From assembly GCA_036277115.1 (NCBI GenBank), contig DASUNM010000015.1, positions 1 through 64,000 on the forward strand: a DNA stretch of 64,000 bases, given 5' to 3'. Shown piece after piece: positions 1 to 64,000 of this stretch (the stretch's first letter is position 1; each line of letters begins with the position of its first letter). Below the pieces are notes generated by a model. It saw nothing but the letters and a program-made list of their open reading frames with translations. It did not search any database and was not told the origin of the DNA. The position numbers and the translations under genes are program-made. The stretch comes from Pyrinomonadaceae bacterium. Lineage in GTDB: Bacteria > Acidobacteriota > Blastocatellia > Pyrinomonadales > Pyrinomonadaceae.

Positions 1-168
1 TGGCAAGAGGGTTATGCGGCGTTCACCGTAAGCCCCACGGCGACCAACTCAGTTCGTCGCTACATTGCCACGCAGGAGGCGCATCATCGTAAACATTCAT
101 TTGTTGATGAATTGAGAGAGCTTCTTAACGCGGCCGGTATCAAATTTGACGAGAAGTACTTGTTGTGA
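1..168 (+). CDS. REP-associated tyrosine transposase (IS200-like), C-terminal fragment
   Basis: The reading frame is open from the window edge for 55 codons to TGA at 166-168. The residues read WQEGYAAFTVS, then VRRYIATQEAHHRK and a tail ending GIKFDEKYLL. This is the usual end of the Y1/IS200-like transposases called RAYT, which nick single-stranded DNA at REP hairpins. The catalytic HUH and Tyr motifs lie upstream of the window, so activity cannot be judged. Three hairpins follow directly, as expected for a REP-associated gene. The family call rests on recognition of the C-terminal signature only. Confidence 0.75.
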   Translation, partial: WQEGYAAFTVSPTATNSVRRYIATQEAHHRKHSFVDELRELLNAAGIKFDEKYLL

Positions 169-174
169 CGTCTG

Positions 175-267
175 GCACCCCTTCGGGGTGCGGTCATGAT
201 TAACGACTTTTCCGGTGGTCTCCGCGGACTCCGACCACCGGCTACTTTCTGACAACCCGAAGGGTTG
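175..267. repeat. Hairpin cluster downstream of the RAYT gene (REP-like)
   Basis: Three dyads sit in a row. GCACCCC (175-181) pairs with GGGGTGC (185-191). CCGGTGGTC (212-220) pairs with GACCACCGG (233-241). CAACCC (253-258) pairs with GGGTTG (262-267). None is followed by a T-tract, so they look like REP-type structures rather than one terminator, although the first could end transposase transcription. From 268 to the terminator at 396 I see only more small dyads and no gene. Confidence 0.6.
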
Positions 268-395
268 GGCTGGGGTGGGTCAACTATATAAATACCTTTG
301 CGAGCCTCACCTTGGGCTTAGCTAAGACCGCTGCTTCGCAGCTCGACGAGTTTGATCGCTCACTCGCGCTTTTTTGGGCAAACCGTTCCCTGGCC

Positions 396-432
396 AAAAA
401 AATCGGTCCGCACGTTGTAAACGCACGGACCG
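396..432 (-). terminator. Rho-independent terminator after the Arg/Gln-rich protein gene
   Basis: Read on the minus strand, CGGTCCG (432-426) pairs with CGGACCG (410-404). The stem continues past a small internal loop, and the next bases (402-396) are seven T residues. It lies 25 bases beyond the stop codon at 457, the expected place for the terminator of that gene. Confidence 0.75.
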
Positions 433-456
433 TAGTTAACGAAAAGTGCTTCTGAC

Positions 457-1914
457 TTAGAAGCCCTGCAGATTCAGGATGACGCTGAGAATCTGCTGGA
501 GGATGCTGTACTTACCGTTTGAGTATTGGCCGTATTGATAACGGCTGTGATAGCCGTCCTCGTAACCACGCCGAAAGCCCTCGCGGAAGTAGTACTGATA
601 CTCGCTCACGTCAACGTAGTACCCATCGTAACCGTAGGTCGCGTCGAGATAAGCGTCAGAGTTCTCATAATCAAAACCCCAACCGTCGTCACGGTCGGCC
701 GCGCCCGCACGGTGACCTTCTTCGTAACCCAGGTCGATCGCGCGACGCAGCATGTCCGCGCCGTACTGGTTCACGTAGTAGTACTGGTTGGTGCGGTAGT
801 ACTGATAAGTCGGCGCGCCGACGTTGACGTACACAAACCGTGTCCGCCGATCACGATCGCGACGCAGCCGCTCCAGGTACCGTTGATGAAGCCGCCAGTA
901 GTTCTGGCGACGCTGGTTCTGGATCTGCTGTTGGCGTTGGCGCCACCAATTGTCACGTTCGTTTTCTCGTCGCCGCCAGTCGTTCTGACGCTGACGCCAC
1001 GAAGTCTCCTCCCGGCGCCGCCAGTCTTCGCGGTCGCGGGTAGACCAGGTGCGATTGCCAGTTCGATTATCCGTGCGATTGACAGTGCGGTTGTCGGTGC
1101 GATTGCCGGTACCGGTGCGGTTGCCGTCGCGCCCATCGCGATTCGGCCCGTTGCGCCAATCTCTGTTGTTCCGGCGACCCTCCTCACCGCGACGACGTTC
1201 CTCCAGCAGGCGCTGTTGCTCCTCAGTCAGTTGTTGATTTCGGCGCTGATCTTCGAGCGCCCGGCGCTGCTCGTCATTTTGGCGGCGCTGTAGTTCCCTC
1301 TGTCGTCTCTGTTCCTGACCCTGCTCGTCATTTACACGTCGCTGGTCTTCGTTCTGACGGCGTTGACGCTCAAGTTCGCGTTGCTGCTCGTTGTTGCGCC
1401 GCTGGTCGTCAGTTTGCCGCCGTTGCCATTCGCGCTGGCGCTCTTGATCGTTATTGCGGCGCTCGACCTCGGCGCGTCGTCGCTGTTCTTCGTTCGCGCG
1501 ACGTTGCTCTTCGTTGCGCTGATTTTCCTGGTTGCGCTGCCGTTGAAGTTCCTCATTACGGCGCTGCTCCTGCTGCTGACGTTGCTGATCCGCTTGCTGT
1601 TGTCGGGCGGCACGTTCCTGTTCCTGCCGTTGACGACGCCCTTCCTCAGCCTGGCGGCGCTGCTCCTGCTGTTGCTGGTCGTTGCGACGTTGCTCCTGGG
1701 CCTGGTCGTTATTGCGACGCTGCTCGTTTCCCTGGTTGTTCCCCTGGTTGTTGCGGCGTTCCTCCCGCCGTTCCTCTCTTTGCTCGCGCCGCGCATTCTG
1801 TCTCTGATTGCGGTCGCCCGGATCCTGGGCTTGGGCAAAGCCGGCAAAACCAACCGCTGCGCTGACGCTGAGACTTAGCGCCACCAAAATGGTTCTCAAG
1901 TAACTGGATTTCAT
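457..1914 (-). CDS. Secreted Arg/Gln/Asn-rich low-complexity protein with C-terminal Tyr/Gly domain
   Basis: The start at 1914 is chosen because GGAGG lies 6 bases upstream and the product then begins with a good signal peptide (MKSSYLRTILVALSLS to AQAQ). An ATG-less extension to 1962 has neither. After cleavage comes about 290 residues built almost only of R, Q, N and E with irregular short repeats (EEQRR, RQNDEQRR), then a run of NRT units, then a tyrosine-rich segment. The last 110 residues hold GYEEGHRAG and YFREGFRRGYEDGY, a pattern shared with two other proteins here (12853-13425, 56759-57565). The middle is probably a charged helical or disordered rod. The function is unknown; nucleic-acid or polyanion binding outside the membrane is only a guess. 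It is monocistronic, with its own terminator. Confidence 0.75.
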   Translation of the reverse strand: MKSSYLRTILVALSLSVSAAVGFAGFAQAQDPGDRNQRQNARREQREERREERRNNQGNNQGNEQRRNNDQAQEQRRNDQQQQEQRRQAEEGRRQRQEQERAARQQQADQQRQQQEQRRNEELQRQRNQENQRNEEQRRANEEQRRRAEVERRNNDQERQREWQRRQTDDQRRNNEQQRELERQRRQNEDQRRVNDEQGQEQRRQRELQRRQNDEQRRALEDQRRNQQLTEEQQRLLEERRRGEEGRRNNRDWRNGPNRDGRDGNRTGTGNRTDNRTVNRTDNRTGNRTWSTRDREDWRRREETSWRQRQNDWRRRENERDNWWRQRQQQIQNQRRQNYWRLHQRYLERLRRDRDRRTRFVYVNVGAPTYQYYRTNQYYYVNQYGADMLRRAIDLGYEEGHRAGAADRDDGWGFDYENSDAYLDATYGYDGYYVDVSEYQYYFREGFRRGYEDGYHSRYQYGQYSNGKYSILQQILSVILNLQGF

Positions 1915-2139
1915 AAAGGACCTCCGTGCGTGAACTGAGGGGAAAGCGGTTTGACCGAGCACAGAGCAATCGTTGTTCCGTTATGAGGCGTCCGAAAATA
2001 GTTTGCGAACCCTGACACCCGGCACGAAATGGTCTGTTTCGCTAGACGTAATCGGGTTCATTCGCTTCGTTTTGCCCGCCGTCACTGTCAATCGCGACGC
2101 GTTTCGCTTATCATTCCGAAAAACAACTCAGGAGGACGC

Positions 2140-2796
2140 ATGAAGTTTTTTCTCGACACCGCTAACCTGGACGAGATTCGCCAAGCAGCCGCGCTCGGCC
2201 TTGCTGACGGAGTCACCACAAATCCGACGCTCATCGCCAAAGAAGGCAACGTCGATTTCAAGCAACACATTGCCGAGATCTGCAAATTAGTTTCCGGTCC
2301 CGTGTCGGCCGAAACGACCAGCGACGATCGCGACGAGATGCTCAAGCAGGGCCGCGAGTACGTGAAAATCGCGCCCAACGTCGTCATCAAAGTGCCGCTC
2401 ACGACTGCCGGACTGGAAGCCACGCGCATCTTCGACCAGGAAGGAATCAAGGTTAACGTGACGCTTTGCTTCTCGGCAGCCCAGGCAATTTGCGCGGCTA
2501 AAGCCGGCGCGTCCTTCATCAGCCCGTTTCTGGGTCGGCTCGACGACATTGGCGACAACGGTTTACGGCTGCTCGAGGAAATCATCGAGATCTACGATCA
2601 GTACGATTGGAAAACCGAAGTGTTGGCGGCCAGCCTGCGCCATCCAATTCACGTCATTGAGGCGGCTCGAATGGGTTCCGATATCGCGACGATGCCTTTC
2701 AAAGTGTTCCAGCAGTTGTTGAAGCATCCGCTCACCGAGAAGGGGCAGGAAACGTTTCTCGCCGATTCGAAGAAAGCGTCCGCGGCAAAAGGCTGA
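2140..2796 (+). CDS. tal: Transaldolase / fructose-6-phosphate aldolase family
   Basis: This is a 218-residue class I aldolase barrel of the short transaldolase (TalC/MipB) type, acting in the cytoplasm in the non-oxidative pentose phosphate pathway. It shows the N-terminal FLDTANLDEI, the GVTTNPTLIAKEG loop, the Schiff-base lysine K84 in VVIKVPLT, and GRLDDIG later. The ATG at 2140 follows AGGAGG (2130-2135) closely and matches family N-termini, so a 37-codon upstream extension to 2029 is rejected. Sequence alone does not separate transaldolase from fructose-6-phosphate aldolase activity; most relatives of this length outside enterobacteria are annotated as transaldolase. Confidence 0.93.
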   Translation: MKFFLDTANLDEIRQAAALGLADGVTTNPTLIAKEGNVDFKQHIAEICKLVSGPVSAETTSDDRDEMLKQGREYVKIAPNVVIKVPLTTAGLEATRIFDQEGIKVNVTLCFSAAQAICAAKAGASFISPFLGRLDDIGDNGLRLLEEIIEIYDQYDWKTEVLAASLRHPIHVIEAARMGSDIATMPFKVFQQLLKHPLTEKGQETFLADSKKASAAKG

Positions 2797-2825
2797 AGCC
2801 AGAGAGGTCAGAGGCTTGATGTCAG

Positions 2826-3836
2826 ATGTTAGGTACAGATCGAAACATGCCCGACGAGTCTGTCGACCTGCGCGCCTCAACGCGGGACGGTACTTCCCTG
2901 GCCTCTGACAGGGGGCCGGCGGCGTCCGTCGTAAAGGCCACCAATCTCACCAAAACCTACGGCAAGCATACAGCGGTCAACGGAATCGACTTCGATGTCC
3001 GTCAAGGCGAGACGTTTGGATTGCTCGGGCCTAACGGCGCGGGAAAGTCCACCACGATGCGCATGATTGCCTGCCGCTCGCCGCTGACATCCGGTGAGTT
3101 GTTTGTCGAGGGACTGGATGTCCGCACGCAGGGCCGGCAGATTCGCTCTCTGATCGGCGTCGTCCCGCAGGACAACAATCTGGATCCTGATCTCAATGTC
3201 ATCAAGAACCTAATCACTTACGCGAGCTATTACAGAATCCCGAAAAAACAGGCCGCGGCCCGCACTGACGAATTGCTTCAGTTTATCGGAATGGCTGAGC
3301 GTGCTGATGCCAAGGTCGATCATCTATCGGGAGGCATGAAGCGGCGTCTGATGATTGCCCGCGCGCTGTTGCACGAGCCCCGGCTGTTGGTGCTGGACGA
3401 GCCGACCACCGGTCTTGACCCGCAAGTGCGCCAGGAGATTTGGCAGAAGCTGGAAGAGTTGCGGCGCGTAAGTGGAGTGACAATTCTGCTTTCGACGCAT
3501 TACATGGACGAGGCTGAGAAGCTTTGTGAACGTCTGGTCGTCATTGACCGCGGTCAGATCCTGGCGACAGGCACGCCGCGCGACCTCGTGCTTGCTAAGG
3601 TATCGCGTTACGCATTGGAAGTCCGCGACGTAGGCGATTTGCCGCTACGGGCCACGAGCAATGGCATCAACGCCATCGCCCGGAACAGCGCTCATCTTTA
3701 CTTTGCCGCCGAAGCCGAAATGCTCACGCCACTTATGAAGGAAAAGGAATATGAGGGACGCCGCCGCATGATTCGTCTGTCGAACCTTGAAGATGTCTTT
3801 CTACAACTCGTCGGTGACAACGAATTGGGGCAGTGA
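2826..3836 (+). CDS. ABC transporter ATP-binding protein (NodI/DrrA type)
   Basis: This is a 336-residue single ATPase domain. It has Walker A GPNGAGKST (about 68-76), the signature LSGGMKRR, Walker B LLVLDEPTTGLDP, the D-loop and the switch histidine in STHYMDEAEK. The C-terminal 90 residues match the extension of DrrA/NodI-type exporters. About 36 variable residues precede the domain, and neither this ATG nor the one at 2847 has a clear ribosome site, so the start is uncertain. Its end overlaps the start of the DUF402 gene, and the permease follows that. The three genes are therefore one operon for an ABC-2 exporter of unknown substrate. Confidence 0.92.
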   Translation: MLGTDRNMPDESVDLRASTRDGTSLASDRGPAASVVKATNLTKTYGKHTAVNGIDFDVRQGETFGLLGPNGAGKSTTMRMIACRSPLTSGELFVEGLDVRTQGRQIRSLIGVVPQDNNLDPDLNVIKNLITYASYYRIPKKQAAARTDELLQFIGMAERADAKVDHLSGGMKRRLMIARALLHEPRLLVLDEPTTGLDPQVRQEIWQKLEELRRVSGVTILLSTHYMDEAEKLCERLVVIDRGQILATGTPRDLVLAKVSRYALEVRDVGDLPLRATSNGINAIARNSAHLYFAAEAEMLTPLMKEKEYEGRRRMIRLSNLEDVFLQLVGDNELGQ

Positions 3837-4354
3837 CCGTGGGAAGCCATGACATCACAGTCCGCGTTCTAAAGCACGACGGCGCCGAACACCGCCGTTG
3901 GAGTGCGCGCGTAGCGAGCTGTGACGATTCACTCATCATTCTTGATGCGGAGTTCGAGTATGACGTTAACCATGAACTGTTGGGAGAAATTCCGCGCGGA
4001 ACTCGCACGGCTGAGTACTATTGGTTCAGTCGCTGGTACAACATTTTTCGGTTCCTGAGGAATGACGGCGATACCCGGCTCTGGTATTGCAACATCAACA
4101 CTCCACCAACACTTGAAGACGGCGTGTTGAGCTACATTGACCTGGACATTGATGTTCTGGTGCAGCCCGACTTTACTTACGCGGTTCTCGATATGGATGA
4201 GTTCGAGCAGAACGTGAAGGTCTTTGGTTATGATGACGGGCTGCGGCGCGAAGTTCAAAGGGCACTTAATGAGGTCACTTCGCTGATTGAAGCGCGTCAG
4301 TTCCCTTTTACGGAAGCGAAACGCGACATTTCGGAACGAGTTAGTAAGTCATGA
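3833..4354 (+). CDS. DUF402 domain protein embedded in an ABC exporter operon
   Basis: The product has 173 residues. The central part (about 55-130) has the DUF402 pattern: YYWFSRWYNI, then WYCNINTPP and a run of acidic residues (YIDLDIDVLV, later LDMDEFEQN). Characterised relatives such as Ntdp-type nucleotide phosphatases and FomD hydrolyse phosphate or phosphonate-nucleotide esters with divalent metal, and the acidic residues fit metal binding. It starts at GTG 3833 and overlaps the ATPase stop in a GTGA arrangement. Its own stop overlaps the permease start (ATGA), which implies translational coupling of all three. A metal-dependent hydrolase is inferred; the substrate is unknown. Confidence 0.85.
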   Translation: MTVGSHDITVRVLKHDGAEHRRWSARVASCDDSLIILDAEFEYDVNHELLGEIPRGTRTAEYYWFSRWYNIFRFLRNDGDTRLWYCNINTPPTLEDGVLSYIDLDIDVLVQPDFTYAVLDMDEFEQNVKVFGYDDGLRREVQRALNEVTSLIEARQFPFTEAKRDISERVSKS

Positions 4355-5130
4355 GCTTAGCAGTCACTCGCATCAACCTGGCAGACACCACCGCCGTGTG
4401 GAGGCGGAATGTCATGGTGCACCTCCGGCTGTGGCGACTTAATCTGGTCGCCCCAGTTATCGAGCCGGTCATATCAGTGCTCGGTTTCGGTTGGGGCATT
4501 GGAGCGCTGGTGGCGGGCCAGGTAACCGGCGTGTCTTACCTTACCTTCGCCGGCGCAGGCATCCTCGGCATCACGGTTCTGATGCGCGCCATGTTTGAAA
4601 CCACGTACGCGTCGTACTTTCGCATGGTGTACCAATCGACTTACGACGCGATCCTGGCCACGCCCGTGGATGCCGAGTCGCTGGCCTTCGCCGAAATACT
4701 CTGGGCCGTCACGCACGCTTTCTTCGACACGCTGATCATTCTGGTGGTCCTGGCGATTTTTGGAGGCGCCACCTCGTGGTGGGCTCTGCTTGCTCCTTTG
4801 CCGTTGTTACTTGGTGCGTTATTCATGGCCGGGCTGTCTCTGGGCGTCACCGCACACGTCCGCGACATTGATGCCTTCAACATTTACATGGCGGTCTTCT
4901 TTTCGTTCATGTACGTGTCGGGCGCGTGGTATCCGATTGAAGTTCTGCCCGTGTGGCTGCAAATTCCCGCGTGGGCGATGCCGCTGACAGAGTCGATTGA
5001 CCTGACGCGGGCGTTTTTGACCGGCCACTTCCTAAAACGTCACGTGTACGAAGCCGTCTATCTGGTAATATCAGCGCTCGTGGCGTGCGAATGGGCCATG
5101 AGAAGTTTGCGAAAGCGCATGGTCGCCTGA
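4351..5130 (+). CDS. ABC-2 type transporter permease (NodJ/DrrB type)
   Basis: The 259-residue inner-membrane protein has about six hydrophobic helices. The first is preceded by a basic amphipathic N-terminus (WRRNVMVHLRLWR), and the last helices are followed by the basic end MRSLRKRMVA. The motif SGAWYPIEVLPVWLQ, the loop before the last helices, is characteristic of the ABC2_membrane family. The start overlaps the DUF402 stop (ATGA). With the ATPase at 2826 it forms a heteromeric half-size exporter. A GTCAGT-type repeat begins six bases after the stop codon. Confidence 0.9.
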   Translation: MSLAVTRINLADTTAVWRRNVMVHLRLWRLNLVAPVIEPVISVLGFGWGIGALVAGQVTGVSYLTFAGAGILGITVLMRAMFETTYASYFRMVYQSTYDAILATPVDAESLAFAEILWAVTHAFFDTLIILVVLAIFGGATSWWALLAPLPLLLGALFMAGLSLGVTAHVRDIDAFNIYMAVFFSFMYVSGAWYPIEVLPVWLQIPAWAMPLTESIDLTRAFLTGHFLKRHVYEAVYLVISALVACEWAMRSLRKRMVA

Positions 5131-5135
5131 AAAAA

Positions 5136-5202
5136 TGTCAGTAGTCCGTGGTCAGTTGTCCGTTGAGCACTCGGCTGTACAACTGACCTCTGACCACTGA
5201 CC
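5136..5202. repeat. Paired inverted repeat, GTCAGT family (copy 1)
   Basis: The left arm (5137-5160, GTCAGTAGTCCGTGGTCAGT...) is the reverse complement, with a few mismatches, of the right arm (about 5178-5201, ending CTGACCACTGAC). It fills nearly the whole gap between the permease stop and the carboxylase start, so the carboxylase has no visible Shine-Dalgarno site. A larger element with the same ends lies at 54415-54599. Confidence 0.75.
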
Positions 5203-5208
5203 GCGATA

Positions 5209-6780
5209 ATGAGTTCCCAGAAACAACAGCCCGCTAAACTTTCGAAGCTCGATCAACTGCGCGAGCGTGAGCGACGCGCGGCAGAGGGCGGTGGCGCGGA
5301 GCGCGTTGAGAAGCTACATGCCGCCGGCAGGATGACCGCGCGCGAACGAGTCGAGTTTCTCCTCGATGACGACACGTTCCAGGAATTCGACAAGCTGGTC
5401 GAGCATCGCTCGCGGGACTTCGGCCTCGACAAACAGAAATATCCGGGCGATGGCGTGGTTACCGGCCATGGCTTGATTGACGGCCGCAAAGTGTTTGTCT
5501 TCGCGCAGGACTTCACGGTCTTTGGCGGTTCCCTGTCTGAAACGCACGCCGAAAAAATCTGCAAAGTGATGGACCTCGCGATGAAGGTGGGCGCGCCCAT
5601 CATCGGCCTGAACGATTCCGGCGGGGCGCGCATTCAGGAAGGCGTCGTCAGTCTCGGTGGTTACGCAGACATCTTTCTGCGTAATACTTTGGCCAGCGGT
5701 GTCGTGCCGCAAATCAGCTGCATTATGGGTCCGTGCGCGGGCGGCGCCGTGTATAGTCCGGCGATTACCGACTTCAACATTATGGTGAGGGACACGTCCT
5801 ACATGTTCATCACCGGCCCTGATGTGATTAAGACAGTGACGCACGAAGACGTCACGAAGGAAGAGCTTGGGGGCGCCGCCACGCACAACAGTAAATCCGG
5901 CGTCGCGCACTTCGCCGCCGATTCGGACGAGCACGCGCTGCGGATGGTGCGCGAGCTGCTGTCATTTATTCCTTCGAACAACCTTGACGATCCGCCGCGT
6001 CTGGCGCCGAGCGATTCGCCGGAGCGCATCGACACAAAACTGAATTCAATAGTCCCGGAAGCTTCGAACCAACCCTACGACATTCGCGAAGTGATTGATT
6101 CGATCGTCGATGAAGGCTACTTCTTTGAAGTGCATCGCGACTACGCGCCGAACATTGTAGTGGGATTTGGGCGGCTGGACGGTAAGCCCGTGGGCATCGT
6201 CGCCAATCAGCCTGCGTATCTCGCCGGCGTTTTGGACATCGACAGTTCGATCAAGGGCGCGCGCTTCGTGCGGTTTTGCGACTGCTTCAATATTCCGATT
6301 GTGACCTTTGAAGACGTGCCCGGTTTCCTGCCCGGCATTTCACAGGAACACGGCGGCATCATCAAGCATGGCGCGAAACTGCTGTATGCGTATGCCGAAG
6401 CGACCGTGCCGAAAGTCACCGTGATTACGCGCAAGGCTTACGGCGGCGCGTATTGCGTGATGGGCTCAAAGCACATTCGTACCGACATTAACTTCGCCTG
6501 GCCTTCGGCCGAAATCGCGGTGATGGGAGCTGAAGGAGCGGTTGATATTTTGTACCGGCGCGAACTGGCTGAAGCTTCAGATAAAGCGTCGGCGCGCCGA
6601 TCTCGTGTAACTGAATTAGAAGACAAGTTCGCGAGCCCTTACGTTGCCGCCGAGCGTGGCTTCATTGATGAAGTAATTGAGCCCGCCCAGACTCGTCCAA
6701 AACTAATCCGCGCGCTTTCGCTTTTGGAAAACAAGCGCGATCAGAACCCGCCAAAGAAGCACGGCAATATTCCGTTGTGA
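5209..6780 (+). CDS. Acyl-CoA (propionyl/acetyl-CoA) carboxylase, carboxyltransferase beta subunit
   Basis: The 523 residues have the usual length and two-half fold of the PccB/AccB/MmdA family, which moves CO2 from carboxybiotin to an acyl-CoA. The N-half shows [12 protein letters not shown] and [12 protein letters not shown], which form the biotin oxyanion site. The C-half shows [15 protein letters not shown] and the CoA-side motif [13 protein letters not shown]. Residue 416 is Cys where classic propionyl enzymes carry Asp and acetyl-preferring ones Ile, so acyl preference cannot be read off. No biotin carboxylase or biotin carrier gene is in the window, so partners must be encoded elsewhere. 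No ribosome site is visible, because a repeat abuts the start. Confidence 0.93.
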
Positions 6781-6870
6781 GCCGCTGCTAGTTTCATCAC
6801 CGCTCAAGGTCCAACGAGTCTACAGCCTGGGCAAGTCGCTTGGGTTATCGGTAGTGTTCGAAATTCAAAA

Positions 6871-6967
6871 CCTCTGTGGAACTCTGTGGCACTCCGTGTC
6901 TCTGTGGTGAATTTGTCTTAAGAAACTACCACCACAGAGACACCGAGAACCACAGAGCACGCACAGA
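6871..6967. repeat. Paired inverted repeat, CTCTGTGG family
   Basis: The left arm (6871-6909) carries CTCTGTGG twice and CCGTGTCTCTGTGGTG. The right arm (6930-6967) carries the complement CACCACAGAGACACCGAG and further CACAGAG words. The two arms can fold into a long imperfect hairpin. The element accounts for most of the 255-base gap before the cyclase gene. No T-tract and no ORF is evident. Confidence 0.7.
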
Positions 6968-7035
6968 GAAACAAACTAGGCGACCACCCCGGGTTATCAG
7001 TTCCCTTTTCGTTACGCGTCTCTCTGCGTAGAATC

Positions 7036-7710
7036 GTGCGCGTGAATGATGAATTAGCCTTAGTCGATCTGAGCCACACCATCGAGGACGGCCTCGTGAC
7101 TTATAAAGGTCTGCCTGCACCTGTCATTTGTGATTTTCTCAGCCGGGAACAATCGCGCCAGCACTATGCGCCGGGAACTGAATTTCAAATCGGCAAAATT
7201 GAGATGGTCGCAAACACGGGCACTTATCTCGACAGTCCTTTTCATCGATATGACCATGGCAAGGATTTGTCACAGTTGGAGCTTTCATCTCTGGCTAATC
7301 TCGACGGCACAGTGGTTAGGGCAAACGATAAAAATCAAAGACGTGTGGATGCCACCGCATTCAAGGGAATTGAAGTGCACGGGAAAGCAGTTCTGATTCA
7401 CACCGGTTGGGCGAGGCATTGGCGGACCGACAACTACTTCGATGGCCACCCATATCTCACCAAAGATGCCGCGCAGTTTCTGGTCGACAAGGGCGCCGCG
7501 CTCGTCGGCATAGATTCTTACAACATAGACGACACCGCTGATTTAACCAGACCCGCGCACACTATTCTTCTCGGCGCGGGCATCCCTATTGTTGAGCATA
7601 TGCACAACCTCAGCGCACTGCCCCGCGCCGGATTCAGATTCTTCGCGGTTCCCGCAAAGATAAAAGGCATGGGAACATTTCCGGTGCGTGCATTCGCAAT
7701 TGTGGAGTAG
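7036..7710 (+). CDS. Cyclase-family metal-dependent hydrolase (kynurenine formamidase-like fold)
   Basis: The 224-residue protein has the cyclase/arylformamidase fold: LSHTIEDGLVTYKGLPAP at the start, ANTGTYLDSPFHRY at about 65-78, GIDSYNIDD and PAHTILL in the middle, and HMHNL near the end. The family uses HxGTHxDxPxH to bind zinc or manganese. Here the first His is Asn and the second is Tyr, as in a recognisable subgroup, so metal binding may differ. The substrate is unknown and kynurenine pathway genes are not nearby. Translation starts at GTG 7036, or possibly at GTG 7042; neither has a strong ribosome site. Confidence 0.85.
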   Translation: MRVNDELALVDLSHTIEDGLVTYKGLPAPVICDFLSREQSRQHYAPGTEFQIGKIEMVANTGTYLDSPFHRYDHGKDLSQLELSSLANLDGTVVRANDKNQRRVDATAFKGIEVHGKAVLIHTGWARHWRTDNYFDGHPYLTKDAAQFLVDKGAALVGIDSYNIDDTADLTRPAHTILLGAGIPIVEHMHNLSALPRAGFRFFAVPAKIKGMGTFPVRAFAIVE

Positions 7711-7881
7711 CTTTCTCAGCAGCAAACCTTCTGTTTACCGCAGCGTGAACGATTTCAATGTGTGCTTTTTATTCAGTCTCATTGACACTTCTGCGTGACT
7801 TCTCCGTAACAACCGACACCGGGATGAGGGCATCTTACAAATTGCCCGACATTCTGAAACTCACAAAATAAGGACAACCGA

Positions 7882-9138
7882 ATGAGAAGATTCAGTAAGT
7901 TCCTCATGCAGGCATGCGTGTGCCTGTTCGTCGCAACCCTCACTTTCGCACAGACGGCGCACACCAGCGGCGAGGCCCTACTCATGGCTTCAGCGAGCGA
8001 GAAGATCGCGCGGCCGGACGTTATGCCGGTGGCACAAATCAACGAACAGCTGGTAGCGGCGAAACGCACGCTCCAGACGCAGGACTTCAGCACTTCGGCT
8101 GTCCAATTGGCCGCTTTCAATTCGACGACCGGACAAATGAATGTCCTTTCGATCGACAAAGATTCCTTCCTTACGAAGGGCGGCGATTACCAAATGGTGA
8201 GCAATCTCGGCGCTAATTTGCGCGTGCGGATTGTGCGGGCGAACGGTGTTAACACGGCCGTGATTGTCAGCGATGCGGCGACGCGCAAAGCGCTTTACCC
8301 GCTGATGGTGAGATATCCAATTGAGAAAGCCGGCACTGTTCAGCAGGCCTTCTATGTCTCAGCGCATCCCGCCCTGGTCACGGAAGAGCTGGCGGCCTCA
8401 GGCAAAGCATATGTCTCAAGCATGCTCAATCAAGCGTCGCAATCATTGGCGGCCGACGGTGTACACATTCCTGCCGATCTAATCGAGATTGCTTCGCATC
8501 TGGTGATTGTTGAGCACACCGATCATAAGCGTTTTCGTGAAGAGAATCGCGAGGATATTTCGGCTGAAGTCCTTTCACTCTATGCGCTGAATCGCGGCGA
8601 CACTTATCGTTATTCGGTTAGTTCGGCCGGCGCGGGTGGAATGATCCAAATGATTCCGAAGACTTATGCAGCAATTCGCCAGCAGCATCCGAACGTTTCG
8701 CTCCACTCTGATTTCGTCCGCGGCATGCAGGACCATACGAACGCCTTAAAGGCGCAGTTGCTTTACATCAACGACACCTGGAAGTTTTTGCAAAGCCAGG
8801 ATGAAGTCCAACACGCGCTGAGTTCAGGTACGGCCACGAAGACTGAACTGCTGGCCGCAGGCTACAACTCGAATCCCTACCGGCTGCCGGGTTATCTGGC
8901 AAACGGCGGCAGCGGCTGGCGCTCGCTGATTCCGGCTGAGACGCAAATGTATCTTTCCATCTATCAGGCGGTGGACAGCCATGTTGAATTTGATCGCGGT
9001 GCCAATTTACCCGAGAGCAACGATACTCTGACGGTTTCGCCTTCGGCATCGCTGGCCGGTGAGGCCACCGCGACCTTGATTTCGTGGGTTGGGAATCTTC
9101 TGCCGCGCCCGTCACTGCCGAATATTTCTATTCGCTAA
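7882..9138 (+). CDS. Secreted lytic transglycosylase-like (SLT domain) protein
   Basis: The 418-residue product has a signal peptide (to about 24, ending TFA), a 180-residue N-terminal region of unknown type, then a transglycosylase-like domain at about 205-370. In it SSAGAGGMIQMIPKTY matches the SLT signature AGAxGLMQxxPxT, and AAGYNSNPYRLPGY matches the later AYNAGP motif. A Glu in LVIVEHTDHK is a candidate catalytic acid, but the spacing is longer than in Slt70-like enzymes. Cleavage of periplasmic murein is likely but not certain. AAGGAC lies upstream of the ATG. The ribosome site and the preceding 171-base gap hold no other gene. Confidence 0.75.
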   Translation: MRRFSKFLMQACVCLFVATLTFAQTAHTSGEALLMASASEKIARPDVMPVAQINEQLVAAKRTLQTQDFSTSAVQLAAFNSTTGQMNVLSIDKDSFLTKGGDYQMVSNLGANLRVRIVRANGVNTAVIVSDAATRKALYPLMVRYPIEKAGTVQQAFYVSAHPALVTEELAASGKAYVSSMLNQASQSLAADGVHIPADLIEIASHLVIVEHTDHKRFREENREDISAEVLSLYALNRGDTYRYSVSSAGAGGMIQMIPKTYAAIRQQHPNVSLHSDFVRGMQDHTNALKAQLLYINDTWKFLQSQDEVQHALSSGTATKTELLAAGYNSNPYRLPGYLANGGSGWRSLIPAETQMYLSIYQAVDSHVEFDRGANLPESNDTLTVSPSASLAGEATATLISWVGNLLPRPSLPNISIR

Positions 9139-9219
9139 CAACCCATCCGGTCGCGCGGATGGTACTGACCAGATGAGGGCGGGTACAATGCGGCGGTTAT
9201 TTCAATCCTAATCTCAGTG

Positions 9220-9269
9220 TTTAGAGGCGGGCTACCGCCCGCCGGTCGGGCAGTAGCCCGACTCTAAAC
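9220..9269. repeat. Paired inverted repeat, TTTAGAG/CGGGCTACCGCCCG family (copy 1)
   Basis: The ends TTTAGAG and CTCTAAA flank two GC-rich hairpins (GGCGGGCTACCGCCCGCC and CGGGCAGTAGCCCG). It sits immediately upstream of the DUF1330 gene, whose ribosome site GGGAGA begins right after it. A second copy with the same ends is at 28323-28374. Confidence 0.8.
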
Positions 9270-9283
9270 GAGGGAGACGCGAG

Positions 9284-9577
9284 ATGCCCGCTTACATCGT
9301 TGTCGAAGTTGAAGTAGAAGATCCGGTTAGATACGAAGACTACAAGAAAATGGTGCCGCCGTCGCTCGCTGCGTATGGCGGCCGTTTTCTTGTGCGCGGC
9401 GGCAAGGTGGAAAACCTCGAAGGCGATTGGGCGCCGACGCGCCTGGTCATGGTCGAGTTCCCTTCCGTTGATCAGGCGAAAGCCTGGTGGAATTCGTCCG
9501 AATACGCTGATGCAAAAGCTCTCCGTCAGGCCACTGCGAAGACGCAGATGATTGTCGTTGAAGGCTTCCAATCCTAG
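9284..9577 (+). CDS. DUF1330 family protein
   Basis: The 97 residues form one DUF1330 ferredoxin-like alpha/beta domain: MPAYIVVEVEVEDPVRYEDY, then the conserved GGRFLVRGG, a Trp pair in AKAWWNSSEY, and the end MIVVEGF. It is cytoplasmic, with no signal sequence. Family members resemble dimeric alpha-beta barrel proteins and have no established reaction. GGGAGA precedes the ATG by 7 bases. The repeat elements on either side separate it from its neighbours, so it is probably transcribed alone. Confidence 0.92.
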   Translation: MPAYIVVEVEVEDPVRYEDYKKMVPPSLAAYGGRFLVRGGKVENLEGDWAPTRLVMVEFPSVDQAKAWWNSSEYADAKALRQATAKTQMIVVEGFQS

Positions 9578-9606
9578 AGTCCATCCGCCGAGCCGCAGAG
9601 CGGCTC

Positions 9607-9751
9607 AATGTTTATAGCTCGTGGTCTTTAATAACTCGTTCAGCTCCGGAGGAGCGGAATGCTTACTACTCTTAAGATACGGCGCTCCTACGGAGCTCGG
9701 ATATCTTCTGAAAACCCGATGCTATAAACATTCAGTCCCTACGGGACTGAA
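9607..9751. repeat. MITE-like element with AATGTTTATAGC terminal inverted repeats
   Basis: AATGTTTATAGC (9607-9618) and its exact complement GCTATAAACATT (9721-9732) bound a 126-base element. Inside are palindromes around CAGCTCCGGAGGAGCGG and GCGCTCCTACGGAGC. Directly attached is a 21-base palindrome, TTCAGTCCCTACGGGACTGA plus A (9731-9751). A related, more degraded copy is at 36045-36163. No credible ORF lies between 9578 and 9827. Confidence 0.8.
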
Positions 9752-9827
9752 GGCTCTCAACGGTTGCCTTACCACTACCCTCCTGCTAAAGTCGCGCGGT
9801 TTTACCAACTCTAATTAGGAGATTTTA

Positions 9828-10271
9828 ATGAAGGATCTTTTTTACACGGCAACGCTTTGCCTGGCACTCCTGCTGACGGCGGCGTGCTCGACGAGCACTA
9901 CAACCAACACCAACACGACGCCTGCCGGAACACCGGCGAGTACGCCCGCGACCGCTGCGGCTTCCCCCGCCAGTCAAACTGCCGCGCAGGATTTCACGCT
10001 GGTCAACAAAACTGGCGTTGAAATTCACGCGGTTTACGTTTCTCCCCACGACGCAGACGATTGGGAAGAAGACATCCTGGGTCGGGACACGCTGCCTAAC
10101 GACGAAACCGTCGATATCAAGTTCAATCGCGGCGAGACGGCTGAGAACTGGGACCTGCGCATTGAAGACAGCAAAGGCAACGCCATCGAGTGGGAGAACC
10201 TGAACCTTTTGAAGATTTCAAAGGCGACGCTCTTCTACGAGAACGGCAAAGCACGCGCGGAAGTCGAGTAG
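9828..10271 (+). CDS. Putative lipoprotein
   Basis: The 147-residue product starts with a lipoprotein signal whose lipobox LTAAC ends at about residue 20. A 30-residue Thr/Ala/Pro linker follows, typical of a tether to the outer membrane. The remaining globular part runs FTLVNKTGVEIHAVYVS, DDWEEDILG and WDLRIEDSKGN and looks all-beta. It resembles small acidobacterial and cyanobacterial secreted domains that I cannot assign a function. TAGGAG 7 bases before the ATG supports the start. A strong bidirectional terminator follows. Confidence 0.8.
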   Translation: MKDLFYTATLCLALLLTAACSTSTTTNTNTTPAGTPASTPATAAASPASQTAAQDFTLVNKTGVEIHAVYVSPHDADDWEEDILGRDTLPNDETVDIKFNRGETAENWDLRIEDSKGNAIEWENLNLLKISKATLFYENGKARAEVE

Positions 10272-10326
10272 CAAGCGTGCAGAAACCCGAACCGTAAGGG
10301 AGGGTGCAACGGTTTTTTAAAAAAAG

Positions 10327-10361
10327 AAAGGCGAGCGAGAGGACTTCTCTCGCTCGCCTTT
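10327..10361. terminator. Bidirectional rho-independent terminator
   Basis: The 15-base arms AAAGGCGAGCGAGAG (10327-10341) and CTCTCGCTCGCCTTT (10347-10361) pair perfectly around a 5-base loop. T runs follow on both strands. It separates the lipoprotein gene (+) from the convergent gene at 10392-11129 (-) and should serve both. Confidence 0.92.
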
Positions 10362-10391
10362 TTTGTGGAGCTGATTAAAGCGCCCCGGCGC

Positions 10392-11129
10392 TTAGTCCAA
10401 CCCCAGGCGTTTGTAAGCCGCCATTTCAAACTCGTCCGAGGAAACGTCTTCCAGATAGTACTTGTGTTTCGACAGCGCCGACTTCGTCTTAATGTCGCGG
10501 TTGCCTTTGCTGCGCGTAATGACTCGAGAGTTGGTCAGGTAGTTGCTGCTCTCAGAGACGACCTGGGCGGTCAGCCGGTCAGCGTCAGCCAAATCGAATC
10601 CAATCAGCAGGAATCGCTGGGTCGCCGGTTCGAAGCGAAACTTATAGGTGGTGTTGGTTAGGTTGCGCGAGCCGTGGTCCTGCTCAACTACGACTACTCC
10701 TTTTTCAATCGAGACACCGGCCGGCGTTTCAACCACCCCATAGAACGCTCCTCCGCAGCGTGTGCACTGGAGTAACCTGGCAGCTACGCCCGCGCGTTTC
10801 AGGGTGCCATCTGTGGCAGCCAGAGCAATGACCAACGCCCGGCCGCGTTCAGTAGGCATATCGTCGGCATCTTTTGCCGGCTTAGCTTCGACAAGCTTCA
10901 GCACGTGATCCGGCAGCGAATCGCCGTTGAGGTCGCCGGTGACTTGTTCTTCAATTTTCCACCCAGCAGGCACAAACGACGCGGCGTCTTTCGCCTGCGC
11001 CGGGACCCGCGACACATCGATCGTGCCCGCTTCGTCCTGAGCCAGCGCGGTAGTTCCACAAACGAGCAGAATCAAAACAGCAAGCAGCCTCGGCCCTCCA
11101 ACACGAGCTTGGCTAAAGTAAGAATTCAT
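10392..11129 (-). CDS. Secreted protein with FG-GAP/VCBS-like calcium motif
   Basis: The 245-residue product has a signal peptide (cleavage near TTALAQ, about 31). The segment GDLNGDSLPDHVLKL is the calcium-binding DxDxDxxxD-type loop seen in FG-GAP/VCBS repeats. A CTRCGG motif in the middle could bind metal or form a disulfide. No catalytic family is recognised. GGAGAG lies upstream of the ATG. It is convergent with the lipoprotein gene across the shared terminator and in tandem with the next secreted protein gene. Confidence 0.7.
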   Translation of the reverse strand: MNSYFSQARVGGPRLLAVLILLVCGTTALAQDEAGTIDVSRVPAQAKDAASFVPAGWKIEEQVTGDLNGDSLPDHVLKLVEAKPAKDADDMPTERGRALVIALAATDGTLKRAGVAARLLQCTRCGGAFYGVVETPAGVSIEKGVVVVEQDHGSRNLTNTTYKFRFEPATQRFLLIGFDLADADRLTAQVVSESSNYLTNSRVITRSKGNRDIKTKSALSKHKYYLEDVSSDEFEMAAYKRLGLD

Positions 11130-11187
11130 AAAACGTTCTCTCCTTTTTAGCGCGGGCCGGGCTGCCGCTGTCTGATCTCCACGGTCG

Positions 11188-11733
11188 TTAAGGCATGGTC
11201 AGTTGGAACTTATACCAGCCGGACTTTCCAAAGAACCTTTCCCCCTCGGTGTCATAGAGTGCGAGATAAAACTTCAGGTCGTGCTCTTCCCCGCTCTCCA
11301 TGTTCAGGGCGTCGTACGGGATGAAGATCTGCAGATCGTTGTAGACCGCGGGGTCATACTTCGGCGTAAAGTTGGTTTGGGCCGAGACGTTTCCGGTTTT
11401 CGTCCGGTATTGCGCCTCACTGGCTTTCAACGGCGTATTATCAGAATCGTCATAATAAAAATACGCGATCATCTTGCAGTCCACGTCATAGCCATGTTTG
11501 ACGGTGAACTTCGCATGCACGCGCATTCCCTTTTGACCCTTGACCGTGACGTTGTGAACAATACGAGCGCCCTGATATACGGCTTCCGGATCGTCCAGCG
11601 CGCGCACTGAAGCGTTTTCCACTGCGGCGACGCTTTTTGCATAACCCCGGCCCAGCGCGACCGGTTGGATAATAGTGACAGCAAAGAGCGCGCTGACAAT
11701 GGCTCCCCGCATAAAGACTGAATTCTTCTTCAT
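11188..11733 (-). CDS. Secreted protein of unknown function
   Basis: The ATG at 11733 has AAGGAG 5 bases upstream and gives a signal peptide (MKKNSVFMRGAIVSALF), so the longer frame to 11886 is rejected. The mature part is a beta-rich domain with GMRVHAKFTV, MIAYFYYDDSDNTPLK, NFTPKYDPAVYNDLQIFIP and a final Trp segment. I recognise the pattern from C-terminal domains of other secreted acidobacterial proteins but know no function. It lies between two other secreted protein genes on the same strand. Confidence 0.7.
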   Translation of the reverse strand: MKKNSVFMRGAIVSALFAVTIIQPVALGRGYAKSVAAVENASVRALDDPEAVYQGARIVHNVTVKGQKGMRVHAKFTVKHGYDVDCKMIAYFYYDDSDNTPLKASEAQYRTKTGNVSAQTNFTPKYDPAVYNDLQIFIPYDALNMESGEEHDLKFYLALYDTEGERFFGKSGWYKFQLTMP

Positions 11734-11901
11734 TGATTCTCCTTGAAAATTAATTGTGTAAGCCAGATTTCTCGGCCAAGGACCTACTTTGCGAGAGGCA
11801 ACCGAAAACTCGAGAAGTGACGCGCGAGAATATGAAGAACTAAAGCGCCTGTCAACCACAGGGGTTTTTAAAACTTCCCAAATCACGTAAATGGGGAGGC
11901 T

Positions 11902-12834
11902 TTAGCGGCGTGAGGAGGGTGCAATTTCAATCAGGCGATTAACCGGATCGAAGACAAGCCGGAACGGGCGCAGCGCGCTGAGTCCCAAAAGCGTAGGCGC
12001 CCCGGGTTGCGCGCCCGAAATGACATCGGTCGGAACGTTTTTCAATTCAAGCGCGCCGATTGCGACGGTCATCGGGCGCACGCGTTGGGTGGCGACCTGG
12101 CCGCCGCCGACGTCTCGCGAGTACGAAACGCGGCCCCGATCTGACTCAGAATTTGACCTGATGCCTAAACCCAGGCTCGAACCAGTATCGATTAATGCGC
12201 GCTCGCCGTTGTCCAATTGGACGAATGGACGGTGACTCGATCCCTGGCGTAACCAGCGCACGACCGCTCCTTCGCGCGGTTGATCTTCAAGACTTAGAGG
12301 GAACGCACGGGTATCAAACGTGGAAAGCTCTAATCGGGGAATGTCGATGATGTAGCCGAGAGGCGAGAAGGCTTCCGTCGGATCCAATACTCCGTCGATA
12401 TCATTAGGTAACCCGGCCGTCACGACGACTGACCGCGTGCCGGGCACGTAGTTCGTCCGGTCGCCAATCGCCAAACTTTGAACGAGAGCATCGTGTGCGG
12501 TCGTCCCGCGCCCACTTAAGCCCGCAATTGAACGGCTGCGATCCGCGCGAACATCGAGCCGCGCTGCGGACGCTACGCGCGGTGTCACGAGCGTTACCCC
12601 AGCGCCGGTATCAACGGCAAAGACGAACGGCCCGACGGAATTAACCCAAACATCTGCTAATAGTCCGCGTCCGCGAACTTCACGCAAACGCACAGGTCGC
12701 ACGGTCGCCGCGCGAGCCGTTCGCTGCGGCGCGGATTGAGGGGCAGCAAAAAGGGCAGTCTCTATTGAAACTGCCCTTCCCCCTGTTGCGACCAACAGGA
12801 TGGCTGCAAACAGAAGTCTGTGCTTGCTGTTCAC
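11902..12834 (-). CDS. Retropepsin-like aspartic protease, secreted
   Basis: The 310-residue product has a signal peptide and two aspartyl-protease half-sites, FAVDTGAGVT (first lobe) and ALIDTGSSLG (second lobe). Both carry the catalytic Asp in a DTG triad, and each is followed by a hydrophobic flap-like strand. Bacterial members act outside the cytoplasm, and their substrates are mostly unknown. The start is GTG 12834, supported by AGGAG 8 bases upstream. The gene for a glycine-zipper protein lies 18 bases upstream on the same strand, which suggests co-transcription. Confidence 0.85.
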   Translation of the reverse strand: MNSKHRLLFAAILLVATGGRAVSIETALFAAPQSAPQRTARAATVRPVRLREVRGRGLLADVWVNSVGPFVFAVDTGAGVTLVTPRVASAARLDVRADRSRSIAGLSGRGTTAHDALVQSLAIGDRTNYVPGTRSVVVTAGLPNDIDGVLDPTEAFSPLGYIIDIPRLELSTFDTRAFPLSLEDQPREGAVVRWLRQGSSHRPFVQLDNGERALIDTGSSLGLGIRSNSESDRGRVSYSRDVGGGQVATQRVRPMTVAIGALELKNVPTDVISGAQPGAPTLLGLSALRPFRLVFDPVNRLIEIAPSSRR

Positions 12835-12852
12835 GAAACCGCTCCTGTCAGG

Positions 12853-13425
12853 TTAGTACCTGGGCGAACGTTTGCGAAGCTTGTAGGTGTACAAGGCCGA
12901 ACCGCCGAGGCCGACCAGCGCACCAATGCCCGCGCCCTTCTTGCCACCAGCCAGGCCGCCAATTGCCGCGCCTGAACCCGTGCCAATCGCCATTGTCAGC
13001 TTGTCACGATGCTTCGACCAGAAGCTGCGACCCTTCGGACGAGGCTGCTCATAGTCGTAGTACACATTGCGCGAGCCGCTGTTAGAAACGCGTCGCGCCC
13101 GCGTGGTCGAATAATTGTTCGACACTACGTTGCTGCGGGTCACATTGCGGTTGGTGCCCGTGCCCAAGGCGGCCGACGCGCAAGAGTTATAGCCTTCTTC
13201 GAAACCTTCGCGATACGCAACCTGCTCAGGCGCCGTACTAAACTGTGACGGGTTGCCAACTTCGCGCTCCGCCGTGGTGCCCGTGTTCGCGGCTTGAGTG
13301 TTCTGATAGCTATCGTTTGCGGCTTCCGTCCTCTGTGACGAATTGGTAATCAACGCGCCCAGACCGCCGCCCACCAGCGCCGCGATTAGCCCAATTGCCA
13401 GTAACATTTTTTTCGTGATCAGCAT
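12853..13425 (-). CDS. Glycine-zipper envelope protein with FREGFxxGY-type motif
   Basis: The 190-residue product has an N-terminal membrane helix (MLLAIGLIAALVGGGLGAL), a Ser/Thr/Asn-rich linker, the motif VAYREGFEEGYNS at about 70-82, a basic segment, then a glycine zipper (AIGGLAGGKKGAGIGALVG) able to form a second membrane hairpin. AAGGAG precedes the ATG. Glycine-zipper proteins are often stress or envelope proteins; no enzyme signature is visible. It is upstream of the retropepsin-like gene in the same direction. The 294-base gap before the next gene holds only one dyad (13649-13674). Confidence 0.7.
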   Translation of the reverse strand: MLITKKMLLAIGLIAALVGGGLGALITNSSQRTEAANDSYQNTQAANTGTTAEREVGNPSQFSTAPEQVAYREGFEEGYNSCASAALGTGTNRNVTRSNVVSNNYSTTRARRVSNSGSRNVYYDYEQPRPKGRSFWSKHRDKLTMAIGTGSGAAIGGLAGGKKGAGIGALVGLGGSALYTYKLRKRSPRY

Positions 13426-13648
13426 TTGACTTCTCCTTCAATTAATTCTGAATTCCGGAGGTTCCCGGTCGTGAACATTGAAGTAAGTGGCAACATGCGT
13501 GCCTCTAGGCGCAAACACTCAGCATTAATTGCGATTGAGCGCCCTATAGCCGCAATCATGCGTGAATCGGACGCGTTGTAAGAAATTTACAAGATTATGA
13601 GTGGACGAGCCGAAGGATCGTACGAGTTGCTAAAAAAGATCATGTTCC

Positions 13649-13674
13649 ATATGGGATCGGGGCGTATCCCATAT
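13649..13674 (-). terminator. Candidate terminator after the ion-channel gene
   Basis: ATATGGGAT (13649-13657) and ATCCCATAT (13666-13674) form a perfect 9-base stem. On the minus strand a run of six T residues follows only after about 11 bases, so this is a weak terminator. It is 46 bases past the channel stop codon. Confidence 0.4.
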
Positions 13675-13719
13675 CCTCAACTGAGATTCCATTGAGCTAT
13701 TCAGGCAGATTACGCGAAA

Positions 13720-14880
13720 TCATGACACTTTGCGCTGAGGCCCCGCAGCATGTTCGAGCTTACTCTTTTGAAAAGGTTCGTCGGGGGCAGGTTCTCTTCC
13801 CTCCGACGCGCTCGTCTGCCAGTCATCCGTCGCGCGCGGTTGCGGAAGCCATCCCGGTAAAGGCATCAACAGGTGTTCCGACAACACCTGAAGATAAGGC
13901 TCATACATCGCGCGCAGCTTTGTCACCGCTACGTCGTCGCCGGGCTCATTGCAAAGCGCAACTCCACATTGGCCGAGGACGGTCCGCAGCTGCGCAAGTT
14001 CTTCGGGCGTGAGCTGCTGGCCGTCATTCTTGAGGGGCGACGTATTGAACACCTTCGTCAAATCGACAATCGTGTTCCGCGTCATTTTGAAGGTGAGCTG
14101 CGCCTGCCATTTCGGCACTCCATCGATCCCGACCATGACGAGCGCGCAGGTGTCGAGGATCGTGCTGAGCGCCGCCAGCCATGACTGATTGTCGTGCTGC
14201 GATCGGAAATAGCACAACACTGGATAGGACAAATGGCTTTCGCGAAGATCCGCCGAGCACCTCTCCCACTCGCGCAGGAGGGTGTTCAAGCTCTCCATAT
14301 CGCCCGCTTCGTGATGGCGGCGCAGTAATTCACCCGCGGTGGGTGGTGTGCCGGCGCGCGCGTCGAGCATCGAAATGTTGACCTCACGTCTCGAGAACGC
14401 CTGATAAAGAACGGGAAGGTAGCTAATGACCATCGCAAAAAAGCCGAGCCCAACGCCGGATTGGACGACCGCTAACACGCGGCCGAGATTATTTGTCGGG
14501 GAAAGGTCACCGAGTCCCAAAGTAAAAAAGGTGGTACCGCTAAAATACAGGTGGGACCAAAAACCGGTCAGCGGGTGATTTTCGAATGTGGTTCCCGCGC
14601 CGTAATGAATTAAAGCAAAGCCGACGATAATGCCGAAGGCCCAGATTGCCAGTAGCAGGATTAAAGAGAGGGGACCAAAGAATGCGAGGATCTTTTCCCG
14701 CCGCTGGTCTTTGATGATCGATCGAGCCAGCGCCGCCCACGGCGACCAGGTGAGATGATAGAGAAACCCCGTCACGCGCCAGCGGCGAATTACGCGGCGC
14801 GGCAGGACAATCGTCTCAAATGTCTCCCACAACACCACCGCCACCAGGAAGACGCCGATGCTGCCGACGAGGTATCGCAT
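13720..14880 (-). CDS. Two-helix potassium-channel-like membrane protein
   Basis: The 386-residue product (ATG 14880) has an N-terminal membrane helix, a helix at about 70-92, a pore loop with the filter TLGLGD (120-125) and an inner helix (RVLAVVQSGVGLGFFAMVI), the Ion_trans_2 layout. A 220-residue cytoplasmic C-terminus with conserved Trp/Cys segments follows and matches no RCK/TrkA domain I can see. The filter departs from the K+ consensus TVGYGD at two positions, so selectivity is uncertain. A TTG start 18 bases upstream is possible but lies within the preceding terminator stem region. Confidence 0.8.
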   Translation of the reverse strand: MRYLVGSIGVFLVAVVLWETFETIVLPRRVIRRWRVTGFLYHLTWSPWAALARSIIKDQRREKILAFFGPLSLILLLAIWAFGIIVGFALIHYGAGTTFENHPLTGFWSHLYFSGTTFFTLGLGDLSPTNNLGRVLAVVQSGVGLGFFAMVISYLPVLYQAFSRREVNISMLDARAGTPPTAGELLRRHHEAGDMESLNTLLREWERCSADLRESHLSYPVLCYFRSQHDNQSWLAALSTILDTCALVMVGIDGVPKWQAQLTFKMTRNTIVDLTKVFNTSPLKNDGQQLTPEELAQLRTVLGQCGVALCNEPGDDVAVTKLRAMYEPYLQVLSEHLLMPLPGWLPQPRATDDWQTSASEGREPAPDEPFQKSKLEHAAGPQRKVS

Positions 14881-14900
14881 ACTTAAAGTTACCCGCAATG

Positions 14901-14923
14901 CAAAAGGCCGGATCGCTCCGGCC
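14901..14923 (-). terminator. Rho-independent terminator after the S41-family gene
   Basis: GGCCGGA and TCCGGCC pair around a TCGC loop. Read on the minus strand, four T residues follow (14905-14902). It sits 24 bases downstream of the S41-family stop codon and just upstream of the channel gene. Confidence 0.75.
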
Positions 14924-14946
14924 CTTCACACCCAATTGAATGCTGA

Positions 14947-16215
14947 TTATGCCGCGCGTTGAGCCGGCGCTTTGTCGCGCAGCAATTCAAGCGCTTTCTT
15001 GAGTTGCAAATCCTCGGGGGGCGGCTTGGGGGCTTCAGGACTCGCCGTCGGGGTCGGCGGCTGCGGCTCTTCGGGGCTGGTATCATCTACTTCGGCCGCG
15101 TCGGGCGCTTCGGGTCGCTTCACTTCAACCGACGGTGCAATGCCGGAACGGGCGCGATCTTCGCCCAGGAAGGGCTTGCCGCTCGCCGAAGCCCATTTCA
15201 CAGTGGTCAGCAACAATCCGTCGCCGTCACGCAAAGTGAATAGCTCCTGGTCGGCCCCGGAACCGAAACTCTTTTCGCCAACTACGTCGCCGCGCTTTCG
15301 CTCAACGAAAGCGGAAGCAACGATCTCGGCGGCTCCGGCCGTTCCGTTGTCAATAAGAACGACGGCCGGACCATTGAACAAAGTAACTTTCGCATCGGCG
15401 TCGAATGCTTTCAAAACTTTTTGTTCGCGGCCGATCGTACGTGCCAGCGGGCCGGATGGAATAAACAGGTTAGCGACGGTCACGCCCTCCTGAATCTCAC
15501 CACCCGCCACGCTGCGGAGATCAATGATGATCTTTTGCGCACCCTGCTTCATCAGGTCCTGTAAACGAGCCCGCACGTCGGCGCCTTCGCCGGCGTCGAG
15601 GCTGTTGATGCGCAGGATGCCAATCTTACCGGGTTCCATCCGCGCTTCAACTGAGGGGGCCCGGAAAGCGGTACGCTTTACCGCCAGCGTCAGCGGACGC
15701 ACACCGGCGCGCAGGATCCGGAGCTTCACTTCGGTCCCGGCCGCACCGTTCAACAACTGCTTCGCGTCATAGAGCGAAATGTCGCGGGTGGCTTTGCCGT
15801 CAATGTATTCAATGATGTCGCCTGCGCGCACACCGCCTTGTTCGGCCGGTGCGCCCTTCACCGGCGCGACAACATACAGGTATGACGCCATCTGCGACAG
15901 TTCCGCGCCGATGCCCACCTGGTTTGTTTTCTTGCCGGCCCGGTAATCCTTAACCTGTTCAGCCGTCAAATACGTCGAGTACGGATCCAGTCCGTAGGCC
16001 AACCCGCGCAAGGCACCGGCGCGGACCTTTTCCATGTTCGGCTCGTCGACGTAATCGTTCTGAATATGCTGAAGTACGCTCTCGAAAATGCGCTGCTGCG
16101 CCCCCGGATCATTCGCCGGTTGCTGCGCACGCGTCGCCAGCCATGCGCCCGCGATCGTGTAGATTGCTAAACTCGCCGACGCCAAAATAAGAGTGAATTT
16201 CTTTTTAAACGACAT
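14947..16215 (-). CDS. S41 (CtpA-like) family protein lacking catalytic Ser and Lys
   Basis: The 422-residue product has a signal anchor, a CtpA N-terminal helical part (DPYSTYLTAEQ), a PDZ domain (about 97-180, GIGAELS...GGVRAGDIIEYIDG) and an S41 core. In active C-terminal processing proteases the nucleophile is the first Ser of the GS/TASASE motif and the general base is the Lys of FGKG 25 residues later. Here these positions read GTAGAAE (Gly294) and FGSG (Ser319), so both are lost. The fold elements around them are intact, which suggests a scaffold or a peptide-binding role rather than decay. A Pro/Glu-rich tail follows. GAGGAAC precedes the ATG. Confidence 0.88.
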   Translation of the reverse strand: MSFKKKFTLILASASLAIYTIAGAWLATRAQQPANDPGAQQRIFESVLQHIQNDYVDEPNMEKVRAGALRGLAYGLDPYSTYLTAEQVKDYRAGKKTNQVGIGAELSQMASYLYVVAPVKGAPAEQGGVRAGDIIEYIDGKATRDISLYDAKQLLNGAAGTEVKLRILRAGVRPLTLAVKRTAFRAPSVEARMEPGKIGILRINSLDAGEGADVRARLQDLMKQGAQKIIIDLRSVAGGEIQEGVTVANLFIPSGPLARTIGREQKVLKAFDADAKVTLFNGPAVVLIDNGTAGAAEIVASAFVERKRGDVVGEKSFGSGADQELFTLRDGDGLLLTTVKWASASGKPFLGEDRARSGIAPSVEVKRPEAPDAAEVDDTSPEEPQPPTPTASPEAPKPPPEDLQLKKALELLRDKAPAQRAA

Positions 16216-16301
16216 TAATTAGTTCCTCTAACGGTCAACGATGCAGCGGCCGAGAGACTTAGGTGATCCGCCGAACGCTTGTATGATACAGAGGCTATTT
16301 G

Positions 16302-16823
16302 ATGCACGCAAGGATAGTTTTGTTACCCGTTGACGGCGAAAATATGGTGAATGCGGCTGCGAATGCCGGGGATTCGACCGGGGTCGAGAACCGAAGAGAG
16401 GGCGGCAGGCTGCTCGCGATCGACATGGGGGCTAAGCGTGTCGGCGTCGCCGTCTCTGATGAACTCGGCCTGACAATCCGGCCCGTGACCACGATTGAGC
16501 GCCGTAGCTGGAAGAAACTCTTGCGGAGCATCAGCGAGCAAATCGAGATTTTTAAGGCGCGCGCTCTGGTGGTGGGGCTCCCGCTAAATCTTGATGGATC
16601 GGAAGGACCTGCGTCCGCTGAGGCCCGGCAGATTGCCGCGAAATTTGAACTATCACTTAAGATTCCCGTTTATCTTCAGGACGAACGTTTGACATCAGAG
16701 GAAGCCAAATTACGCCTTCAAGACATTCAAACACGCGAACGAGCGAACGATATTGATAGTGCCGCCGCGGCAATTATCCTTCAGGATTTCATCGACCAAC
16801 AGTTACGCTCGGCCGAGACCTAG
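16302..16823 (+). CDS. ruvX: Putative pre-16S rRNA nuclease / Holliday junction resolvase RuvX (YqgF)
   Basis: This RNase H-like protein has all family motifs: LLAIDMGAKRVGVAVSD with the first catalytic Asp, VVGLPLNLDGSEG, YLQDERLTSEEA with the second acidic site, and DSAAAAIILQDF with the last Asp. Its cytoplasmic role is 16S rRNA 5' end maturation. The conserved domain starts only at about residue 35. ATG 16302 gives a 173-residue protein, ATG 16344 one closer to the usual 140-150, and no ribosome site decides. It is divergent from the S41-family gene and followed by mltG, a common pairing. Confidence 0.92.
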   Translation: MHARIVLLPVDGENMVNAAANAGDSTGVENRREGGRLLAIDMGAKRVGVAVSDELGLTIRPVTTIERRSWKKLLRSISEQIEIFKARALVVGLPLNLDGSEGPASAEARQIAAKFELSLKIPVYLQDERLTSEEAKLRLQDIQTRERANDIDSAAAAIILQDFIDQQLRSAET

Positions 16824-16826
16824 ACT

Positions 16827-16884
16827 GGAGCGCAAGCGTCTTGCTTGCAGCCGCGAGAGTTGTGCAACCGAGACGGTTGCGCTC
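16827..16884. repeat. Paired inverted repeat, GGAGCGCAAGC family
   Basis: The left arm GGAGCGCAAGCGTCTTGCTT and the right arm GCAACCGAGACGGTTGCGCT each form their own small hairpin, and the outer words GAGCGCAA/TTGCGCTC are complementary. It occupies the ruvX-mltG gap, which argues against starting mltG within it. Confidence 0.7.
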
Positions 16885-16901
16885 GAGTCAAATTAAAGTT
16901 C

Positions 16902-17975
16902 ATGTCTACTCGAACTCGAAAAAACATTACGCGTTGGGCACTTCGAATCGCGATCGTGCTCGTAATTGTCGTTATAGGCTTCAGCGTTTGGTTTTACCGC
17001 GATCTGCACGCGCCGGTCGCACACGCCAAAGCCGGCGACTACATCGAAATTCCGCGCGGCTCCACGCCGGACGGCATTGCAGAGAAACTCGTCGCGGAAG
17101 GTGTGCTGCGACGCAAGTGGCCTTTGCTGCTGTATCTCAAGACGACCGGCAAGGCGAAGACGATTAGGGCCGGCGAGTATCGCTTCGCTTCTCCGATTTC
17201 AGCGCTCGGCGTTCTGCGAAAACTTCAGGAAGGCGAGCAGCGTCTCAGTCGCTTCACGGTTATCGAAGGCTGGACACGTTGGGACATCGCTGATTCGCTG
17301 GCGCGGGTCGAGGAGCTGCAATTGAAGGACAGCACGGAAGCGCTCAAGCTGATGGACGATACGAGCTTGATTCGGGACCTCGATCCGTCGGCGGAAAACC
17401 TCGAAGGATACCTGTTTCCGGCAACCTACAGCTTTCCGGCCGGCACCAAGGCGCCGGTGATTATCGAAACGATGGTCAAGCGTTTCCGGCAGACGTGGAC
17501 GCCGGAACGCGCTGCGAAAGCACGCGCTCTTAACATGACGCCGCGCCAAATCGCCATCGTCGCGTCGCTGATCGAGACCGAAGCAAAACTGAAAGACGAG
17601 CGGCCGATGATTGCTTCGGTGATTTATAACCGGCTGAAGCGGAATATCGCTCTCGGGGTGGATTCGACGATCGTTTACGCGTCAAAACTCGCTGGGAAGT
17701 GGCGCAACGACGGCAAGGTGTATTTGAGTGACGTCAACCGGCGCTCGCCTTACAACACGAGAATCTACGTTGGGCTGCCGCCGGGGCCGGTCGCAAATGC
17801 CGGCGACAGCTCAATCGACGCCGCATTGAATCCCGCGCAAACTGATTATCTGTATTATGTTCGCGATCCCAACCGGAATGACGGCGCGCATCACTTCTAC
17901 AACAACGACGCCGATTTTCAGAGAGGCGTGCGCGCGCTTAGAGAATGGGAGCGCACCCGCGACGCGCAAAAATAG
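16902..17975 (+). CDS. mltG: Endolytic murein transglycosylase MltG (YceG)
   Basis: The protein has 357 residues, one N-terminal membrane helix (LRIAIVLVIVVIGFSVWFY), a LysM-like domain (YIEIPRGSTPDGIAEKL...) and the YceG catalytic domain. The Glu of SLIETEAK corresponds to the catalytic Glu, and VIYNRLKRNIALGVDSTI and NTRIYVGLPPGP are the next family signatures. It cuts nascent glycan strands at the inner membrane to set their length. The ATG at 16902 is preferred. An upstream in-frame start at 16845 would be TTG inside a repeat and would add a non-conserved tail. It is 9 bases from the next gene. Confidence 0.94.
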   Translation: MSTRTRKNITRWALRIAIVLVIVVIGFSVWFYRDLHAPVAHAKAGDYIEIPRGSTPDGIAEKLVAEGVLRRKWPLLLYLKTTGKAKTIRAGEYRFASPISALGVLRKLQEGEQRLSRFTVIEGWTRWDIADSLARVEELQLKDSTEALKLMDDTSLIRDLDPSAENLEGYLFPATYSFPAGTKAPVIIETMVKRFRQTWTPERAAKARALNMTPRQIAIVASLIETEAKLKDERPMIASVIYNRLKRNIALGVDSTIVYASKLAGKWRNDGKVYLSDVNRRSPYNTRIYVGLPPGPVANAGDSSIDAALNPAQTDYLYYVRDPNRNDGAHHFYNNDADFQRGVRALREWERTRDAQK

Positions 17976-17984
17976 TCAGCACTC

Positions 17985-19289
17985 ATGATGCAAATGATTA
18001 ACTCCAGAGCCCCTGTACTCATGGCAGCCGCATTGCTGATCTCGTGCGCGACGATCTCGTTTGGCCAGGACCGACGAAAGATTGCGCAAATCGACACTGC
18101 CGGTCTTCAGGTTCTTTCGCGTGAGAACGTAATTGCCATGACCGAACTGAAAGTAGGAGATCCTTTTTCGGTGGGCGTGGTCGATGCCGCCGCGCAACGC
18201 CTGATCGATAGCGGGCTTTTCAAGAACGTCGGCTATCGCACTCGCACCACCGGCGCCGCGGTGACCATCACTTTTCAGCTTGAGGAACTTAAAAGCAACA
18301 GCTCGCCGGTGGTGTTCGATAACTTCATCTGGTTTTCTGATGAAGACCTAATCGCAGTCGTAAAGAGCGTGCTTCCCTCCTTCGCCGGCTCAATTCCCGA
18401 CACAGGCAAGTCGGCCGAGTTGATCAAGCAAGCGCTGCAAACCCTAATCGTCGATCGCAAACTGGCCGGGACAGTTGAATACACGTTGACCGACACCGGT
18501 CACCTGTTTCGGGTTGGCGGAATCCCGCTGAACATTTGCACTCTGCATTTTCCCGGCTCGGAGAAGGTGCCGGAACAGAAACTAATCGCGACGACAAAGA
18601 GCTCGACTGATCTGAATTACTCGCGCCAGGGCGCGCTGACTTTTCCAAAATATGGTTTGTTTCCGCTGTATCGCGAGGTGGGACACTTGAAAGCGACTTT
18701 CGGCGCGCCCATCGCGAAACCGGACACGACTCCGGGCTGCGAGGGTGGGGTTGACCTGACGATTCCGGTCAACGAAGGGCTGGCTTATGCGTGGGCCAAG
18801 GCCGATTGGCGCGGAAATCAAGTCTTCTCACCGACCGATCTCGAAAATGCGCTCGGCATGAAGGTTGGTGAGGTAGCGAACGGCAAGAAGTTCGACAAAG
18901 GGCTTAAGGACCTTGAGAAACTCTACGACACGAAGGGGCGCATCGATGCTCAATTCAAGGCCGAACCGGGTTTTGACGATGCGGCGCAAAAAGTCACTTT
19001 CCGCATCGACGTGAGCGAAGGCCCTGAATACCGCATGGGCGCCGTTGTGTTCAAGGGCTTTTCCGAAGAGGACGCGGAGGCCTTAAAGCAAAAATGGCAG
19101 CTGGGCGTAGGCGCCGTCTATGATGAAAGTTATTCGGGCCGTTTTCTGCGGGTGGACGGCGCAGCGATATTTTCGCGCATCTTAGGCTCACGACAGGCGC
19201 AGGGCCGGCCGGTGCCGAACGTGAGCATTAGCCGCAAACCAAATCGCCACTCGCTCAGTGTTGATGTGACGATTGAAATCAAGAACTAA
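17985..19289 (+). CDS. POTRA-repeat secreted protein without a beta-barrel
   Basis: The 434-residue product has a signal peptide and then POTRA-like beta-alpha-alpha-beta-beta units. They lie at about 32-108 (VLSRENVIAMTELKVGDPF...), 110-175 and 255-345 (FSPTDLENALGMKVGE...), with a last one at about 350-400 (MGAVVFKGFSEEDAEALK). These resemble BamA/Omp85 periplasmic repeats, but the chain ends without a barrel. A periplasmic assembly or docking role is inferred. It follows mltG closely and is the first of five consecutive envelope genes on this strand. Confidence 0.75.
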   Translation: MMQMINSRAPVLMAAALLISCATISFGQDRRKIAQIDTAGLQVLSRENVIAMTELKVGDPFSVGVVDAAAQRLIDSGLFKNVGYRTRTTGAAVTITFQLEELKSNSSPVVFDNFIWFSDEDLIAVVKSVLPSFAGSIPDTGKSAELIKQALQTLIVDRKLAGTVEYTLTDTGHLFRVGGIPLNICTLHFPGSEKVPEQKLIATTKSSTDLNYSRQGALTFPKYGLFPLYREVGHLKATFGAPIAKPDTTPGCEGGVDLTIPVNEGLAYAWAKADWRGNQVFSPTDLENALGMKVGEVANGKKFDKGLKDLEKLYDTKGRIDAQFKAEPGFDDAAQKVTFRIDVSEGPEYRMGAVVFKGFSEEDAEALKQKWQLGVGAVYDESYSGRFLRVDGAAIFSRILGSRQAQGRPVPNVSISRKPNRHSLSVDVTIEIKN

Positions 19290-19382
19290 TCGCGAGTGTT
19301 GCTTGTATTCACCCCGGCCATGGGTTTATTCTCAACTTTGTTCACCCCTTCGTGTTTGGTTACGCTGAAGTGAGGTAATTTA

Positions 19383-20030
19383 ATGAAAGTCCTAGCAAGC
19401 CTCTTCGCACTGTCTACTATCTTTTTGATTTCGCCGGCGGTGATTGCCCAGGAAAAGGGCGTCGATACGCAGAGCCAGAGGGTCCGCGATAGCGGAAGTA
19501 ACCGGAACGCGGGCGTTAACGGGACCAAGACTGACGTAGGCACCAGCAACTCCGGAATAAATTTCGGAAAGGGCAAATCTCCCGCGACGCTTGTGCTTCC
19601 GAATCCTTATCGCATGACCGCGCGGCGTGAAGAGCTTCTCACCGCGATTACGGAAGTGATGCGCGATCGAAAGCTGATCGTGGACGATGCCGCTTCCCGC
19701 CCTTCTGAAGGAATCGTCGTCAGCCAGCCTTTCACTTTCATCAAAGGCGCTGTCGTCGCCCAATCCGAACTAAACCGGTATGCCGACGTGGTCACTTCCG
19801 ACACCCAGGGTTGGACACGGGGGCGTTACACTATCTCAATCGAAGTGCAGCCAATCGACGGCGTGGCCGCAAACGTCTCAATCAACGCCAAGATTGAAGG
19901 ACGCACGGACGGTGCAACCGGCGCCCAGTGGATTACGCTCCCCAGCAGCGGAATCGCCGAACAGGAATTCCTGACGGCCTTGATCGAGCACATGGGCGGA
20001 ACTCCGAATGCGGTCCGCCCGCAACCGTAA
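19383..20030 (+). CDS. Secreted protein of unknown function
   Basis: The 215-residue product has a clear signal peptide (cleaved after about 22, VIAQE), a 45-residue Gly/Asn/Ser linker and one domain. The domain begins RREELLTAITEVMRDRKLIVDD and ends EQEFLTALIEHMGG, an alpha/beta pattern reminiscent of BamC/YbaY-type lipoprotein domains, though I cannot assign it. GAGG lies 8 bases before the ATG. Gene spacing to the next ORF is 24 bases, so the two are probably co-transcribed. Confidence 0.7.
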   Translation: MKVLASLFALSTIFLISPAVIAQEKGVDTQSQRVRDSGSNRNAGVNGTKTDVGTSNSGINFGKGKSPATLVLPNPYRMTARREELLTAITEVMRDRKLIVDDAASRPSEGIVVSQPFTFIKGAVVAQSELNRYADVVTSDTQGWTRGRYTISIEVQPIDGVAANVSINAKIEGRTDGATGAQWITLPSSGIAEQEFLTALIEHMGGTPNAVRPQP

Positions 20031-20054
20031 CTTAGTTTTTACACACCCTCGAAC

Positions 20055-20672
20055 ATGGACATACTGAATCAACTCGAAACCCAACCCATCCCACTCGAAG
20101 AAGAAGAAAAACGGCACACGCGACGTTTGCTCGTCGGAGTGCTCTGCGCCCTTTTGGTGACCGGATTGGTATTCGGCGGCTATCTCCTGCTGCGCAGGCG
20201 CCACGAGCGGCAGGTCGCCGCGGCCGCAGCCGTAGAAGTGAAAAAGAACTTACCGAAAGTCGAAGTGCTGGTTGATGACGCAGTGGTCAAAGGCAAAACG
20301 ACCACCTTGAGCGGCACGGTCCACAACATCTCGGCTGAGACATTGCAAAATCTCGCGGTTGAGCTGGCACTGAGACGCCGCGTTGGATCGGGCATCGAGA
20401 TGCGGATCGTGGTCACAGACACCGCTGTACTGCCGCCCGACGGCCGCGCCCGTTACCACCTGGAGGTCCCGACCCAGGATTACAGCACGTCGACCTTCAC
20501 GCGTGTCTTAGGCGGCAACGACCGAACACCAGTCGCTTTCAAAGCGATGCCCGGAAACGCGGCGCCGCCGATGGAATCGCCCGCCTCGAAAACCGTCGTG
20601 GTGGACAAACCAAGCTCAGGCAAGCGCGACGAGTTCATCAACACTCCCAATAACCCGGGTCGTATTCCTTAA
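20055..20672 (+). CDS. Single-pass membrane protein with FxLYD-like domain
   Basis: The 205-residue product has a short acidic cytoplasmic N-terminus, a helix at about 25-47 (LLVGVLCALLVTGLVFGGYL) and a periplasmic beta-domain. The domain TTLSGTVHNISAETLQNLAVEL...VLPPDGRARYHLEVPTQD is the pattern of FxLYD-type domains, which mediate protein contacts. A Pro/Ser-rich tail follows. No enzyme motif is visible. It lies in the run of envelope genes after mltG. Confidence 0.7.
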   Translation: MDILNQLETQPIPLEEEEKRHTRRLLVGVLCALLVTGLVFGGYLLLRRRHERQVAAAAAVEVKKNLPKVEVLVDDAVVKGKTTTLSGTVHNISAETLQNLAVELALRRRVGSGIEMRIVVTDTAVLPPDGRARYHLEVPTQDYSTSTFTRVLGGNDRTPVAFKAMPGNAAPPMESPASKTVVVDKPSSGKRDEFINTPNNPGRIP

Positions 20673-20756
20673 TCGGCAGCCAACGCCAACTCAGCTTTTT
20701 TCGTCACAGCATTGCTTGGGGGCAATTCGGACTTAGGCTACGATAGCGACCGTTTT

Positions 20757-21329
20757 ATGTTCGCGCGCATCACGACAGTACAGTTTCTTCGGTTCACGCT
20801 GGCCTGCGCGGTGGTGTTGTTCGCAGCGACGTGTTTATCGGTTCAAGCCCAGTCGTCGCCCACGCGTCCCGTTCCGCAACCGACTCCGAACCCAATGGAT
20901 CGACGCCATGACGGAATCGATTTTGGAAACCGCGAAAGCGAAACGCGCAAGCGCCTGGCTCTGAAGGAAGAAAAGAAAAAGTACGAAGAACATGTCGAGC
21001 GCGCCCACGAAGCGCGTGACCTGGCCGCCGAGTTGAAGAAGACTTATGAGACTGCGCGCAGCTTTAACGCCGCGGATTTCAAGAAGTTGGAGCGGCTGGA
21101 AAAGCTCACCCGGCGCGTGCGCAACGAGGTCGGCGGCTCAAACACAGATGCCGATCCGAAGGAGTTGCCCAAGACCCACGACGAAGCCGTGTCGCAGCTT
21201 GCGGACATGGCCCGCGAACTTTGCGACGAAGTAGAGAAGACCCCTCGTCGCGTTGTCTCGACTTCGATAATCGATCAGGCGAACAAACTCATCGCCCTAA
21301 TCCAATACGTGCGCGGTACTCGCGATTGA
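20757..21329 (+). CDS. Secreted helical protein of unknown function
   Basis: Starting at ATG 20757 the product has 190 residues with a signal peptide (LACAVVLFAATCLSVQAQ). A Pro-rich stretch is followed by a long charged helical region (KRLALKEEKKKYEEHVERAHEARDLAAELKK) that could form a coiled coil. A TTG extension to 20712 is non-conserved in character and is rejected. Four bases separate it from the VWFA gene, which suggests they are translated from one message. Confidence 0.7.
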   Translation: MFARITTVQFLRFTLACAVVLFAATCLSVQAQSSPTRPVPQPTPNPMDRRHDGIDFGNRESETRKRLALKEEKKKYEEHVERAHEARDLAAELKKTYETARSFNAADFKKLERLEKLTRRVRNEVGGSNTDADPKELPKTHDEAVSQLADMARELCDEVEKTPRRVVSTSIIDQANKLIALIQYVRGTRD

Positions 21330-21332
21330 GCC

Positions 21333-22283
21333 ATGGACGTTTTGCGCTTTAACCGTCGTGCCCGGGTGATTGCGCTTGCTCTTTCGCTGACTGCTTCATC
21401 GTTCCTTCCAATCATTTCCGCTACCGCGCCGGTTAGTGCTGATCAGCAAGCTAACCCTCAGGATCAGGATGACGTCGTTCGTGTCTCGACCGATCTGGTT
21501 GTGCTTAACGTGACCGTGCTCGACAAGAATGGAAAATTCGTCACGGGTCTGAAAAACGGTGACTTCCAAATAAGTGAAGATGGCGTGGAGCAGAAGATCG
21601 CAGCATTCAGCGCTGAAGAGACTCCTTTTGCAGCGGCGATCCTGCTCGACACGTCGGGGAGCATGGAATCGCGGCTGACGCTGGGACGCAGTGCTGCCAT
21701 CCGTTTCCTCGATGGTTTGCGAGAACAGGATGTCGCTTCCGTCTACAGCTTTGATATGAAGGTTGAGCAGTGGGGCGACTATTCTCCGGGGCGTGATTTG
21801 CCGCCGCGCGTTTATGGTTTGCGGACCAAAACGATGACGGCGCTCAACGACGCGGTGGTTCGTGCCGCCGAGGATTTGGCGAAACGTGAAGAGAAACGCC
21901 GCGCCATCGTCGTGCTCTCTGACGGCGGCGAGAACTATAGCCGCGCCAGCGCAGACAAAGCCTTGGATCGCGCGTCTCTCGCCGCGGCCACAATCTACGG
22001 CGTCAACATGTCTGAGCAGGGTCCGAAGCGCGACCTTGCGGCGGCGGGCACACTCAAGAATCTTGCTGAAAAAAGCGGTGGTCGTTACATCGACACGCCG
22101 GGCGGATTGCAACTGCGCGACTCGTTCGCCTCCATCGCGCAGGAACTCGGTCATCAGTACACGATCTCTTACCGTCCAACTAACCGCGCACGCGACGGCA
22201 AGTGGCGGAAGGTTGATGTGAAACTCTCCAAACCGGACGTGAGCGCGAGAACGCGCAAAGGTTATCGCGCGCCGAAGGGTTAG
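21333..22283 (+). CDS. VWFA-related secreted protein (acidobacterial type)
   Basis: The 316-residue product has a signal peptide, then the lead-in VSTDLVVLNVTVLDKNGKFV typical of the acidobacterial VWFA-related family, and a von Willebrand A domain. The MIDAS motif DTSGSM and the later metal-site residues in MTALNDAV and VVLSDGGEN are intact, so divalent metal-dependent ligand binding is expected. Its function in the phylum is unknown, and members are numerous per genome. It ends two bases from the convergent gene at 22285. Confidence 0.9.
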   Translation: MDVLRFNRRARVIALALSLTASSFLPIISATAPVSADQQANPQDQDDVVRVSTDLVVLNVTVLDKNGKFVTGLKNGDFQISEDGVEQKIAAFSAEETPFAAAILLDTSGSMESRLTLGRSAAIRFLDGLREQDVASVYSFDMKVEQWGDYSPGRDLPPRVYGLRTKTMTALNDAVVRAAEDLAKREEKRRAIVVLSDGGENYSRASADKALDRASLAAATIYGVNMSEQGPKRDLAAAGTLKNLAEKSGGRYIDTPGGLQLRDSFASIAQELGHQYTISYRPTNRARDGKWRKVDVKLSKPDVSARTRKGYRAPKG

Positions 22284-22284
22284 C

Positions 22285-22863
22285 TTAATCAGGTAGCGGC
22301 TTCAGACTGAATACCGCTCGATAGCGTGGTTGGCCGTTCCGCTCAAGATAGTAAGTAAACTGCTGTTTCTCGGGGAGTATCTCGAGCGTCCAAACATTCG
22401 TCGTCGCCTCAGGAATTAGTTTTGCGGTATCGGCGTCGGCGGGAAAACGCTGTAAGTGAGCAGTGCCACCTGCGGCGGCCCATCCACCGTACATCGTAAT
22501 CTTGTCCGGCGTTCCGTCCGGATGACGGTGATCGTGTTTGAAAAGCAAACCCTTTTCCGAGAGGGTCAAAATCCAGGTTCGCGACCTGTCTTCACCGACG
22601 ACAAATGGAATCCGAAGTTCACGGTCGCTGCACGAATCAAGCGACATAAATAGTTTTTTGCCTGCGAGTGGGTGATTAGGATCCGGTGGAAACTGGGTCT
22701 CGCCTGCGAACCGGTGACCGCATAGCTTTTTTAGGTTTTCGATGAAGGCCTTCCTCGTCCCCGCTTCGTCTTTTGCCTTATCGGCTTGAGCCTGAACGTG
22801 AGACGGGGTGATAAAAGCGAGTGCTAACGCTGCCGTGAAAACTATCTTTACAAGTAAGCTCAT
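22285..22863 (-). CDS. Secreted protein of unknown function
   Basis: ATG 22863 follows AAAGGA by about 7 bases and yields a signal peptide (VKIVFTAALALAFITPSHVQAQ) in a 192-residue product. The mature part contains LCGHRFAGETQFPPD, FKHDHRHPDGTPDKITMYGG and YYLERNGQPRYRAVF. These suggest a small beta-barrel with possible metal-binding His residues, though I can name no family. A longer frame to 22923 adds an unlikely N-terminus. Confidence 0.7.
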   Translation of the reverse strand: MSLLVKIVFTAALALAFITPSHVQAQADKAKDEAGTRKAFIENLKKLCGHRFAGETQFPPDPNHPLAGKKLFMSLDSCSDRELRIPFVVGEDRSRTWILTLSEKGLLFKHDHRHPDGTPDKITMYGGWAAAGGTAHLQRFPADADTAKLIPEATTNVWTLEILPEKQQFTYYLERNGQPRYRAVFSLKPLPD

Positions 22864-22919
22864 TGGCTGATCCTTTGCAGGTTTAGAGAGCAGGGCGCGT
22901 CGAAGGCATAACACAGACA

Positions 22920-23199
22920 TCAACTACGATCTTCGGTATTTCCTTCGTCTTCGGCCGTCTCATCCATTCCTTCTTCCTGCGGATAAGCGAACCTCACAAT
23001 ATGCGGCGCACCCCGAAGTAAGTAGACGCCCGCACCGCAGTAAAGGACGCCAACGACAAGGTAGTAATTGACGGTTGAGTCCGCATAGATGAAGTACTCA
23101 AGATGGAATAACGCCCCATCTACCAGGTAGCCCACTCCATACAGACACGATTGCGCCGACTATTCGCAGCGCCAGCCCCCACCACTGTTCCACGCTCAT
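22920..23199 (-). pseudogene. Small membrane protein gene with a single-base frameshift
   Basis: ATG 23199 opens MSVEQWWGLALRIVGAIVS. Near 23148 the frame must shift by one base to continue YGVGYLVDGALFHLEYF and on to the stop at 22920. Joined, the parts give a natural 92-residue protein with two or three membrane helices and an acidic tail. Left unshifted, the first frame runs into unrelated residues. The downstream part alone can start at GTG 23135 but would lose its first helix. Either a mutation or a sequencing error is possible. Confidence 0.5.
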
Positions 23200-23369
23200 G
23201 ATTAAGATCCAAGCGAGACAGGTGCGTAATACTTGTCAGATACCCGTTTCGTTCCGCGCGCGCACCGATCCCTTGCTTCGCCGCGTGGCAAGGTTCGCAC
23301 ACATCGACAGGGTTTCGCCCGCGAAGTTGTTAGCACCCGGATAGCCCGGCGCCACTCGAGAGTTATCTA

Positions 23370-23759
23370 TTACCTCTTCTTGGCCGTCTTCTTGGCCGCC
23401 TTCTTGGCAGAGAGCACCGCCGACCCTTTGCTAACTGCGATCTTCTGCTTCTTGTTTGCTCCGATAACCTCGATCCCTTTGGTACCCAGAATCCCATCCA
23501 GAGAGATAGCCACCGTGTAGGGCGCCGTCGTGGGGAGTCCGATTCCGGGCAAGGAACCGACGACCTCTATTCCCCAATACTCCGGTTGGCGTACGTAAAC
23601 CAGTGGGCTCAGCTCAACCGTCATATTGACGTAAGGTTTCGTCCCCCTGACGATTAGAAAATAGGTGCCGGGAAGAAAGCCCCCGACAACTCTCGCGCTC
23701 GTAAAACTGACGAGCCGGACAGATCCTGAAGGTGGTGCTTTCAGAAAAACTTCGCTCAT
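23370..23759 (-). CDS. Small protein with Lys/Ala-rich tail, unknown function
   Basis: The 129-residue product has no signal peptide. The first 100 residues look all-beta (VVGGFLPGTYFLIVRG, YTVAISLDGILGTKG). The last 25 are a KKAAKKTAKKR-type tail, like those that bind nucleic acid in bacterial histone-like proteins. AAGGAG precedes the ATG by 7 bases. I cannot assign a family. The upstream gap 23760-23943 holds no other feature I can support. Confidence 0.65.
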   Translation of the reverse strand: MSEVFLKAPPSGSVRLVSFTSARVVGGFLPGTYFLIVRGTKPYVNMTVELSPLVYVRQPEYWGIEVVGSLPGIGLPTTAPYTVAISLDGILGTKGIEVIGANKKQKIAVSKGSAVLSAKKAAKKTAKKR

Positions 23760-23943
23760 GAGTTATCTCCTTGGTGTTAGTTAATTGTGAGGCTGGCGCC
23801 GGTAAGGACCTCGTCAGCGGGAAAACAAAACAGCTTTTCAACCGTGGAAGCGTGAACGATAGTTCTATTGAGTCAGGGTGTCAACCGTAATCTGGCAACA
23901 CATCCAACCAAACGATCCGCATTTATCGCGTCGCGTGCGCTGC

Positions 23944-25071
23944 TCAAATACTCGTCTCGTTTCGCGCACGCTCTTGATGTCGTTCGATCGCGAATTGAAT
24001 GAGTTTATCGATGACCTTTGTAAACGGCACGCCCGACGCTTTCCACATTTTGGGAAAACCGGAAACGTCTGTGAGACCGGGCAGCGTGTTTATTTCGTTC
24101 AGCAGCAACTCTCCATCCTTCTTCAGAAAGAAATCCACGCGCGAGAGGCCTGAGGCGTCGATGGCTTTGTAGGCTTTCACGGCCATCGACTGAATCTTCT
24201 TCGTCGCTGCTTTTGAAATGCGGGCGGGAACAATGAACTCCACATTTCCGGTGCTCGCATATTTCTCCGTGTAGTCGAGGAAGCGCGCCGACTGTTCGTG
24301 AATGACGTACTCACCCGGCAAGCTCGCCTCAGGCTGGTCGTTGCCCATCACCGCGCACTCAATCTCGCGCCCGTCAACCAACTCCTCAACCACAATCTTG
24401 CGATCATAGCGAGCAGCCAATTCAGCACCTTTGGCAAACGAAACCTTGTCCGTCGCCTTCGAAATGCCGACCGACGAGCCGAGATTCGCGGGCTTCACGA
24501 AACAGGGAAATCCGATCTCACGACTGACGCGTTTGGTTACCTTGCCCGGATCGGTCTCCCATTCCGAACGCAGGAACCATGTATATCCACAGATCGGCAG
24601 CTGCGCTTCCTTGAACAAGGCCTTCATTGTCACCTTGTCCATGCCGCACGCTCCCGCCAGCGTCCCGCAACCGACGAATGGCAGCGCGGCCATTTCCAGC
24701 AAGCCCTGAATTGTTCCATCTTCGCCGTAGGTGCCGTGCAAGACCGGAAAAATTACGTCGAGTTGTTCGCGCGCTTGGTCGTCTGCATCGAGTCTTACCA
24801 GACCGGTACGTGAAGGATCGCCAAGGATCGTTACGTCACCGCCGGAATTTTCGTGCGCGTTTGTAGGCAAGAGACGTTGCGTGTCCGCCGGCAAAACTTT
24901 CACCGCGGCAGCCGGCCCGAGCCAGTTCCCTTCCTTCGTGATGGCAATCGGCACGACTTCATACTTCGATTTATCGATGGCTTCGATTACCGAGCGCGCC
25001 GAACGCAGCGATACTTCGTGCTCGCCGGACCGGCCTCCGAAGATGACGCCAATACGAAGTTTCTTTTTCAT
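23944..25071 (-). CDS. ddl: D-alanine--D-alanine ligase
   Basis: The 375-residue ATP-grasp enzyme joins two D-alanines for peptidoglycan precursor synthesis in the cytoplasm. It shows IGVIFGGRSGEHEVSLRSA, VLHGTYGEDGTIQGLLEM, PCFVKPANLGSSVGISK, ECAVMGND and the Mg-binding end LLNEINTLPGLTDVSGFP. Length and motif order match the DdlA-type group. A REP-like pair begins three bases upstream of the start codon (25074), so promoter elements must lie within or beyond it. Confidence 0.96.
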   Translation of the reverse strand: MKKKLRIGVIFGGRSGEHEVSLRSARSVIEAIDKSKYEVVPIAITKEGNWLGPAAAVKVLPADTQRLLPTNAHENSGGDVTILGDPSRTGLVRLDADDQAREQLDVIFPVLHGTYGEDGTIQGLLEMAALPFVGCGTLAGACGMDKVTMKALFKEAQLPICGYTWFLRSEWETDPGKVTKRVSREIGFPCFVKPANLGSSVGISKATDKVSFAKGAELAARYDRKIVVEELVDGREIECAVMGNDQPEASLPGEYVIHEQSARFLDYTEKYASTGNVEFIVPARISKAATKKIQSMAVKAYKAIDASGLSRVDFFLKKDGELLLNEINTLPGLTDVSGFPKMWKASGVPFTKVIDKLIQFAIERHQERARNETSI

Positions 25072-25073
25072 TC

Positions 25074-25134
25074 TGTGGCACAGACTTCAGTCTGTGGCTC
25101 TCCCGTTGTCATCACAGGCTACAGCCTGTGCCAC
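25074..25134. repeat. Paired inverted repeat, TGGCACAG family (copy 1)
   Basis: One arm is TGGCACAGACTTCAGTCTGT (from 25076) and the other is CACAGGCTACAGCCTGTGCC (25113-25132). Each is itself a palindrome, and the two are mutually complementary at their outer ends. The element spans the whole gap between ddl and arginase. Other copies lie at 35325-35350 and 58701-58759. Confidence 0.85.
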
Positions 25135-26097
25135 TCACAAAATAGTCTTGCCCAATGCCGACAGGATCAACTCCACTCCCAATTCGGCCGTGCGGTTGTT
25201 GACGTCGAGCGCCGTGTTGATTTCCACGACCTCGAGCGATCGCATCCCGCCGCTGTCGGCAATTTTCTCCATTGCCAGGTGTGCTTCGCGATAGGTGAAC
25301 CCACCACGCACCAGTGTGCCTGACCCGGGTGCGTCACCGGGGTCAAGCACGTCCACGTCGAACGTCACCGCAAATCCGTCCATGCCCTTCGAGGCAATCG
25401 CGATCGCTTCGTTCATGCAGACACTTATGCCACGCTCATCAATTTCGCGCATGGTGAAACAGCGAAGACCGAGCTGCTTGATCAGTTCGCGCTCTCCCAA
25501 ATCGAGGTCGCGCGCTCCTACGTGCGCACAAGTCTCTATCGTGAACTTCGCGCCGTGCCCGCCGATACCGAGCAACTCAGGCGCACCATGCCCGAGCAGG
25601 ACCGCCAAAGGCATTCCATGAATGTTCCCCGAAGGCGTCGTCTCAGGCGTATTCATGTCGGCGTGCGCGTCGAGATAGATCAGTCCGAGTTTCTGCCCGC
25701 GTTTGCGAAACGCTTTCACAACTCCGGACAAGGAACCGATCGCAATGGAATGGTCGCCGCCAATTGTTATGGGAAGCTCGCCGGCTTCGACAATTTTCTC
25801 AGTTTCAGATGCCAGCGCAGTGCAAGTGGTGAAGACTTCGTTCAGGTACTTTAGCGGCTCACCGTTCCGCGGGTAGGTTCGAGGTCGCTCGACGCGAAGG
25901 TCGCCCCGATCATTAACTTCATAACCGAGTTTGCCGATAGCGGAAGTCAGCCCCGCGACACGTGTAGCCGCCGGGCCCAGTTCAACGCCCAGCATGCTCT
26001 GACCGAAAGCGAGCGGCACGCCGAGAATGCCAACTGTCTTGCCCACGCCAGGCAATGCTTCGTGATTGATACCCGTCTTGATCAAACTATCTGCCAT
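25135..26097 (-). CDS. rocF: Arginase
   Basis: The 320-residue ureohydrolase converts arginine to ornithine and urea and needs two Mn ions. The metal ligands are visible in GGDHSIAIGS, DAHADMNTPETTPSGNIHG and TFDVDVLDPGDAPG, and the residues NTPET after DAHAD are typical of true arginases rather than agmatinases. ATG 26097 gives the normal N-terminus (VGILGVPLAFGQ soon after). A longer frame to 26169 would overlap the upstream gene. It lies between ddl and a zinc-ribbon protein gene on one strand. Confidence 0.94.
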   Translation of the reverse strand: MADSLIKTGINHEALPGVGKTVGILGVPLAFGQSMLGVELGPAATRVAGLTSAIGKLGYEVNDRGDLRVERPRTYPRNGEPLKYLNEVFTTCTALASETEKIVEAGELPITIGGDHSIAIGSLSGVVKAFRKRGQKLGLIYLDAHADMNTPETTPSGNIHGMPLAVLLGHGAPELLGIGGHGAKFTIETCAHVGARDLDLGERELIKQLGLRCFTMREIDERGISVCMNEAIAIASKGMDGFAVTFDVDVLDPGDAPGSGTLVRGGFTYREAHLAMEKIADSGGMRSLEVVEINTALDVNNRTAELGVELILSALGKTIL

Positions 26098-26119
26098 TGG
26101 GTTACTCGTCAGCGGTTGG

Positions 26120-26974
26120 TTAGGGCTCCCATTCGAAAGCGACTTCGGAAAGCGCCGTATCCGGATCACTTCCGTAATGAACGGCGGTGATCACGAATTT
26201 CACCCAGCGCGTGCGGACTGAGCCCACATCCATCTTCTGACCGTCCATCCGGTCAGCGAATTTCAGCTCGCGCCAGGTGCCGTCGGAAAACTCAGCGCTA
26301 ACCGTAGCGAGGCGATTATTCTGATTCCAAATGGCGGGACTCTTGAAATAGCCGGGCTGCCAAAGAATCCGCCGGAGGGTAATCTCACGATCAAAATCGA
26401 AGCGAATCCACTCGCCGATGCCTGGGCCGTCGGCGCCTTCTATCCACGCGGTCGCGCGCTTTCCGTCGATCGCATTCGCAGCGTAATACGTGTTCGCTTG
26501 TACCGCGAGCCTAACGGATGAGGCTGAACTCGTGATTTTCAGTGGCGCACCGGTGGATGGCGACATTAACGTTTCGGCCGAATCGACCACTCCCGGACGC
26601 GTTCCCGCGGTTGGCGACGGGGGCGGTGTGGCGGTGCGCGCAACTTCTGGTTCCTTTTCGCGACTCTGTCGAAAAACAAACACTCCGGCAATCGCTACCA
26701 ACGCGAGGAGCAAACCGACGATCGCAATCACGCCGACAGTCAACACCGGATTCGAACCTCGCGCCTCGCTAATTTCCGGCGAAGGGCGTCTGACGGCTTG
26801 ATATGAAGGGACGGTCGGGCCAGTCGATTTCAATGTCGGTGTGCCACGCGCCGGAAGAATCTCAGTCGCCGGCGCCTCCGAATCGCGCGCATCGAAAAGC
26901 GGACTGCCGTCTTCAAGACAGAAACGCAGCGTATCGTCTTCGTAGGCTCTATGACATTTTGAACAACGCTTCAT
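26120..26974 (-). CDS. Membrane protein with N-terminal zinc ribbon and C-terminal discoidin-like domain
   Basis: The 284-residue product starts with a zinc ribbon (MKRCSKCHRAYEDDTLRFC, then LEDGSPL), a Pro/Ser linker, one membrane helix at about 78-100 (VLTVGVIAIVGLLLALVAI) and a second linker. It ends in a discoidin/F5-8C-like beta domain (ANAIDGKRATAWIEG, WIRFDFDREITLRRILW). The ribbon should be cytoplasmic and the beta domain periplasmic or surface, with sugar binding possible. This ribbon is a recurring N-terminus in Blastocatellia proteins. It is 22 bases upstream of arginase. Confidence 0.8.
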   Translation of the reverse strand: MKRCSKCHRAYEDDTLRFCLEDGSPLFDARDSEAPATEILPARGTPTLKSTGPTVPSYQAVRRPSPEISEARGSNPVLTVGVIAIVGLLLALVAIAGVFVFRQSREKEPEVARTATPPPSPTAGTRPGVVDSAETLMSPSTGAPLKITSSASSVRLAVQANTYYAANAIDGKRATAWIEGADGPGIGEWIRFDFDREITLRRILWQPGYFKSPAIWNQNNRLATVSAEFSDGTWRELKFADRMDGQKMDVGSVRTRWVKFVITAVHYGSDPDTALSEVAFEWEP

Positions 26975-26982
26975 AAGAAGTG

Positions 26983-27074
26983 TCCGCAGATTTCACCGAT
27001 TACGCAGAGCACAATACCAAGTTACTCGAGTCGCTTTCATTCTTAATCTGTGTAATCTGCGTAATCTGTGGATT
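26983..27074. repeat. Paired inverted repeat, ATCTGCGTAATCTGTGG family
   Basis: TCCGCAGATTTCACCGATTA (26983-27002, continuing CGCAGA) is the approximate complement of TCTGTGTAATCTGCGTAATC (from 27047, ending CTGTGGAT). It fills the gap between the LOG-family gene and the zinc-ribbon gene. Confidence 0.7.
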
Positions 27075-27634
27075 CATCCTGTCGCGGCTCCTGCCGCCGC
27101 GGCTTCTCGCTTGATTATCGCCACGGCTTCGTCCGGCCCCAGCGCGAACTTCAAAAGCCTCACATCATCGTCTGTCACTGCGAGATGCTGCTGCCACGCT
27201 TTCACGATCGGCGACCAGCAATCGCCGAGGAGAACTAAAGGCCGCGGCTCGAGTACTCGCGTTTGCATCTTGTTCCAGACTAGCGAGATTTCCGTCACCG
27301 TGCCCATCCCGCCCCGCAAGGCGATGTAGCCGACCGATCGCGTGATCAATCGCTGCAGCCGCTCGTAAAAATGTTCGGACGGAATCTTCTCAGTTAGGTA
27401 ACGGTTCGGCTGCGACTTGAACTGATTCATCGTCACGCCGATGACGCGGCCGCCACGTTCGTGCGCGCCGCGACTGGCAGCCTCCATCACGCCCGCATAG
27501 CCGCCGGTGCAGATGGTGTAGCCCGCTGCGGCAAGCAGTTCGCCGACGCGATGTGCTTCAGCGTATTCCGGAGAACCTTCGCCGCACTTCGAGCCGCCGA
27601 AGATGGTGACGATTCTTTCCGAGCCGGCGTTCAT
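27074..27634 (-). CDS. LOG family protein (TIGR00730-type Rossmann fold)
   Basis: The 186-residue cytoplasmic protein has the LOG pattern: IFGGSKCGEGSPEY, GGYAGVMEAASRGA, then ALRGGMGTVTEISLVW, which corresponds to the PGGxGTxxE nucleotide-binding and catalytic motif with Arg for the first Pro. The family cleaves nucleoside 5'-monophosphates to free base and ribose 5-phosphate, for example cytokinin activation in plants. A bacterial substrate cannot be named. The ATG overlaps the stop of the methyltransferase gene (ATGA), so the two are coupled. Confidence 0.88.
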   Translation of the reverse strand: MNAGSERIVTIFGGSKCGEGSPEYAEAHRVGELLAAAGYTICTGGYAGVMEAASRGAHERGGRVIGVTMNQFKSQPNRYLTEKIPSEHFYERLQRLITRSVGYIALRGGMGTVTEISLVWNKMQTRVLEPRPLVLLGDCWSPIVKAWQQHLAVTDDDVRLLKFALGPDEAVAIIKREAAAAGAATG

Positions 27635-28311
27635 TTCGCGGCCTTCCCGCTGATCATCAGCGACCCTGTGTCTCGATACTTCACGTAATCGTCGCGGCTT
27701 TTGAACGAGCCGCTGGTGTAATCATCCGGCACCGGCCGCGGATCCAGAATGCGTTCGTCACTCACATGCTCGAAGCGCGCGCCCTCGAACAGCGAACGAT
27801 ACTCCTGGATGCTGAGCAGCTGCACCGGAACATTCAACATCTCGACCCATTGATGCGTCGCATCGCTTTCCCAATACATATCAACCACGGCGACGAACAG
27901 ACCGCCGGGTTTGAGCACGCGATGAATTTCTCCTAGGGCTTTCGCGATGTCCGCGTAGTAATACAACGACTCCATTGAGAAAGCGTGCGTGAATTCGTTA
28001 TCAGCGAACGGCAGCTGCTCGGCGCTGGCCGTTTTAAAATCCACATTTGTGTAGGCTTGAGAGGACTCAGCCGCAAGCCGGACCATCTCGTCGGAAATAT
28101 CGATGCCGGTAACGCGGCCCTTGGCGGCGTAATCAGCCAGGAGGCGCGTGGCCCACCCCGAACCGCACCCGACATCCAGCACGCGCGCATCCGTTGGCAC
28201 ATCCATGCGCGCCAGGGCCTGCTCGCCAACCGGCCGATGACCGCGCTCCATACTTTCACCTTTACCGGCGCGCGCCCACTCGTTGAATTCAGTGCGAAGT
28301 TGTTCGTCCAT
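27631..28311 (-). CDS. Class I SAM-dependent methyltransferase
   Basis: The 226 residues include the SAM-binding motif I VLDVGCGSGWATRLLAD, the acidic motif GIDISDEMV, and FADNEFTHAFSMESLYYY, then the VLKPGGLF loop. This is a Methyltransf_11/UbiE-like small-molecule methyltransferase with an unknown substrate. AAAGG lies 5 bases before the ATG. A TTTAGAG-family repeat fills the upstream gap to asnS, so the methyltransferase and LOG genes are probably one short unit. Confidence 0.9.
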   Translation of the reverse strand: MDEQLRTEFNEWARAGKGESMERGHRPVGEQALARMDVPTDARVLDVGCGSGWATRLLADYAAKGRVTGIDISDEMVRLAAESSQAYTNVDFKTASAEQLPFADNEFTHAFSMESLYYYADIAKALGEIHRVLKPGGLFVAVVDMYWESDATHQWVEMLNVPVQLLSIQEYRSLFEGARFEHVSDERILDPRPVPDDYTSGSFKSRDDYVKYRDTGSLMISGKAAK

Positions 28312-28322
28312 GAAACCTTTGG

Positions 28323-28374
28323 TTTAGAGTCGGGCTACTGCCCGAGGGAAGCGGGCGGTCGCCCGCTTCTAAAC
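28323..28374. repeat. Paired inverted repeat, TTTAGAG/CGGGCTACTGCCCG family (copy 2)
   Basis: TTTAGAG and TTCTAAA bound two hairpins, CGGGCTACTGCCCG and GCGGGCGGTCGCCCGC. The order is inverted relative to the copy at 9220-9269, with the same end words. A single hairpin of related sequence acts as the terminator at 38448-38470, and another overlaps a stop codon at 46636-46660. Confidence 0.8.
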
Positions 28375-28383
28375 GATCGGAGC

Positions 28384-29739
28384 TTAAGGTCTTAACCGAT
28401 TGAGCATTCTCGGAAACGGGATCGCTTCGCGAACGTGCTCGTTCCCGCACATCCACGAAGTCACCCGTTCTACCCCCATACCGAATCCGCCGTGCGGGAC
28501 GCTACCGTAACGACGCAGATCGAGGTACCACTCAAAGGCCTCTTTCGGCAGGCCGTGCTCCGCGATTTGCTTCTCGAGAAATTCAATCGAGGTCGAACGT
28601 TCACCGCCACCAATCACTTCGCCGTAGCCTTCAGGGGCCAAAACATCGACGCCGAGGGCATATTCGTCGTGCTCTGGATCGCGCTTCATGTAAAAAGCTT
28701 TCACTGCAGCTGGGTAGTGATGCACCATCACCGGTTTATCGAACTTGCTTGAGATGAAAGTCTCGTCGGGCGCGCCCAAATCGCCACCCCACTCGAACTT
28801 GTTTTCCAGTGCGCCCTGCTCGAACCCCTCATGCAGAATCTTCACCGCATCGTCATAGTGCAGCCGCGGAAACGGCGGCACGATGCCTTCCAGTTTTGAA
28901 GTGTCGCGTTCGAGGGTTTTGAGTTCCTCTTTTCGATCTTCCAGCACGCGCGCGGCGATGTATGACAGGAGCTGCTCAGATAAATCCATCACGTCGTCGA
29001 GGGTGGCGTAAGCCATCTCCGGCTCAAGCATCCAGAATTCAGTCAGGTGGCGGCGCGTCTTCGATTTCTCGGCGCGGAACGTTGGGCCGAAACAGTAAGC
29101 TTTTCCGAAGGCCGCGGCGGTCGCTTCGTTGTAAAGCTGGCCGGACTGCGTCAGGTACGCCTTTTCGTCGCCGAAGTAATCGACTTCAAAAAGCGTGCTG
29201 GTCCCCTCGCAAGCTGCGGGAGTGAAGATGGGGGTGTCGCAACGTGTAAATCCGTGATCGTCAAGGTAATCCTGCACCGCGCGGATGACCGTTGCGCGCA
29301 CCTTCAGAATTGCGTGCTGCTTGCGCGAACGGAGCCAGAGGTGCCGGTGATCCAGCAGAAACTCCGGACCGTGTTCCTTCGGGGTAATCGGAAAATCGTG
29401 GGCCGCGTGCACCACTTCGGCGTTAATGACATCGATCTCAAAACCACCGGGGGCGCGCGCGTCTTCGCGGACGCGACCGTGCACTACCAAAGAGGATTCC
29501 TGTCCCAAAGGCTTTAATGCGTCCCACACTTCGGGCGCGATTGAGTTCTTGACGACCACGCATTGCACGACGCCGGTTCCGTCACGCAGCTGCGGAAACA
29601 TCAACTTGCCGCTCGAACGCATGTTGTAGAGCCAGCCCTTCAGCGTGACTTCCTCGCCGATGTGCTTCGCAAGATCGTTTATGTAGGTCTGCGGCCGGTC
29701 CGTCAGGTTAACAGTTTGAGTTTTGATAGCTTCAGTCAT
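28384..29739 (-). CDS. asnS: Asparagine--tRNA ligase
   Basis: The 451-residue class IIb synthetase has an OB-fold anticodon domain (about 25-115, [18 protein letters not shown]). The catalytic core has motif 2 [20 protein letters not shown] and motif 3 [14 protein letters not shown]. The asparagine-specific features (an AsnRS-type N-terminus; WMLEPEMA rather than the AspRS insertion) support AsnRS over AspRS. The length is normal. It is on the same strand as the kinase gene 41 bases upstream. Confidence 0.96.
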
Positions 29740-29780
29740 GATTCAATAACGTCAATTTGGGCCCTCCCTTAAGGTAGGGG

Positions 29781-30818
29781 CTACTGCCCGATTCTCTCTC
29801 TAATCATCCGCTGCAATACCGGGAACCGATCCAGCCATTCAGCCGCGTTCAGAGTAATTTCGAGCATCGGATTAATAAATTGCTTGTACGGTTCTACTCG
29901 TCCGCGTACTCCAGTCTGATATGAAAAAGTGCCGCACGCCTTCAGGCATCGCTGCACCGTCATCAATCTGAATTCCATTGAAAAGTCGTCTGGATCGTAC
30001 GCCGCCAGATTTAACCGCTCCCGAGCATTGAGGAGGAACAATCGATGTTCGCGAATTTCGGCCAGCGATGGCGAGCAGGTGACGCGATCGAGCAGCAAGG
30101 AAACGAGGTCGTAGGTTGCGGGACCCATGCGCGCGTCCTGATGATCGATGATACGTAAGCGCCCCCGCGGATCCATCATCAGATTGAATGAGTGAAAGTC
30201 GCGGTGACACATCACGCGCGGGCGCGCTGCCAATTCAGCGGCGATGTCGTTCAGCTCTACTTTGAGCTCAGCCGCCTGGCCGTGCGCAAGGTTCTCTTTG
30301 CGATAACTGCCAAAATAATGTTCGAAAAAAAAGTTTAGTTCCCATTCCAGTTTCGCTTCATCAAAAGCGAGCCGGCTACAGATGGAATCGCGTTCGAAGG
30401 CTTTCGCCGTTGCTGCTTGAATCCGGGCAATAATCTCGATCGCTTGCTCCAATAGAGCTTCCCGCTCGTCTTCAGACGTAGTCTCGAAGACTCTGCACAA
30501 CTGATTGTCGCCCAAATCTTCCTGAATAATGATTCCGGCGCCGCCGTCCACGTCGAGGATTTCCGGCACGGGCAGGTTGCATTCAAGGAACAGTCGCGTT
30601 ACGTCGAGGTACGGCTGGACAGTCTCGTCGAATGCATCAGGGTAAACCGCCGCGACGGCCGTCCCGCGCTTCCACGGAACGCGAAAATATACGCGCGTCG
30701 AAGCGTCCGGCGTGAGAGGCACAACTTCACCCTTCGCCGGCTGTTGCGCCAGATATTTTTCCAGACGCGCTTGCGGCGTGTCAGAGAGAGTTCCGGCCGC
30801 TTTTGTCGCTGAACTCAT
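29781..30818 (-). CDS. Phosphotransferase (APH/choline kinase fold), candidate AmgK-like sugar kinase
   Basis: The 345-residue protein has the kinase-like APH fold. The Brenner motif is CHRDFHSFNLMM with catalytic Asp, and the metal-binding motif is IIDHQDARMGPATYDLVSLL. The N-lobe lacks a classic P-loop, as is usual. This arrangement matches the AmgK family, which phosphorylates N-acetylmuramate and N-acetylglucosamine at the anomeric carbon. A nucleotidyltransferase gene lies directly upstream, as MurU does beside AmgK, and nagZ is next to that. The substrate is inferred from context only; other APH kinases cannot be excluded. Confidence 0.85.
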   Translation of the reverse strand: MSSATKAAGTLSDTPQARLEKYLAQQPAKGEVVPLTPDASTRVYFRVPWKRGTAVAAVYPDAFDETVQPYLDVTRLFLECNLPVPEILDVDGGAGIIIQEDLGDNQLCRVFETTSEDEREALLEQAIEIIARIQAATAKAFERDSICSRLAFDEAKLEWELNFFFEHYFGSYRKENLAHGQAAELKVELNDIAAELAARPRVMCHRDFHSFNLMMDPRGRLRIIDHQDARMGPATYDLVSLLLDRVTCSPSLAEIREHRLFLLNARERLNLAAYDPDDFSMEFRLMTVQRCLKACGTFSYQTGVRGRVEPYKQFINPMLEITLNAAEWLDRFPVLQRMIRERIGQ

Positions 30819-30931
30819 GTAGATGTCAGAATCCCGACGCCTCGGGGACAGCGGGCGGTTAGTTGGTGACGGAAGGTCATCCCAGGCTCACACGCTATGT
30901 CGCAGGCGGTTCTTAGCTTAACGAAATCTTA

Positions 30932-31912
30932 TCACTGCGATAAAGGCACTACAAACTTGTCGTCCTGAAAGCTGCCTTTCAAAGCTTTCGGCGGCGCCAT
31001 CGTGTCGTGGACGAGTTCGGCCCGGACGACGATTGAATCTTCGAAGGCCTCGTGAGCGCGCACGCTAACGCCATCTCCGATCACCGATCGTGTGACGCTG
31101 GCGCCGTTTTCGACCTCGACGTCGTTCCAAAGAATAGCGTCACGGATTTTCGCCTTCGGAGCGACCTGAGTCCTGTCTCCGGAAAAAGCGTTTCGGTCCT
31201 GCGCCGCGAGTAAATCCAAACTAATGCCGAGATAACGCTGCAAAGTTGAGAGCTCGTGCCACTTTCCTTCGCCGACATACGCTGCGATTCTCTCGCCTTT
31301 GGCCATTGCCTGCGGGTACACGTGAACGACTGAGTCCGAAAAAACGTCGCGCGGAATGTAATCGAAGATGCGCGGCTCGAGAATGTGAATGCCGGTGAAC
31401 ATCAGCGGCGCCTCAGCGTCGTCTTCTGCAGCCGGCTGCGGCATTCCAGCAAACCGCGTCACCAACCCGTCGGCGGCCTCTACCATGCTGAACCGCTCGC
31501 GACGCTTATTTCGTTTCAGCACTAACGTCGCCAATGCCTTCTGCTTTCGATGGGTTTCGATTGCCGCATGCAAATCGATGTCAGTAATGATTTTTCCGTT
31601 GACGCAGATGAACGTGCCGTCTTGAAAGAACTCGCGCGCGTTATCCAGTCCCCCACTCGTTCCGAGGATCACCGGCTCGTACACATACTCAAGGTGCAAT
31701 CCAAACTTGCTACCGTCGCCCAGCGACGCGCGCACCGTTTCAGGCCGATGATGCAGGTTAACAACGCTCTCGGTGACGCCGTTCTGGGCCAGGTATTCAG
31801 CGACATAGCCGACCAGTGGCTTGCCTAAGACGGGCAGCGCCGGCTTGCCGCGATCTGCGGTCAAAGGCCAGAGCCGTTCGCCGTAACCGGCGGCGAGGAT
31901 CATCGATTTCAT
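30932..31912 (-). CDS. Sugar nucleotidyltransferase with C-terminal left-handed beta-helix, candidate MurU-like
   Basis: The 326-residue protein starts MILAAGYGERLWPLT with RGKPALPVLGKPL, the nucleotide-sugar pyrophosphorylase signature. It has GTSGGLDNA, and its metal site is in FICVNGKIITDID. The last 80 residues hold hexapeptide-like repeats (AKIRDAILWNDVEVENGASV) of a left-handed helix. MurU itself lacks this C-terminal part, so mannose-1-phosphate or glucose-1-phosphate transferases are alternatives. It is 113 bases upstream of the kinase gene on the same strand and divergent from nagZ. Confidence 0.85.
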   Translation of the reverse strand: MKSMILAAGYGERLWPLTADRGKPALPVLGKPLVGYVAEYLAQNGVTESVVNLHHRPETVRASLGDGSKFGLHLEYVYEPVILGTSGGLDNAREFFQDGTFICVNGKIITDIDLHAAIETHRKQKALATLVLKRNKRRERFSMVEAADGLVTRFAGMPQPAAEDDAEAPLMFTGIHILEPRIFDYIPRDVFSDSVVHVYPQAMAKGERIAAYVGEGKWHELSTLQRYLGISLDLLAAQDRNAFSGDRTQVAPKAKIRDAILWNDVEVENGASVTRSVIGDGVSVRAHEAFEDSIVVRAELVHDTMAPPKALKGSFQDDKFVVPLSQ

Positions 31913-31966
31913 GCGTGCAGCATTCTAACACTTTGGCGTGCGCGGTTGACGGGACTTCTAGAACTT

Positions 31967-32088
31967 CCCTCTCCCTTTGGGAGAGGGTAGGCGTGAGGGC
32001 CTGACGAAGGGAGTAGAAGGAAAAATTTATTCTGTTCGTCGCTATAGCTTCGCTCCCTCACCCAGCCATCTCCCAAAGGGAGAGGGAG
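31967..32088. repeat. TIR element, CCCTCTCCC...GTGAGGG family (copy 1)
   Basis: The left end CCCTCTCCCTTTGGGAGAGG... (from 31967) runs into a GTGAGGG word. The right end, a complement of about 32 bases, runs CCCTCACCC to GGGAGAGGG (32055-32086). Each end is also a hairpin. The core of about 55 bases has no ORF. Elements with the same plan are at 40221-40313 and 49725-49894. Confidence 0.85.
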
Positions 32089-32144
32089 CCGCACTCTAAA
32101 TCTGGTTGAATCATTCTGTTCCGTATCGTAAAGTACGCGGGCGT

Positions 32145-32200
32145 GCGGTACGCACGCGTCTCGCGTGCTAACGATAAGCCGCCAGAGGCGTGCGTACCGC
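32145..32200. repeat. Inverted repeat GCGGTACGCACGC, upstream of nagZ
   Basis: GCGGTACGCACGC (32145-32157) and its exact complement GCGTGCGTACCGC (32188-32200) flank 30 bases. The second arm ends 26 bases before the nagZ start, so it could affect nagZ transcription. Confidence 0.8.
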
Positions 32201-32226
32201 TAGAAACTTTTTAGCCGCTTTCATCC

Positions 32227-33378
32227 ATGCCGAACAACCATCTCGCGTCGCTTCCGTTTGAACAACAAATTGGCCAGTTCTTCTTCATCGGCTTGCCGGG
32301 GACCGAAATCGATGAAGAGACTCGCAAACTGATCGAAGAGATTAAGCCGGGTGGCCTCATCATCTTCGGCCGCAACGTCGAGTCACCTGAGCAATTACGC
32401 AAGCTGCTCGATGACGGCCGAAGACTGGTGCCGACAGAACCGTTGTGCGCCATCGATCAGGAAGGCGGCCTGGTCGATCGTCTGCGTGAGATTTTCCCGC
32501 CGATGCCTTCGGCCCGCGCGATTCGCCAACACGGCGATCTGGCCGGCGCGCGTAAACTCGGCCGCGTGACCGGCGAGTTGCTGCGCATGCTCGGCTTCCA
32601 TCTTAACTTCGCGCCGGTCATGTCGATCATCACTGAAGCGCGCAGCAAGCTGACGAACGGTCTCTACTCGCGTTCATTCGGCCGGTCACCCGGAGAAGTA
32701 CTCGGCTACACAACTGTCTATATGCGCGGGTTGCAGGGCTCGGGCTTACTCGGTTGTTTGAAGCACTTCCCCGGGATTGGCGCCGGCGAAGTCGATTCCC
32801 ACATCGAGATGCCGCTCGTGCCGCTTACCCGAGACGATTTGATGTCCCAGGATCTCGCGCCTTACATCGAACTCTTCCAGCGTGCCGACGATCGTGTGCG
32901 CGTCGTGATGGTTAGCCACGGGGGCTTTCCGAACATCGACATCAAGAAAGGCACGACGCACGGCCTCGTGGCTCCCGCTTCGATTAATTCCAACATTGTG
33001 ACGCAGTTGCTGCGTCAGGAACTCGGTTACAGACACCTGGTGGTCACTGATGACCTGGAAATGGGTGCGATTGCGAAGCAGTATGAAATTGAGGATGCCT
33101 CAGTTAAGGCATTTACCGCGGGCGAGGATATGTTGTTGATTTGCGCTACGCCCGAAACAATTCGACGTGGCTATCAGGGACTACTCAAAGCCGCCCGAGA
33201 CGGCAAGATCAGCGAAAAGCGCATTCAGGCATCCTTGAAACGTATTTCGGCGACCAAGACACTGGCGCAGCCACCCCTCCCCCTCGATATGGACAAGTAC
33301 AATCGTCTGTCAGACGAAATCCGGGAACTCAATGTGACGCTGGAATATCGCTATCCGGGAGAATCAAATGTCACGTAG
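32227..33378 (+). CDS. nagZ: Beta-N-acetylhexosaminidase (NagZ-type, GH3)
   Basis: The 383-residue cytoplasmic GH3 enzyme removes N-acetylglucosamine from muropeptides. It has GLIIFGRNVESPEQL, AIDQEGGLVDRLRE, the KHFPGIGAGEVDSHIEMP loop whose DSH supplies the acid/base His, and VTDDLEMGAI with the nucleophile Asp. No signal peptide is present, which fits the recycling NagZ rather than secreted relatives. No ribosome site is visible before ATG 32227. Its last 11 bases overlap the next gene, so the two are coupled. Confidence 0.94.
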   Translation: MPNNHLASLPFEQQIGQFFFIGLPGTEIDEETRKLIEEIKPGGLIIFGRNVESPEQLRKLLDDGRRLVPTEPLCAIDQEGGLVDRLREIFPPMPSARAIRQHGDLAGARKLGRVTGELLRMLGFHLNFAPVMSIITEARSKLTNGLYSRSFGRSPGEVLGYTTVYMRGLQGSGLLGCLKHFPGIGAGEVDSHIEMPLVPLTRDDLMSQDLAPYIELFQRADDRVRVVMVSHGGFPNIDIKKGTTHGLVAPASINSNIVTQLLRQELGYRHLVVTDDLEMGAIAKQYEIEDASVKAFTAGEDMLLICATPETIRRGYQGLLKAARDGKISEKRIQASLKRISATKTLAQPPLPLDMDKYNRLSDEIRELNVTLEYRYPGESNVT

Positions 33379-34969
33379 AACACAGACGACGCGACGCACA
33401 CTGTTCGCGCTGGCATTTTGTCTGACGGCGACGTTAGTGACCTCGACTACGTGCCGGCGTCGCAGCGACAGCTTCGTGATCGTCCTGTCCGACAACATCA
33501 AGACCATCGATCCGATTGGCTCGCCCACCGTGGATGCGGCCAGCGAGCGCGTGCGGGTGCTGATGTTCAACTCACTCGTTAAGAAAAACGATCAGTTTGA
33601 CTACGTTCCCGAGCTGGCGTCGAACATTCAGCGTTCCGAGGACGGCCTGACATTTACCTTCACGCTGCGCGACGGTGTGACATTCCATGACGGCCGGCAG
33701 TTCACTTCGGCTGATGCGAAATACACCGTCGATACTGTTTTGGCGAACCAGTTTGCGAAGTCGGCGAGTTTCTTCGAAGGCGCGGGCGCGAATCGGACGG
33801 GCTACATCAAGAGCGTTGAGGCACCTGATGCGCGCACGCTGGTAATCACGCTGACCAAACCATGGACTGGTCTGCTGCCGAATTTGGTTCCGATTGCCGT
33901 CATTCCAAAGGACAGCTACGAATCACAGAAGACCCATCCGCTCGGCACAGGTCCATTCAAGTTCAAGAGTTACGATCAATCGCAGCAGGTGGTCGATCTC
34001 GAAGCGAATACGAGCTACTGGGACGGCCCTCCGCAAATGGCCACCTTGCGCGCGCGCGTAATCAGCGACTCAAACGCGATGCAGGCCGAGCTGCAAAGCG
34101 GTCGCGTGGATATCGCGCCGCTGCCGACAAGTCTTTCGCCGGACGCGATCAAAGCGCTTGGCTCGAATCCGAACCTGACCGTACATCAATTCACCGGCTC
34201 GAATGTAAACCTGCTCACCTTCAACACGAGCGAAGCTCCACTTAATAACGTAAAGGTGCGACAGGCGATCGCTCATGCCGTCGATCGTGAAGGTCTGATA
34301 CGTGATCTGCTATTGGGTCAGGGCAAGATCGCCCATTCCATTCTGCCCGAATCGTCATGGGCGTACACGCCCGGTCAGACTTACAACTTCGATCCCGCGA
34401 TGGCGAAAAGGCTTCTGGACGAAGCAGGGTTGCGCGATCCGGATGGCGACGGCCCGCAAATGCGCATCAGCAAACCAATTCTCTTTCGTATTTCCGGCAG
34501 CAGCGCGCCGGCCAGGCAATACGCCGGAGTCATTCAAAATTATCTAAAGAACGTCGGCTTGCCCGTTTCGATCGAGGCAACAGAATTCAATGTGATGCTC
34601 GAGTTCATTCGCCGGGGCCAGTTTCAGATGCAATATGGCCAATGGGTGGGCGGCAATCAGGATCCGATCTTCTATCGCGATCTGTTTGCGACGTCAGAGA
34701 TTCCCACGGAAACGCGGGCGTCGCGTAATCGCAGCCGCTACAGTAATGCGGAACTCGATCAGATTCTGACTGAAGCCGCGAACACATACGACCATGAAAA
34801 AGCGAAACCACTGTACGCGCGGGCGCAGGAGATTGTGAGCCGCGACGCGCCCATTCTTCCGCTTTGGTATCAGGCGAACATGGTGATCGCGAAAAAGACC
34901 GTGGGCAACATTAACGTCAACGCGAGCGGCGATTGGGGATTCGTGAAGAATCTAACAGTTCAACGTTAA
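33368..34969 (+). CDS. ABC transporter substrate-binding lipoprotein, family 5 (oligopeptide type)
   Basis: The 533 residues match the SBP_bac_5 family. An N-terminal lipoprotein-like signal ends in TSTTC at about 29. KTIDPIGSPT, FTLRDGVTFHDGRQFTSADA, HPLGTGPFKFKSY and RQAIAHAVDREGLI follow. It should bind peptides or similar solutes in the periplasm for an Opp/Dpp-type importer, but no permease or ATPase for it is in the window. The ATG has GGGAGA upstream and overlaps the nagZ end by 11 bases. Coupling to nagZ suggests capture of murein peptides. Confidence 0.92.
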   Translation: MSRRTQTTRRTLFALAFCLTATLVTSTTCRRRSDSFVIVLSDNIKTIDPIGSPTVDAASERVRVLMFNSLVKKNDQFDYVPELASNIQRSEDGLTFTFTLRDGVTFHDGRQFTSADAKYTVDTVLANQFAKSASFFEGAGANRTGYIKSVEAPDARTLVITLTKPWTGLLPNLVPIAVIPKDSYESQKTHPLGTGPFKFKSYDQSQQVVDLEANTSYWDGPPQMATLRARVISDSNAMQAELQSGRVDIAPLPTSLSPDAIKALGSNPNLTVHQFTGSNVNLLTFNTSEAPLNNVKVRQAIAHAVDREGLIRDLLLGQGKIAHSILPESSWAYTPGQTYNFDPAMAKRLLDEAGLRDPDGDGPQMRISKPILFRISGSSAPARQYAGVIQNYLKNVGLPVSIEATEFNVMLEFIRRGQFQMQYGQWVGGNQDPIFYRDLFATSEIPTETRASRNRSRYSNAELDQILTEAANTYDHEKAKPLYARAQEIVSRDAPILPLWYQANMVIAKKTVGNINVNASGDWGFVKNLTVQR

Positions 34970-35304
34970 GCCTGCTGGTAAGCGTCCATCATCATCTGCA
35001 GCTTGGACTGCATCTCGCTCGAGACTCCTACAAACTCGACGCCCGCGCCGGTAGGGGGCGCGCCTTCCATGACTCGCAACTGATATCGAATGGCGCCTTT
35101 GACGTTAATCGCGCCGGTCGTCTCTCCGCGCAGCCGCAAATGGATTTCATCACCGCGACTCAATTCGCGCTTCGTGGCGAGGAAGCATCCACTCACGCTC
35201 AGGCTGGTTATTTTGTCGTAATACTCGCACTCGGCGCTCCGGCCCCAGTCGGCAAAGAAGTCGACGGTGACCCGTGGATGACTGCGTAGCTCGCTGTAGT
35301 CCAT
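34966..35304 (-). CDS. PilZ domain protein
   Basis: The 112-residue PilZ domain has the RSHPR motif near the start and SLSVSGCF in place of the usual D/NxSxxG, so the two c-di-GMP contact motifs are present with Ser for Asp. The C-terminus is GAGVEFVGVSSEMQSKLQ. ATG 35304 is preferred, because the frame upstream to 35349 is made of the TGGCACAG repeat. Its stop overlaps the convergent peptide-binding protein gene by four bases. It probably acts as a c-di-GMP receptor. The HD-GYP/GGDEF protein at 62484 is a possible enzyme of the same signal. Confidence 0.85.
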   Translation of the reverse strand: MDYSELRSHPRVTVDFFADWGRSAECEYYDKITSLSVSGCFLATKRELSRGDEIHLRLRGETTGAINVKGAIRYQLRVMEGAPPTGAGVEFVGVSSEMQSKLQMMMDAYQQA

Positions 35305-35324
35305 GCTATTTGAGTGCGCCCGTA

Positions 35325-35350
35325 TGGCACAGACTTCAGTCTCTGCCACC
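35325..35350. repeat. TGGCACAG repeat (single arm)
   Basis: TGGCACAGACTTCAGTCTCT and GCCACC form one palindromic arm of the family seen at 25074-25134 and 58701-58759. It lies just upstream of the PilZ start codon. Confidence 0.75.
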
Positions 35351-35369
35351 AGTTTGATGGCACTTTAAC

Positions 35370-35987
35370 CTAGTTTCCCCGTAACGCTACTTGAATTTTG
35401 TCCCACGCGATTGCGCCTTCGCGAACCAGCTTAACTTCAACACCGGCGGCATCAACCACAGAAGACGGCTGATCCGTTTTCGTAGTGCCACCGTCCACAA
35501 TTAAGTCCACACTCTCGCCAAAGTACTTCGCCGCTTCTGCTAAAGATCGCGCGGCCGGCTCGCCGGAAAGGTTAGCACTGGTCGCGGTTAGTGCGCCGCC
35601 GCAGGCCCGCACAAGTGAGCGGACTCCTTCATCATCCGGCAAACGCACGCCGACAGAATTAGTGCCTGCCGTCAGTTCGCTCGGCAATTTGCGGGCGGCT
35701 TTACCGATGATTGTCAGGGCACCCGGCCAGAATTGTTTCGCAAGCTCGTCGAACGTTGCCGAACGTTCTTCAATTAACCGGCCAAGTTGTTCCGCGTCAC
35801 TGATGAGCACGAGAATCGGCTTGTTCCCTTCCCTTCCTTTTAAGTCCTTAACTTTCTGAACTGCAGAAGCGTTGAAAGGGTCGGCGCCCAGGCCATAGAA
35901 GGTATCGGTGCGAAACGCGATGACGCCGCCGCGCGCAATTATCTCGACGACGAGCGATATGTTTTCGCTGTTCTGCGGAAGAATCAC
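35370..35987 (-). CDS. tsaC: L-threonylcarbamoyladenylate synthase (TsaC/YrdC/Sua5 family)
   Basis: The 205-residue YrdC-fold enzyme makes threonylcarbamoyl-AMP from threonine, bicarbonate and ATP for the t6A tRNA modification. It shows GGVIAFRTDTFYGLGADPF, KGREGNKPILVLI, WPGALTIIG, VGVRLPDDE and the SANLSGEPAA segment, in the normal order. It starts at GTG 35987. It is a short form without the Sua5 C-terminal domain. Confidence 0.94.
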   Translation of the reverse strand: MILPQNSENISLVVEIIARGGVIAFRTDTFYGLGADPFNASAVQKVKDLKGREGNKPILVLISDAEQLGRLIEERSATFDELAKQFWPGALTIIGKAARKLPSELTAGTNSVGVRLPDDEGVRSLVRACGGALTATSANLSGEPAARSLAEAAKYFGESVDLIVDGGTTKTDQPSSVVDAAGVEVKLVREGAIAWDKIQVALRGN

Positions 35988-36044
35988 GAGTGTCCCAGGG
36001 TCTGGCCGAATGTCGAACGTTACGGTCCGCGCCGTAGGCGCGAA

Positions 36045-36163
36045 AATGTTTATAGCTCATGGCGCCGCTTAACTAAAACGCACTCGGCGAGGAGCAACGC
36101 CCCTCGCCGAGTAGAAAAACCTAAATGACGATCTGTTTCTATAAATTCGGCTGCTACGGAGCC
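36045..36163. repeat. MITE-like element related to 9607-9751
   Basis: AATGTTTATAGC (36045-36056) repeats the end of the element at 9607. The other end is the degraded TTTCTATAAATTCGG (about 36134-36148), followed by the CGGCTGCTACGGAGCCG palindrome. A terminator-like hairpin (36082-36112) lies within it. The gap 35988-36198 holds no ORF. Confidence 0.6.
36082..36112 (-). terminator. Candidate rho-independent terminator after the O-methyltransferase gene
   Basis: ACTCGGCGAGG (36082-36092) pairs perfectly with CCTCGCCGAGT (36102-36112). Read on the minus strand, GCGTTTTAG follows, giving a short T-tract 87 bases beyond the stop codon. Confidence 0.6.
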
Positions 36164-36198
36164 GTCGAATCCACGTCGCGTCGACACCGGCTCTGGGA

Positions 36199-36855
36199 TT
36201 ATTTGATCTTCACGCCATAGCCGAGCCCGTCTCCAACCGGCAAGACCACTGCGCGTAACTGAGGATGATTGACGAAGTATGGATTGAATTCGCGCAGAGC
36301 CTCGGTAGAAGTTTTATAATCGTTTAGTTCGTTGTGGCCCGCGACGCGTCCGCCCCAAAGCAAGTTGTCGCAGATGACAACACCGCCCGTGCGCAGCTTG
36401 GGGAGGCTGAGATCGAGATAGCCTCGATACTCTTCTTTCACCGCGTCGATGAACACGAGATCGAATGTCTCGTTAAGTTGCGGAATGACGTCGAGAGCGT
36501 ACCCGATTTCGATCTGCACTTGCTCGCCAATACCTGCACGGGTGAAATAGCCTTTCGCGGCCGTGATCATTTCATCGCTCGGGTCGATCGTGACAACGCG
36601 CCCGTCGCCGCCCATGCCGCGTAAAAGATGGATGACGGAATAGCCAATCGCCATCCCACATTCGAGTGCTCGTTTTGCATTGATGGCGCGGGCAGTGAGT
36701 TCGAGAAACAAAGCCACTTCGCGATCAGCAATCGGCACGCGATGCTCCGCGGCATAACGCTCCATCTCAGCAAGCAGATCATCGCTCGCCGGCAGGATGC
36801 CGTCGAGATATTCCGCCTGCTCACGTTGCAGAATAGCGTCGAGTTTAGCTTTCAA
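36199..36855 (-). CDS. Class I SAM-dependent O-methyltransferase (COMT-like)
   Basis: The 218-residue protein has the Methyltransf_3 pattern: LALFLELTARAINAKRALECG, AIGYSVIHLL, VVTIDPSDEM, FDLVFIDAVKEEYRGYL with the metal-binding Asp, and GGVVICDNLLWGGRV. Relatives methylate catechol-type phenols using Mg, or modify tRNA (TrmR). The start codon is TTG 36855, overlapping the stop of the response regulator gene, so translation is probably coupled. The substrate is unknown. Confidence 0.9.
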   Translation of the reverse strand: MKAKLDAILQREQAEYLDGILPASDDLLAEMERYAAEHRVPIADREVALFLELTARAINAKRALECGMAIGYSVIHLLRGMGGDGRVVTIDPSDEMITAAKGYFTRAGIGEQVQIEIGYALDVIPQLNETFDLVFIDAVKEEYRGYLDLSLPKLRTGGVVICDNLLWGGRVAGHNELNDYKTSTEALREFNPYFVNHPQLRAVVLPVGDGLGYGVKIK

Positions 36856-38303
36856 TTGTCGTTCTTTTCCTGCGGGCCTTCACCCACTGCGACATAGCGT
36901 CGTCCCAGTCCCAGCTCTCTTAACTTATGCTGCAGAGACTGGCGATGCATGCCCAAAACGGAGGCGGCGCGGGTGACGTTGCCACCTGACTCTTCTAAAC
37001 ACCTGGCAATGTAACGGCGCTCGAACTCCCGTCGATCATCACGAAAATCTGATGTGTAAGGAACGACCAGTCCGCCGTTCAACGAAGCATCATTTGATTG
37101 CGCTGCTTTGGCGGTGATTCCCGTCTCGATCGCGTTTACTTCATCGCCATCAGACATGATTGCGGCGCGCTCAATCGCGTTGCGCAACTCGCGCACGTTG
37201 CCGGGCCAATCGTACTCCACCAATTTTTTCAAAGCGTCACGCCCAATTGGTCGCTCCGGCAAACCGTGACGTTCGGCCGCGTCGCGGGCGAAAGCCGCCG
37301 CCAGCAAGGCAATATCTTCACGCCGCTCGCGCAGTGGAGCGATGTCGATCGTCACCACGCGCAAACGATAGAAGAGATCGGCGCGGAAGTTTCCCTTTTC
37401 GATCTCTTCTTCCAAAGCTCGATGCGTCGCGCTCACAATCCGCACGTCGACCGGAATGGATTCATCGCCGCCGAGCCGTTCAATGCGTCTTTCTTCCAGC
37501 GCGCGCAGAAGCTTCGCCTGCACATTGGCGCTCATGTCGCCGATTTCGTCCAGGAACAACGTGCCGCCGTTAGCCTGCTCGAATTTGCCCTTGCGACGCG
37601 TGGCAGCGCCCGTAAAAGCGCCCTTTTCGTGGCCAAAAAGCTCAGATTCAATCAGTTCCGACGGCAGGGCCGCGCAGTTCACCGCCACGAATGCTCCGCC
37701 GCTGCGCGTGCTGCTCCGGTCGTGCAACTCGCGCGCAACCAGTTCCTTGCCGGTCCCCGATTCGCCTCGAACGAGCACCGTTGCGTCCGTGTCGGCGACC
37801 TTCTCGATCATCCCACGCACGCGCTGCATCGCTTCTGAGTTACCCAGCAAAGCACCGCGTTGCGAACTCTCGATTTCAATTCGCCGACGCAGCGACTGGT
37901 TCTCGCGACGGAGCTGAATATTCTCGAAAGCGTTCTTGACGACGAGGCGCAGATCGTCCACCTCGAATGGCTTTGAGAGATAGTCGTACGCGCCGCTCTT
38001 CACGGCTTCAACCGCCAGCCGTTCGGAGCCGTGGGCCGTGATGATGATCACGTGTGGCGCTTCAGCTTTCGCAGCTTCGGCGTCGCTGTGAATCTGTCTT
38101 AAGAAATCCAGGCCGCTCAATCCCGGCAGATTCACATCCAGCAGCAACAAATCGAATTTCGACGTCCGCATCAAAGCGTGCGCTGACTCAGCGCTCTCAG
38201 CTTCGGCAATGTCGCAGCCAGCCGTCTGCAGTGCGCGGCGCATGCCATAGCGCGCGGCTTCTTCGTCGTCAACAATCAACAAACGCAAATTATTCATACT
38301 CAT
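36852..38303 (-). CDS. Sigma-54-dependent response regulator (NtrC family)
   Basis: The 483-residue product has a receiver domain (about 5-125; DD pair, phospho-Asp in LLLDVNLPG, Lys in YLSKPF), an AAA+ domain (Walker A GESGTGKE, sigma-54 contact loop GAFTGA, Walker B GGTLFLDEIGD) and a Fis-type helix-turn-helix (GNVTRAASVLGMHRQSLQHK). It activates RpoN promoters when phosphorylated. ATG 38303 has GGAG at 6 bases and is preferred to GTG 38315. A membrane histidine kinase gene lies upstream at 39348-41411, the likely partner, with one secreted protein gene between. Confidence 0.95.
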   Translation of the reverse strand: MSMNNLRLLIVDDEEAARYGMRRALQTAGCDIAEAESAESAHALMRTSKFDLLLLDVNLPGLSGLDFLRQIHSDAEAAKAEAPHVIIITAHGSERLAVEAVKSGAYDYLSKPFEVDDLRLVVKNAFENIQLRRENQSLRRRIEIESSQRGALLGNSEAMQRVRGMIEKVADTDATVLVRGESGTGKELVARELHDRSSTRSGGAFVAVNCAALPSELIESELFGHEKGAFTGAATRRKGKFEQANGGTLFLDEIGDMSANVQAKLLRALEERRIERLGGDESIPVDVRIVSATHRALEEEIEKGNFRADLFYRLRVVTIDIAPLRERREDIALLAAAFARDAAERHGLPERPIGRDALKKLVEYDWPGNVRELRNAIERAAIMSDGDEVNAIETGITAKAAQSNDASLNGGLVVPYTSDFRDDRREFERRYIARCLEESGGNVTRAASVLGMHRQSLQHKLRELGLGRRYVAVGEGPQEKNDN

Positions 38304-38442
38304 TCCGGACTCCACAGTTTAATACAGAGCGGGCGAGGACGCTCGCGCCACCTGAGTGTTCCGGCTTTGACCTTGCGCATTCTGTGCCAAAACGTGAAGG
38401 AGGACTTAGTGGAGGGTGCCGCCCGCCCAAATGCGGGAAATA

Positions 38443-38470
38443 AAAAGGAGGCGGGCCAGTAGCCCGCCTC
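38443..38470 (-). terminator. Rho-independent terminator made from a repeat hairpin
   Basis: GAGGCGGGC (38448-38456) pairs with GCCCGCCTC (38462-38470). On the minus strand it is followed at once by CTTTTTATTT. It lies 27 bases past the stop at 38497. The stem matches the GGGCTACTGGCCC repeat family, so a repeat appears to serve as terminator. Confidence 0.85.
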
Positions 38471-38496
38471 GATCAAACCGTAATAGTGACAGTTGC

Positions 38497-39159
38497 TTAA
38501 TTCCCGGAGCGCTTCGCTGAGATCACTACGACGATCGCGTCCCCTGACGGGCCCAGATTGAGAGTCCCGGCGATCACGGGAGAGCCTTCTCGCATACTGA
38601 TGTCCGTGATCAAGCCGACCGACTCGTAGTTAACTACTGGGAAAGTGGTGCTGGAGGTGGATGCATTCGTGATGCTTGATTGCGCAGTGACGATCGGAAC
38701 CTTTGAACCGAATCTGAAGTCGGTCATGCGCACCAGTTCGTTGCCCCGCTCATCCTTGATCCACCGCACTACTGCCCCGAAATGATTAAAGCTCGGGTGG
38801 CCAATAGAGGTCGACACCGGAAGCAGGAATGGGCCGCCCACCCAACTCACTGCCAACCGTTCATTATTCGTGACTCGATTGAGAAACGTGCCGGCCAAAC
38901 TATAGTGCTTAAAGGCCATCGATTCCCGCAGTGTCTTCACTATCGGCTCAAGAATCGGCGGAGTTTTTCCCTCCGGCATCTCCCGGTTCGTGCCCAGAAT
39001 GAGATAGAGGTGAGTATCGAAATTGGTAACATCGGTTGAGGGACGCGTGGCGCGAGCTGGCTGAGTTGACTCCTGACAAACCGCGGCCGGAACCATGAAC
39101 ATGGCTGCCGCACATAGAACGGCAAGACACACGACCACACGAATTCTTATCGAGATCAT
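38497..39159 (-). CDS. Secreted protein of unknown function
   Basis: The 220-residue product has a signal peptide (CLAVLCAAAMFMVPAAVCQ). Its mature part contains THLYLILGTNREM, VKTLRESMAFKHYSLAGTFLNRV and a last segment GSPVIAGTLNLGPSGDAIVVVI. The two-lobed alpha/beta then all-beta pattern somewhat resembles secretin N-domains, but I cannot assign it. AGGAGA precedes the ATG. It lies between the histidine kinase and response regulator genes and ends at its own terminator, so it may be the periplasmic third member of the system. Confidence 0.7.
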   Translation of the reverse strand: MISIRIRVVVCLAVLCAAAMFMVPAAVCQESTQPARATRPSTDVTNFDTHLYLILGTNREMPEGKTPPILEPIVKTLRESMAFKHYSLAGTFLNRVTNNERLAVSWVGGPFLLPVSTSIGHPSFNHFGAVVRWIKDERGNELVRMTDFRFGSKVPIVTAQSSITNASTSSTTFPVVNYESVGLITDISMREGSPVIAGTLNLGPSGDAIVVVISAKRSGN

Positions 39160-39300
39160 TATCGGTTCTCCTTTGTTAGTAGATCAGGTTGCCGATTGCT
39201 CGTCGGCAGGATGAGTGCTCGTCCGTAGGTGTCACGCTGTGGGCATGCAAAAGTTCCAGAGTGTCGGAGCGCGGACGGCGAGGGATTGCAACTTATCAGA

Positions 39301-39340
39301 TTTCAAATCTGAGATCTGAGATCTGAGATTGAGATCTCAA
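39301..39340. repeat. GATCTGAGATCT direct and inverted repeat
   Basis: The stretch repeats ATCTGAG three times (TCAAATCTGAGATCTGAG, then ATCTGAGATT) and ends GAGATCTCAA. AATCTGAGATCT and GAGATCTCA can pair. It is in the 188-base gap between the kinase gene and the secreted protein gene; the rest of the gap shows nothing I can name. Confidence 0.6.
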
Positions 39341-39347
39341 TAGCCGG

Positions 39348-41411
39348 TCAGGCTTCTGACAGTGACACGCGCAGCTCAAAACGCGCGCCTTCGCCGTTGC
39401 TCGAAGGAGCCAGCAAGGCCGAACCACCCGCCTCCTGCATCCGCTTGCGAACGATGGCCAGACCGAGCCCCGTACCTCTCTGCCGCGTCGTGAAAAACGG
39501 TTGCCAAACCTTTTCACGCATCGCTTCCGGAATGCCGGGGCCGGTATCGCTCACAGTAAACAAAAGCGACTGAGCGTCGATATCGCACTCGACTTTCACC
39601 ATGCCTCCGCGCGGCGTGGCCTGCAAACCATTGAGAAGCAAATTGGAAAGCGCGTCACGCACCGCCGAGGTTTGCACACCGTCAAGCTTCCCGTCACAAC
39701 GCGCTACGGATCGAAGGGTCACGCCCTTCTCCTCAGCTTCAGCGCGAAACAGGCTGACCACGGTGCCGACGATCTCCGCGGCGCTGCTCGGCGCAGAGGC
39801 CGGTGTCTGAGTTCGCGCAAAGCTGAGTAGTTGCGTGACTGTGTTGTTCAGGCGATCGGTTTCGCCGACGATTAGACTCAGGTCGCGCGCGTGTTGAGTC
39901 TTGAGCGCTTCGTCCTCGCTCATGACCTGGGCGATTGACTTGATCGCCGATAGCGGATTCTTCACCTCGTGCGCGACCGTCGCCGCCATTTGGCCCAGCG
40001 CAGCGAGACGTTCACCCTCGGCCAGCTTCCGTTCCAGCCGCACGTTCTCTTCCACCAGCCGCCAATCGTCCAGGGCGACCGCGATTTGACCGGCGAGCAC
40101 CTCAAGTACCGCGCGCACGTCGGAAGTTAACGCGCCGGGTGACGCTTCAACCCGCAACGCGCCGATGGTTTGATCCTCGCGCAGCAACGGGTAGGAACTA
40201 AAGAAGGCTTTGTCCTCATCGCCCCTCTCCGCTTGCGGGGAGAAGTTGGGGGTGGGGTCGGCAGGCCGCACCTCCTCTCCCCCTGCCCCCCTCTCCGCAT
40301 GCGGAGAGGGGGAAACGGCTGTGGATTCCCTTGAACTTAATACGATCTTCACCTTCCGCAACGGCAGGGCGCTCGCGATTTGGGTCTCAATAAAACTGAT
40401 CAGTTCAGGCAACTCTCGGAACTGTCCGACTTGCGCGCCCACGCCTGTCATGACATCGCGATACAACGCCGTCTCGCGCTCAAACAGCGAGCGAAACCAT
40501 CTTTCGAGAGCGCCACGCATCGGCGCCGCTAAAAAGGTCAGTCCGAGGATCAGGATGGCTTCGATGACGCCGGCGCGTACGCCGTAACGCGCGTTGGTCC
40601 ACTCACCAATTCGGCGGATGCCGTAAACATAGACGGCCAGGACTACCGCCGCGAAGCTCGCAACCACGAGGCTCTCTTTGATGATCAGTTCAAGGAACCG
40701 ATAACGATAAATGTAGTAAGCGAGGAGCGCCGAAGGCAGCAGCGAGCCAAGATTCGCAAACGTCTGAAGGTACAGCCCGGCGGTCGTTCCGCGTCCCATC
40801 CCGAGTCCAAGCGCCGACAGAATCAGCACCGCGATGCCGAAGAACGAAAATGCGAGCGTGCGCAGGATGCGGCGCTCGCTGGCGGAATCCGCACGGCGCG
40901 CCACCAGTAACTCAGTGATCGCACAGACGCTTAGCGAATAAACGACCCACAGCGCGAACGGCAAAACGAATGAAGACGTTTTCGCGATCATCGGCTGATA
41001 TTCGCCCGACCAGATACGCGGAATGGCGAGAACGAGAAAGATACATGGAAGATAAGACAAGACCGCGCGGATGCGTTCGATGCGATTGAGCGATCTGCCG
41101 TGCGCCCCGGCCCATAGATGCAGATGAACGTGAAGCAGGACCGAATAGCACAGCGTGATGCTGATTACCGCGATCGTGTTCGCGACGCGCAGCGGGATGA
41201 TCCAATCGGCATGTGGCAGTCCAAGCAGACTGCGCAGAGTAACGATCAGATTTCCGCCGTGCCAGCCAACCATGCAGCCCGCCAGCACCAGCAGCAGACG
41301 CTCGACTGTCACCAGGCCGACGCGCTGGCGCAGGAGCACATACCCGAGCCACAGCGGCAGCACGGCGCCCAGGCTGTAACCAATTAGCTGGAGGGCCTCG
41401 AGCAGGGACAT
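39348..41411 (-). CDS. Multi-pass membrane sensor histidine kinase with an in-frame repeat insertion
   Basis: The 687-residue product has about eight membrane helices in residues 5-300, a GAF-like domain (about 310-450), a HisKA domain with phospho-His481 in VAHEVKNPLSAIKS, and an HATPase domain (N-box LSNLLLNGLQA, G1 SDTGPGIPE, G2 GTGLGLAIV). It resembles PrsK-type kinases. Residues about 366-398 (SPSPHAERG, then NFSPQAERG) are encoded by a REP-like repeat pair and sit in a GAF loop. Transcription direction and position suggest it phosphorylates the NtrC-like regulator at 36852-38303. No clear ribosome site is visible before the ATG. Confidence 0.93.
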   Translation of the reverse strand: MSLLEALQLIGYSLGAVLPLWLGYVLLRQRVGLVTVERLLLVLAGCMVGWHGGNLIVTLRSLLGLPHADWIIPLRVANTIAVISITLCYSVLLHVHLHLWAGAHGRSLNRIERIRAVLSYLPCIFLVLAIPRIWSGEYQPMIAKTSSFVLPFALWVVYSLSVCAITELLVARRADSASERRILRTLAFSFFGIAVLILSALGLGMGRGTTAGLYLQTFANLGSLLPSALLAYYIYRYRFLELIIKESLVVASFAAVVLAVYVYGIRRIGEWTNARYGVRAGVIEAILILGLTFLAAPMRGALERWFRSLFERETALYRDVMTGVGAQVGQFRELPELISFIETQIASALPLRKVKIVLSSRESTAVSPSPHAERGAGGEEVRPADPTPNFSPQAERGDEDKAFFSSYPLLREDQTIGALRVEASPGALTSDVRAVLEVLAGQIAVALDDWRLVEENVRLERKLAEGERLAALGQMAATVAHEVKNPLSAIKSIAQVMSEDEALKTQHARDLSLIVGETDRLNNTVTQLLSFARTQTPASAPSSAAEIVGTVVSLFRAEAEEKGVTLRSVARCDGKLDGVQTSAVRDALSNLLLNGLQATPRGGMVKVECDIDAQSLLFTVSDTGPGIPEAMREKVWQPFFTTRQRGTGLGLAIVRKRMQEAGGSALLAPSSNGEGARFELRVSLSEA
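40221..40313. repeat. TIR element inside the histidine kinase gene (copy 2 of CCCTCTCC family)
   Basis: CGCCCCTCTCCGCTTGCGGG starts the left hairpin. A perfect 26-base palindrome centred between 40300 and 40301 (CCCCCTCTCCGCA and TGCGGAGAGGGGG) forms the right hairpin. The ends are inverted relative to each other, as in the copies at 31967 and 49725. The insertion keeps the host frame open. Confidence 0.88.
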
Positions 41412-41502
41412 CGCGGTGTGAGGATACTACTTGAACGGCCGAGTCAGAACCTTTTGGCGCTACGGTTGGGCTGATCCGTGCGCAGAAGCCGGCACTTTCA
41501 AA

Positions 41503-43221
41503 CTATTCCCATCGTTGAGTCGAGACCAATCGAATTGGGGGCCCGGCGAGAATCGCCTGCGCCAACTTCATCTGCGCCATTAACCGAATCTCAGATCTCT
41601 CGAACTGGCCAGCCACATTCACGGCGCGATCAAAATCGCACCAGGCAAAATAACTCGCGTTCTGTGACAACATTGTCAGGAGACCGCCGACGGTGCCCTG
41701 ATTACTCATGTTCCATTCACCATCGCGAAGATTGTGGCTGTCATAGCCATCAAGCTTAACCGCTGCCGCAACCAGCTCGTTTAGTTTCGGCATTAGCGCT
41801 TGCATCTTGTCCAAACCACGATCACTTTTTTCCAAACAATACATCATCGCCAGACCGATCTCCCCTGCAGTCTGTTCCTTACCAGCTTTCATCGTGTCGA
41901 CGATTTCGCTCGCCTGATCCAGAAGTTTTAAAGCGGCCTTTCTGTCTTTTGTCCCCACGAGGTTAGCCAAGTACACCAGGAACTCGATTCGCTGCCTCGT
42001 GTGCGGAATAGTACTGAGGAAGGTCTGCGCTTCCGCGAGCTTCTCAGCGGTCATCGAACGCCAAGCCTGGGCGCGATCGAGCCGTTCCAGCACCCGTTTA
42101 CGTGATTCGGAATCGGTGATGTAGTCGGTTGCAATCTTCCGGGCTCGATCGATATCGCCCAATGACTCGGCCTTACTTATTGCGTGCCAATAAATCCATT
42201 CCGCCATCTGAGGGTGCTTCCGGGCAACGGCGAGGAGCTCGTCAACAGTTCCGTTCTGGATAGTCTCCTGGACCTGCTCATAGGCCTCCGGGTCGCGCTG
42301 CGATTCGGGCGCCTCGGGCGCCCATTGTTTTAATTCGGCCGCTCGCGATGGATCGATCTTTTCCATCTCAGGCAGAAAGGACCCAAGGTACGCGCAGAAA
42401 GACTCGTCAGAACCCTGCCCAGCTTTATCACAACGGTGCTCGAATGCAGTGGTAATGAATAACTTGATTAGCTCTCGAAAGGTCGCGTCATCAACGACCG
42501 GTGGCTTGAATGACCTGGCCAAGCTTTGGGCAAAATAGAAGGCCGGAGAGAATCGTCCGAGACCGACACTCGTCAGTTTCGAAACGATTTCTTTATATAG
42601 AGTCAGCGCCGTCTCTCGATCTTTTCTTTGTAATTTTCTGAGCAGTGACAAAAGGTCGTGGGAAAAACCGCGAGACAGCGATTTGCGGCCAAGCTTGAGC
42701 GCCATCTCAGGATTCTCCGCGGCGATCTGACTTGCCAGTCGAATTTCAAGATTGCGCTCCAGCTCGGCAAGCTCATGCGACTTCGAATTACTCGGAGCTG
42801 GTTCGGTTCCTTTCAAGAACGCGAGCGCCAGGTCGGCATCGTGCTTTGCAATCCGCTCAACCGTATCCGTTCGTAACTTAAGGAACACCATACGTGTCTG
42901 CACCGCGGTTTGCTGGTCTTCGTCGCCGTCTACCGCTTGCAGCCCAAGGTTGATGTCGCTCTGGACGGAATCCAGGAGCCTTCGCGCGCGCTGCTCGTCG
43001 TGTTTCCAAAGCGACGCGGCGACGTTAGCGCCAAGCCGGGCACGGTTCTCCACCGACTGTAGCGTGCCGATTTGATCGCCAACAGTTTTGAGGAGATCAA
43101 TGGCCTTTCTTTGCAGTTCAAGATCGGCGGTCCGCCGGTTTTCGGGCTCCTGAGCGTGGGCGCGCCCGGTGATTAGCAAGAGCGCCAGCAGGACGATGTG
43201 GGTCAGTCTTGCGCGGGACAT
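41503..43221 (-). CDS. Secreted alpha-helical repeat protein of unknown function
   Basis: The 572-residue product has a signal peptide (IVLLALLLITGRAHAQ). It is then almost entirely helical, with repeating segments such as RARRLLDSVQSDINLG, RKAIDLLKTVGDQIG and RKAALKLLDQASEIVD, spaced like TPR/HEAT-type solenoids but without a clean consensus. Similar long helical secreted proteins are common in Acidobacteriota, and their role is unknown. GAGGGA lies before the ATG. It is one of a run of secreted protein genes on this strand. Confidence 0.7.
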   Translation of the reverse strand: MSRARLTHIVLLALLLITGRAHAQEPENRRTADLELQRKAIDLLKTVGDQIGTLQSVENRARLGANVAASLWKHDEQRARRLLDSVQSDINLGLQAVDGDEDQQTAVQTRMVFLKLRTDTVERIAKHDADLALAFLKGTEPAPSNSKSHELAELERNLEIRLASQIAAENPEMALKLGRKSLSRGFSHDLLSLLRKLQRKDRETALTLYKEIVSKLTSVGLGRFSPAFYFAQSLARSFKPPVVDDATFRELIKLFITTAFEHRCDKAGQGSDESFCAYLGSFLPEMEKIDPSRAAELKQWAPEAPESQRDPEAYEQVQETIQNGTVDELLAVARKHPQMAEWIYWHAISKAESLGDIDRARKIATDYITDSESRKRVLERLDRAQAWRSMTAEKLAEAQTFLSTIPHTRQRIEFLVYLANLVGTKDRKAALKLLDQASEIVDTMKAGKEQTAGEIGLAMMYCLEKSDRGLDKMQALMPKLNELVAAAVKLDGYDSHNLRDGEWNMSNQGTVGGLLTMLSQNASYFAWCDFDRAVNVAGQFERSEIRLMAQMKLAQAILAGPPIRLVSTQRWE

Positions 43222-43276
43222 TTGTTTCCCTCTGGCTGGCGCGGCCTGCCTTCACGGACAACCGAGGGCCGCTCAG

Positions 43277-43624
43277 CTATCTAATTGAAACCGTCAGCGT
43301 GAAGTTTGTCGCGCGGCGTGCCGTGTTGACGACCGAAAGCAGATGGTCGCCGCCGGTCATCTCGACACTAAAGCTCTTGCCGCTCGCCGTACCGGCATTC
43401 ACGACGACGGCGCCATTGCCGGAGGTGATTTCGATCGTCATCACCTGGCCGGCGCGACCGTCGATGACGTATTCGGTGTAGCCGTTGGCGCCGATTGGGC
43501 CACGCACCGTAGCGGAACTCTTTCCGCGCTGAAAGCGGATGCGCTTCTGCGCCAGAATATCGGCGCTCGATACAACCATCACTAACAACAACGCGGCAAC
43601 TTTGAAAGCTTTTCTTCTCTGCAT
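43277..43624 (-). CDS. Small secreted beta-sandwich protein
   Basis: ATG 43624 gives a 115-residue product with a signal peptide (VAALLLVMVVSSADILAQ) and one domain. In that domain IRFQRGKSSATVRGPIG and YVIDGRAGQVMTIEI match a beta domain seen in PliG-type lysozyme inhibitors and PPC-like modules. A role in binding or protection is a guess. A longer frame to 43687 would run into the S9 peptidase gene upstream. That gene ends 33 bases before this start, in the same direction. Confidence 0.7.
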   Translation of the reverse strand: MQRRKAFKVAALLLVMVVSSADILAQKRIRFQRGKSSATVRGPIGANGYTEYVIDGRAGQVMTIEITSGNGAVVVNAGTASGKSFSVEMTGGDHLLSVVNTARRATNFTLTVSIR

Positions 43625-43656
43625 CAACCTGTGCCCTTCCCTTTGTTCACCCAAAC

Positions 43657-45645
43657 TTATTTCTTGCCAATGTATTTGTCGAACCATTCAAGATTCGCCT
43701 GCATTGCTGCCACTTGCATCTTCGGCTCGTTCGGTCCATGCGGCTGGCGCGGAAGAACGAGCATGCGCGTCGGCACCCCCTGCGCCTTCAGAGCATTGTA
43801 GAACTCGTAGCCCTGTGAGATTGGGACGCGGACGTCGGCCTCGCCGTGCTGAATCATCGTCGGCGTCTTCACGCCTTTCACATTGAACATCGCCGAGTGC
43901 TTCTGATACGCCTCGATGATTTCCCATGACTGGCCGCCAAAATAATCCGGCACGAACGAAGCAATGTCTGTCGTTCCATTAAAGCTCATCAGGTTTGTTA
44001 CCGGGGCGCCCGCGGAAGCAGCCTTGAAGCGTTGCGTTTGCGTGACGATCCATGAAGTCATGAATCCGCCATAGCTCCAGCCCATCACGCCCAACCGTTC
44101 TGGATCAGCGACGCCCATCGCGATGACCTTGTCCACGCCCGTCATTAAATCCTGATAATCGGCGCCGCCCCAATCTTTCGCGTTCGCGCGCCGGAATTCA
44201 GTTCCGTAACCGGACGAGCCGCGCGGATTCGGACGGAGAATGGCATAACCTTTCGCAGAGAAAGTCGCGAGCGGATAGGCTCCGCGTCCACCGAGGAAGC
44301 TTTGCTGAAACACGCCGGCCGGTCCGCCGTGGACATTTAGAATGAGTGGAACCTTCTGTCCTGCTTGATAGCCGACCGGGTAAGTAAGCAGGCCTTCAAT
44401 CTCGCGGCCATCAGCCGACTTCCAGGTCAACACTTCAGTCTTTCCAACTGCCGGCAGCTTCATCGCTGAGTGCGCTTGGCTGACCTGTACCGGTGCGAAA
44501 GTCGTCACCGGCGCGACGAACACCTCGGACGGTGTGTCGGAAGTTTGCCGCACGAAGGCGAACATCGTTCCTGATTGGTTCAAGTTAAATGCGCCGTAAA
44601 CGGCCGTGCTGCTTTTGATTTCCTCAATCTTGTTCGCGGCGACGTCGATCGCGTAGAGCTGCGTTCCCGTGCCCTTCGCTTCGCTGAAGTAGATGCGCTT
44701 GCCGTCCGCCGACCAGCCGGCCATGTTTGGCTGACCGTCGTGCGACGCGGCGAGCGCTTTCGGCTGTCCTCCGGCAACTGAATAGACCTGAATGAGACCA
44801 CTCTGCGCCCAACGCGGTGGATTGTCGCTGATCGTGAGCGCGATCCATTTGCCGTCAGGCGAAAACTGCGCAGAATCTTCAGCCGCGGGCGTGTTCACGA
44901 ACACTGTGGTCTTGCCGCTCGCGACTTCAACGATTGAGACATCTGAGGTTGTCCAGTCGTTCGCGATCGGCGACTTCACGTGACTAAAGACGATGCGACT
45001 TCCATCCGGCGCCCAATCGAATCCGCCGACATGGTAATTATCAGTCGTTAGCTTCTTTGGCTCGCGTTTGCCGTTCGCGTCCTTCTGGACGGGAATCACG
45101 TACAGCCGGGCCAGCTTCAGGTTCTCATCAACCCAGCGAAAGTCGTTGCGCCCCTTGTCGTTCTTCTCTTCGTCCTCGGCTTTCGCATCGGCCATCGTGA
45201 AAGCGAACCACTTTCCGTCCGGTGACCATTCGAAATTCGACACCGAAGTTTTCACGTCCGTGATCTGCTCGGCCTCGCCACCGCGCAAAGGCAGCACGTA
45301 GAGATTGTTCTTATTGTCCTTGCGATTCGAAGTGAAGGCAATCCAGTTTCCGTCCGGCGACCACTTCGGATTTGTTGAAGACTTGTCGTTAAAGGTGAGC
45401 TGGAAGTTCTCCTTGCCGTCCGTGCTCGCCAGCCAAATCTGCGTCACAAACTCACTCTTGTCCGCAGTCATCACAGCGTCGTTGATCGTGTAAACGACCC
45501 GCCGCCCATCCGGCGACACGCGCGGAGTCCCAACCCCGCGGGTCTTTACCTGAAGCTCAGGCGTCCAGGTGGTTGGCGCATTTTGCGCGGTGATGGTAAT
45601 GGCGATGAACAGAAGTGTGGCGCAGGTCTTCGCAAGGCTTTTCAT
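43657..45645 (-). CDS. S9 family peptidase (acylaminoacyl/dipeptidyl peptidase type), secreted
   Basis: The 662-residue product has a signal peptide and a seven-bladed WD40-like propeller built of SPDGRR/SPDGNWIAFTSNR repeats (about 35-390). The C-terminal alpha/beta hydrolase has the nucleophile in GWSYGGFM, the Asp in HGEADVRVP and the His in RQPHGPNEP, so the triad is intact. It should cut short peptides in the periplasm. GGAGAATCAA precedes the ATG. It is followed by the small secreted protein gene at 43277. Confidence 0.95.
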   Translation of the reverse strand: MKSLAKTCATLLFIAITITAQNAPTTWTPELQVKTRGVGTPRVSPDGRRVVYTINDAVMTADKSEFVTQIWLASTDGKENFQLTFNDKSSTNPKWSPDGNWIAFTSNRKDNKNNLYVLPLRGGEAEQITDVKTSVSNFEWSPDGKWFAFTMADAKAEDEEKNDKGRNDFRWVDENLKLARLYVIPVQKDANGKREPKKLTTDNYHVGGFDWAPDGSRIVFSHVKSPIANDWTTSDVSIVEVASGKTTVFVNTPAAEDSAQFSPDGKWIALTISDNPPRWAQSGLIQVYSVAGGQPKALAASHDGQPNMAGWSADGKRIYFSEAKGTGTQLYAIDVAANKIEEIKSSTAVYGAFNLNQSGTMFAFVRQTSDTPSEVFVAPVTTFAPVQVSQAHSAMKLPAVGKTEVLTWKSADGREIEGLLTYPVGYQAGQKVPLILNVHGGPAGVFQQSFLGGRGAYPLATFSAKGYAILRPNPRGSSGYGTEFRRANAKDWGGADYQDLMTGVDKVIAMGVADPERLGVMGWSYGGFMTSWIVTQTQRFKAASAGAPVTNLMSFNGTTDIASFVPDYFGGQSWEIIEAYQKHSAMFNVKGVKTPTMIQHGEADVRVPISQGYEFYNALKAQGVPTRMLVLPRQPHGPNEPKMQVAAMQANLEWFDKYIGKK

Positions 45646-45707
45646 TTGATTCTCCTGAGAAACTCTGAATTATGGCTTCGCGGGGCGAAACACTATCGCG
45701 TCCTGAA

Positions 45708-46604
45708 CTATCTAGTCAATTCCACTTCGGCAGCGATGTGGCCGAAGCTGGCCCACTGGATGCCGTGCACGATTTGCCGAAAGGTATTTACGGCCTCGGT
45801 GGGCCGGCCGTTGTAGAGAAACCAGTTACCTACCCCATAGCCCACCGTGGCGTTGCTGAGCGTGTTGGGTGTTTGGTTTGAGTCGCTAAGCAGGTCTGAA
45901 GGTTTTAGCTTGCCTTGATAAAGTTTTATGAGCTGATAGTAATCCGCATTTTCGATCACTTCGAGGTTGTCGGTGATCGGCGCAATCGATGCGGCGGCTT
46001 CTTTCTCCCGGCCCAGACGCCGCAGAGTCATGTAAAGCCAATGCGTCGTCGCGACCATCATGTCAGGGTTCTTTGAAACCTTTTCCGCTTCACGATAGGC
46101 CTTGTGCGCGCTTCCGAAGTCGCCTTTCAGATAATGCGCCAGGCCGAGGTGATACCAGATGTTCGACTGTAGGGTGCTGGTGGGAATGTTTCTGGCGTTC
46201 GGCATGCCGTCGGGCTCGACTTCGTCAGGTTTGCCTTTGACGAGCTTAGCGGCCTTCTCGAAATCTTTAATGGCATCATCGAAACAGCGAAGCGTGATGA
46301 AGCGATGCCCGCGATGTCGATACAGCCGCGCATCTTTCGGATATTTCGAAATTGCGTCGGTGTAAATCGCGATCGATTCTTTGTATCTGCCGAGATACGC
46401 GGTCCGCCTGCCTAACCAGATAAAATTGTCCGCGCTGGGCTCTTTTTGGAAATCGGCACGGGCGGTGGTCAGCTTGGTTTCAAAGTCCCTGCGCGCTTCC
46501 CGGGAAAGTTTTGGCTGGATTTCGCCGGCGGCTTGGAGACATTTGTTTTGCGCGACCGTGGTTGAGGCAAAAAGAAACAGGAAGGCGGCAAGAAGTACTC
46601 TCAT
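45708..46604 (-). CDS. Secreted TPR-repeat protein
   Basis: The 298-residue product has a signal peptide (AAFLFLFASTTVAQ). Several TPR units follow: FIWLGRRTAYLGRYKESIAIYTDA, LYRHRGHRFITLRCFDDAIKDFEKA and WYHLGLAHYLKGDFGSAHKAYREA. It ends in a shorter helical segment. It is probably a periplasmic protein-interaction scaffold with no enzyme motif. No clear Shine-Dalgarno site precedes the ATG. Confidence 0.85.
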   Translation of the reverse strand: MRVLLAAFLFLFASTTVAQNKCLQAAGEIQPKLSREARRDFETKLTTARADFQKEPSADNFIWLGRRTAYLGRYKESIAIYTDAISKYPKDARLYRHRGHRFITLRCFDDAIKDFEKAAKLVKGKPDEVEPDGMPNARNIPTSTLQSNIWYHLGLAHYLKGDFGSAHKAYREAEKVSKNPDMMVATTHWLYMTLRRLGREKEAAASIAPITDNLEVIENADYYQLIKLYQGKLKPSDLLSDSNQTPNTLSNATVGYGVGNWFLYNGRPTEAVNTFRQIVHGIQWASFGHIAAEVELTR

Positions 46605-46635
46605 CGGATTGATTACGAGGATTCCCTTTCAACTG

Positions 46636-46660
46636 TAGAGCGGGCGACCGCGCGCTTCTA
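46636..46660. repeat. Repeat hairpin overlapping a stop codon
   Basis: TAGAGCGGGCGACC and GCGCGCTTCTA are the outer words of a single arm of the TTTAGAG/CGGGC family. The stop codon TAG of the gene at 46658-47185 lies within its edge. Confidence 0.55.
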
Positions 46661-47185
46661 TTTCGAGACCACTCTGATAAGTTCCGCTCCGAAGGCTTCG
46701 ATTCTGGCTCTCTGATCCTTTTGCCCCTGGTTCATTACGCCCACGACGGGACGATAGCCTCTGGTACGGTTAATTAATTTCGTGCGGAAGACGACTTCCT
46801 TACCGACTAATTGGGCAGACCAATTGCACCCGCTCTTCTCGTTACCACACCAGATTGACAAGTCTTTAAGCTCGAGAAAACTACCATCGCTCAAAGCCAC
46901 TCGGATCGGTTGCATTTCGAGATCGAGGTGCTTAGCGACGCCGTTATCATGAAACTCTTTGAGCGTGCCTGACCATTCAACCTCTTGACTAAAAATCCGA
47001 TTAAATTCCCAGAAGTTACCCTTACGCTCAAGTGCGCCTTGTTTGGCATAGGGTGCTATTGCTTCCCCAAACTTCACCCAATCTGTACGCCAGGGTTCTT
47101 GTTCCTGGCCGAAGCTGCTTTGTCCCGCGAACAGGCAGCCTGCTACGAGGAGCAAAACTAATACCTTTGAAAATCGTTTTCCCAT
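46658..47185 (-). CDS. Secreted protein of unknown function
   Basis: The 175-residue product has a signal peptide with a Cys near its end (VLLLVAGCLFAGQSSFGQ), so a lipoprotein is possible but the lipobox is poor. The mature part is beta-rich with Trp and Cys residues (LSIWCGNEKSGCNWSAQL), which suggests one disulfide. GAGGGA precedes the ATG. It is unassigned. Confidence 0.65.
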   Translation of the reverse strand: MGKRFSKVLVLLLVAGCLFAGQSSFGQEQEPWRTDWVKFGEAIAPYAKQGALERKGNFWEFNRIFSQEVEWSGTLKEFHDNGVAKHLDLEMQPIRVALSDGSFLELKDLSIWCGNEKSGCNWSAQLVGKEVVFRTKLINRTRGYRPVVGVMNQGQKDQRARIEAFGAELIRVVSK

Positions 47186-47254
47186 CTTCCCTCTAAATTG
47201 ACTCAGACATTTCCTGCGAACGCTGAGGTCCCGTGGCGCCGCGAATTCAATCCA

Positions 47255-47923
47255 CTACCAACTTGTACACTGGCCGTCGCGCAATTCGCTAATCGCCTCG
47301 GGGCGTTTTGAGTCCGCCGCTTGCCATCCCGGCCGCTGCCAAGAGGACCCATCGGTGTACTCGACGCGGTTGATGAGCGCCCGCTGCTTTCGAGGTTCGG
47401 CGGCTGAGGCTTCAGCGCTCGCGTTGATAGGATCTGCCGGGGACCTCGCCAGCAACGAACTGAGATTTCTTGGCTTTAATACAACGGCGCAAAAGAAGAG
47501 GCGACTCGAAATCGTCGAAGTGTTGGACGCGTCTCTGAGTTGGTACTCCCAGAGAATAGTCTTTATCTTTTTCGCGCCGGCGTTCCTGACCCGCAGCCGG
47601 TATTCATATCTCGACATCAGTGAAGACGCGCCGGCGGGACGACTTATGACTTGGCCACTGGGCGTACGAAGCTCAATCGAGCGATTCCTAATCGTCATTG
47701 GATCTTTTCTTTCCTTTCGGTTCCCGTTTGTGAGGTCATCAATGACGATGAGACCCGGCGGTGTGGGTGCGGGTTTTGGTCCGGGCGCGGACGGCCGGGG
47801 CGTCATGGGATACATGAACACCTCAAGATCCACGACTTCGACTGGATCGGATTGGCTATTCTGCTGCACTTGCGGCCGAGCATCGAACGAGCCCAGAAGT
47901 AATATGATTAACAGCGCGACCAT
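47255..47923 (-). CDS. Secreted protein of unknown function
   Basis: The 222-residue product has a short signal peptide (MVALLIILLLGSFDARPQ) and a Pro-rich linker. Its domain contains SIELRTPSGQVISRPAG, YEYRLRVRNAGAKKIKTILWEY and a later disulfide-capable Cys pair region, and it appears all-beta, like an Ig-like fold. AGGTGA precedes the ATG. The gene is common-looking for this phylum but unnamed. Confidence 0.65.
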   Translation of the reverse strand: MVALLIILLLGSFDARPQVQQNSQSDPVEVVDLEVFMYPMTPRPSAPGPKPAPTPPGLIVIDDLTNGNRKERKDPMTIRNRSIELRTPSGQVISRPAGASSLMSRYEYRLRVRNAGAKKIKTILWEYQLRDASNTSTISSRLFFCAVVLKPRNLSSLLARSPADPINASAEASAAEPRKQRALINRVEYTDGSSWQRPGWQAADSKRPEAISELRDGQCTSW

Positions 47924-48011
47924 TAATTCACCTCACATTTGGTTCGCGGGAGAGCACAGAATTCAGCCATCGTAATGAGCCGGTGGCACTATGCACGAAC
48001 GCGCCAGGCTC

Positions 48012-49565
48012 TCACTGCCCTGCCGCGCTCAACGTAATTTCCGTCCGGCGATTCTTCGCCCGATTCGCGACGGTCGTGTTAGGCGCGACCGGATTTGCAG
48101 AGCCCAAACCGCTGGATTGAATACGCGTGACATCGATGCCGGCTGAAGCCAGCCGCTCGGAAAGAATCCGCGCCCGGTCGTCAGTCAGTTGTTGCAGCGC
48201 ATCCGCGCGGCCCGCATTGTCCGTGTACGATTCGATCGAGATTTGGTAATCGGGATTATTTGCGATCAACGCGCCCAGTTGATCCAGGCGCGCGGCGGCC
48301 GCAGCCGTTAGGTTTCCGGAACGCGGGTTTGCCCACCAGGACTCGTTCAGCATCAGGACGATGCCGCGTTCAGACTCACGCACGGTCCCGAATCGCCCCA
48401 GCGCCTGTTTCAAATTCGCCGCCGTGGCGCGTAGCTGCGCCGCGCGCGTTTCGGCAGCTTGCCGCGCCTGTTCAGCCTGACGCTCGCCTTCGATCCGGGC
48501 CAGCCTGACTTTCGCGTCTTCCCCTTCAGCCCGGACCGTCTGAATCTCTTCGCGCAGTCGCGCAATTTCGGTGCGCGCGTCGCGAAGCTGCTCCTGCGAC
48601 CTCAATGAATCGCGTTCAGCAAGCTCGCGTGCGTGCCGTTCATTATTGAGATCCTTCTGCAAACGTGTAATTTCCTGATTGGCAGTCGCGGCCGTTTCCT
48701 CAGCGCTGCGCACAGCCTGATCGCGACGCTCGATCTCTTCACGCCGTTCCCGCGCGGCGCGACGCGCCACTGCCATCGCTTCGGCTTTTGCCGCACTACT
48801 GGTTGCCTGTCGCGCAAGAACGTCGACTTCCGATTCAGGTTGGCGCATGCGCCGCGCGGCTTCAGCTTGTTCAAGATCGGCGGCGGCCGCACGCAATTCG
48901 TTCGGAGCATCGCGCTCCGCACCCGCGTATCGTGCCAGGTTCAGCGCCTGCCGCGCGCCCAGTAGCGCATTGGGAATGTCCCGGAAATCAGACTGAGCGA
49001 TCGTGGGAACGCTTCCGTCGCGGAAGTAGTCGCTGGAGTTGCCGATATAGGTGACCGGCACGGTATCAATCTGCGCGTCGCGCGGCGTCGCCGGGCGCAC
49101 GTTCTCCAGCACAACCATGCGGCTGGGAGCGCGCACGAGGAAATGCGGCTCGGCCGTCACGATCAGCGCGAAGGTTTGCAGCGGGGTCGTCACATCGATC
49201 TTCGAATCGATAATTCCACTGCCGCTACGTTTTATCTCGCCGAGGTTATCGACCGTACCGTCCGGCGATATGGCCCACAACACGAACGTAGTGTACGCCC
49301 CGCCTAATTCATATCCGCGCGGCAAATGATCGAGGCTTAGCTGGACGCGGGTGCCGCGGCGTCCCTGACGGCGCACTTTTGCATCACCTTTCAAGCGCGG
49401 CAAACGCGTCGTTCCGCGAAACGGCACTTCGATCGTTTGATCCAGCGGATAGGTGATTGCGGTCGTAGTTCGGCGACCATCACTCTGGGCCAGAGCGCCG
49501 AAACAGAGACCAACAATAATTATCGGAACAGGAAGGAACGACAGTAACCGGCGAGCTATTTTCAT
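48012..49565 (-). CDS. OmpA-family outer-membrane or periplasmic protein
   Basis: ATG 49565 gives a signal peptide (LLSFLPVPIIIVGLCFGALAQ) and a 517-residue product. An N-terminal beta domain is followed by a long charged coiled coil (about 220-400, RQAAETRAAQLRATAAN and similar). The C-terminal OmpA domain has YQISIESYTDNAG and RARILSERLASAGID with NRRTEI, which binds peptidoglycan diaminopimelate. It should link the envelope to the cell wall. A longer frame to 49655 lacks a signal peptide. Confidence 0.9.
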   Translation of the reverse strand: MKIARRLLSFLPVPIIIVGLCFGALAQSDGRRTTTAITYPLDQTIEVPFRGTTRLPRLKGDAKVRRQGRRGTRVQLSLDHLPRGYELGGAYTTFVLWAISPDGTVDNLGEIKRSGSGIIDSKIDVTTPLQTFALIVTAEPHFLVRAPSRMVVLENVRPATPRDAQIDTVPVTYIGNSSDYFRDGSVPTIAQSDFRDIPNALLGARQALNLARYAGAERDAPNELRAAAADLEQAEAARRMRQPESEVDVLARQATSSAAKAEAMAVARRAARERREEIERRDQAVRSAEETAATANQEITRLQKDLNNERHARELAERDSLRSQEQLRDARTEIARLREEIQTVRAEGEDAKVRLARIEGERQAEQARQAAETRAAQLRATAANLKQALGRFGTVRESERGIVLMLNESWWANPRSGNLTAAAAARLDQLGALIANNPDYQISIESYTDNAGRADALQQLTDDRARILSERLASAGIDVTRIQSSGLGSANPVAPNTTVANRAKNRRTEITLSAAGQ

Positions 49566-49724
49566 TAAACCCTCTATTGAAGAGCAGGCTATCTGCCTGA
49601 TCAGATTATGTCGAGCATCGAACAGGCTAATCCCTGTCCTAAGTCCTAGATGCACGGCCCGGTCTTAATTGTTGCCGAACGGGAAGAAACTGACAAGAAG
49701 GTTTGTGCAGATGTGGGCGGCACT

Positions 49725-49894
49725 CCCTCTCCCACTGGAGAGGGCTGGGGTGAGGGTGCGAAGCTTAAGGCGGTAAGAAATGAACCTTTATTCCCAATCT
49801 GTCGTGAGGCGCAACCTCACGTCAGAGAGCGTGGATAATTTTTGTTATAGCGCTAACTTCGTCCCTCACCCTGACCTCTTCCAGTGGGAGAGGG
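49725..49894. repeat. TIR element, CCCTCTCCC...GTGAGGG family (copy 3)
   Basis: The left end (49725-49756) begins CCCTCTCCCACTGGAGAGGG and ends GTGAGGG. The right end (49863-49894) is its near-perfect complement, beginning CCCTCACCC. The 106-base core has no ORF. It lies in the 334-base gap between the OmpA gene and a small membrane gene, and the rest of that gap shows no gene. Confidence 0.9.
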
Positions 49895-49899
49895 AAAGA

Positions 49900-50073
49900 T
49901 TAAAGTCGGCGTTGCTCGCGCTCGTACTGCCGTGTTCGCAGGTGCTGCACAAATTGAACTGCGATGAAACCTAAGCCGGTCAATAAAAGCGTGTGGACGA
50001 ATCCACCCTTGTGCATCACGAACTTAAGGACAAACCAAGTGATGAGAAAAAACGATCCGATGTAATAGAGCAT
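49900..50073 (-). CDS. Small membrane protein, Lmo0937-like
   Basis: The ORF codes for 57 residues: MLYYIGSFFLITWFVLKFVM, a short HKGGFVHTLL turn, a second helix LTGLGFIAVQFVQ and a basic tail RTRQYEREQRR. Two membrane helices around a Gly/His turn fit the short Lmo0937/DUF5670-type membrane family. It begins 54 bases downstream of the gene at 50128 on the same strand and its stop lies six bases from the TIR element, so the element is inserted just after the gene. No strong ribosome site is visible. Confidence 0.65.
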   Translation of the reverse strand: MLYYIGSFFLITWFVLKFVMHKGGFVHTLLLTGLGFIAVQFVQHLRTRQYEREQRRL

Positions 50074-50127
50074 GGTGGAGATGCTGGCACCCGCCGGCCG
50101 AGCAAGAGGCGCATTGTAATTGGAGAG

Positions 50128-51639
50128 CTAGCCTTTGGGAAATTCGATCGCGCGCAGACCCGTGCGATTAGGCTCTGCGGCGATAATCAAAACGCCCGAG
50201 GCGGACGGCACAGCAAACGTCTCGCGAGGAGACGTAGCCGGTGCATGATTCGTTGAGATACTCGAAGCCATCTCGTCTTTCCAGACAACTGAACCGTCGC
50301 GGCCGGACAGAGCGAAGGCAAATCCTTCCCTGCCCGCCATCAGCAGGTCGAGCACTCGATCGCCGTTCACGTCTGCGAACGCGGCTGACTCGGCGCGACG
50401 GGCGTCAGCTTCCCAAACGATTCTGCCTTCGTCGGACTTGACGATGACCACGCGACCACGCTCGGTGAACATCACCACTTCCGGTCTTCCATCGCTGTCC
50501 ACATCCTGCGCAATCAAACTTCCGCGCGGCGCGTCCTCTTTGAGAGTCACGCGGCCGAGCGCACGTAAGTCCTCAGCGGCCAACGCCGTCAGTCCACTTC
50601 GCGTCCCGACCAGCAAAAGTTCGCCCCGTGCTGTCCGCACGATCAACGGCGCGGTCGTGGCTGGGCTTCCCGCGTTGGCGGCGATGGTGAACTTGCCTGA
50701 CTCGTCAAAGACGTGCAGGCCACCATCGTCGAGCGCGACGACGACGGCGCGCGCACCACTGTATGTAATGGTCGCCGGGCGCCCAACCGCACGGCCCGGC
50801 AGAGCCGCTTCCGAGATTACCCGTCCAAGGCTGTTATCGATCACAAACAACTTTTGACGCGAGCTATCGACAACAAACGTGGTGGTTCCCGACGCTGTCG
50901 CCGCACCGGCGTTTCCCGGCAACGTGGTTTGCCAAAGCTGCCGACCGCTGGCGCCTTCGATCAAAGTGGCTGTATTTCCGGCCAGGACCAGAACGTTGTC
51001 GGCACCGCCGCGAGCGCGGATGGCAATCACCTGCGTGTTCTGTGCGGACGGCGATCGCTGCGCAGTACGAACCGTCCACAGTGCGATCCCGCGGCTCGCC
51101 TCCAACGCGACAATGCGACCCTCAGTCGTTACCGCGACTATCTCGGAACTACCTGTGCGCCTGAGGTGGGCAACGATAGATCGGGTGACATCGCCGATAG
51201 CCGCATACCAGCCGCCCCTCGAAGTGACCGTGTTTGTCGCTTGGTTTGTTACCACCGGCGGCGTGGGGCTCGGCTTCTTCGTTTCGCCGTTCGCAGGCAC
51301 CACGATCACACCGGCCGACGAAAACTCACCGCGTTTCGCGTTCAGCGAAGCGACCCGCCAGTAATATCTACCGGGCGCCAGGTCATTCATGCGGTATTCG
51401 TGGCCCGAAACTACTCGATCGAATACGATGTCGATGAATGTGGCGTCATTTGCCAGTTGCAAACGGTACCGGGACACACCCGGGCGCGCGCCCCAACGAA
51501 GCGTCACCGAGGTCTGAGGCGGATTATCCTGAACCACCGCCCAGACAGGCGCTAACGACGTTAACGCGGGACCAGCGCAAATCGCGGCCACGCATACCCA
51601 TCTGAACAGACGACTTTTGAACGAACAGACCTTCACCAC
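50128..51639 (-). CDS. Secreted protein with fibronectin-III-like domain and PQQ/FG-GAP-type propeller
   Basis: The 503-residue product has a signal peptide and an Ig/FnIII-like domain (about 40-125: VTLRWGARPGVSRYRLQLAN ... LAPGRYYWRVASLN). A Pro/Thr linker follows, then a beta-propeller with blades such as EGRIVALEASRGIALWTV and DVDSDGRPEVVMF, which include calcium-type DxDxDG loops. It is probably a surface or periplasmic binding protein. It starts at GTG 51639 or 51636. It is convergent with none of its neighbours. Confidence 0.8.
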   Translation of the reverse strand: MVKVCSFKSRLFRWVCVAAICAGPALTSLAPVWAVVQDNPPQTSVTLRWGARPGVSRYRLQLANDATFIDIVFDRVVSGHEYRMNDLAPGRYYWRVASLNAKRGEFSSAGVIVVPANGETKKPSPTPPVVTNQATNTVTSRGGWYAAIGDVTRSIVAHLRRTGSSEIVAVTTEGRIVALEASRGIALWTVRTAQRSPSAQNTQVIAIRARGGADNVLVLAGNTATLIEGASGRQLWQTTLPGNAGAATASGTTTFVVDSSRQKLFVIDNSLGRVISEAALPGRAVGRPATITYSGARAVVVALDDGGLHVFDESGKFTIAANAGSPATTAPLIVRTARGELLLVGTRSGLTALAAEDLRALGRVTLKEDAPRGSLIAQDVDSDGRPEVVMFTERGRVVIVKSDEGRIVWEADARRAESAAFADVNGDRVLDLLMAGREGFAFALSGRDGSVVWKDEMASSISTNHAPATSPRETFAVPSASGVLIIAAEPNRTGLRAIEFPKG

Positions 51640-51704
51640 TAATTAGTAAACGACGAATCGGGATTGGTTCCCTTGTGCGGCGAGCTGAAGGTGGCGCGGG
51701 CTGA

Positions 51705-52439
51705 TTAGGGATTCTCGTTTAGCTTGTAGCCCACGCCTCGAACTGTCAGTACGTAATGAGGGTTCTTCGGATCGTTTTCCAATTTCTTTCGCAGCCGATT
51801 GATGTGAGGGTCGATGTTGCGCTGATACCCTTCGTACTCAGTGCTCCAGACGCGATCGAGGAGATCGTTGCGTGACCAGGCGCGGCCGGGCTCAGACGCG
51901 AGTAGCTCAAGAATTTGAAACTCGAGCGGCGTGAGATCGACACGCTGCCCGGCGCGCGAAACTTCGTGCCGTCGTTTGTCCACCACGAGATCGCCAATCT
52001 CCAGACGCTCACCATCGCCCGCCGCCTCTGGAGCAAGCTGTCCGCGACGCAACAGCGCTTCGATTCGGTACTCAAGTTCGCGTGGACTAAACGGCTTGGC
52101 GAGATAATCGTCAGCGCCCGCCTCAAAGCCCGCCACCTTGTCGTCCAACAGATCGTGTGCGGTGAGAAAAAGCGCCGGCGTGGTAATGCCGCGTTCGCGC
52201 ATCTTCTTCAGTAGATCGATGCCCGACATCTCCGGCATGGCAACGTCGAGAATGAAGCAATCGAAGGTGTCGTTTGCAACGGTCTGCAAAGCGGCCTGAC
52301 CATTCTCGTTTTCGGCGACTTCAAATCCCAGCCTGCGAAAGTACTCAGCCAGAAGCGTACGCATCTCGGCGTCATCATCGACGATCATCAATTTCTTGGC
52401 GCGTTGTGTCGGTTCGGGATCCACGTCAGTTTTCCTCAA
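51705..52439 (-). CDS. OmpR/PhoB-family response regulator
   Basis: The 244-residue product has a receiver (about 15-130; DDD acidic pocket, phospho-Asp in FILDVAMPEM, Thr in FLTAHD, Lys in YLAKPF). A winged-helix DNA-binding domain follows (LTPLEFQILELLASEPGRAWSR ... RNIDPHINRLRKKLEND). No histidine kinase gene is adjacent. It is divergent from the MsbA-like exporter gene with a 190-base gap, and regulation of that gene is possible but unproven. Confidence 0.94.
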   Translation of the reverse strand: MRKTDVDPEPTQRAKKLMIVDDDAEMRTLLAEYFRRLGFEVAENENGQAALQTVANDTFDCFILDVAMPEMSGIDLLKKMRERGITTPALFLTAHDLLDDKVAGFEAGADDYLAKPFSPRELEYRIEALLRRGQLAPEAAGDGERLEIGDLVVDKRRHEVSRAGQRVDLTPLEFQILELLASEPGRAWSRNDLLDRVWSTEYEGYQRNIDPHINRLRKKLENDPKNPHYVLTVRGVGYKLNENP

Positions 52440-52629
52440 GGCTGTTGCCGGATTGCTGCAAGACCGGCGGAACAGCTACGCCTAATTTGCTGTAAGATCA
52501 AGGGGTTGCGCCCTAGTATGGACAGGACGATGGCCTTGCGTCAAACGATTTCGCTCAGTTATATTCCGTGGTTGCATTCGTTTCGGCTCCTGGCCCGTTT
52601 CCTGTCAACCGGTCTAACCTTCGATTTCC

Positions 52630-54438
52630 ATGCGTGATCTCCGACGTCTTTTAAAGTATCTGATCCCTTACGCCGGTACTTTTGCCATTGCGACTCTGGC
52701 AATGGTCGTGGTCAGCGTCCTGGAAATTGCCATCGGCGCCCTGATCGTTCCGATTTTTGATCAAGTACTCGCGACCTCCCAGCAGCAAAGCGACACACTT
52801 TTTGGTCTTCAGAAACTGATTCCGGCGTCTGGCCTGGCCGCCTGGCGCACGATTGCGATCCTGCTAATTGGCTTCACGCTCATAAAGGGTATTGCGGATT
52901 ACTTTTCAACCTACCTGATGGCGCGCATTGGCCAGTCGTCGATTCTGCGCCTGCGGCAGGATCTCTACACGCATGTGCTCGCGCAATCAGCGGCGTTCTT
53001 TGAGCGTCATCGCACGAATTATCTTGTCTCGCGTTTGATCACCAGCGCCGCGGCGATTGAAGCAGCCATCACGCACACCTTGCGTGACATGCTGAAAGAG
53101 GGCTTAACGCTGATCGCTTTTCTGATGGCGGCTTTTTATTACAACTGGAGATTGACCCTGGGGTCGCTTCTGATTGCGCCGCCCATCGCCTGGTTAACGA
53201 TTCGGTTTGGCACTTCACTGCGAAATCTGGCGCGCGAGTCGTTTGAAGGCACTAAACACCTGACGGACACCGCGCAGGAAGCCCTGGCGAACCAAAACAT
53301 CGTGAAGGCCTATCAAGGCGAAACCCGCGAACGAGACCGATTCACGCGGGTGTCCGATCACATCCGGCGCGCGAACCTTCGTTCCGCAAGCATTGCGGGA
53401 ATGTCTCCTCCGATCATCGAATTCATCGGCGTTTTGTTCGTGGCGGCGCTGCTCTTTTTCGCTGAACGAGAGATTCGGCTCGGCCGTATGAATGCGTCGC
53501 AGTTCATTACGTTTCTATTCTTCCTCTTCCGCAGCTACGATCCGATGCGCAAGCTTTCGCGTCTGCAGAATTCGCTGTCCCAGGCGCTCGCGGCCGCGCG
53601 GCATGTCTGGGAAGTAATGGACGAACGCGCCGAGATTCCGGAAAAGCCGGATGCAATTGAACTCCGGCCATTGCAAAACGAAATCGAACTTCGAGGGGTT
53701 TCCTTTGGCTACGCGAATGAAGGACGCAAGGTGCTTCAGGATGTGAACCTCACGGTTTCGGTTGGCAAGATGGTCGCTCTGGTTGGCGAATCAGGCGGGG
53801 GCAAATCAACGTTAACGAAGCTCATGCCGCGTTTTCACGATCCAACTTCCGGCGCGGTCCTCTGGGACGGAACTGATTTGCGCGATGCTCGAATCTCCAG
53901 CCTGCGGCGTCAGATGGCTTTAGTGACGCAGGAAACTGTTCTTTTCAACGACACCGTCCGTTACAACATCACGTACGGCCGACCCGGGGCTTCTGATGAA
54001 GAAATGCGCGACGCCGCGCGGACCGCTTTCGCGCACGATTTCATAATGGATTTGCCGAGCGGCTATGACACAATCATCGGCGAGCGTGGCATTTTCCTTT
54101 CCGGCGGTCAGCGCCAGCGCCTGGCGATTGCGCGCGCCATTCTGATGAATGCGCCGGTATTGATCCTCGATGAAGCGACATCGGCCCTGGACGCTGAGTC
54201 AGAACAACTGGTGCAGCGAGCCATCGCGAACCTCGTGCGAGACCGCACGACGATTGTAATCGCGCATCGTCTTTCGACCGTGCGGCGCGCCGACAACATC
54301 GTCGTCATGGAAGCCGGACGTATCATTGAGCAAGGCACGCACAAGGATTTGCTCGCCCGCGGCGGGCAGTATCAAAAGCTGTACGAGATGCAATTCGCTG
54401 ACGAGGAAGAAGAACTGTCAGTTGTCAGTGGTCAGTAG
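52630..54438 (+). CDS. ABC exporter, fused permease and ATPase (MsbA/lipid-flippase type)
   Basis: The 602-residue half-transporter has six membrane helices (residues 1-310) and a nucleotide-binding domain: Walker A GESGGGKST, signature LSGGQRQRLAI, Walker B VLILDEATSALD, H-loop IAHRLS. It forms a homodimer and moves lipid-like substrates across the inner membrane; lipid A core is a likely cargo by family but not proven. The final residues LSVVSGQ and the stop codon are encoded by a repeat arm (54415-54438). No ribosome site is visible at the ATG. Confidence 0.92.
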   Translation: MRDLRRLLKYLIPYAGTFAIATLAMVVVSVLEIAIGALIVPIFDQVLATSQQQSDTLFGLQKLIPASGLAAWRTIAILLIGFTLIKGIADYFSTYLMARIGQSSILRLRQDLYTHVLAQSAAFFERHRTNYLVSRLITSAAAIEAAITHTLRDMLKEGLTLIAFLMAAFYYNWRLTLGSLLIAPPIAWLTIRFGTSLRNLARESFEGTKHLTDTAQEALANQNIVKAYQGETRERDRFTRVSDHIRRANLRSASIAGMSPPIIEFIGVLFVAALLFFAEREIRLGRMNASQFITFLFFLFRSYDPMRKLSRLQNSLSQALAAARHVWEVMDERAEIPEKPDAIELRPLQNEIELRGVSFGYANEGRKVLQDVNLTVSVGKMVALVGESGGGKSTLTKLMPRFHDPTSGAVLWDGTDLRDARISSLRRQMALVTQETVLFNDTVRYNITYGRPGASDEEMRDAARTAFAHDFIMDLPSGYDTIIGERGIFLSGGQRQRLAIARAILMNAPVLILDEATSALDAESEQLVQRAIANLVRDRTTIVIAHRLSTVRRADNIVVMEAGRIIEQGTHKDLLARGGQYQKLYEMQFADEEEELSVVSGQ

Positions 54439-54599
54439 TTATTCAATTCGTTCTTTGTGCTTTGTGGTACTTCGATGTCGGTTTTGCGGAGGTTCGCTCT
54501 TCGCTGAAGATGTCGACTGTGCGGGACGTCAAAGCACAAAGCACAAAGTACAAAGTACCAGACCAAACCACTGACAACTGACGACGGACTACTGACAAG
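54415..54599. repeat. Nested inverted-repeat element, GTCAGT family (copy 2)
   Basis: The outer arms CTGTCAGTTGTCAGTGGTCA (from 54415) and CCACTGACAACTGACGACGG (54571 on) are complementary. Inside is a second pair, TTTGTGCTTTGTGGTACTT against AAAGCACAAAGTACAAAGT. It runs from within the exporter gene to two bases before the yicC start. It shares its outer words with the copy at 5136-5202. Confidence 0.8.
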
Positions 54600-54601
54600 C
54601 T

Positions 54602-55483
54602 ATGAAATCAATGACCGGATTCGGACGTGGAGCGGCAAGCGGCGACGGCTTTACCGTGGGCGTCGAGATCAAAACCGTCAACAATCGCTACCTCGACATT
54701 CACCTGCGCGCACCGCAGGAGTTGAACGCGATGGAGATGGACATCCGGAAGCGAGTGAAAGCGCGCTTGTCCCGCGGGCGCGTAGATCTCAACATCAGTT
54801 TTGATCGCACCGGTTCTGAAGCGACTTACCAGATTAATCAATCGGTGGTCACGGCCTACGTTGACGCGCTGCGCGAGATTCAGCGGCAGTTCAACCTCAG
54901 CGGCGACATCGACGTGACTTCAATCGCCCGCTTGCCGGGCGCGCTGTCTTCTCCGCGCGACGAGTTGAACCAGGACATTGCGAGCGCGATTGACTCAGCC
55001 ATCGATCAGGCGCTCGACAGCCTGGAGCAGATGCGCGGCGCCGAGGGCGCGGCCCTGGCTGAAGAAATGCGGTCGCGGCTCGGAAAAATAAACGCCGCCA
55101 TCCCGACAATAGAATCCGCCGCTGAGGGTTTGATCGAGAGTTACCGCCAACGGCTGCATAAACGAATCGCGGAATTGCTGGCTCGGGAAGGTCAGGCGAT
55201 CGAAGTCGATACTGCCAGGTTGGCTCAGGAAGTCGCCTATTTGGCCGATCGCAGCGACATTACGGAAGAGCTGGCGCGCCTCAAAAGCCACGTGGATCAA
55301 TTCCGTGAAGCCATCGACTCAGCCGATGAAGTAGGCAAGCGTTTGGACTTTCTGCTTCAGGAATTCAATCGCGAAGCCAACACGGTTCTCTCGAAATCCA
55401 CCGAGATTCCCATCAAAGAAGCGGCATTGGCGATCAAGGCTGAAGTTGAGAAACTGCGCGAACAAGTGCAAAATGTCGAGTGA
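54602..55483 (+). CDS. yicC: YicC/YloC family endoribonuclease
   Basis: The 293-residue protein starts MKSMTGFGRGAASGDGF, the family hallmark. It contains VEIKTVNNRYLDIHLRAPQE, SRGRVDLNISF and the C-terminal LDFLLQEFNREANTVLSKS with EVEKLREQVQNVE. The family cleaves RNA and helps clear the RyhB-type small RNAs. It is the first gene of the conserved yicC-gmk-rpoZ order, and its last 11 bases overlap gmk. Confidence 0.95.
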   Translation: MKSMTGFGRGAASGDGFTVGVEIKTVNNRYLDIHLRAPQELNAMEMDIRKRVKARLSRGRVDLNISFDRTGSEATYQINQSVVTAYVDALREIQRQFNLSGDIDVTSIARLPGALSSPRDELNQDIASAIDSAIDQALDSLEQMRGAEGAALAEEMRSRLGKINAAIPTIESAAEGLIESYRQRLHKRIAELLAREGQAIEVDTARLAQEVAYLADRSDITEELARLKSHVDQFREAIDSADEVGKRLDFLLQEFNREANTVLSKSTEIPIKEAALAIKAEVEKLREQVQNVE

Positions 55484-56153
55484 GCTGATAAACAAGCCGA
55501 ATAACGACGGCGCCCGGGGCGGTCGCGGCATGCTGATAGTCGTCAGTTCCCCGTCGGGCGGCGGCAAAGGCACCTTGATCGATCGCGTCCTGCAAACAGT
55601 GCCCGGCGTCAGTTACTCGGTCTCGTACACCACGCGCCCCTCGCGACCGAAAGAGCAGGACGGCCGCGAATACTTCTTCGTCTCAACCTCCGTTTTTAAA
55701 GAGATGATTCAGCGCGGCGAGTTCCTTGAATGGGCGGATGTGTATGGTCACCTTTACGGTACCAGCCACAAGCAGGTAGAACGCGAGCGCGCCGCCGGCC
55801 GTGACATCATCCTGGAGATTGACGTCCAGGGCGCAGACAGCGTGCGTGCGCTGATCGAAGATGCAGTCACCGTTTTCATCCTGCCGCCGTCATTTGAACT
55901 GTTGCAGAATCGGCTGGTGAAGCGCGGCACGGACTCAGCAGAAGATCTCGCGCGACGATTGCGCGGCGCGCCGGCTGAAGTCGAGCAATACCGGAAGTTT
56001 CAATACGTGATATTGAACGACGATATCAACCGGGCCTCGGCGCAGCTGGCATCAGTGATTTACGCGGAACGCGCCCGCCGCGAGCGACAGGAAACAACTT
56101 CGAGTGAAGCGCTGGCTGACTTTGCGCGGGCCGGAACGATTGCCCAGAGCTAG
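55473..56153 (+). CDS. gmk: Guanylate kinase
   Basis: The 226-residue enzyme phosphorylates GMP. It shows the P-loop SSPSGGGKGT, the GMP-binding YTTRPSRPKEQDGREYFF, FLEWADVYGHLYGT and VILEIDVQGA. ATG 55473 overlaps the yicC stop. The conserved domain begins at MLIVVSS, so a shorter start at 55530 is an alternative. The P-loop Gly-Gly-Gly replaces the commoner GAGK. Translation is probably coupled to yicC. Confidence 0.95.
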   Translation: MSSELINKPNNDGARGGRGMLIVVSSPSGGGKGTLIDRVLQTVPGVSYSVSYTTRPSRPKEQDGREYFFVSTSVFKEMIQRGEFLEWADVYGHLYGTSHKQVERERAAGRDIILEIDVQGADSVRALIEDAVTVFILPPSFELLQNRLVKRGTDSAEDLARRLRGAPAEVEQYRKFQYVILNDDINRASAQLASVIYAERARRERQETTSSEALADFARAGTIAQS

Positions 56154-56205
56154 TTAACAAATCTACTGAATAACACTATCGAGAGATAGAGGAGAAACAC
56201 GACTT

Positions 56206-56448
56206 ATGACGATGGCAAATATTAACGAAGAGTTTGAAGAGGCGTCTGAAACAGTACCTGAGATTGATGCGAAGTACCGGTTGATAATTTTAGCCGCCAA
56301 GCGCAGCAAGCAACTGCAACGCGGCGCGCGCCCGCGCATCGACATTGATGTAACGAAACACAAGCCGACGCGTATCGCGCTGGAAGAAGTGATCCGCGGT
56401 AAGGTTCCATTCCATTTCAATCCTATAGACGGCGCCAAAGAAAACTAA
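56206..56448 (+). CDS. rpoZ: RNA polymerase omega subunit
   Basis: The 80-residue protein has the omega pattern: IDAKYRLIILAAKRSKQLQR, then GARPRIDIDVTKHKPTRIAL and EEVIRGKVPFHF. Omega helps fold the beta' subunit and binds ppGpp in proteobacteria. It follows gmk by 52 bases in the usual order. GAGGAG precedes the ATG by about 12 bases. A second ATG two codons later (56212) is closer to family starts. Confidence 0.92.
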   Translation: MTMANINEEFEEASETVPEIDAKYRLIILAAKRSKQLQRGARPRIDIDVTKHKPTRIALEEVIRGKVPFHFNPIDGAKEN

Positions 56449-56559
56449 GATTCGCGCCGAGCTTTTGTTCCTCCCGTAGCTCTCACGAAGCCGTTCCTGG
56501 GACTAATATTCGCACAGCCAAGCGTGGTGCATTGAAAACCACTCAGGTCAGGAAGGGGC

Positions 56560-56598
56560 TTGCCCCCGCTTACGCTCTCTTTACCTCAGCGGGGGTAA
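56560..56598. repeat. Inverted repeat TTGCCCCCGCT
   Basis: TTGCCCCCGCT (56560-56570) and AGCGGGGGTAA (56588-56598) pair around 17 bases. It sits in the 310-base gap between rpoZ and the glycine-zipper gene, where I see no ORF or T-tract-tailed terminator. Confidence 0.65.
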
Positions 56599-56758
56599 AC
56601 GACTCTTTCGAACTTGAGAGGTAAGGATTTTGCGTCCTCAATCAACTCAAAAACTACTTACAATCTCCTTCTCTTTCGACGTGAAAATGTGACGAATTGG
56701 GCCTAAGCCACTGATGTGGCACGTCAGGCGCAAGGAAACTGACGGGAGGATAGGACTA

Positions 56759-57565
56759 ATGAACACTGTTATCGGAATCTTTAATTCATTTGCTGATGCA
56801 AAGCGCGCGGCAGCTATGCTTGGGTCACTTGGCATAGCTGATGAAAACATCGGAGTACTTTCGCCGCGCACACCGGAAACTGAAATCGAAGCGAACATTC
56901 CCACGACGGAAACCGAACAGCCCGGGGTCGGAACTGCCGTGGGCGGAGCTGTCGGAGGGGCGCTGGGTGTTGCCGGCGGCATGCACGCCGGATTGGCCGC
57001 AGCGACTGCTCTAATCCCCGGCGTGGGACCGATTTTCGCGCTCGGGTTGATCGGCGCAGCACTATTCGGCATCGGAGGCGCGGCAGCAGGCGCGGCAGCA
57101 GGCAATGCCGTCGAAGGCAACCTTGATACTGGGTTGCCACGCGATGAGCTTTTCTTGTATGAAGATGCTCTGCGCAAAGGGCGCTCAGTTGTGATTGCGC
57201 TCGCCGATTCTGATCAACTGGCTGAAACGGCACGCGCGGAACTGAAGCGCGCGGGCGCCGAGTCAGTGGACGCCGCACGCGATCAATGGTGGACCGGTTT
57301 GCGTGATGCTGAGCAAGAGCACTATTCGACTCAGGGCGGCAACTTCAATGTTGACGAAGCGGCGTACCGGCTCGGGTTTGAAGCATCGCTGCACCCGGAT
57401 CGACGCGGCCGCAACTACGACAACACCGTCGAGAATCTGAGAACGCGATACGCGGAGAGCTGCGGGCTGGAAGCATTTCGCCGCGGTTATGAGCGAGGCC
57501 AGGCGTACCAGAGCTCGATTGAAACCAAGCAAACGGAACCAACGGCCAGTCGCAAGGCTGCTTGA
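56759..57565 (+). CDS. Glycine-zipper general-stress-like protein
   Basis: ATG 56759 has GGAGG about 9 bases upstream and gives 268 residues. The first 40 (TVIGIFNSFADAKRAAAML) match the fold of general stress protein 17M/YflT-type domains. A Gly/Ala zipper (GGAVGGALGVAGGMHAGLAA and on to about 120) probably forms a membrane hairpin. RGRNYDNTVENL and LEAFRRGYERGQAYQ follow, the last being the FRxGYxxG motif seen elsewhere here. A role in stress is inferred from the domain only. The frame continues past its stop into a zinc-ribbon ORF. Confidence 0.75.
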   Translation: MNTVIGIFNSFADAKRAAAMLGSLGIADENIGVLSPRTPETEIEANIPTTETEQPGVGTAVGGAVGGALGVAGGMHAGLAAATALIPGVGPIFALGLIGAALFGIGGAAAGAAAGNAVEGNLDTGLPRDELFLYEDALRKGRSVVIALADSDQLAETARAELKRAGAESVDAARDQWWTGLRDAEQEHYSTQGGNFNVDEAAYRLGFEASLHPDRRGRNYDNTVENLRTRYAESCGLEAFRRGYERGQAYQSSIETKQTEPTASRKAA

Positions 57566-57586
57566 CGGCTGCCGTCGAGAACTAGC

Positions 57587-57754
57587 CTGAAAGAAACTCT
57601 GCTGAACATCGCCATAGCTGTCGCCATCCTCGGCGGCAGCTATGTCGTTATGCACCTGTTCGCGCGCGCGATGTACGTGCGTTGCCCGTCGTGCCACACC
57701 CTCAACGCCCGTCGTCGCTCGAAATGTCGAGCGTGCGAGTCGCCCTTTACCTAG
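57587..57754 (+). CDS. Small membrane-anchored zinc-ribbon ORF (start uncertain)
   Basis: An open frame codes LKETLLNIAIAVAILGGSYV, a membrane helix, then MYVRCPSCHTLNARRR and KCRACESPFT, a CxxC...CxxC zinc ribbon. It ends at TAG 57752-57754. No ATG, GTG or TTG lies before the helix in this frame, so CTG 57587 is a tentative start. The frame is continuous with the TGA of the upstream gene (57563-57565), leaving stop readthrough as another option. Its stop overlaps that of the convergent DMT transporter gene. Confidence 0.5.
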   Translation: MKETLLNIAIAVAILGGSYVVMHLFARAMYVRCPSCHTLNARRRSKCRACESPFT

Positions 57755-58686
57755 TGTCCGAACGCCTCGGGATGTTCCGACACTTCCTCGATTGCTTTAG
57801 CGCGACCGCGACTCGTCACGACTGCCACACCCGCAAACACTAACAGCGATGCGATGATGACGCGGGAGCTCACTCTTTCACCCAGCACAATCGGCGCCAG
57901 CACAAACGTAATTAGCGGCTGCAAATAGATGTAGGCCGCCACCGTGCTCGGCGGCACGCGCGCCAGGGCCCACGAATTCAGGTAGTAACAAACGACCGTC
58001 GCAAACAGAACGATGTAACCGACTGCCAGCCAGACTGAGCCGGGAACCTCGCCGAACGACACAGACGAAAGGCTAAACGCGGCGACGGGAACGGCGGGAA
58101 CACATCCGACTATAAAGACCCAGGTAATCACAGTGAGCGCGTTGTAGCGGCTCAACAGGCGCTTTGAAATCGCGATGTACGCTCCATAGCAGAGCGAATT
58201 AAGAACGAGCAGCAAGTCTCCGACGACGGAGCTTTGGGAGAACGACGCGCGGTCGGGGCCAATCAAATAAACGACGCCGGCGCCCGCAAGGAGAATTCCG
58301 ATGATGCGCCGCGCGGATATGCGATCGTTCCCGACAAAGATGCTAACCAGAAGCGTAAACACGGGAATCGTAGTCCCGAGCAGCGTTGCGTTAACCGCGG
58401 TGGTCAGCGACAGACCCTTCACAAACAGCCACTGATTCAGAACGACGCCCAGTAAACTCGATACCACGAGCAGCAGCCAATCTGATTTGGCAATTCGCTC
58501 AAGTCTGCGCGTCGCAAGTCCGATAGCCGTGAGAGCCACGGCTGCCCCCAGCACTCGGATCCCAACCAGCCCGAGGCTCGGGATCGTTCGCAACACGATC
58601 TTCCCGAACACTGGCCAGGTAGCAAACATCACCTGGACAGCGATCAAAGCGATGTGCGGAGAGGCACTTGAGCTGGGTTTGTTCAC
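57751..58686 (-). CDS. DMT superfamily transporter (EamA family)
   Basis: The 311-residue inner-membrane protein has ten predicted helices in two EamA repeats (IALIAVQVMFATWPVFGKIV ... ; LLLVLNSLCYGAYIAISKRL ...). GTG 58686 has AAGGAC 6 bases upstream. The upstream frame to 58824 consists of TGGCACAG repeat sequence and is rejected as coding. The substrate is unknown; relatives export amino acids or metabolites. The pdh terminator lies in the gap between it and the E2 gene. Confidence 0.88.
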   Translation of the reverse strand: MNKPSSSASPHIALIAVQVMFATWPVFGKIVLRTIPSLGLVGIRVLGAAVALTAIGLATRRLERIAKSDWLLLVVSSLLGVVLNQWLFVKGLSLTTAVNATLLGTTIPVFTLLVSIFVGNDRISARRIIGILLAGAGVVYLIGPDRASFSQSSVVGDLLLVLNSLCYGAYIAISKRLLSRYNALTVITWVFIVGCVPAVPVAAFSLSSVSFGEVPGSVWLAVGYIVLFATVVCYYLNSWALARVPPSTVAAYIYLQPLITFVLAPIVLGERVSSRVIIASLLVFAGVAVVTSRGRAKAIEEVSEHPEAFGH

Positions 58687-58700
58687 AAAAGCGTCCTTCG

Positions 58701-58759
58701 TGGCACAGACTTCAGTCTGTGCGTTCCTGGTGGCAATCACAGACTGAAGTCTGTGCCAC
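58701..58759. repeat. Paired inverted repeat, TGGCACAG family (copy 3)
   Basis: TGGCACAGACTTCAGTCTGT (from 58701) and ACAGACTGAAGTCTGTGCCA (ending 58759) are exact complements over nearly their whole length, about 18 bases apart. The family is that of 25074-25134. It lies just upstream of the DMT transporter start. Confidence 0.9.
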
Positions 58760-58760
58760 A

Positions 58761-58791
58761 TAAAAAAAGATCGGGCCGCGTGTTCCCGATC
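58761..58791 (-). terminator. Rho-independent terminator after the pyruvate dehydrogenase genes
   Basis: GATCGGG (58769-58775) pairs with CCCGATC (58785-58791), and on the minus strand seven T residues follow (58768-58762). It is 30 bases past the E2 stop codon. Confidence 0.88.
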
Positions 58792-58820
58792 TCGACAGCT
58801 TCTAAGACTGGATCGGTTTT

Positions 58821-60212
58821 TCAACCGAGAAACAAATACAGGGGATTCTCAAGAATCTGTTTGAAGGTCTGCAGGAACTGCGCGCCGACCGCCCCATCGA
58901 CCACGCGATGATCGCAGGACATCGTCACGCGCATCATCTGGTGAATCTCGATTTGGTCCTCGCGAACAATAGGCTTCGGTTTCATCGCCCCCACCGCGAG
59001 AATCGCGGCTTCGGGCGGATTGATTACCGCCGTGAATTCGTCGATGCCGAACATGCCAAGGTTGCTGATGGAAAAAGTCGCTCCCATGTACTCTTCAGGC
59101 TTTAGCTTGCGCGAGCGCGCCCGGCCGGCCAACTCCCTGACTTCAGTGGCGATATCCAGCAACGATTTCACATCGGCCGCACGCACGATCGGCGTGATCA
59201 ATCCATTCTCAGTCGCGACCGCGACGCCGATGTCCGCGTGCTCGTAGTGCCGCACGGTCTTGTCCTGAAAGGAGGCGTTCACCTGTGGGTGTTGAATCAA
59301 GGCGACGGCGGCAACTTTGATGATGACGTCGTTGATGCTGACCTTTGCATCAGGATAGAGAGTGTTGATTTGCTGCCGCATGTCCGCGGCGCGATCCATT
59401 TCAATCTCAGTTGTCAGGAAGAAGTGCGGGACCGGCCCGAGTGAAGTCACCAGACGCTTCGCAATCGTCCGGCGCATTTCGCTCATCGGTTCGTCGCGAT
59501 AAGCCGACGGGCCGTACGTGGCGCCCGGTTGACCCGCGGGCACCGCCATCGGTCGAACCAATGAGAGTTTTGGAGTCGCGCCCGGGGATGCGGCCTGCGG
59601 CGCCTTCATCGCTTCTTCGATGTCGCGCTTCACGATTCGACCGCTCGGTCCACTGCCCTTAACCGAATTGAGATCCACACCCGATTCCGCGGCCATGCGC
59701 GCAGCAATGGGCGAAACCAGCATGCGACCACCGTTCGGACGTTTCCCGTCCGTCTGCACTTCGCGAGCTATTTCGGGTTGCGGGGCAGCTTTTTTCTGCT
59801 CGCCGGCAGGAGCGGCCTCTGATTCAGGAGTCGTCTCTGGCTGTGCCGCAGCCTCTTCTTTAGCCGGGGCGTCTTCTTTGGCCGGAGCCTCTTCTTTGGC
59901 CGGAGCCTCTTCATTTGCTGGAGCTTCTTTGGCCGGGGCCGGTTCACTCTTCAGCAGAGCGGAAATGTCTTCGTCAGGCTCGCCGATGATCGCGATGGGC
60001 TGGCCCAGTGGCGCGCTCTCGCCTTCCTGCACAAGCACCTTACGCAGAACGCCGGCTGACAGCGCCTGCATTTCCATGGTGGCTTTGTCAGTATCGATTT
60101 CGGCGATCGGCTCGCCCATCGAGACCTTGTCGCCTTCTTTTTTCAGCCAGCGCGCAACCTGCCCCTCTTCCATCGTGGGCGACAGTTTCGGCATGACGAC
60201 TTGGGTAGCCAT
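58821..60212 (-). CDS. pdhC: Pyruvate dehydrogenase E2 (dihydrolipoamide acetyltransferase)
   Basis: The 463-residue E2 has a lipoyl domain (about 1-78, with EIDTDKATMEMQA holding the lipoyl Lys). A Pro/Ala/Glu/Lys linker of near-tandem EAPAKEE units follows (about 90-125), then a peripheral-subunit binding domain (ARMAAESGVDLNSVKGSG). The catalytic domain ends MSCDHRVVDGAVGAQF with the active His and Asp. It transfers acetyl from lipoamide to CoA. Next on this strand come E1-beta and E1-alpha upstream; no E3 is in the window. A terminator follows. Confidence 0.95.
   Translation of the reverse strand: MATQVVMPKLSPTMEEGQVARWLKKEGDKVSMGEPIAEIDTDKATMEMQALSAGVLRKVLVQEGESAPLGQPIAIIGEPDEDISALLKSEPAPAKEAPANEEAPAKEEAPAKEDAPAKEEAAAQPETTPESEAAPAGEQKKAAPQPEIAREVQTDGKRPNGGRMLVSPIAARMAAESGVDLNSVKGSGPSGRIVKRDIEEAMKAPQAASPGATPKLSLVRPMAVPAGQPGATYGPSAYRDEPMSEMRRTIAKRLVTSLGPVPHFFLTTEIEMDRAADMRQQINTLYPDAKVSINDVIIKVAAVALIQHPQVNASFQDKTVRHYEHADIGVAVATENGLITPIVRAADVKSLLDIATEVRELAGRARSRKLKPEEYMGATFSISNLGMFGIDEFTAVINPPEAAILAVGAMKPKPIVREDQIEIHQMMRVTMSCDHRVVDGAVGAQFLQTFKQILENPLYLFLG
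59851..59940. repeat. 18-base tandem repeat encoding the E2 linker
   Basis: Four units near GCCTCTTCTTTGGCCGGA (59851-59868, 59869-59886, 59887-59904, 59905-59922) and a 15-base fifth (59923-59937) are arranged head to tail. They code the APAKEE-type linker, so unit-number changes would alter linker length but keep frame. Confidence 0.85.
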
Positions 60213-60221
60213 AACGGGTGA

Positions 60222-60292
60222 ACAGTGAATCGTGAATGGTAAATAGAAAGCAGGGTTGGCGCTCTCTATTTACGATTTACGATTGACCATTT
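60222..60292. repeat. Paired inverted repeat between E1-beta and E2 genes
   Basis: GAATCGTGAATGGTAAATAG (from about 60228) is complementary, with mismatches, to CTATTTACGATTTACGATTG (about 60266-60285). GCTTTC and GCTCTC words sit near the loop. It fills the 81-base gap between the two genes without a T-tract. Confidence 0.65.
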
Positions 60293-60293
60293 A

Positions 60294-61274
60294 CTAGACG
60301 TAAGCAACTTCTCTAACCGCGGCGACGATCTGCGGCACATCCGGGATCGCCAGCCGTTCGAGGTTCTTCGCATACGGCATCGGCACATCCACGCCGGAAA
60401 CTCGTTTGACGGGCGCATCAAGATAATCGAACGCCCGCTCTTGAATCTCCGCGGTGATCTCAGCAGAAACGCCGCAGAACGGATGCGACTCTTCGGCCAC
60501 CACCACGCGATTCGTCTTCTGCACGGAAGTGATGATGGTATCGATGTCGAGCGGCCGGATCGTTCGCGGATCTATCACTTCGCAGCTGATGCCTTCCTTC
60601 TCCAACTCTTCTGCGGCCTTCAAAGCCGTCGGCACCATTAACGAGCGCGCGACGATCGTAGCATCGGTTCCTTCCCGCTTTACGTCGGCGACGCCGAGCG
60701 GAATCGTGAAGTCCTCGTCTTCCGGAACCTCGCCCTTCATTCCGTACATGCGCTCCTGCTCGATGAAGATCACCGGATCGTCGTCGCGAATCGCGCTTTT
60801 CAAAAGCCCTTTAGCATCAGCCGGGGTTGACGGCATTACGACTTTCAAACCGGGAAAGAACGCGTACCACGATTCCAGCGCCTGCGAGTGCTGCGAGGAA
60901 ACCTGGTAAGCCGACCCGCCCGGACCGCGAAATACTATCGGAATCTTGTATTGGCCGCCCGACATGTAAAGCATCTTGGCGGCCGAGTTCACCATTTGAT
61001 CCGCCGCGAGAATCGAAAAGTTGAAAGTCATGAACTCGATGATGGGTCGCAGGCCGACCATCGCTGCGCCCACGCCCAGACCGGCGAAACCAAGTTCAGT
61101 GATCGGCGTATCGATAACTCGCTTGGCGCCGAACTCCTGGAGCAATCCGCGCGTAACTTTGTAGGCGCCCTGATACTCGGCGACCTCTTCACCCATCAGA
61201 AACACATTCGGATCGCGCGCCAGCTCCTCGCGGAGAGCGTCATTCAAGGCGTCGCGCATGGTGATAACAGCCAT
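60294..61274 (-). CDS. pdhB: Pyruvate dehydrogenase E1 component, beta subunit
   Basis: The 326-residue protein has the transketolase pyrimidine-binding fold: MRDALNDALREELARDPNVF, MGEEVAEYQGAYKVTRGL, RVIDTPITELGFAGLGVGAA and the C-terminal HPFCGVSAEITAEI. It binds the aminopyrimidine of thiamine diphosphate together with the alpha subunit. The E1-alpha gene ends only 8 bases upstream, so the two are translated from one message. Confidence 0.95.
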   Translation of the reverse strand: MAVITMRDALNDALREELARDPNVFLMGEEVAEYQGAYKVTRGLLQEFGAKRVIDTPITELGFAGLGVGAAMVGLRPIIEFMTFNFSILAADQMVNSAAKMLYMSGGQYKIPIVFRGPGGSAYQVSSQHSQALESWYAFFPGLKVVMPSTPADAKGLLKSAIRDDDPVIFIEQERMYGMKGEVPEDEDFTIPLGVADVKREGTDATIVARSLMVPTALKAAEELEKEGISCEVIDPRTIRPLDIDTIITSVQKTNRVVVAEESHPFCGVSAEITAEIQERAFDYLDAPVKRVSGVDVPMPYAKNLERLAIPDVPQIVAAVREVAYV

Positions 61275-61282
61275 TGGATTCT

Positions 61283-62347
61283 TCAGCGCAGCGGGTTCGC
61301 GTAAACGTTCGTCATCAATTCTTCCGGCGCGGGCTCAGGACTCTCGTCAGCAAATTGAGCTGCCCGGTCGACCTGCTCGCGCACCTCGGCTTCCATTGCG
61401 GCCACGTCATCGTCAGTCAACATCCCATTCTCTTCCAGCCGTACTTTGAAAAGCTTGATCGGATCTCGCTCCTGATACTTTTCAATTTCAGCGCGCGTCC
61501 GGTACTTACCGGGATCGGACATCGAGTGGCCCATGTAACGATACGTTCTCGCCTCAAGCAGTGTCGGCAAAGACTCCTTGCGTGCTCGCTCCACCGCGCG
61601 CTGGGTCGCCTGGCGCATGGCCATCACGTCCATGCCATCAACAACCTCCGAGGCCATCTCGTAAGCACATGCCTTTGCGGCAATGTCCTGGAATGACATC
61701 GCCCGCTGAGCCGAAGTGCCCATGCCGTACATGTTGTTTTCACAAAGATAGATGCATGGCAGCCGCCAGAGCTGCGCCATGTTCAGCGACTCGTGGAACG
61801 CACCCTGATTGACGGCCGCTTCGCCAAAGAAGCAAACCGTCACTTGATCAGTTTCTTTGTACTTAGAAGCGAAAGCCGCGCCCGTGGCCAGAGCGATCTG
61901 CCCGCCGACAATCGCGTGACCGCCGAGGAAGTTCACGCTGGCGTCGAACAGATGCATCGAGCCGCCCTTGCCTTTCGAGCAGCCTGTGGCTTTGCCGTAC
62001 AGTTCAGCCATGATCGCATCAGCCGACATGCCTTTCGCCAGGGCCTGACCGTGCTCGCGATAACTCGTGATCACATAATCGTCCTGGCGCAGTGCCGAGA
62101 TGGCGCCCACACCAACCGCTTCCTGGCCGATGTACAGATGGCAAAAGCCGCCAATTTTTCCGAGGCTGTAAGACTCAGCGCACTTCTCTTCAAAGCGCCG
62201 AATCAAGAGCATCTGCTGGAATATCTTGACCAGCGTGTCGCGATCTTCTTCCAGCGCGCCCGCATCGGCGGGCGTGGTGGGCGGTTGATCGATGACGCTT
62301 GCGCTTGCGCTTGCGTCCTGTCGCCGGTCAGTTGTCTGGCTGCTCAT
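61283..62347 (-). CDS. pdhA: Pyruvate dehydrogenase E1 component, alpha subunit
   Basis: ATG 62347 gives 354 residues. The thiamine diphosphate motif is FFGEAAVNQGAFHESLNMAQ followed by CENNMYGMGT, a GE variant of the usual GDG-N motif also seen in other E1-alpha proteins. GGSMHLFDASVNFLGGHAI holds the conserved His loop, and RTYRYMGHSMSDPGKYR is the phosphorylation-loop-like segment. A frame extending to 62398 runs through a hairpin (62373-62393) and is unlikely. It is first in the order E1-alpha, E1-beta, E2. Confidence 0.95.
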   Translation of the reverse strand: MSSQTTDRRQDASASASVIDQPPTTPADAGALEEDRDTLVKIFQQMLLIRRFEEKCAESYSLGKIGGFCHLYIGQEAVGVGAISALRQDDYVITSYREHGQALAKGMSADAIMAELYGKATGCSKGKGGSMHLFDASVNFLGGHAIVGGQIALATGAAFASKYKETDQVTVCFFGEAAVNQGAFHESLNMAQLWRLPCIYLCENNMYGMGTSAQRAMSFQDIAAKACAYEMASEVVDGMDVMAMRQATQRAVERARKESLPTLLEARTYRYMGHSMSDPGKYRTRAEIEKYQERDPIKLFKVRLEENGMLTDDDVAAMEAEVREQVDRAAQFADESPEPAPEELMTNVYANPLR

Positions 62348-62372
62348 GTTTCGCTGCTCGCTTAGTGCGAAT

Positions 62373-62393
62373 CGGCCAGCTATGAGCTGGCCG
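62373..62393. repeat. Perfect hairpin CGGCCAGCTATGAGCTGGCC
   Basis: CGGCCAGCT and AGCTGGCCG (62373-62393) pair around a short loop. It is 26 bases upstream of the E1-alpha start and could influence its translation or be a further REP-like unit. Confidence 0.7.
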
Positions 62394-62483
62394 TGCACAT
62401 ACTTGCGAAGTTCGACACGATTATACGCAACACCTGCATCGAGGCAAGTGCGCGAATGTCGGAATGCTAAAGCGAGGGCGAGA

Positions 62484-64000
62484 TTAAGTGTATTGATCGA
62501 TTCCGGCGTGCGTCGGCATCGTGGTCAGGCTAAGCAGATTCTTGCGCGCATGCTTGTCTTTCTGCATGTTGCGCGCGGCCGTGGTGAGCAATTCTTCGCT
62601 CGTTTCACCATCCGCGGGGAAACAAGCAATGCCCGAGCTGAGCCTGACTTCAACGTACTTGCCCGTGCGCACCGAAAACTTCTGTTGTTCGACGGCGTTG
62701 CGGATGCGATCGGCGGCGGCTTCAGCCATAGCCAGCGAAGCCATGGGCATGATCGCGACGAATTCATCGCCCGCATAGCGCGACAGAATGTCCATTTGCC
62801 GCAACTCTTTGCGAATGATTTTGCCGACGTTCGCTAACAAGCGATCACCGATCGCATGTCCCCACTGATCGTTGATCAGCTTGAAGTCGTCCACGTCCAT
62901 GCTGATGAGCGAAAGTGACTCCCGACCAAGCCGCTGGCATTCCGCCAGACGCTGTTCGAGCATCATGTAGAAGCCCCGCGCGTTCGGCAGTTCCGTCAGT
63001 GGATCTGTCAGCGCGCTCTCTTTCGTGCGTTCAAACGTTAGCGCGTTGTTCAACGCCGATGCCGCGTGCTGAGCAACGGACTCCAACAAACGAACATGTT
63101 CGGTGGTGTACGACGTCCGGCCTTTCGAGTACAGCGTGATCGCGCCGAACGCTCCGTCTTCCCGGATTAGGGGCGATACCAGCACGCCGCGGTAATTTTT
63201 CACGACATCATCGGAGATTCCGACCAGATCCAACTCAGGCGACGAATTGCACATCGAGCGCGCATTCGCAATCACCCAGCCGGTAATACCATCGCCGATA
63301 CTCATGCGGCGACCCTGGAAGAGATCTACGTGATCTCCGACGACATGAACCGCGACAGCTTTACCGACGCGATCGTCGACGATGAAAATCGCGCAGGTAT
63401 CGAACGGCACGATCGCATGCAGCTTGTTAGCGATCAGCGTTACCGTGTCGTTCATGTTCAGTGACGATCCAATTGTCTGGGCAATTTCGTGCAGGGCAAA
63501 GACTTCGCGTTGCGCTTCAGTAATCGAACGGAAGCCCAGACTTTCATCAGGCGATCCCATGACGTCCGACGCCAGACCGGCATCCGGGCGGGCCTTGGAG
63601 TTATCGACGGTGATCGGCTGGACTTGCTCCTGAATGTCTGTAGCGTCAATCAACTGGTCAAATTCCGTGACGTGTTTCGTGAATAGATCCACGACTCGGG
63701 GATCGAACGAGCTGCCGGACATCTTTTGCAATAGCGCGAGCGAATCCTCACGCTTCATTCCTTTGCGATAGGGGCGATCGCAACGGGTCGCGTCATAGAA
63801 ATCCACGACGGAAATAATGCGGGCGACGAGGGGAATCTCTTTGGCGCGCAAGCCCTTGGGGTAGCCACTGCCGTCCCATTTTTCGTGGTGATAACGCACA
63901 ATGTCTTCCACCGGGTACGGGAAGTTTACGCGTTTGAGAATGTCGCCACCGACGGTCGGGTGAATCTTCATCTTTGCGAATTCCGATTCAGTCAGCTTGC
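62484..64000 (-). CDS. HD-GYP / GAF / GGDEF signalling protein, N-terminus outside window
   Basis: The frame is open to the right edge, and the residues before MKIHPTVGG (KLTESEFAK) continue the HD-GYP domain, so this is partial. The HD-GYP end has YHHEKWDGSGYPKGL. A GAF domain follows (about 180-310). A GGDEF domain has the active motif AGDEF, with preceding SMDVDDFKLINDQWGH for nucleotide and metal binding. The protein combines a c-di-GMP phosphodiesterase-type domain and a diguanylate cyclase-type domain. Both catalytic motifs look intact, and the GAF domain probably senses a ligand. It is on the same strand as the pdh genes but separated from them by 136 bases. Confidence 0.9.
   Translation of the reverse strand, partial: KLTESEFAKMKIHPTVGGDILKRVNFPYPVEDIVRYHHEKWDGSGYPKGLRAKEIPLVARIISVVDFYDATRCDRPYRKGMKREDSLALLQKMSGSSFDPRVVDLFTKHVTEFDQLIDATDIQEQVQPITVDNSKARPDAGLASDVMGSPDESLGFRSITEAQREVFALHEIAQTIGSSLNMNDTVTLIANKLHAIVPFDTCAIFIVDDRVGKAVAVHVVGDHVDLFQGRRMSIGDGITGWVIANARSMCNSSPELDLVGISDDVVKNYRGVLVSPLIREDGAFGAITLYSKGRTSYTTEHVRLLESVAQHAASALNNALTFERTKESALTDPLTELPNARGFYMMLEQRLAECQRLGRESLSLISMDVDDFKLINDQWGHAIGDRLLANVGKIIRKELRQMDILSRYAGDEFVAIMPMASLAMAEAAADRIRNAVEQQKFSVRTGKYVEVRLSSGIACFPADGETSEELLTTAARNMQKDKHARKNLLSLTTMPTHAGIDQYT

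Follow-up and report, generated by a model that had tools for sequence, protein, structure and literature searches.

A sensor histidine kinase gene in a 64,000-nucleotide stretch of a Pyrinomonadaceae bacterium genome (contig DASUNM010000015.1; hereafter the window) contains an in-frame copy of a repeat that recurs across the same genome, within genes as well as between them. We interpret this element, with a probability of roughly 0.87, as a lineage-specific, non-autonomous palindromic repeat that has spread through the genome and whose intragenic copies have been filtered to those lying in frame within tolerant loops.

An in-frame palindromic element in a sensor kinase gene

Pfam assigns HisKA and HATPase_c domains to the kinase, together with a weak GAF region, and the NCBIfam comparison places it near AtoS/ZraS-type kinases. 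Its open reading frame is intact, with coding-type codon usage on either side of the element, and alignment with relatives confirmed the presence of the H box (VAHEVKNP), the N box, the G boxes and FFTT (F box), so the view of the initial annotation that the catalytic boxes are kept was upheld. Judging from the neighbourhood, the NtrC/AtoC-type regulator encoded close to the kinase gene is likely its partner (Table 1).

The kinase ORF contains two palindromes arranged as an inverted pair and reads through them without a stop as SPSPHAERGAGGEEVRPADPTPNFSPQAERG; the minus-strand translation of the element is VSPSPHAERGAGGEEVRPADPTPNFSPQAERG. The covariance model R1, constructed from the genome's own copies, assigned the kinase copy 87.6 bits (E = 6.6e-12), this copy itself being among the 27 training sequences of the model. 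Its fold energy was 4.8-5.2 SD below that of shuffled sequences. An Rfam search of window positions 31000-50500 gave no match.

Table 1. Coordinates of the features in the window, and genes hosting intragenic copies of the element. Hosts were identified by NCBIfam and Pfam.
Feature	Position	Strand	Description and basis
Sensor histidine kinase gene (twelfth intragenic host)	39348..41411	-	687 aa; element at residues ~366-397; ORF, Pfam, NCBIfam, orthologues
NtrC/AtoC-type sigma-54 response regulator	36852..38315	-	Close to kinase gene; Pfam, NCBIfam
Element, 95 bp	40221..40315	+	Inverted pair of triplex-type (PIT/TM) palindromic motifs; BLASTN family, covariance model, alignment
Half A hairpin	40222..40242	+	Slightly degenerate, 8 bp with 1 mismatch; triads 6/8; inverted repeat and triplex-mirror test
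Half A putative third strand, G-rich (GGGGGTGGGG)	40248..40257	+	Sequence, triplex-mirror test
Half B putative third strand (GGGGGAGAGG, minus strand)	40274..40283	-	Exact stem mirror; triads 9/9
Half B perfect hairpin (CCCCCTCTCCGCA/TGCGGAGAGGGGG)	40287..40312	-	Inverted repeat
Intergenic inverted pair, sister subfamily	31966..32088		Classic TM motifs; triads 8/9 and 8/9
Intergenic inverted pair, sister subfamily	49724..49895		Classic TM motifs; triads 8/8 and 7/9
Arginyl-tRNA synthetase (ArgRS)			Single copy in genome; linker longer than in relatives
Mpl			Clean empty site: seven relatives without the stretch, otherwise aligned within a residue or two
SelB			Congeners without the stretch: clean insertion
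TruB			Longer here than in relatives
Mfd			Longer here than in relatives
PolX			Linker longer here than in relatives
VWA protein			Longer here than in relatives
NHEJ-type DNA ligase			Site in variable linker; orthologue comparison less clear
AddA/RecB-like helicase-nuclease			Site in variable linker; orthologue comparison less clear
RyR/TPR-S/cyclase protein			Without orthologue in the comparison set
FAD-domain gene with apparent Hint/intein-like region and DUF559	C23:1578.8k		Carries element

Copies of the element in the genome and in related genomes

A BLASTN search of the genome itself (4.85 Mb, 30 contigs) with a 126-bp query region retrieved about 40 further copies (best E = 7.7e-21), and these, together with the covariance-model score, indicate that the kinase element is not a chance structure. 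R1 placed the family at about 50 distinct sites. The alignment of the copies spans 90-95 bp, with the consensus CCCCTCCCCGC-NN-GCGGGGAGGGG-TTA-GGGGTGGGG-spacer-CCTCTCCCCCTAACCCCCTCTCCGC-NN-GCGGAGAGGGGG; the element is thus made of imperfect inverted halves of about 40 bp, i.e. terminal inverted repeats as in a MITE. In two further genes (C21:448285 and C11:177937), the C-terminus runs into the element, giving repeat-encoded tails that end in SPSPQAGRAWGGVAQPPTSPPNPLSACGDGAKPD in one case and in FPSPSGRGRG in a HemL-like protein.

BLASTN of the element against 19 relatives at E 1e-5 returned no match. Within the family, R1 found weaker relatives of the element in all congeners and strong copies only in the genome G014, two of which (C35:58.4-58.9k) lie in the orthologue of the Hint-like gene that carries the element here too; horizontal transfer is possible. 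A near-duplicate of the flank of this Hint/FAD-domain gene was observed at C24:19.7k. Screening related genomes for the repeat in coding genes, as the initial annotation had proposed, revealed distant relatives of the element in frame within genes of G001, G002, G004 and G014. Among these, a sister-type element lies in frame in one gene of G001 and G004, which by eye we take to be FeoB-like, apparently at the same site; this suggests either an old common insertion or repeated insertion.

Intragenic copies keep the reading frame

Copies were called intragenic when both flanks were coding in one frame, as judged by a score derived from the codon usage of long ORFs. Twelve copies, about a quarter of those in the genome, lie inside coding ORFs by this measure (Table 1), which calls for a change in the earlier assumption that repeats of this sort normally avoid genes. 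All 12 are in frame and free of stops. The chance of this outcome is about 2e-9 in a simple calculation that allows one third for length and takes 3.4 of 6 frames as open; random phase being so improbable, copies that disrupted genes have presumably been removed by selection. Among the remaining 42 copies, no clear gene disruption was found: three are flanked on either side by coding sequence whose frames do not agree, but two of these proved to involve two separate genes each, and one is short and ambiguous.

The empty site is clearest in Mpl, where relatives read GYEASHIE directly followed by MPDCVIVGN and the protein encoded here reads GYKPAHLY, the insert FSPLRERR..LAVRG, and then IPDCVIVGN. 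The ArgRS with its insert scores above the NCBIfam curated cut-off and, as it is present in a single copy, this essential enzyme presumably functions despite the insert. Seven or eight of the intragenic copies are read in the frame containing SPSPHAERGLGGEV and NPTPNPSPQAGRG; the others use additional open frames, which lie on the element's opposite strand. Copies inside genes show no excess of stop-free frames (3.5 vs 3.4 open frames), so the element appears generally permissive, with nothing pointing to a special coding design. The intragenic copies score higher with the model than other copies do (median 90 vs 79 bits, p = 0.004); they are therefore nearer the consensus, which is consistent with recent insertion.

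In the VWA protein, the loop holds other repeat-like peptides in G005, G014 and G071 (GTGVPPVTHAQDAHAT; VGQAFLPVLPLQEKRTGRNACPT; HAQDAHATLHAQDAHAT). These may derive from repeats, and suggest further palindromic repeat families read in frame.

The kinase loop in relatives and in the structure model

Among twenty-odd orthologues of the kinase, the GAF loop is hypervariable, ranging from 0 to about 100 residues. In the orthologue of G006 (about 70% identity), VTIVL runs straight into DGDEDLSQ with about 33 residues fewer, and the GDED motif located just after the element in the window's kinase is also present. The corresponding site in G001, G002, G004 and the outgroups is occupied by about 30 native residues unrelated to the element; relative to these proteins, the loop has therefore been replaced or refilled, with little net gain. 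Most likely, the loop first became shorter in a common ancestor of G006 and the window species and then received the element; direct replacement of the native loop by the element is also possible.

The AlphaFold model of the kinase, which was computed from eight input sequences and is of modest overall quality (mean pLDDT 65.5), shows residues 360-401 as coil with pLDDT of about 27-33 between strands 353-358 and 405-411. The insert is accordingly predicted to form a disordered loop within a GAF-like domain.

The proposed insertion in the kinase is based on the identity of the element and on the empty site in G006. These two lines of evidence, with the disordered loop of the model and the catalytic boxes, bear out the initial annotation in placing a REP-like pair in frame within a loop of the GAF region of an otherwise intact kinase. 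It had also expected most relatives to show a gap of about 33 residues, whereas this was found only in G006, three of the four congeners and the outgroups carrying native residues. The gain of some 33 residues in a loop accordingly holds against G006, and the loop is disordered in the model, but there is little net gain against the other relatives.

The element resembles the triplex motif

PIT/TM motifs comprise a perfect or near-perfect hairpin (stem 6-15 bp, loop 1-6 nt) and a third strand that mirrors the purine arm after a short linker, and the element contains both. Across the 94 half-elements of this genome, the mean triad match between third strand and purine arm was 0.88, compared with 0.65 for shuffled third strands, and 68 of the 94 had triads of at least 8/9. 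By its sequence, the family is a GC-clamped variant of the PIT/TM motif and not a classic REP.

A match between the kinase element and the intergenic elements at 31967-32088 and 49725-49894 had been noted at the outset. The architecture and the CCCTCTCC/GGAGAGGG core are common to all three, but the arms and spacer of the intergenic elements differ and R1 does not match them; they belong to a sister subfamily. The intergenic elements match TM_ECO of Escherichia coli nearly letter for letter. Of the classic TM motifs in this genome, one of 20 half-sites is intragenic, a number too small for formal comparison.

Two other kinds of repeat were observed in the window. The dispersed palindromic repeat TGGCACAGACTTCAGTCTGTG occurs at 25075-25142, 35325-35346 and 58700-58767, partly as inverted pairs, and a perfect inverted copy of 24 nt (TCGGGCAGTAGCCCGACTCTAAAC) at 9246-9269 and 28322-28345 likely represents a further family.

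Possible mobility of the element

The genome contains nine Y1_Tnp transposase genes, none of which is closely flanked by the element, and the element consensus lacks a GTAG or CGTC tag at the palindrome base. On these two grounds, a REP/REPIN mobilised by RAYT was rejected. Nor did the copies show target-site duplications of at least 6 bp, and the evidence for mobility is therefore indirect. Duplications of 4-mers at the element ends occurred in 11 of 36 cases, against 5.9 by shuffling with a shuffled maximum of 12.

Proposed origin and fate of the intragenic copies

In the reading that we favour, the element would have been copied into new sites, genic as well as intergenic, and copies that broke genes would have been lost. 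Survival within a gene would need a net length that is a multiple of three, an open frame in phase and an insertion-tolerant loop or linker, all of which the kinase copy has. Its insert would be translated into a 32-residue disordered loop rich in Pro, Gly and charged residues between two strands of the GAF-like domain, with the catalytic core undisturbed, and is most likely nearly neutral. An assembly artefact was rejected, since the sequences on either side of the insert correspond to a single orthologous gene in relatives.

The hypervariability of the GAF loop in length and sequence could be taken to mean that the kinase loop is native low-complexity sequence merely resembling the repeat, a reading that we regard as practically negligible given that the DNA matches, over its full length, a family with about 50 copies across the genome, which is also read in more than one frame in eleven unrelated genes. 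It is very improbable, too, that the element is bypassed by ribosome hopping, as are the mitochondrial byp elements, or spliced, so that the kinase protein would lack it. The predicted mRNA hairpin is certainly very stable (-65 kcal/mol, z -5.2) and one copy lies within an essential gene, but frame and stops would then be irrelevant, whereas every intragenic copy respects both; the lack of an Rfam match speaks in the same direction.

Other alternatives accept the insertion and differ on its effect. Positive selection for triplex-forming repeats as modulators of loop length or expression would fit the association of TM motifs with local genome instability in E. coli (PMC4666352) and the different repeat-like peptides in the VWA loop of other relatives. 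We consider such adaptive inserts improbable, because the hosts are functionally unrelated, orthologues in related species lack the inserts, and the sites are tolerant loops or linkers for which neutrality suffices. That the insert has damaged or retuned the kinase, leaving a decaying gene or altered signal sensing, is unlikely but deserves some weight, as the GAF region is possibly sensory and a guanylate kinase of Rickettsia bearing an RPE (a palindromic repeat discussed below) is still active with changed substrate affinity (reviewed in PMC2229807). Against it stand the intact ORF with coding codon usage on both flanks, the conserved catalytic boxes and the natural range of loop lengths.

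With the repeat in twelve proteins and clean empty sites in relatives of the same genus, this genome is a tractable system for asking by what means such repeats spread, how large a fraction of insertions is purged by selection and whether mobile repeats account for part of the loop-length variation in bacteria. It also carries a warning for annotation, since SPSPHAERG-like peptides derive from the repeat. More tentatively, and with more doubt than conviction, triplex-type and other palindromic repeats may be a general and recurrent source of new loops in bacterial proteins, with unrelated families independently colonising the same tolerant loops. The cases behind this idea are the VWA gene in four genomes and TruB, which is affected in this genome and, according to published work, in Rickettsia and Stenotrophomonas. 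If it were true, much of the loop-length variation among acidobacterial orthologues would be passing or domesticated selfish DNA.

Comparison with known repeat systems

Rickettsia provides the best-known examples of selfish DNA lying in frame within protein genes, with scattered REP cases besides. The RPEs of Rickettsia are palindromic repeats inserted in frame in genes (Ogata et al. 2000, reviewed in PMC2229807 and PMC10969869). Like them (RPEs measure about 100-150 bp), the present element is palindromic, has an open frame, and lies in frame in many unrelated conserved genes while being absent from orthologues; TruB carries an insert in both systems (PMC3733652). Unlike RPEs, it consists of two triplex motifs in inverted orientation and occurs in an acidobacterium, whose genome measures 4.8 Mb, and sequence homology to RPE families is unlikely given the taxon and the type of sequence. 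REP dimers of the GTAG/CGTC type have likewise been described as in-frame inserts in various bacteria, where they affect DNA repair genes, tRNA synthetases, TruB and DNA ligase (PMC3733652). Those dimers code for 20-30 residues and their host list overlaps with ours, but the element has no such tag and no closely flanking tyrosine transposase was found.

In E. coli, TM_ECO has the form CCCTCTCCC-loop-GGGAGAGGG-TTA/CCG-GGGTGAGGG (Holder et al. 2015, PMC4666352, building on Hoyne et al.); triplex formation has been demonstrated, and the motif is reported to be always intergenic, with no link to known mobile elements (PMC4666352). The element shares with TM_ECO a hairpin with a mirror-symmetric G-rich third strand, a TTA-type second loop and occurrence in inverted pairs. 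It differs in its GC-clamped stem of 11-12 bp (CCCCTCCCCGC-NN-GCGGGGAGGGG) and in the fixed pair of 90-95 bp, and triplex formation is a prediction in its case. The location differs as well: a triplex-type repeat described as strictly intergenic in E. coli sits here in frame within twelve proteins of an acidobacterium. In the freely readable, as distinct from the subscription, literature we found no report of the PIT/TM family inside genes. The element is therefore best described, as far as sequence comparison goes, as a PIT/TM variant with RPE-like insertion behaviour, and the new part would be that this motif family behaves in this way.
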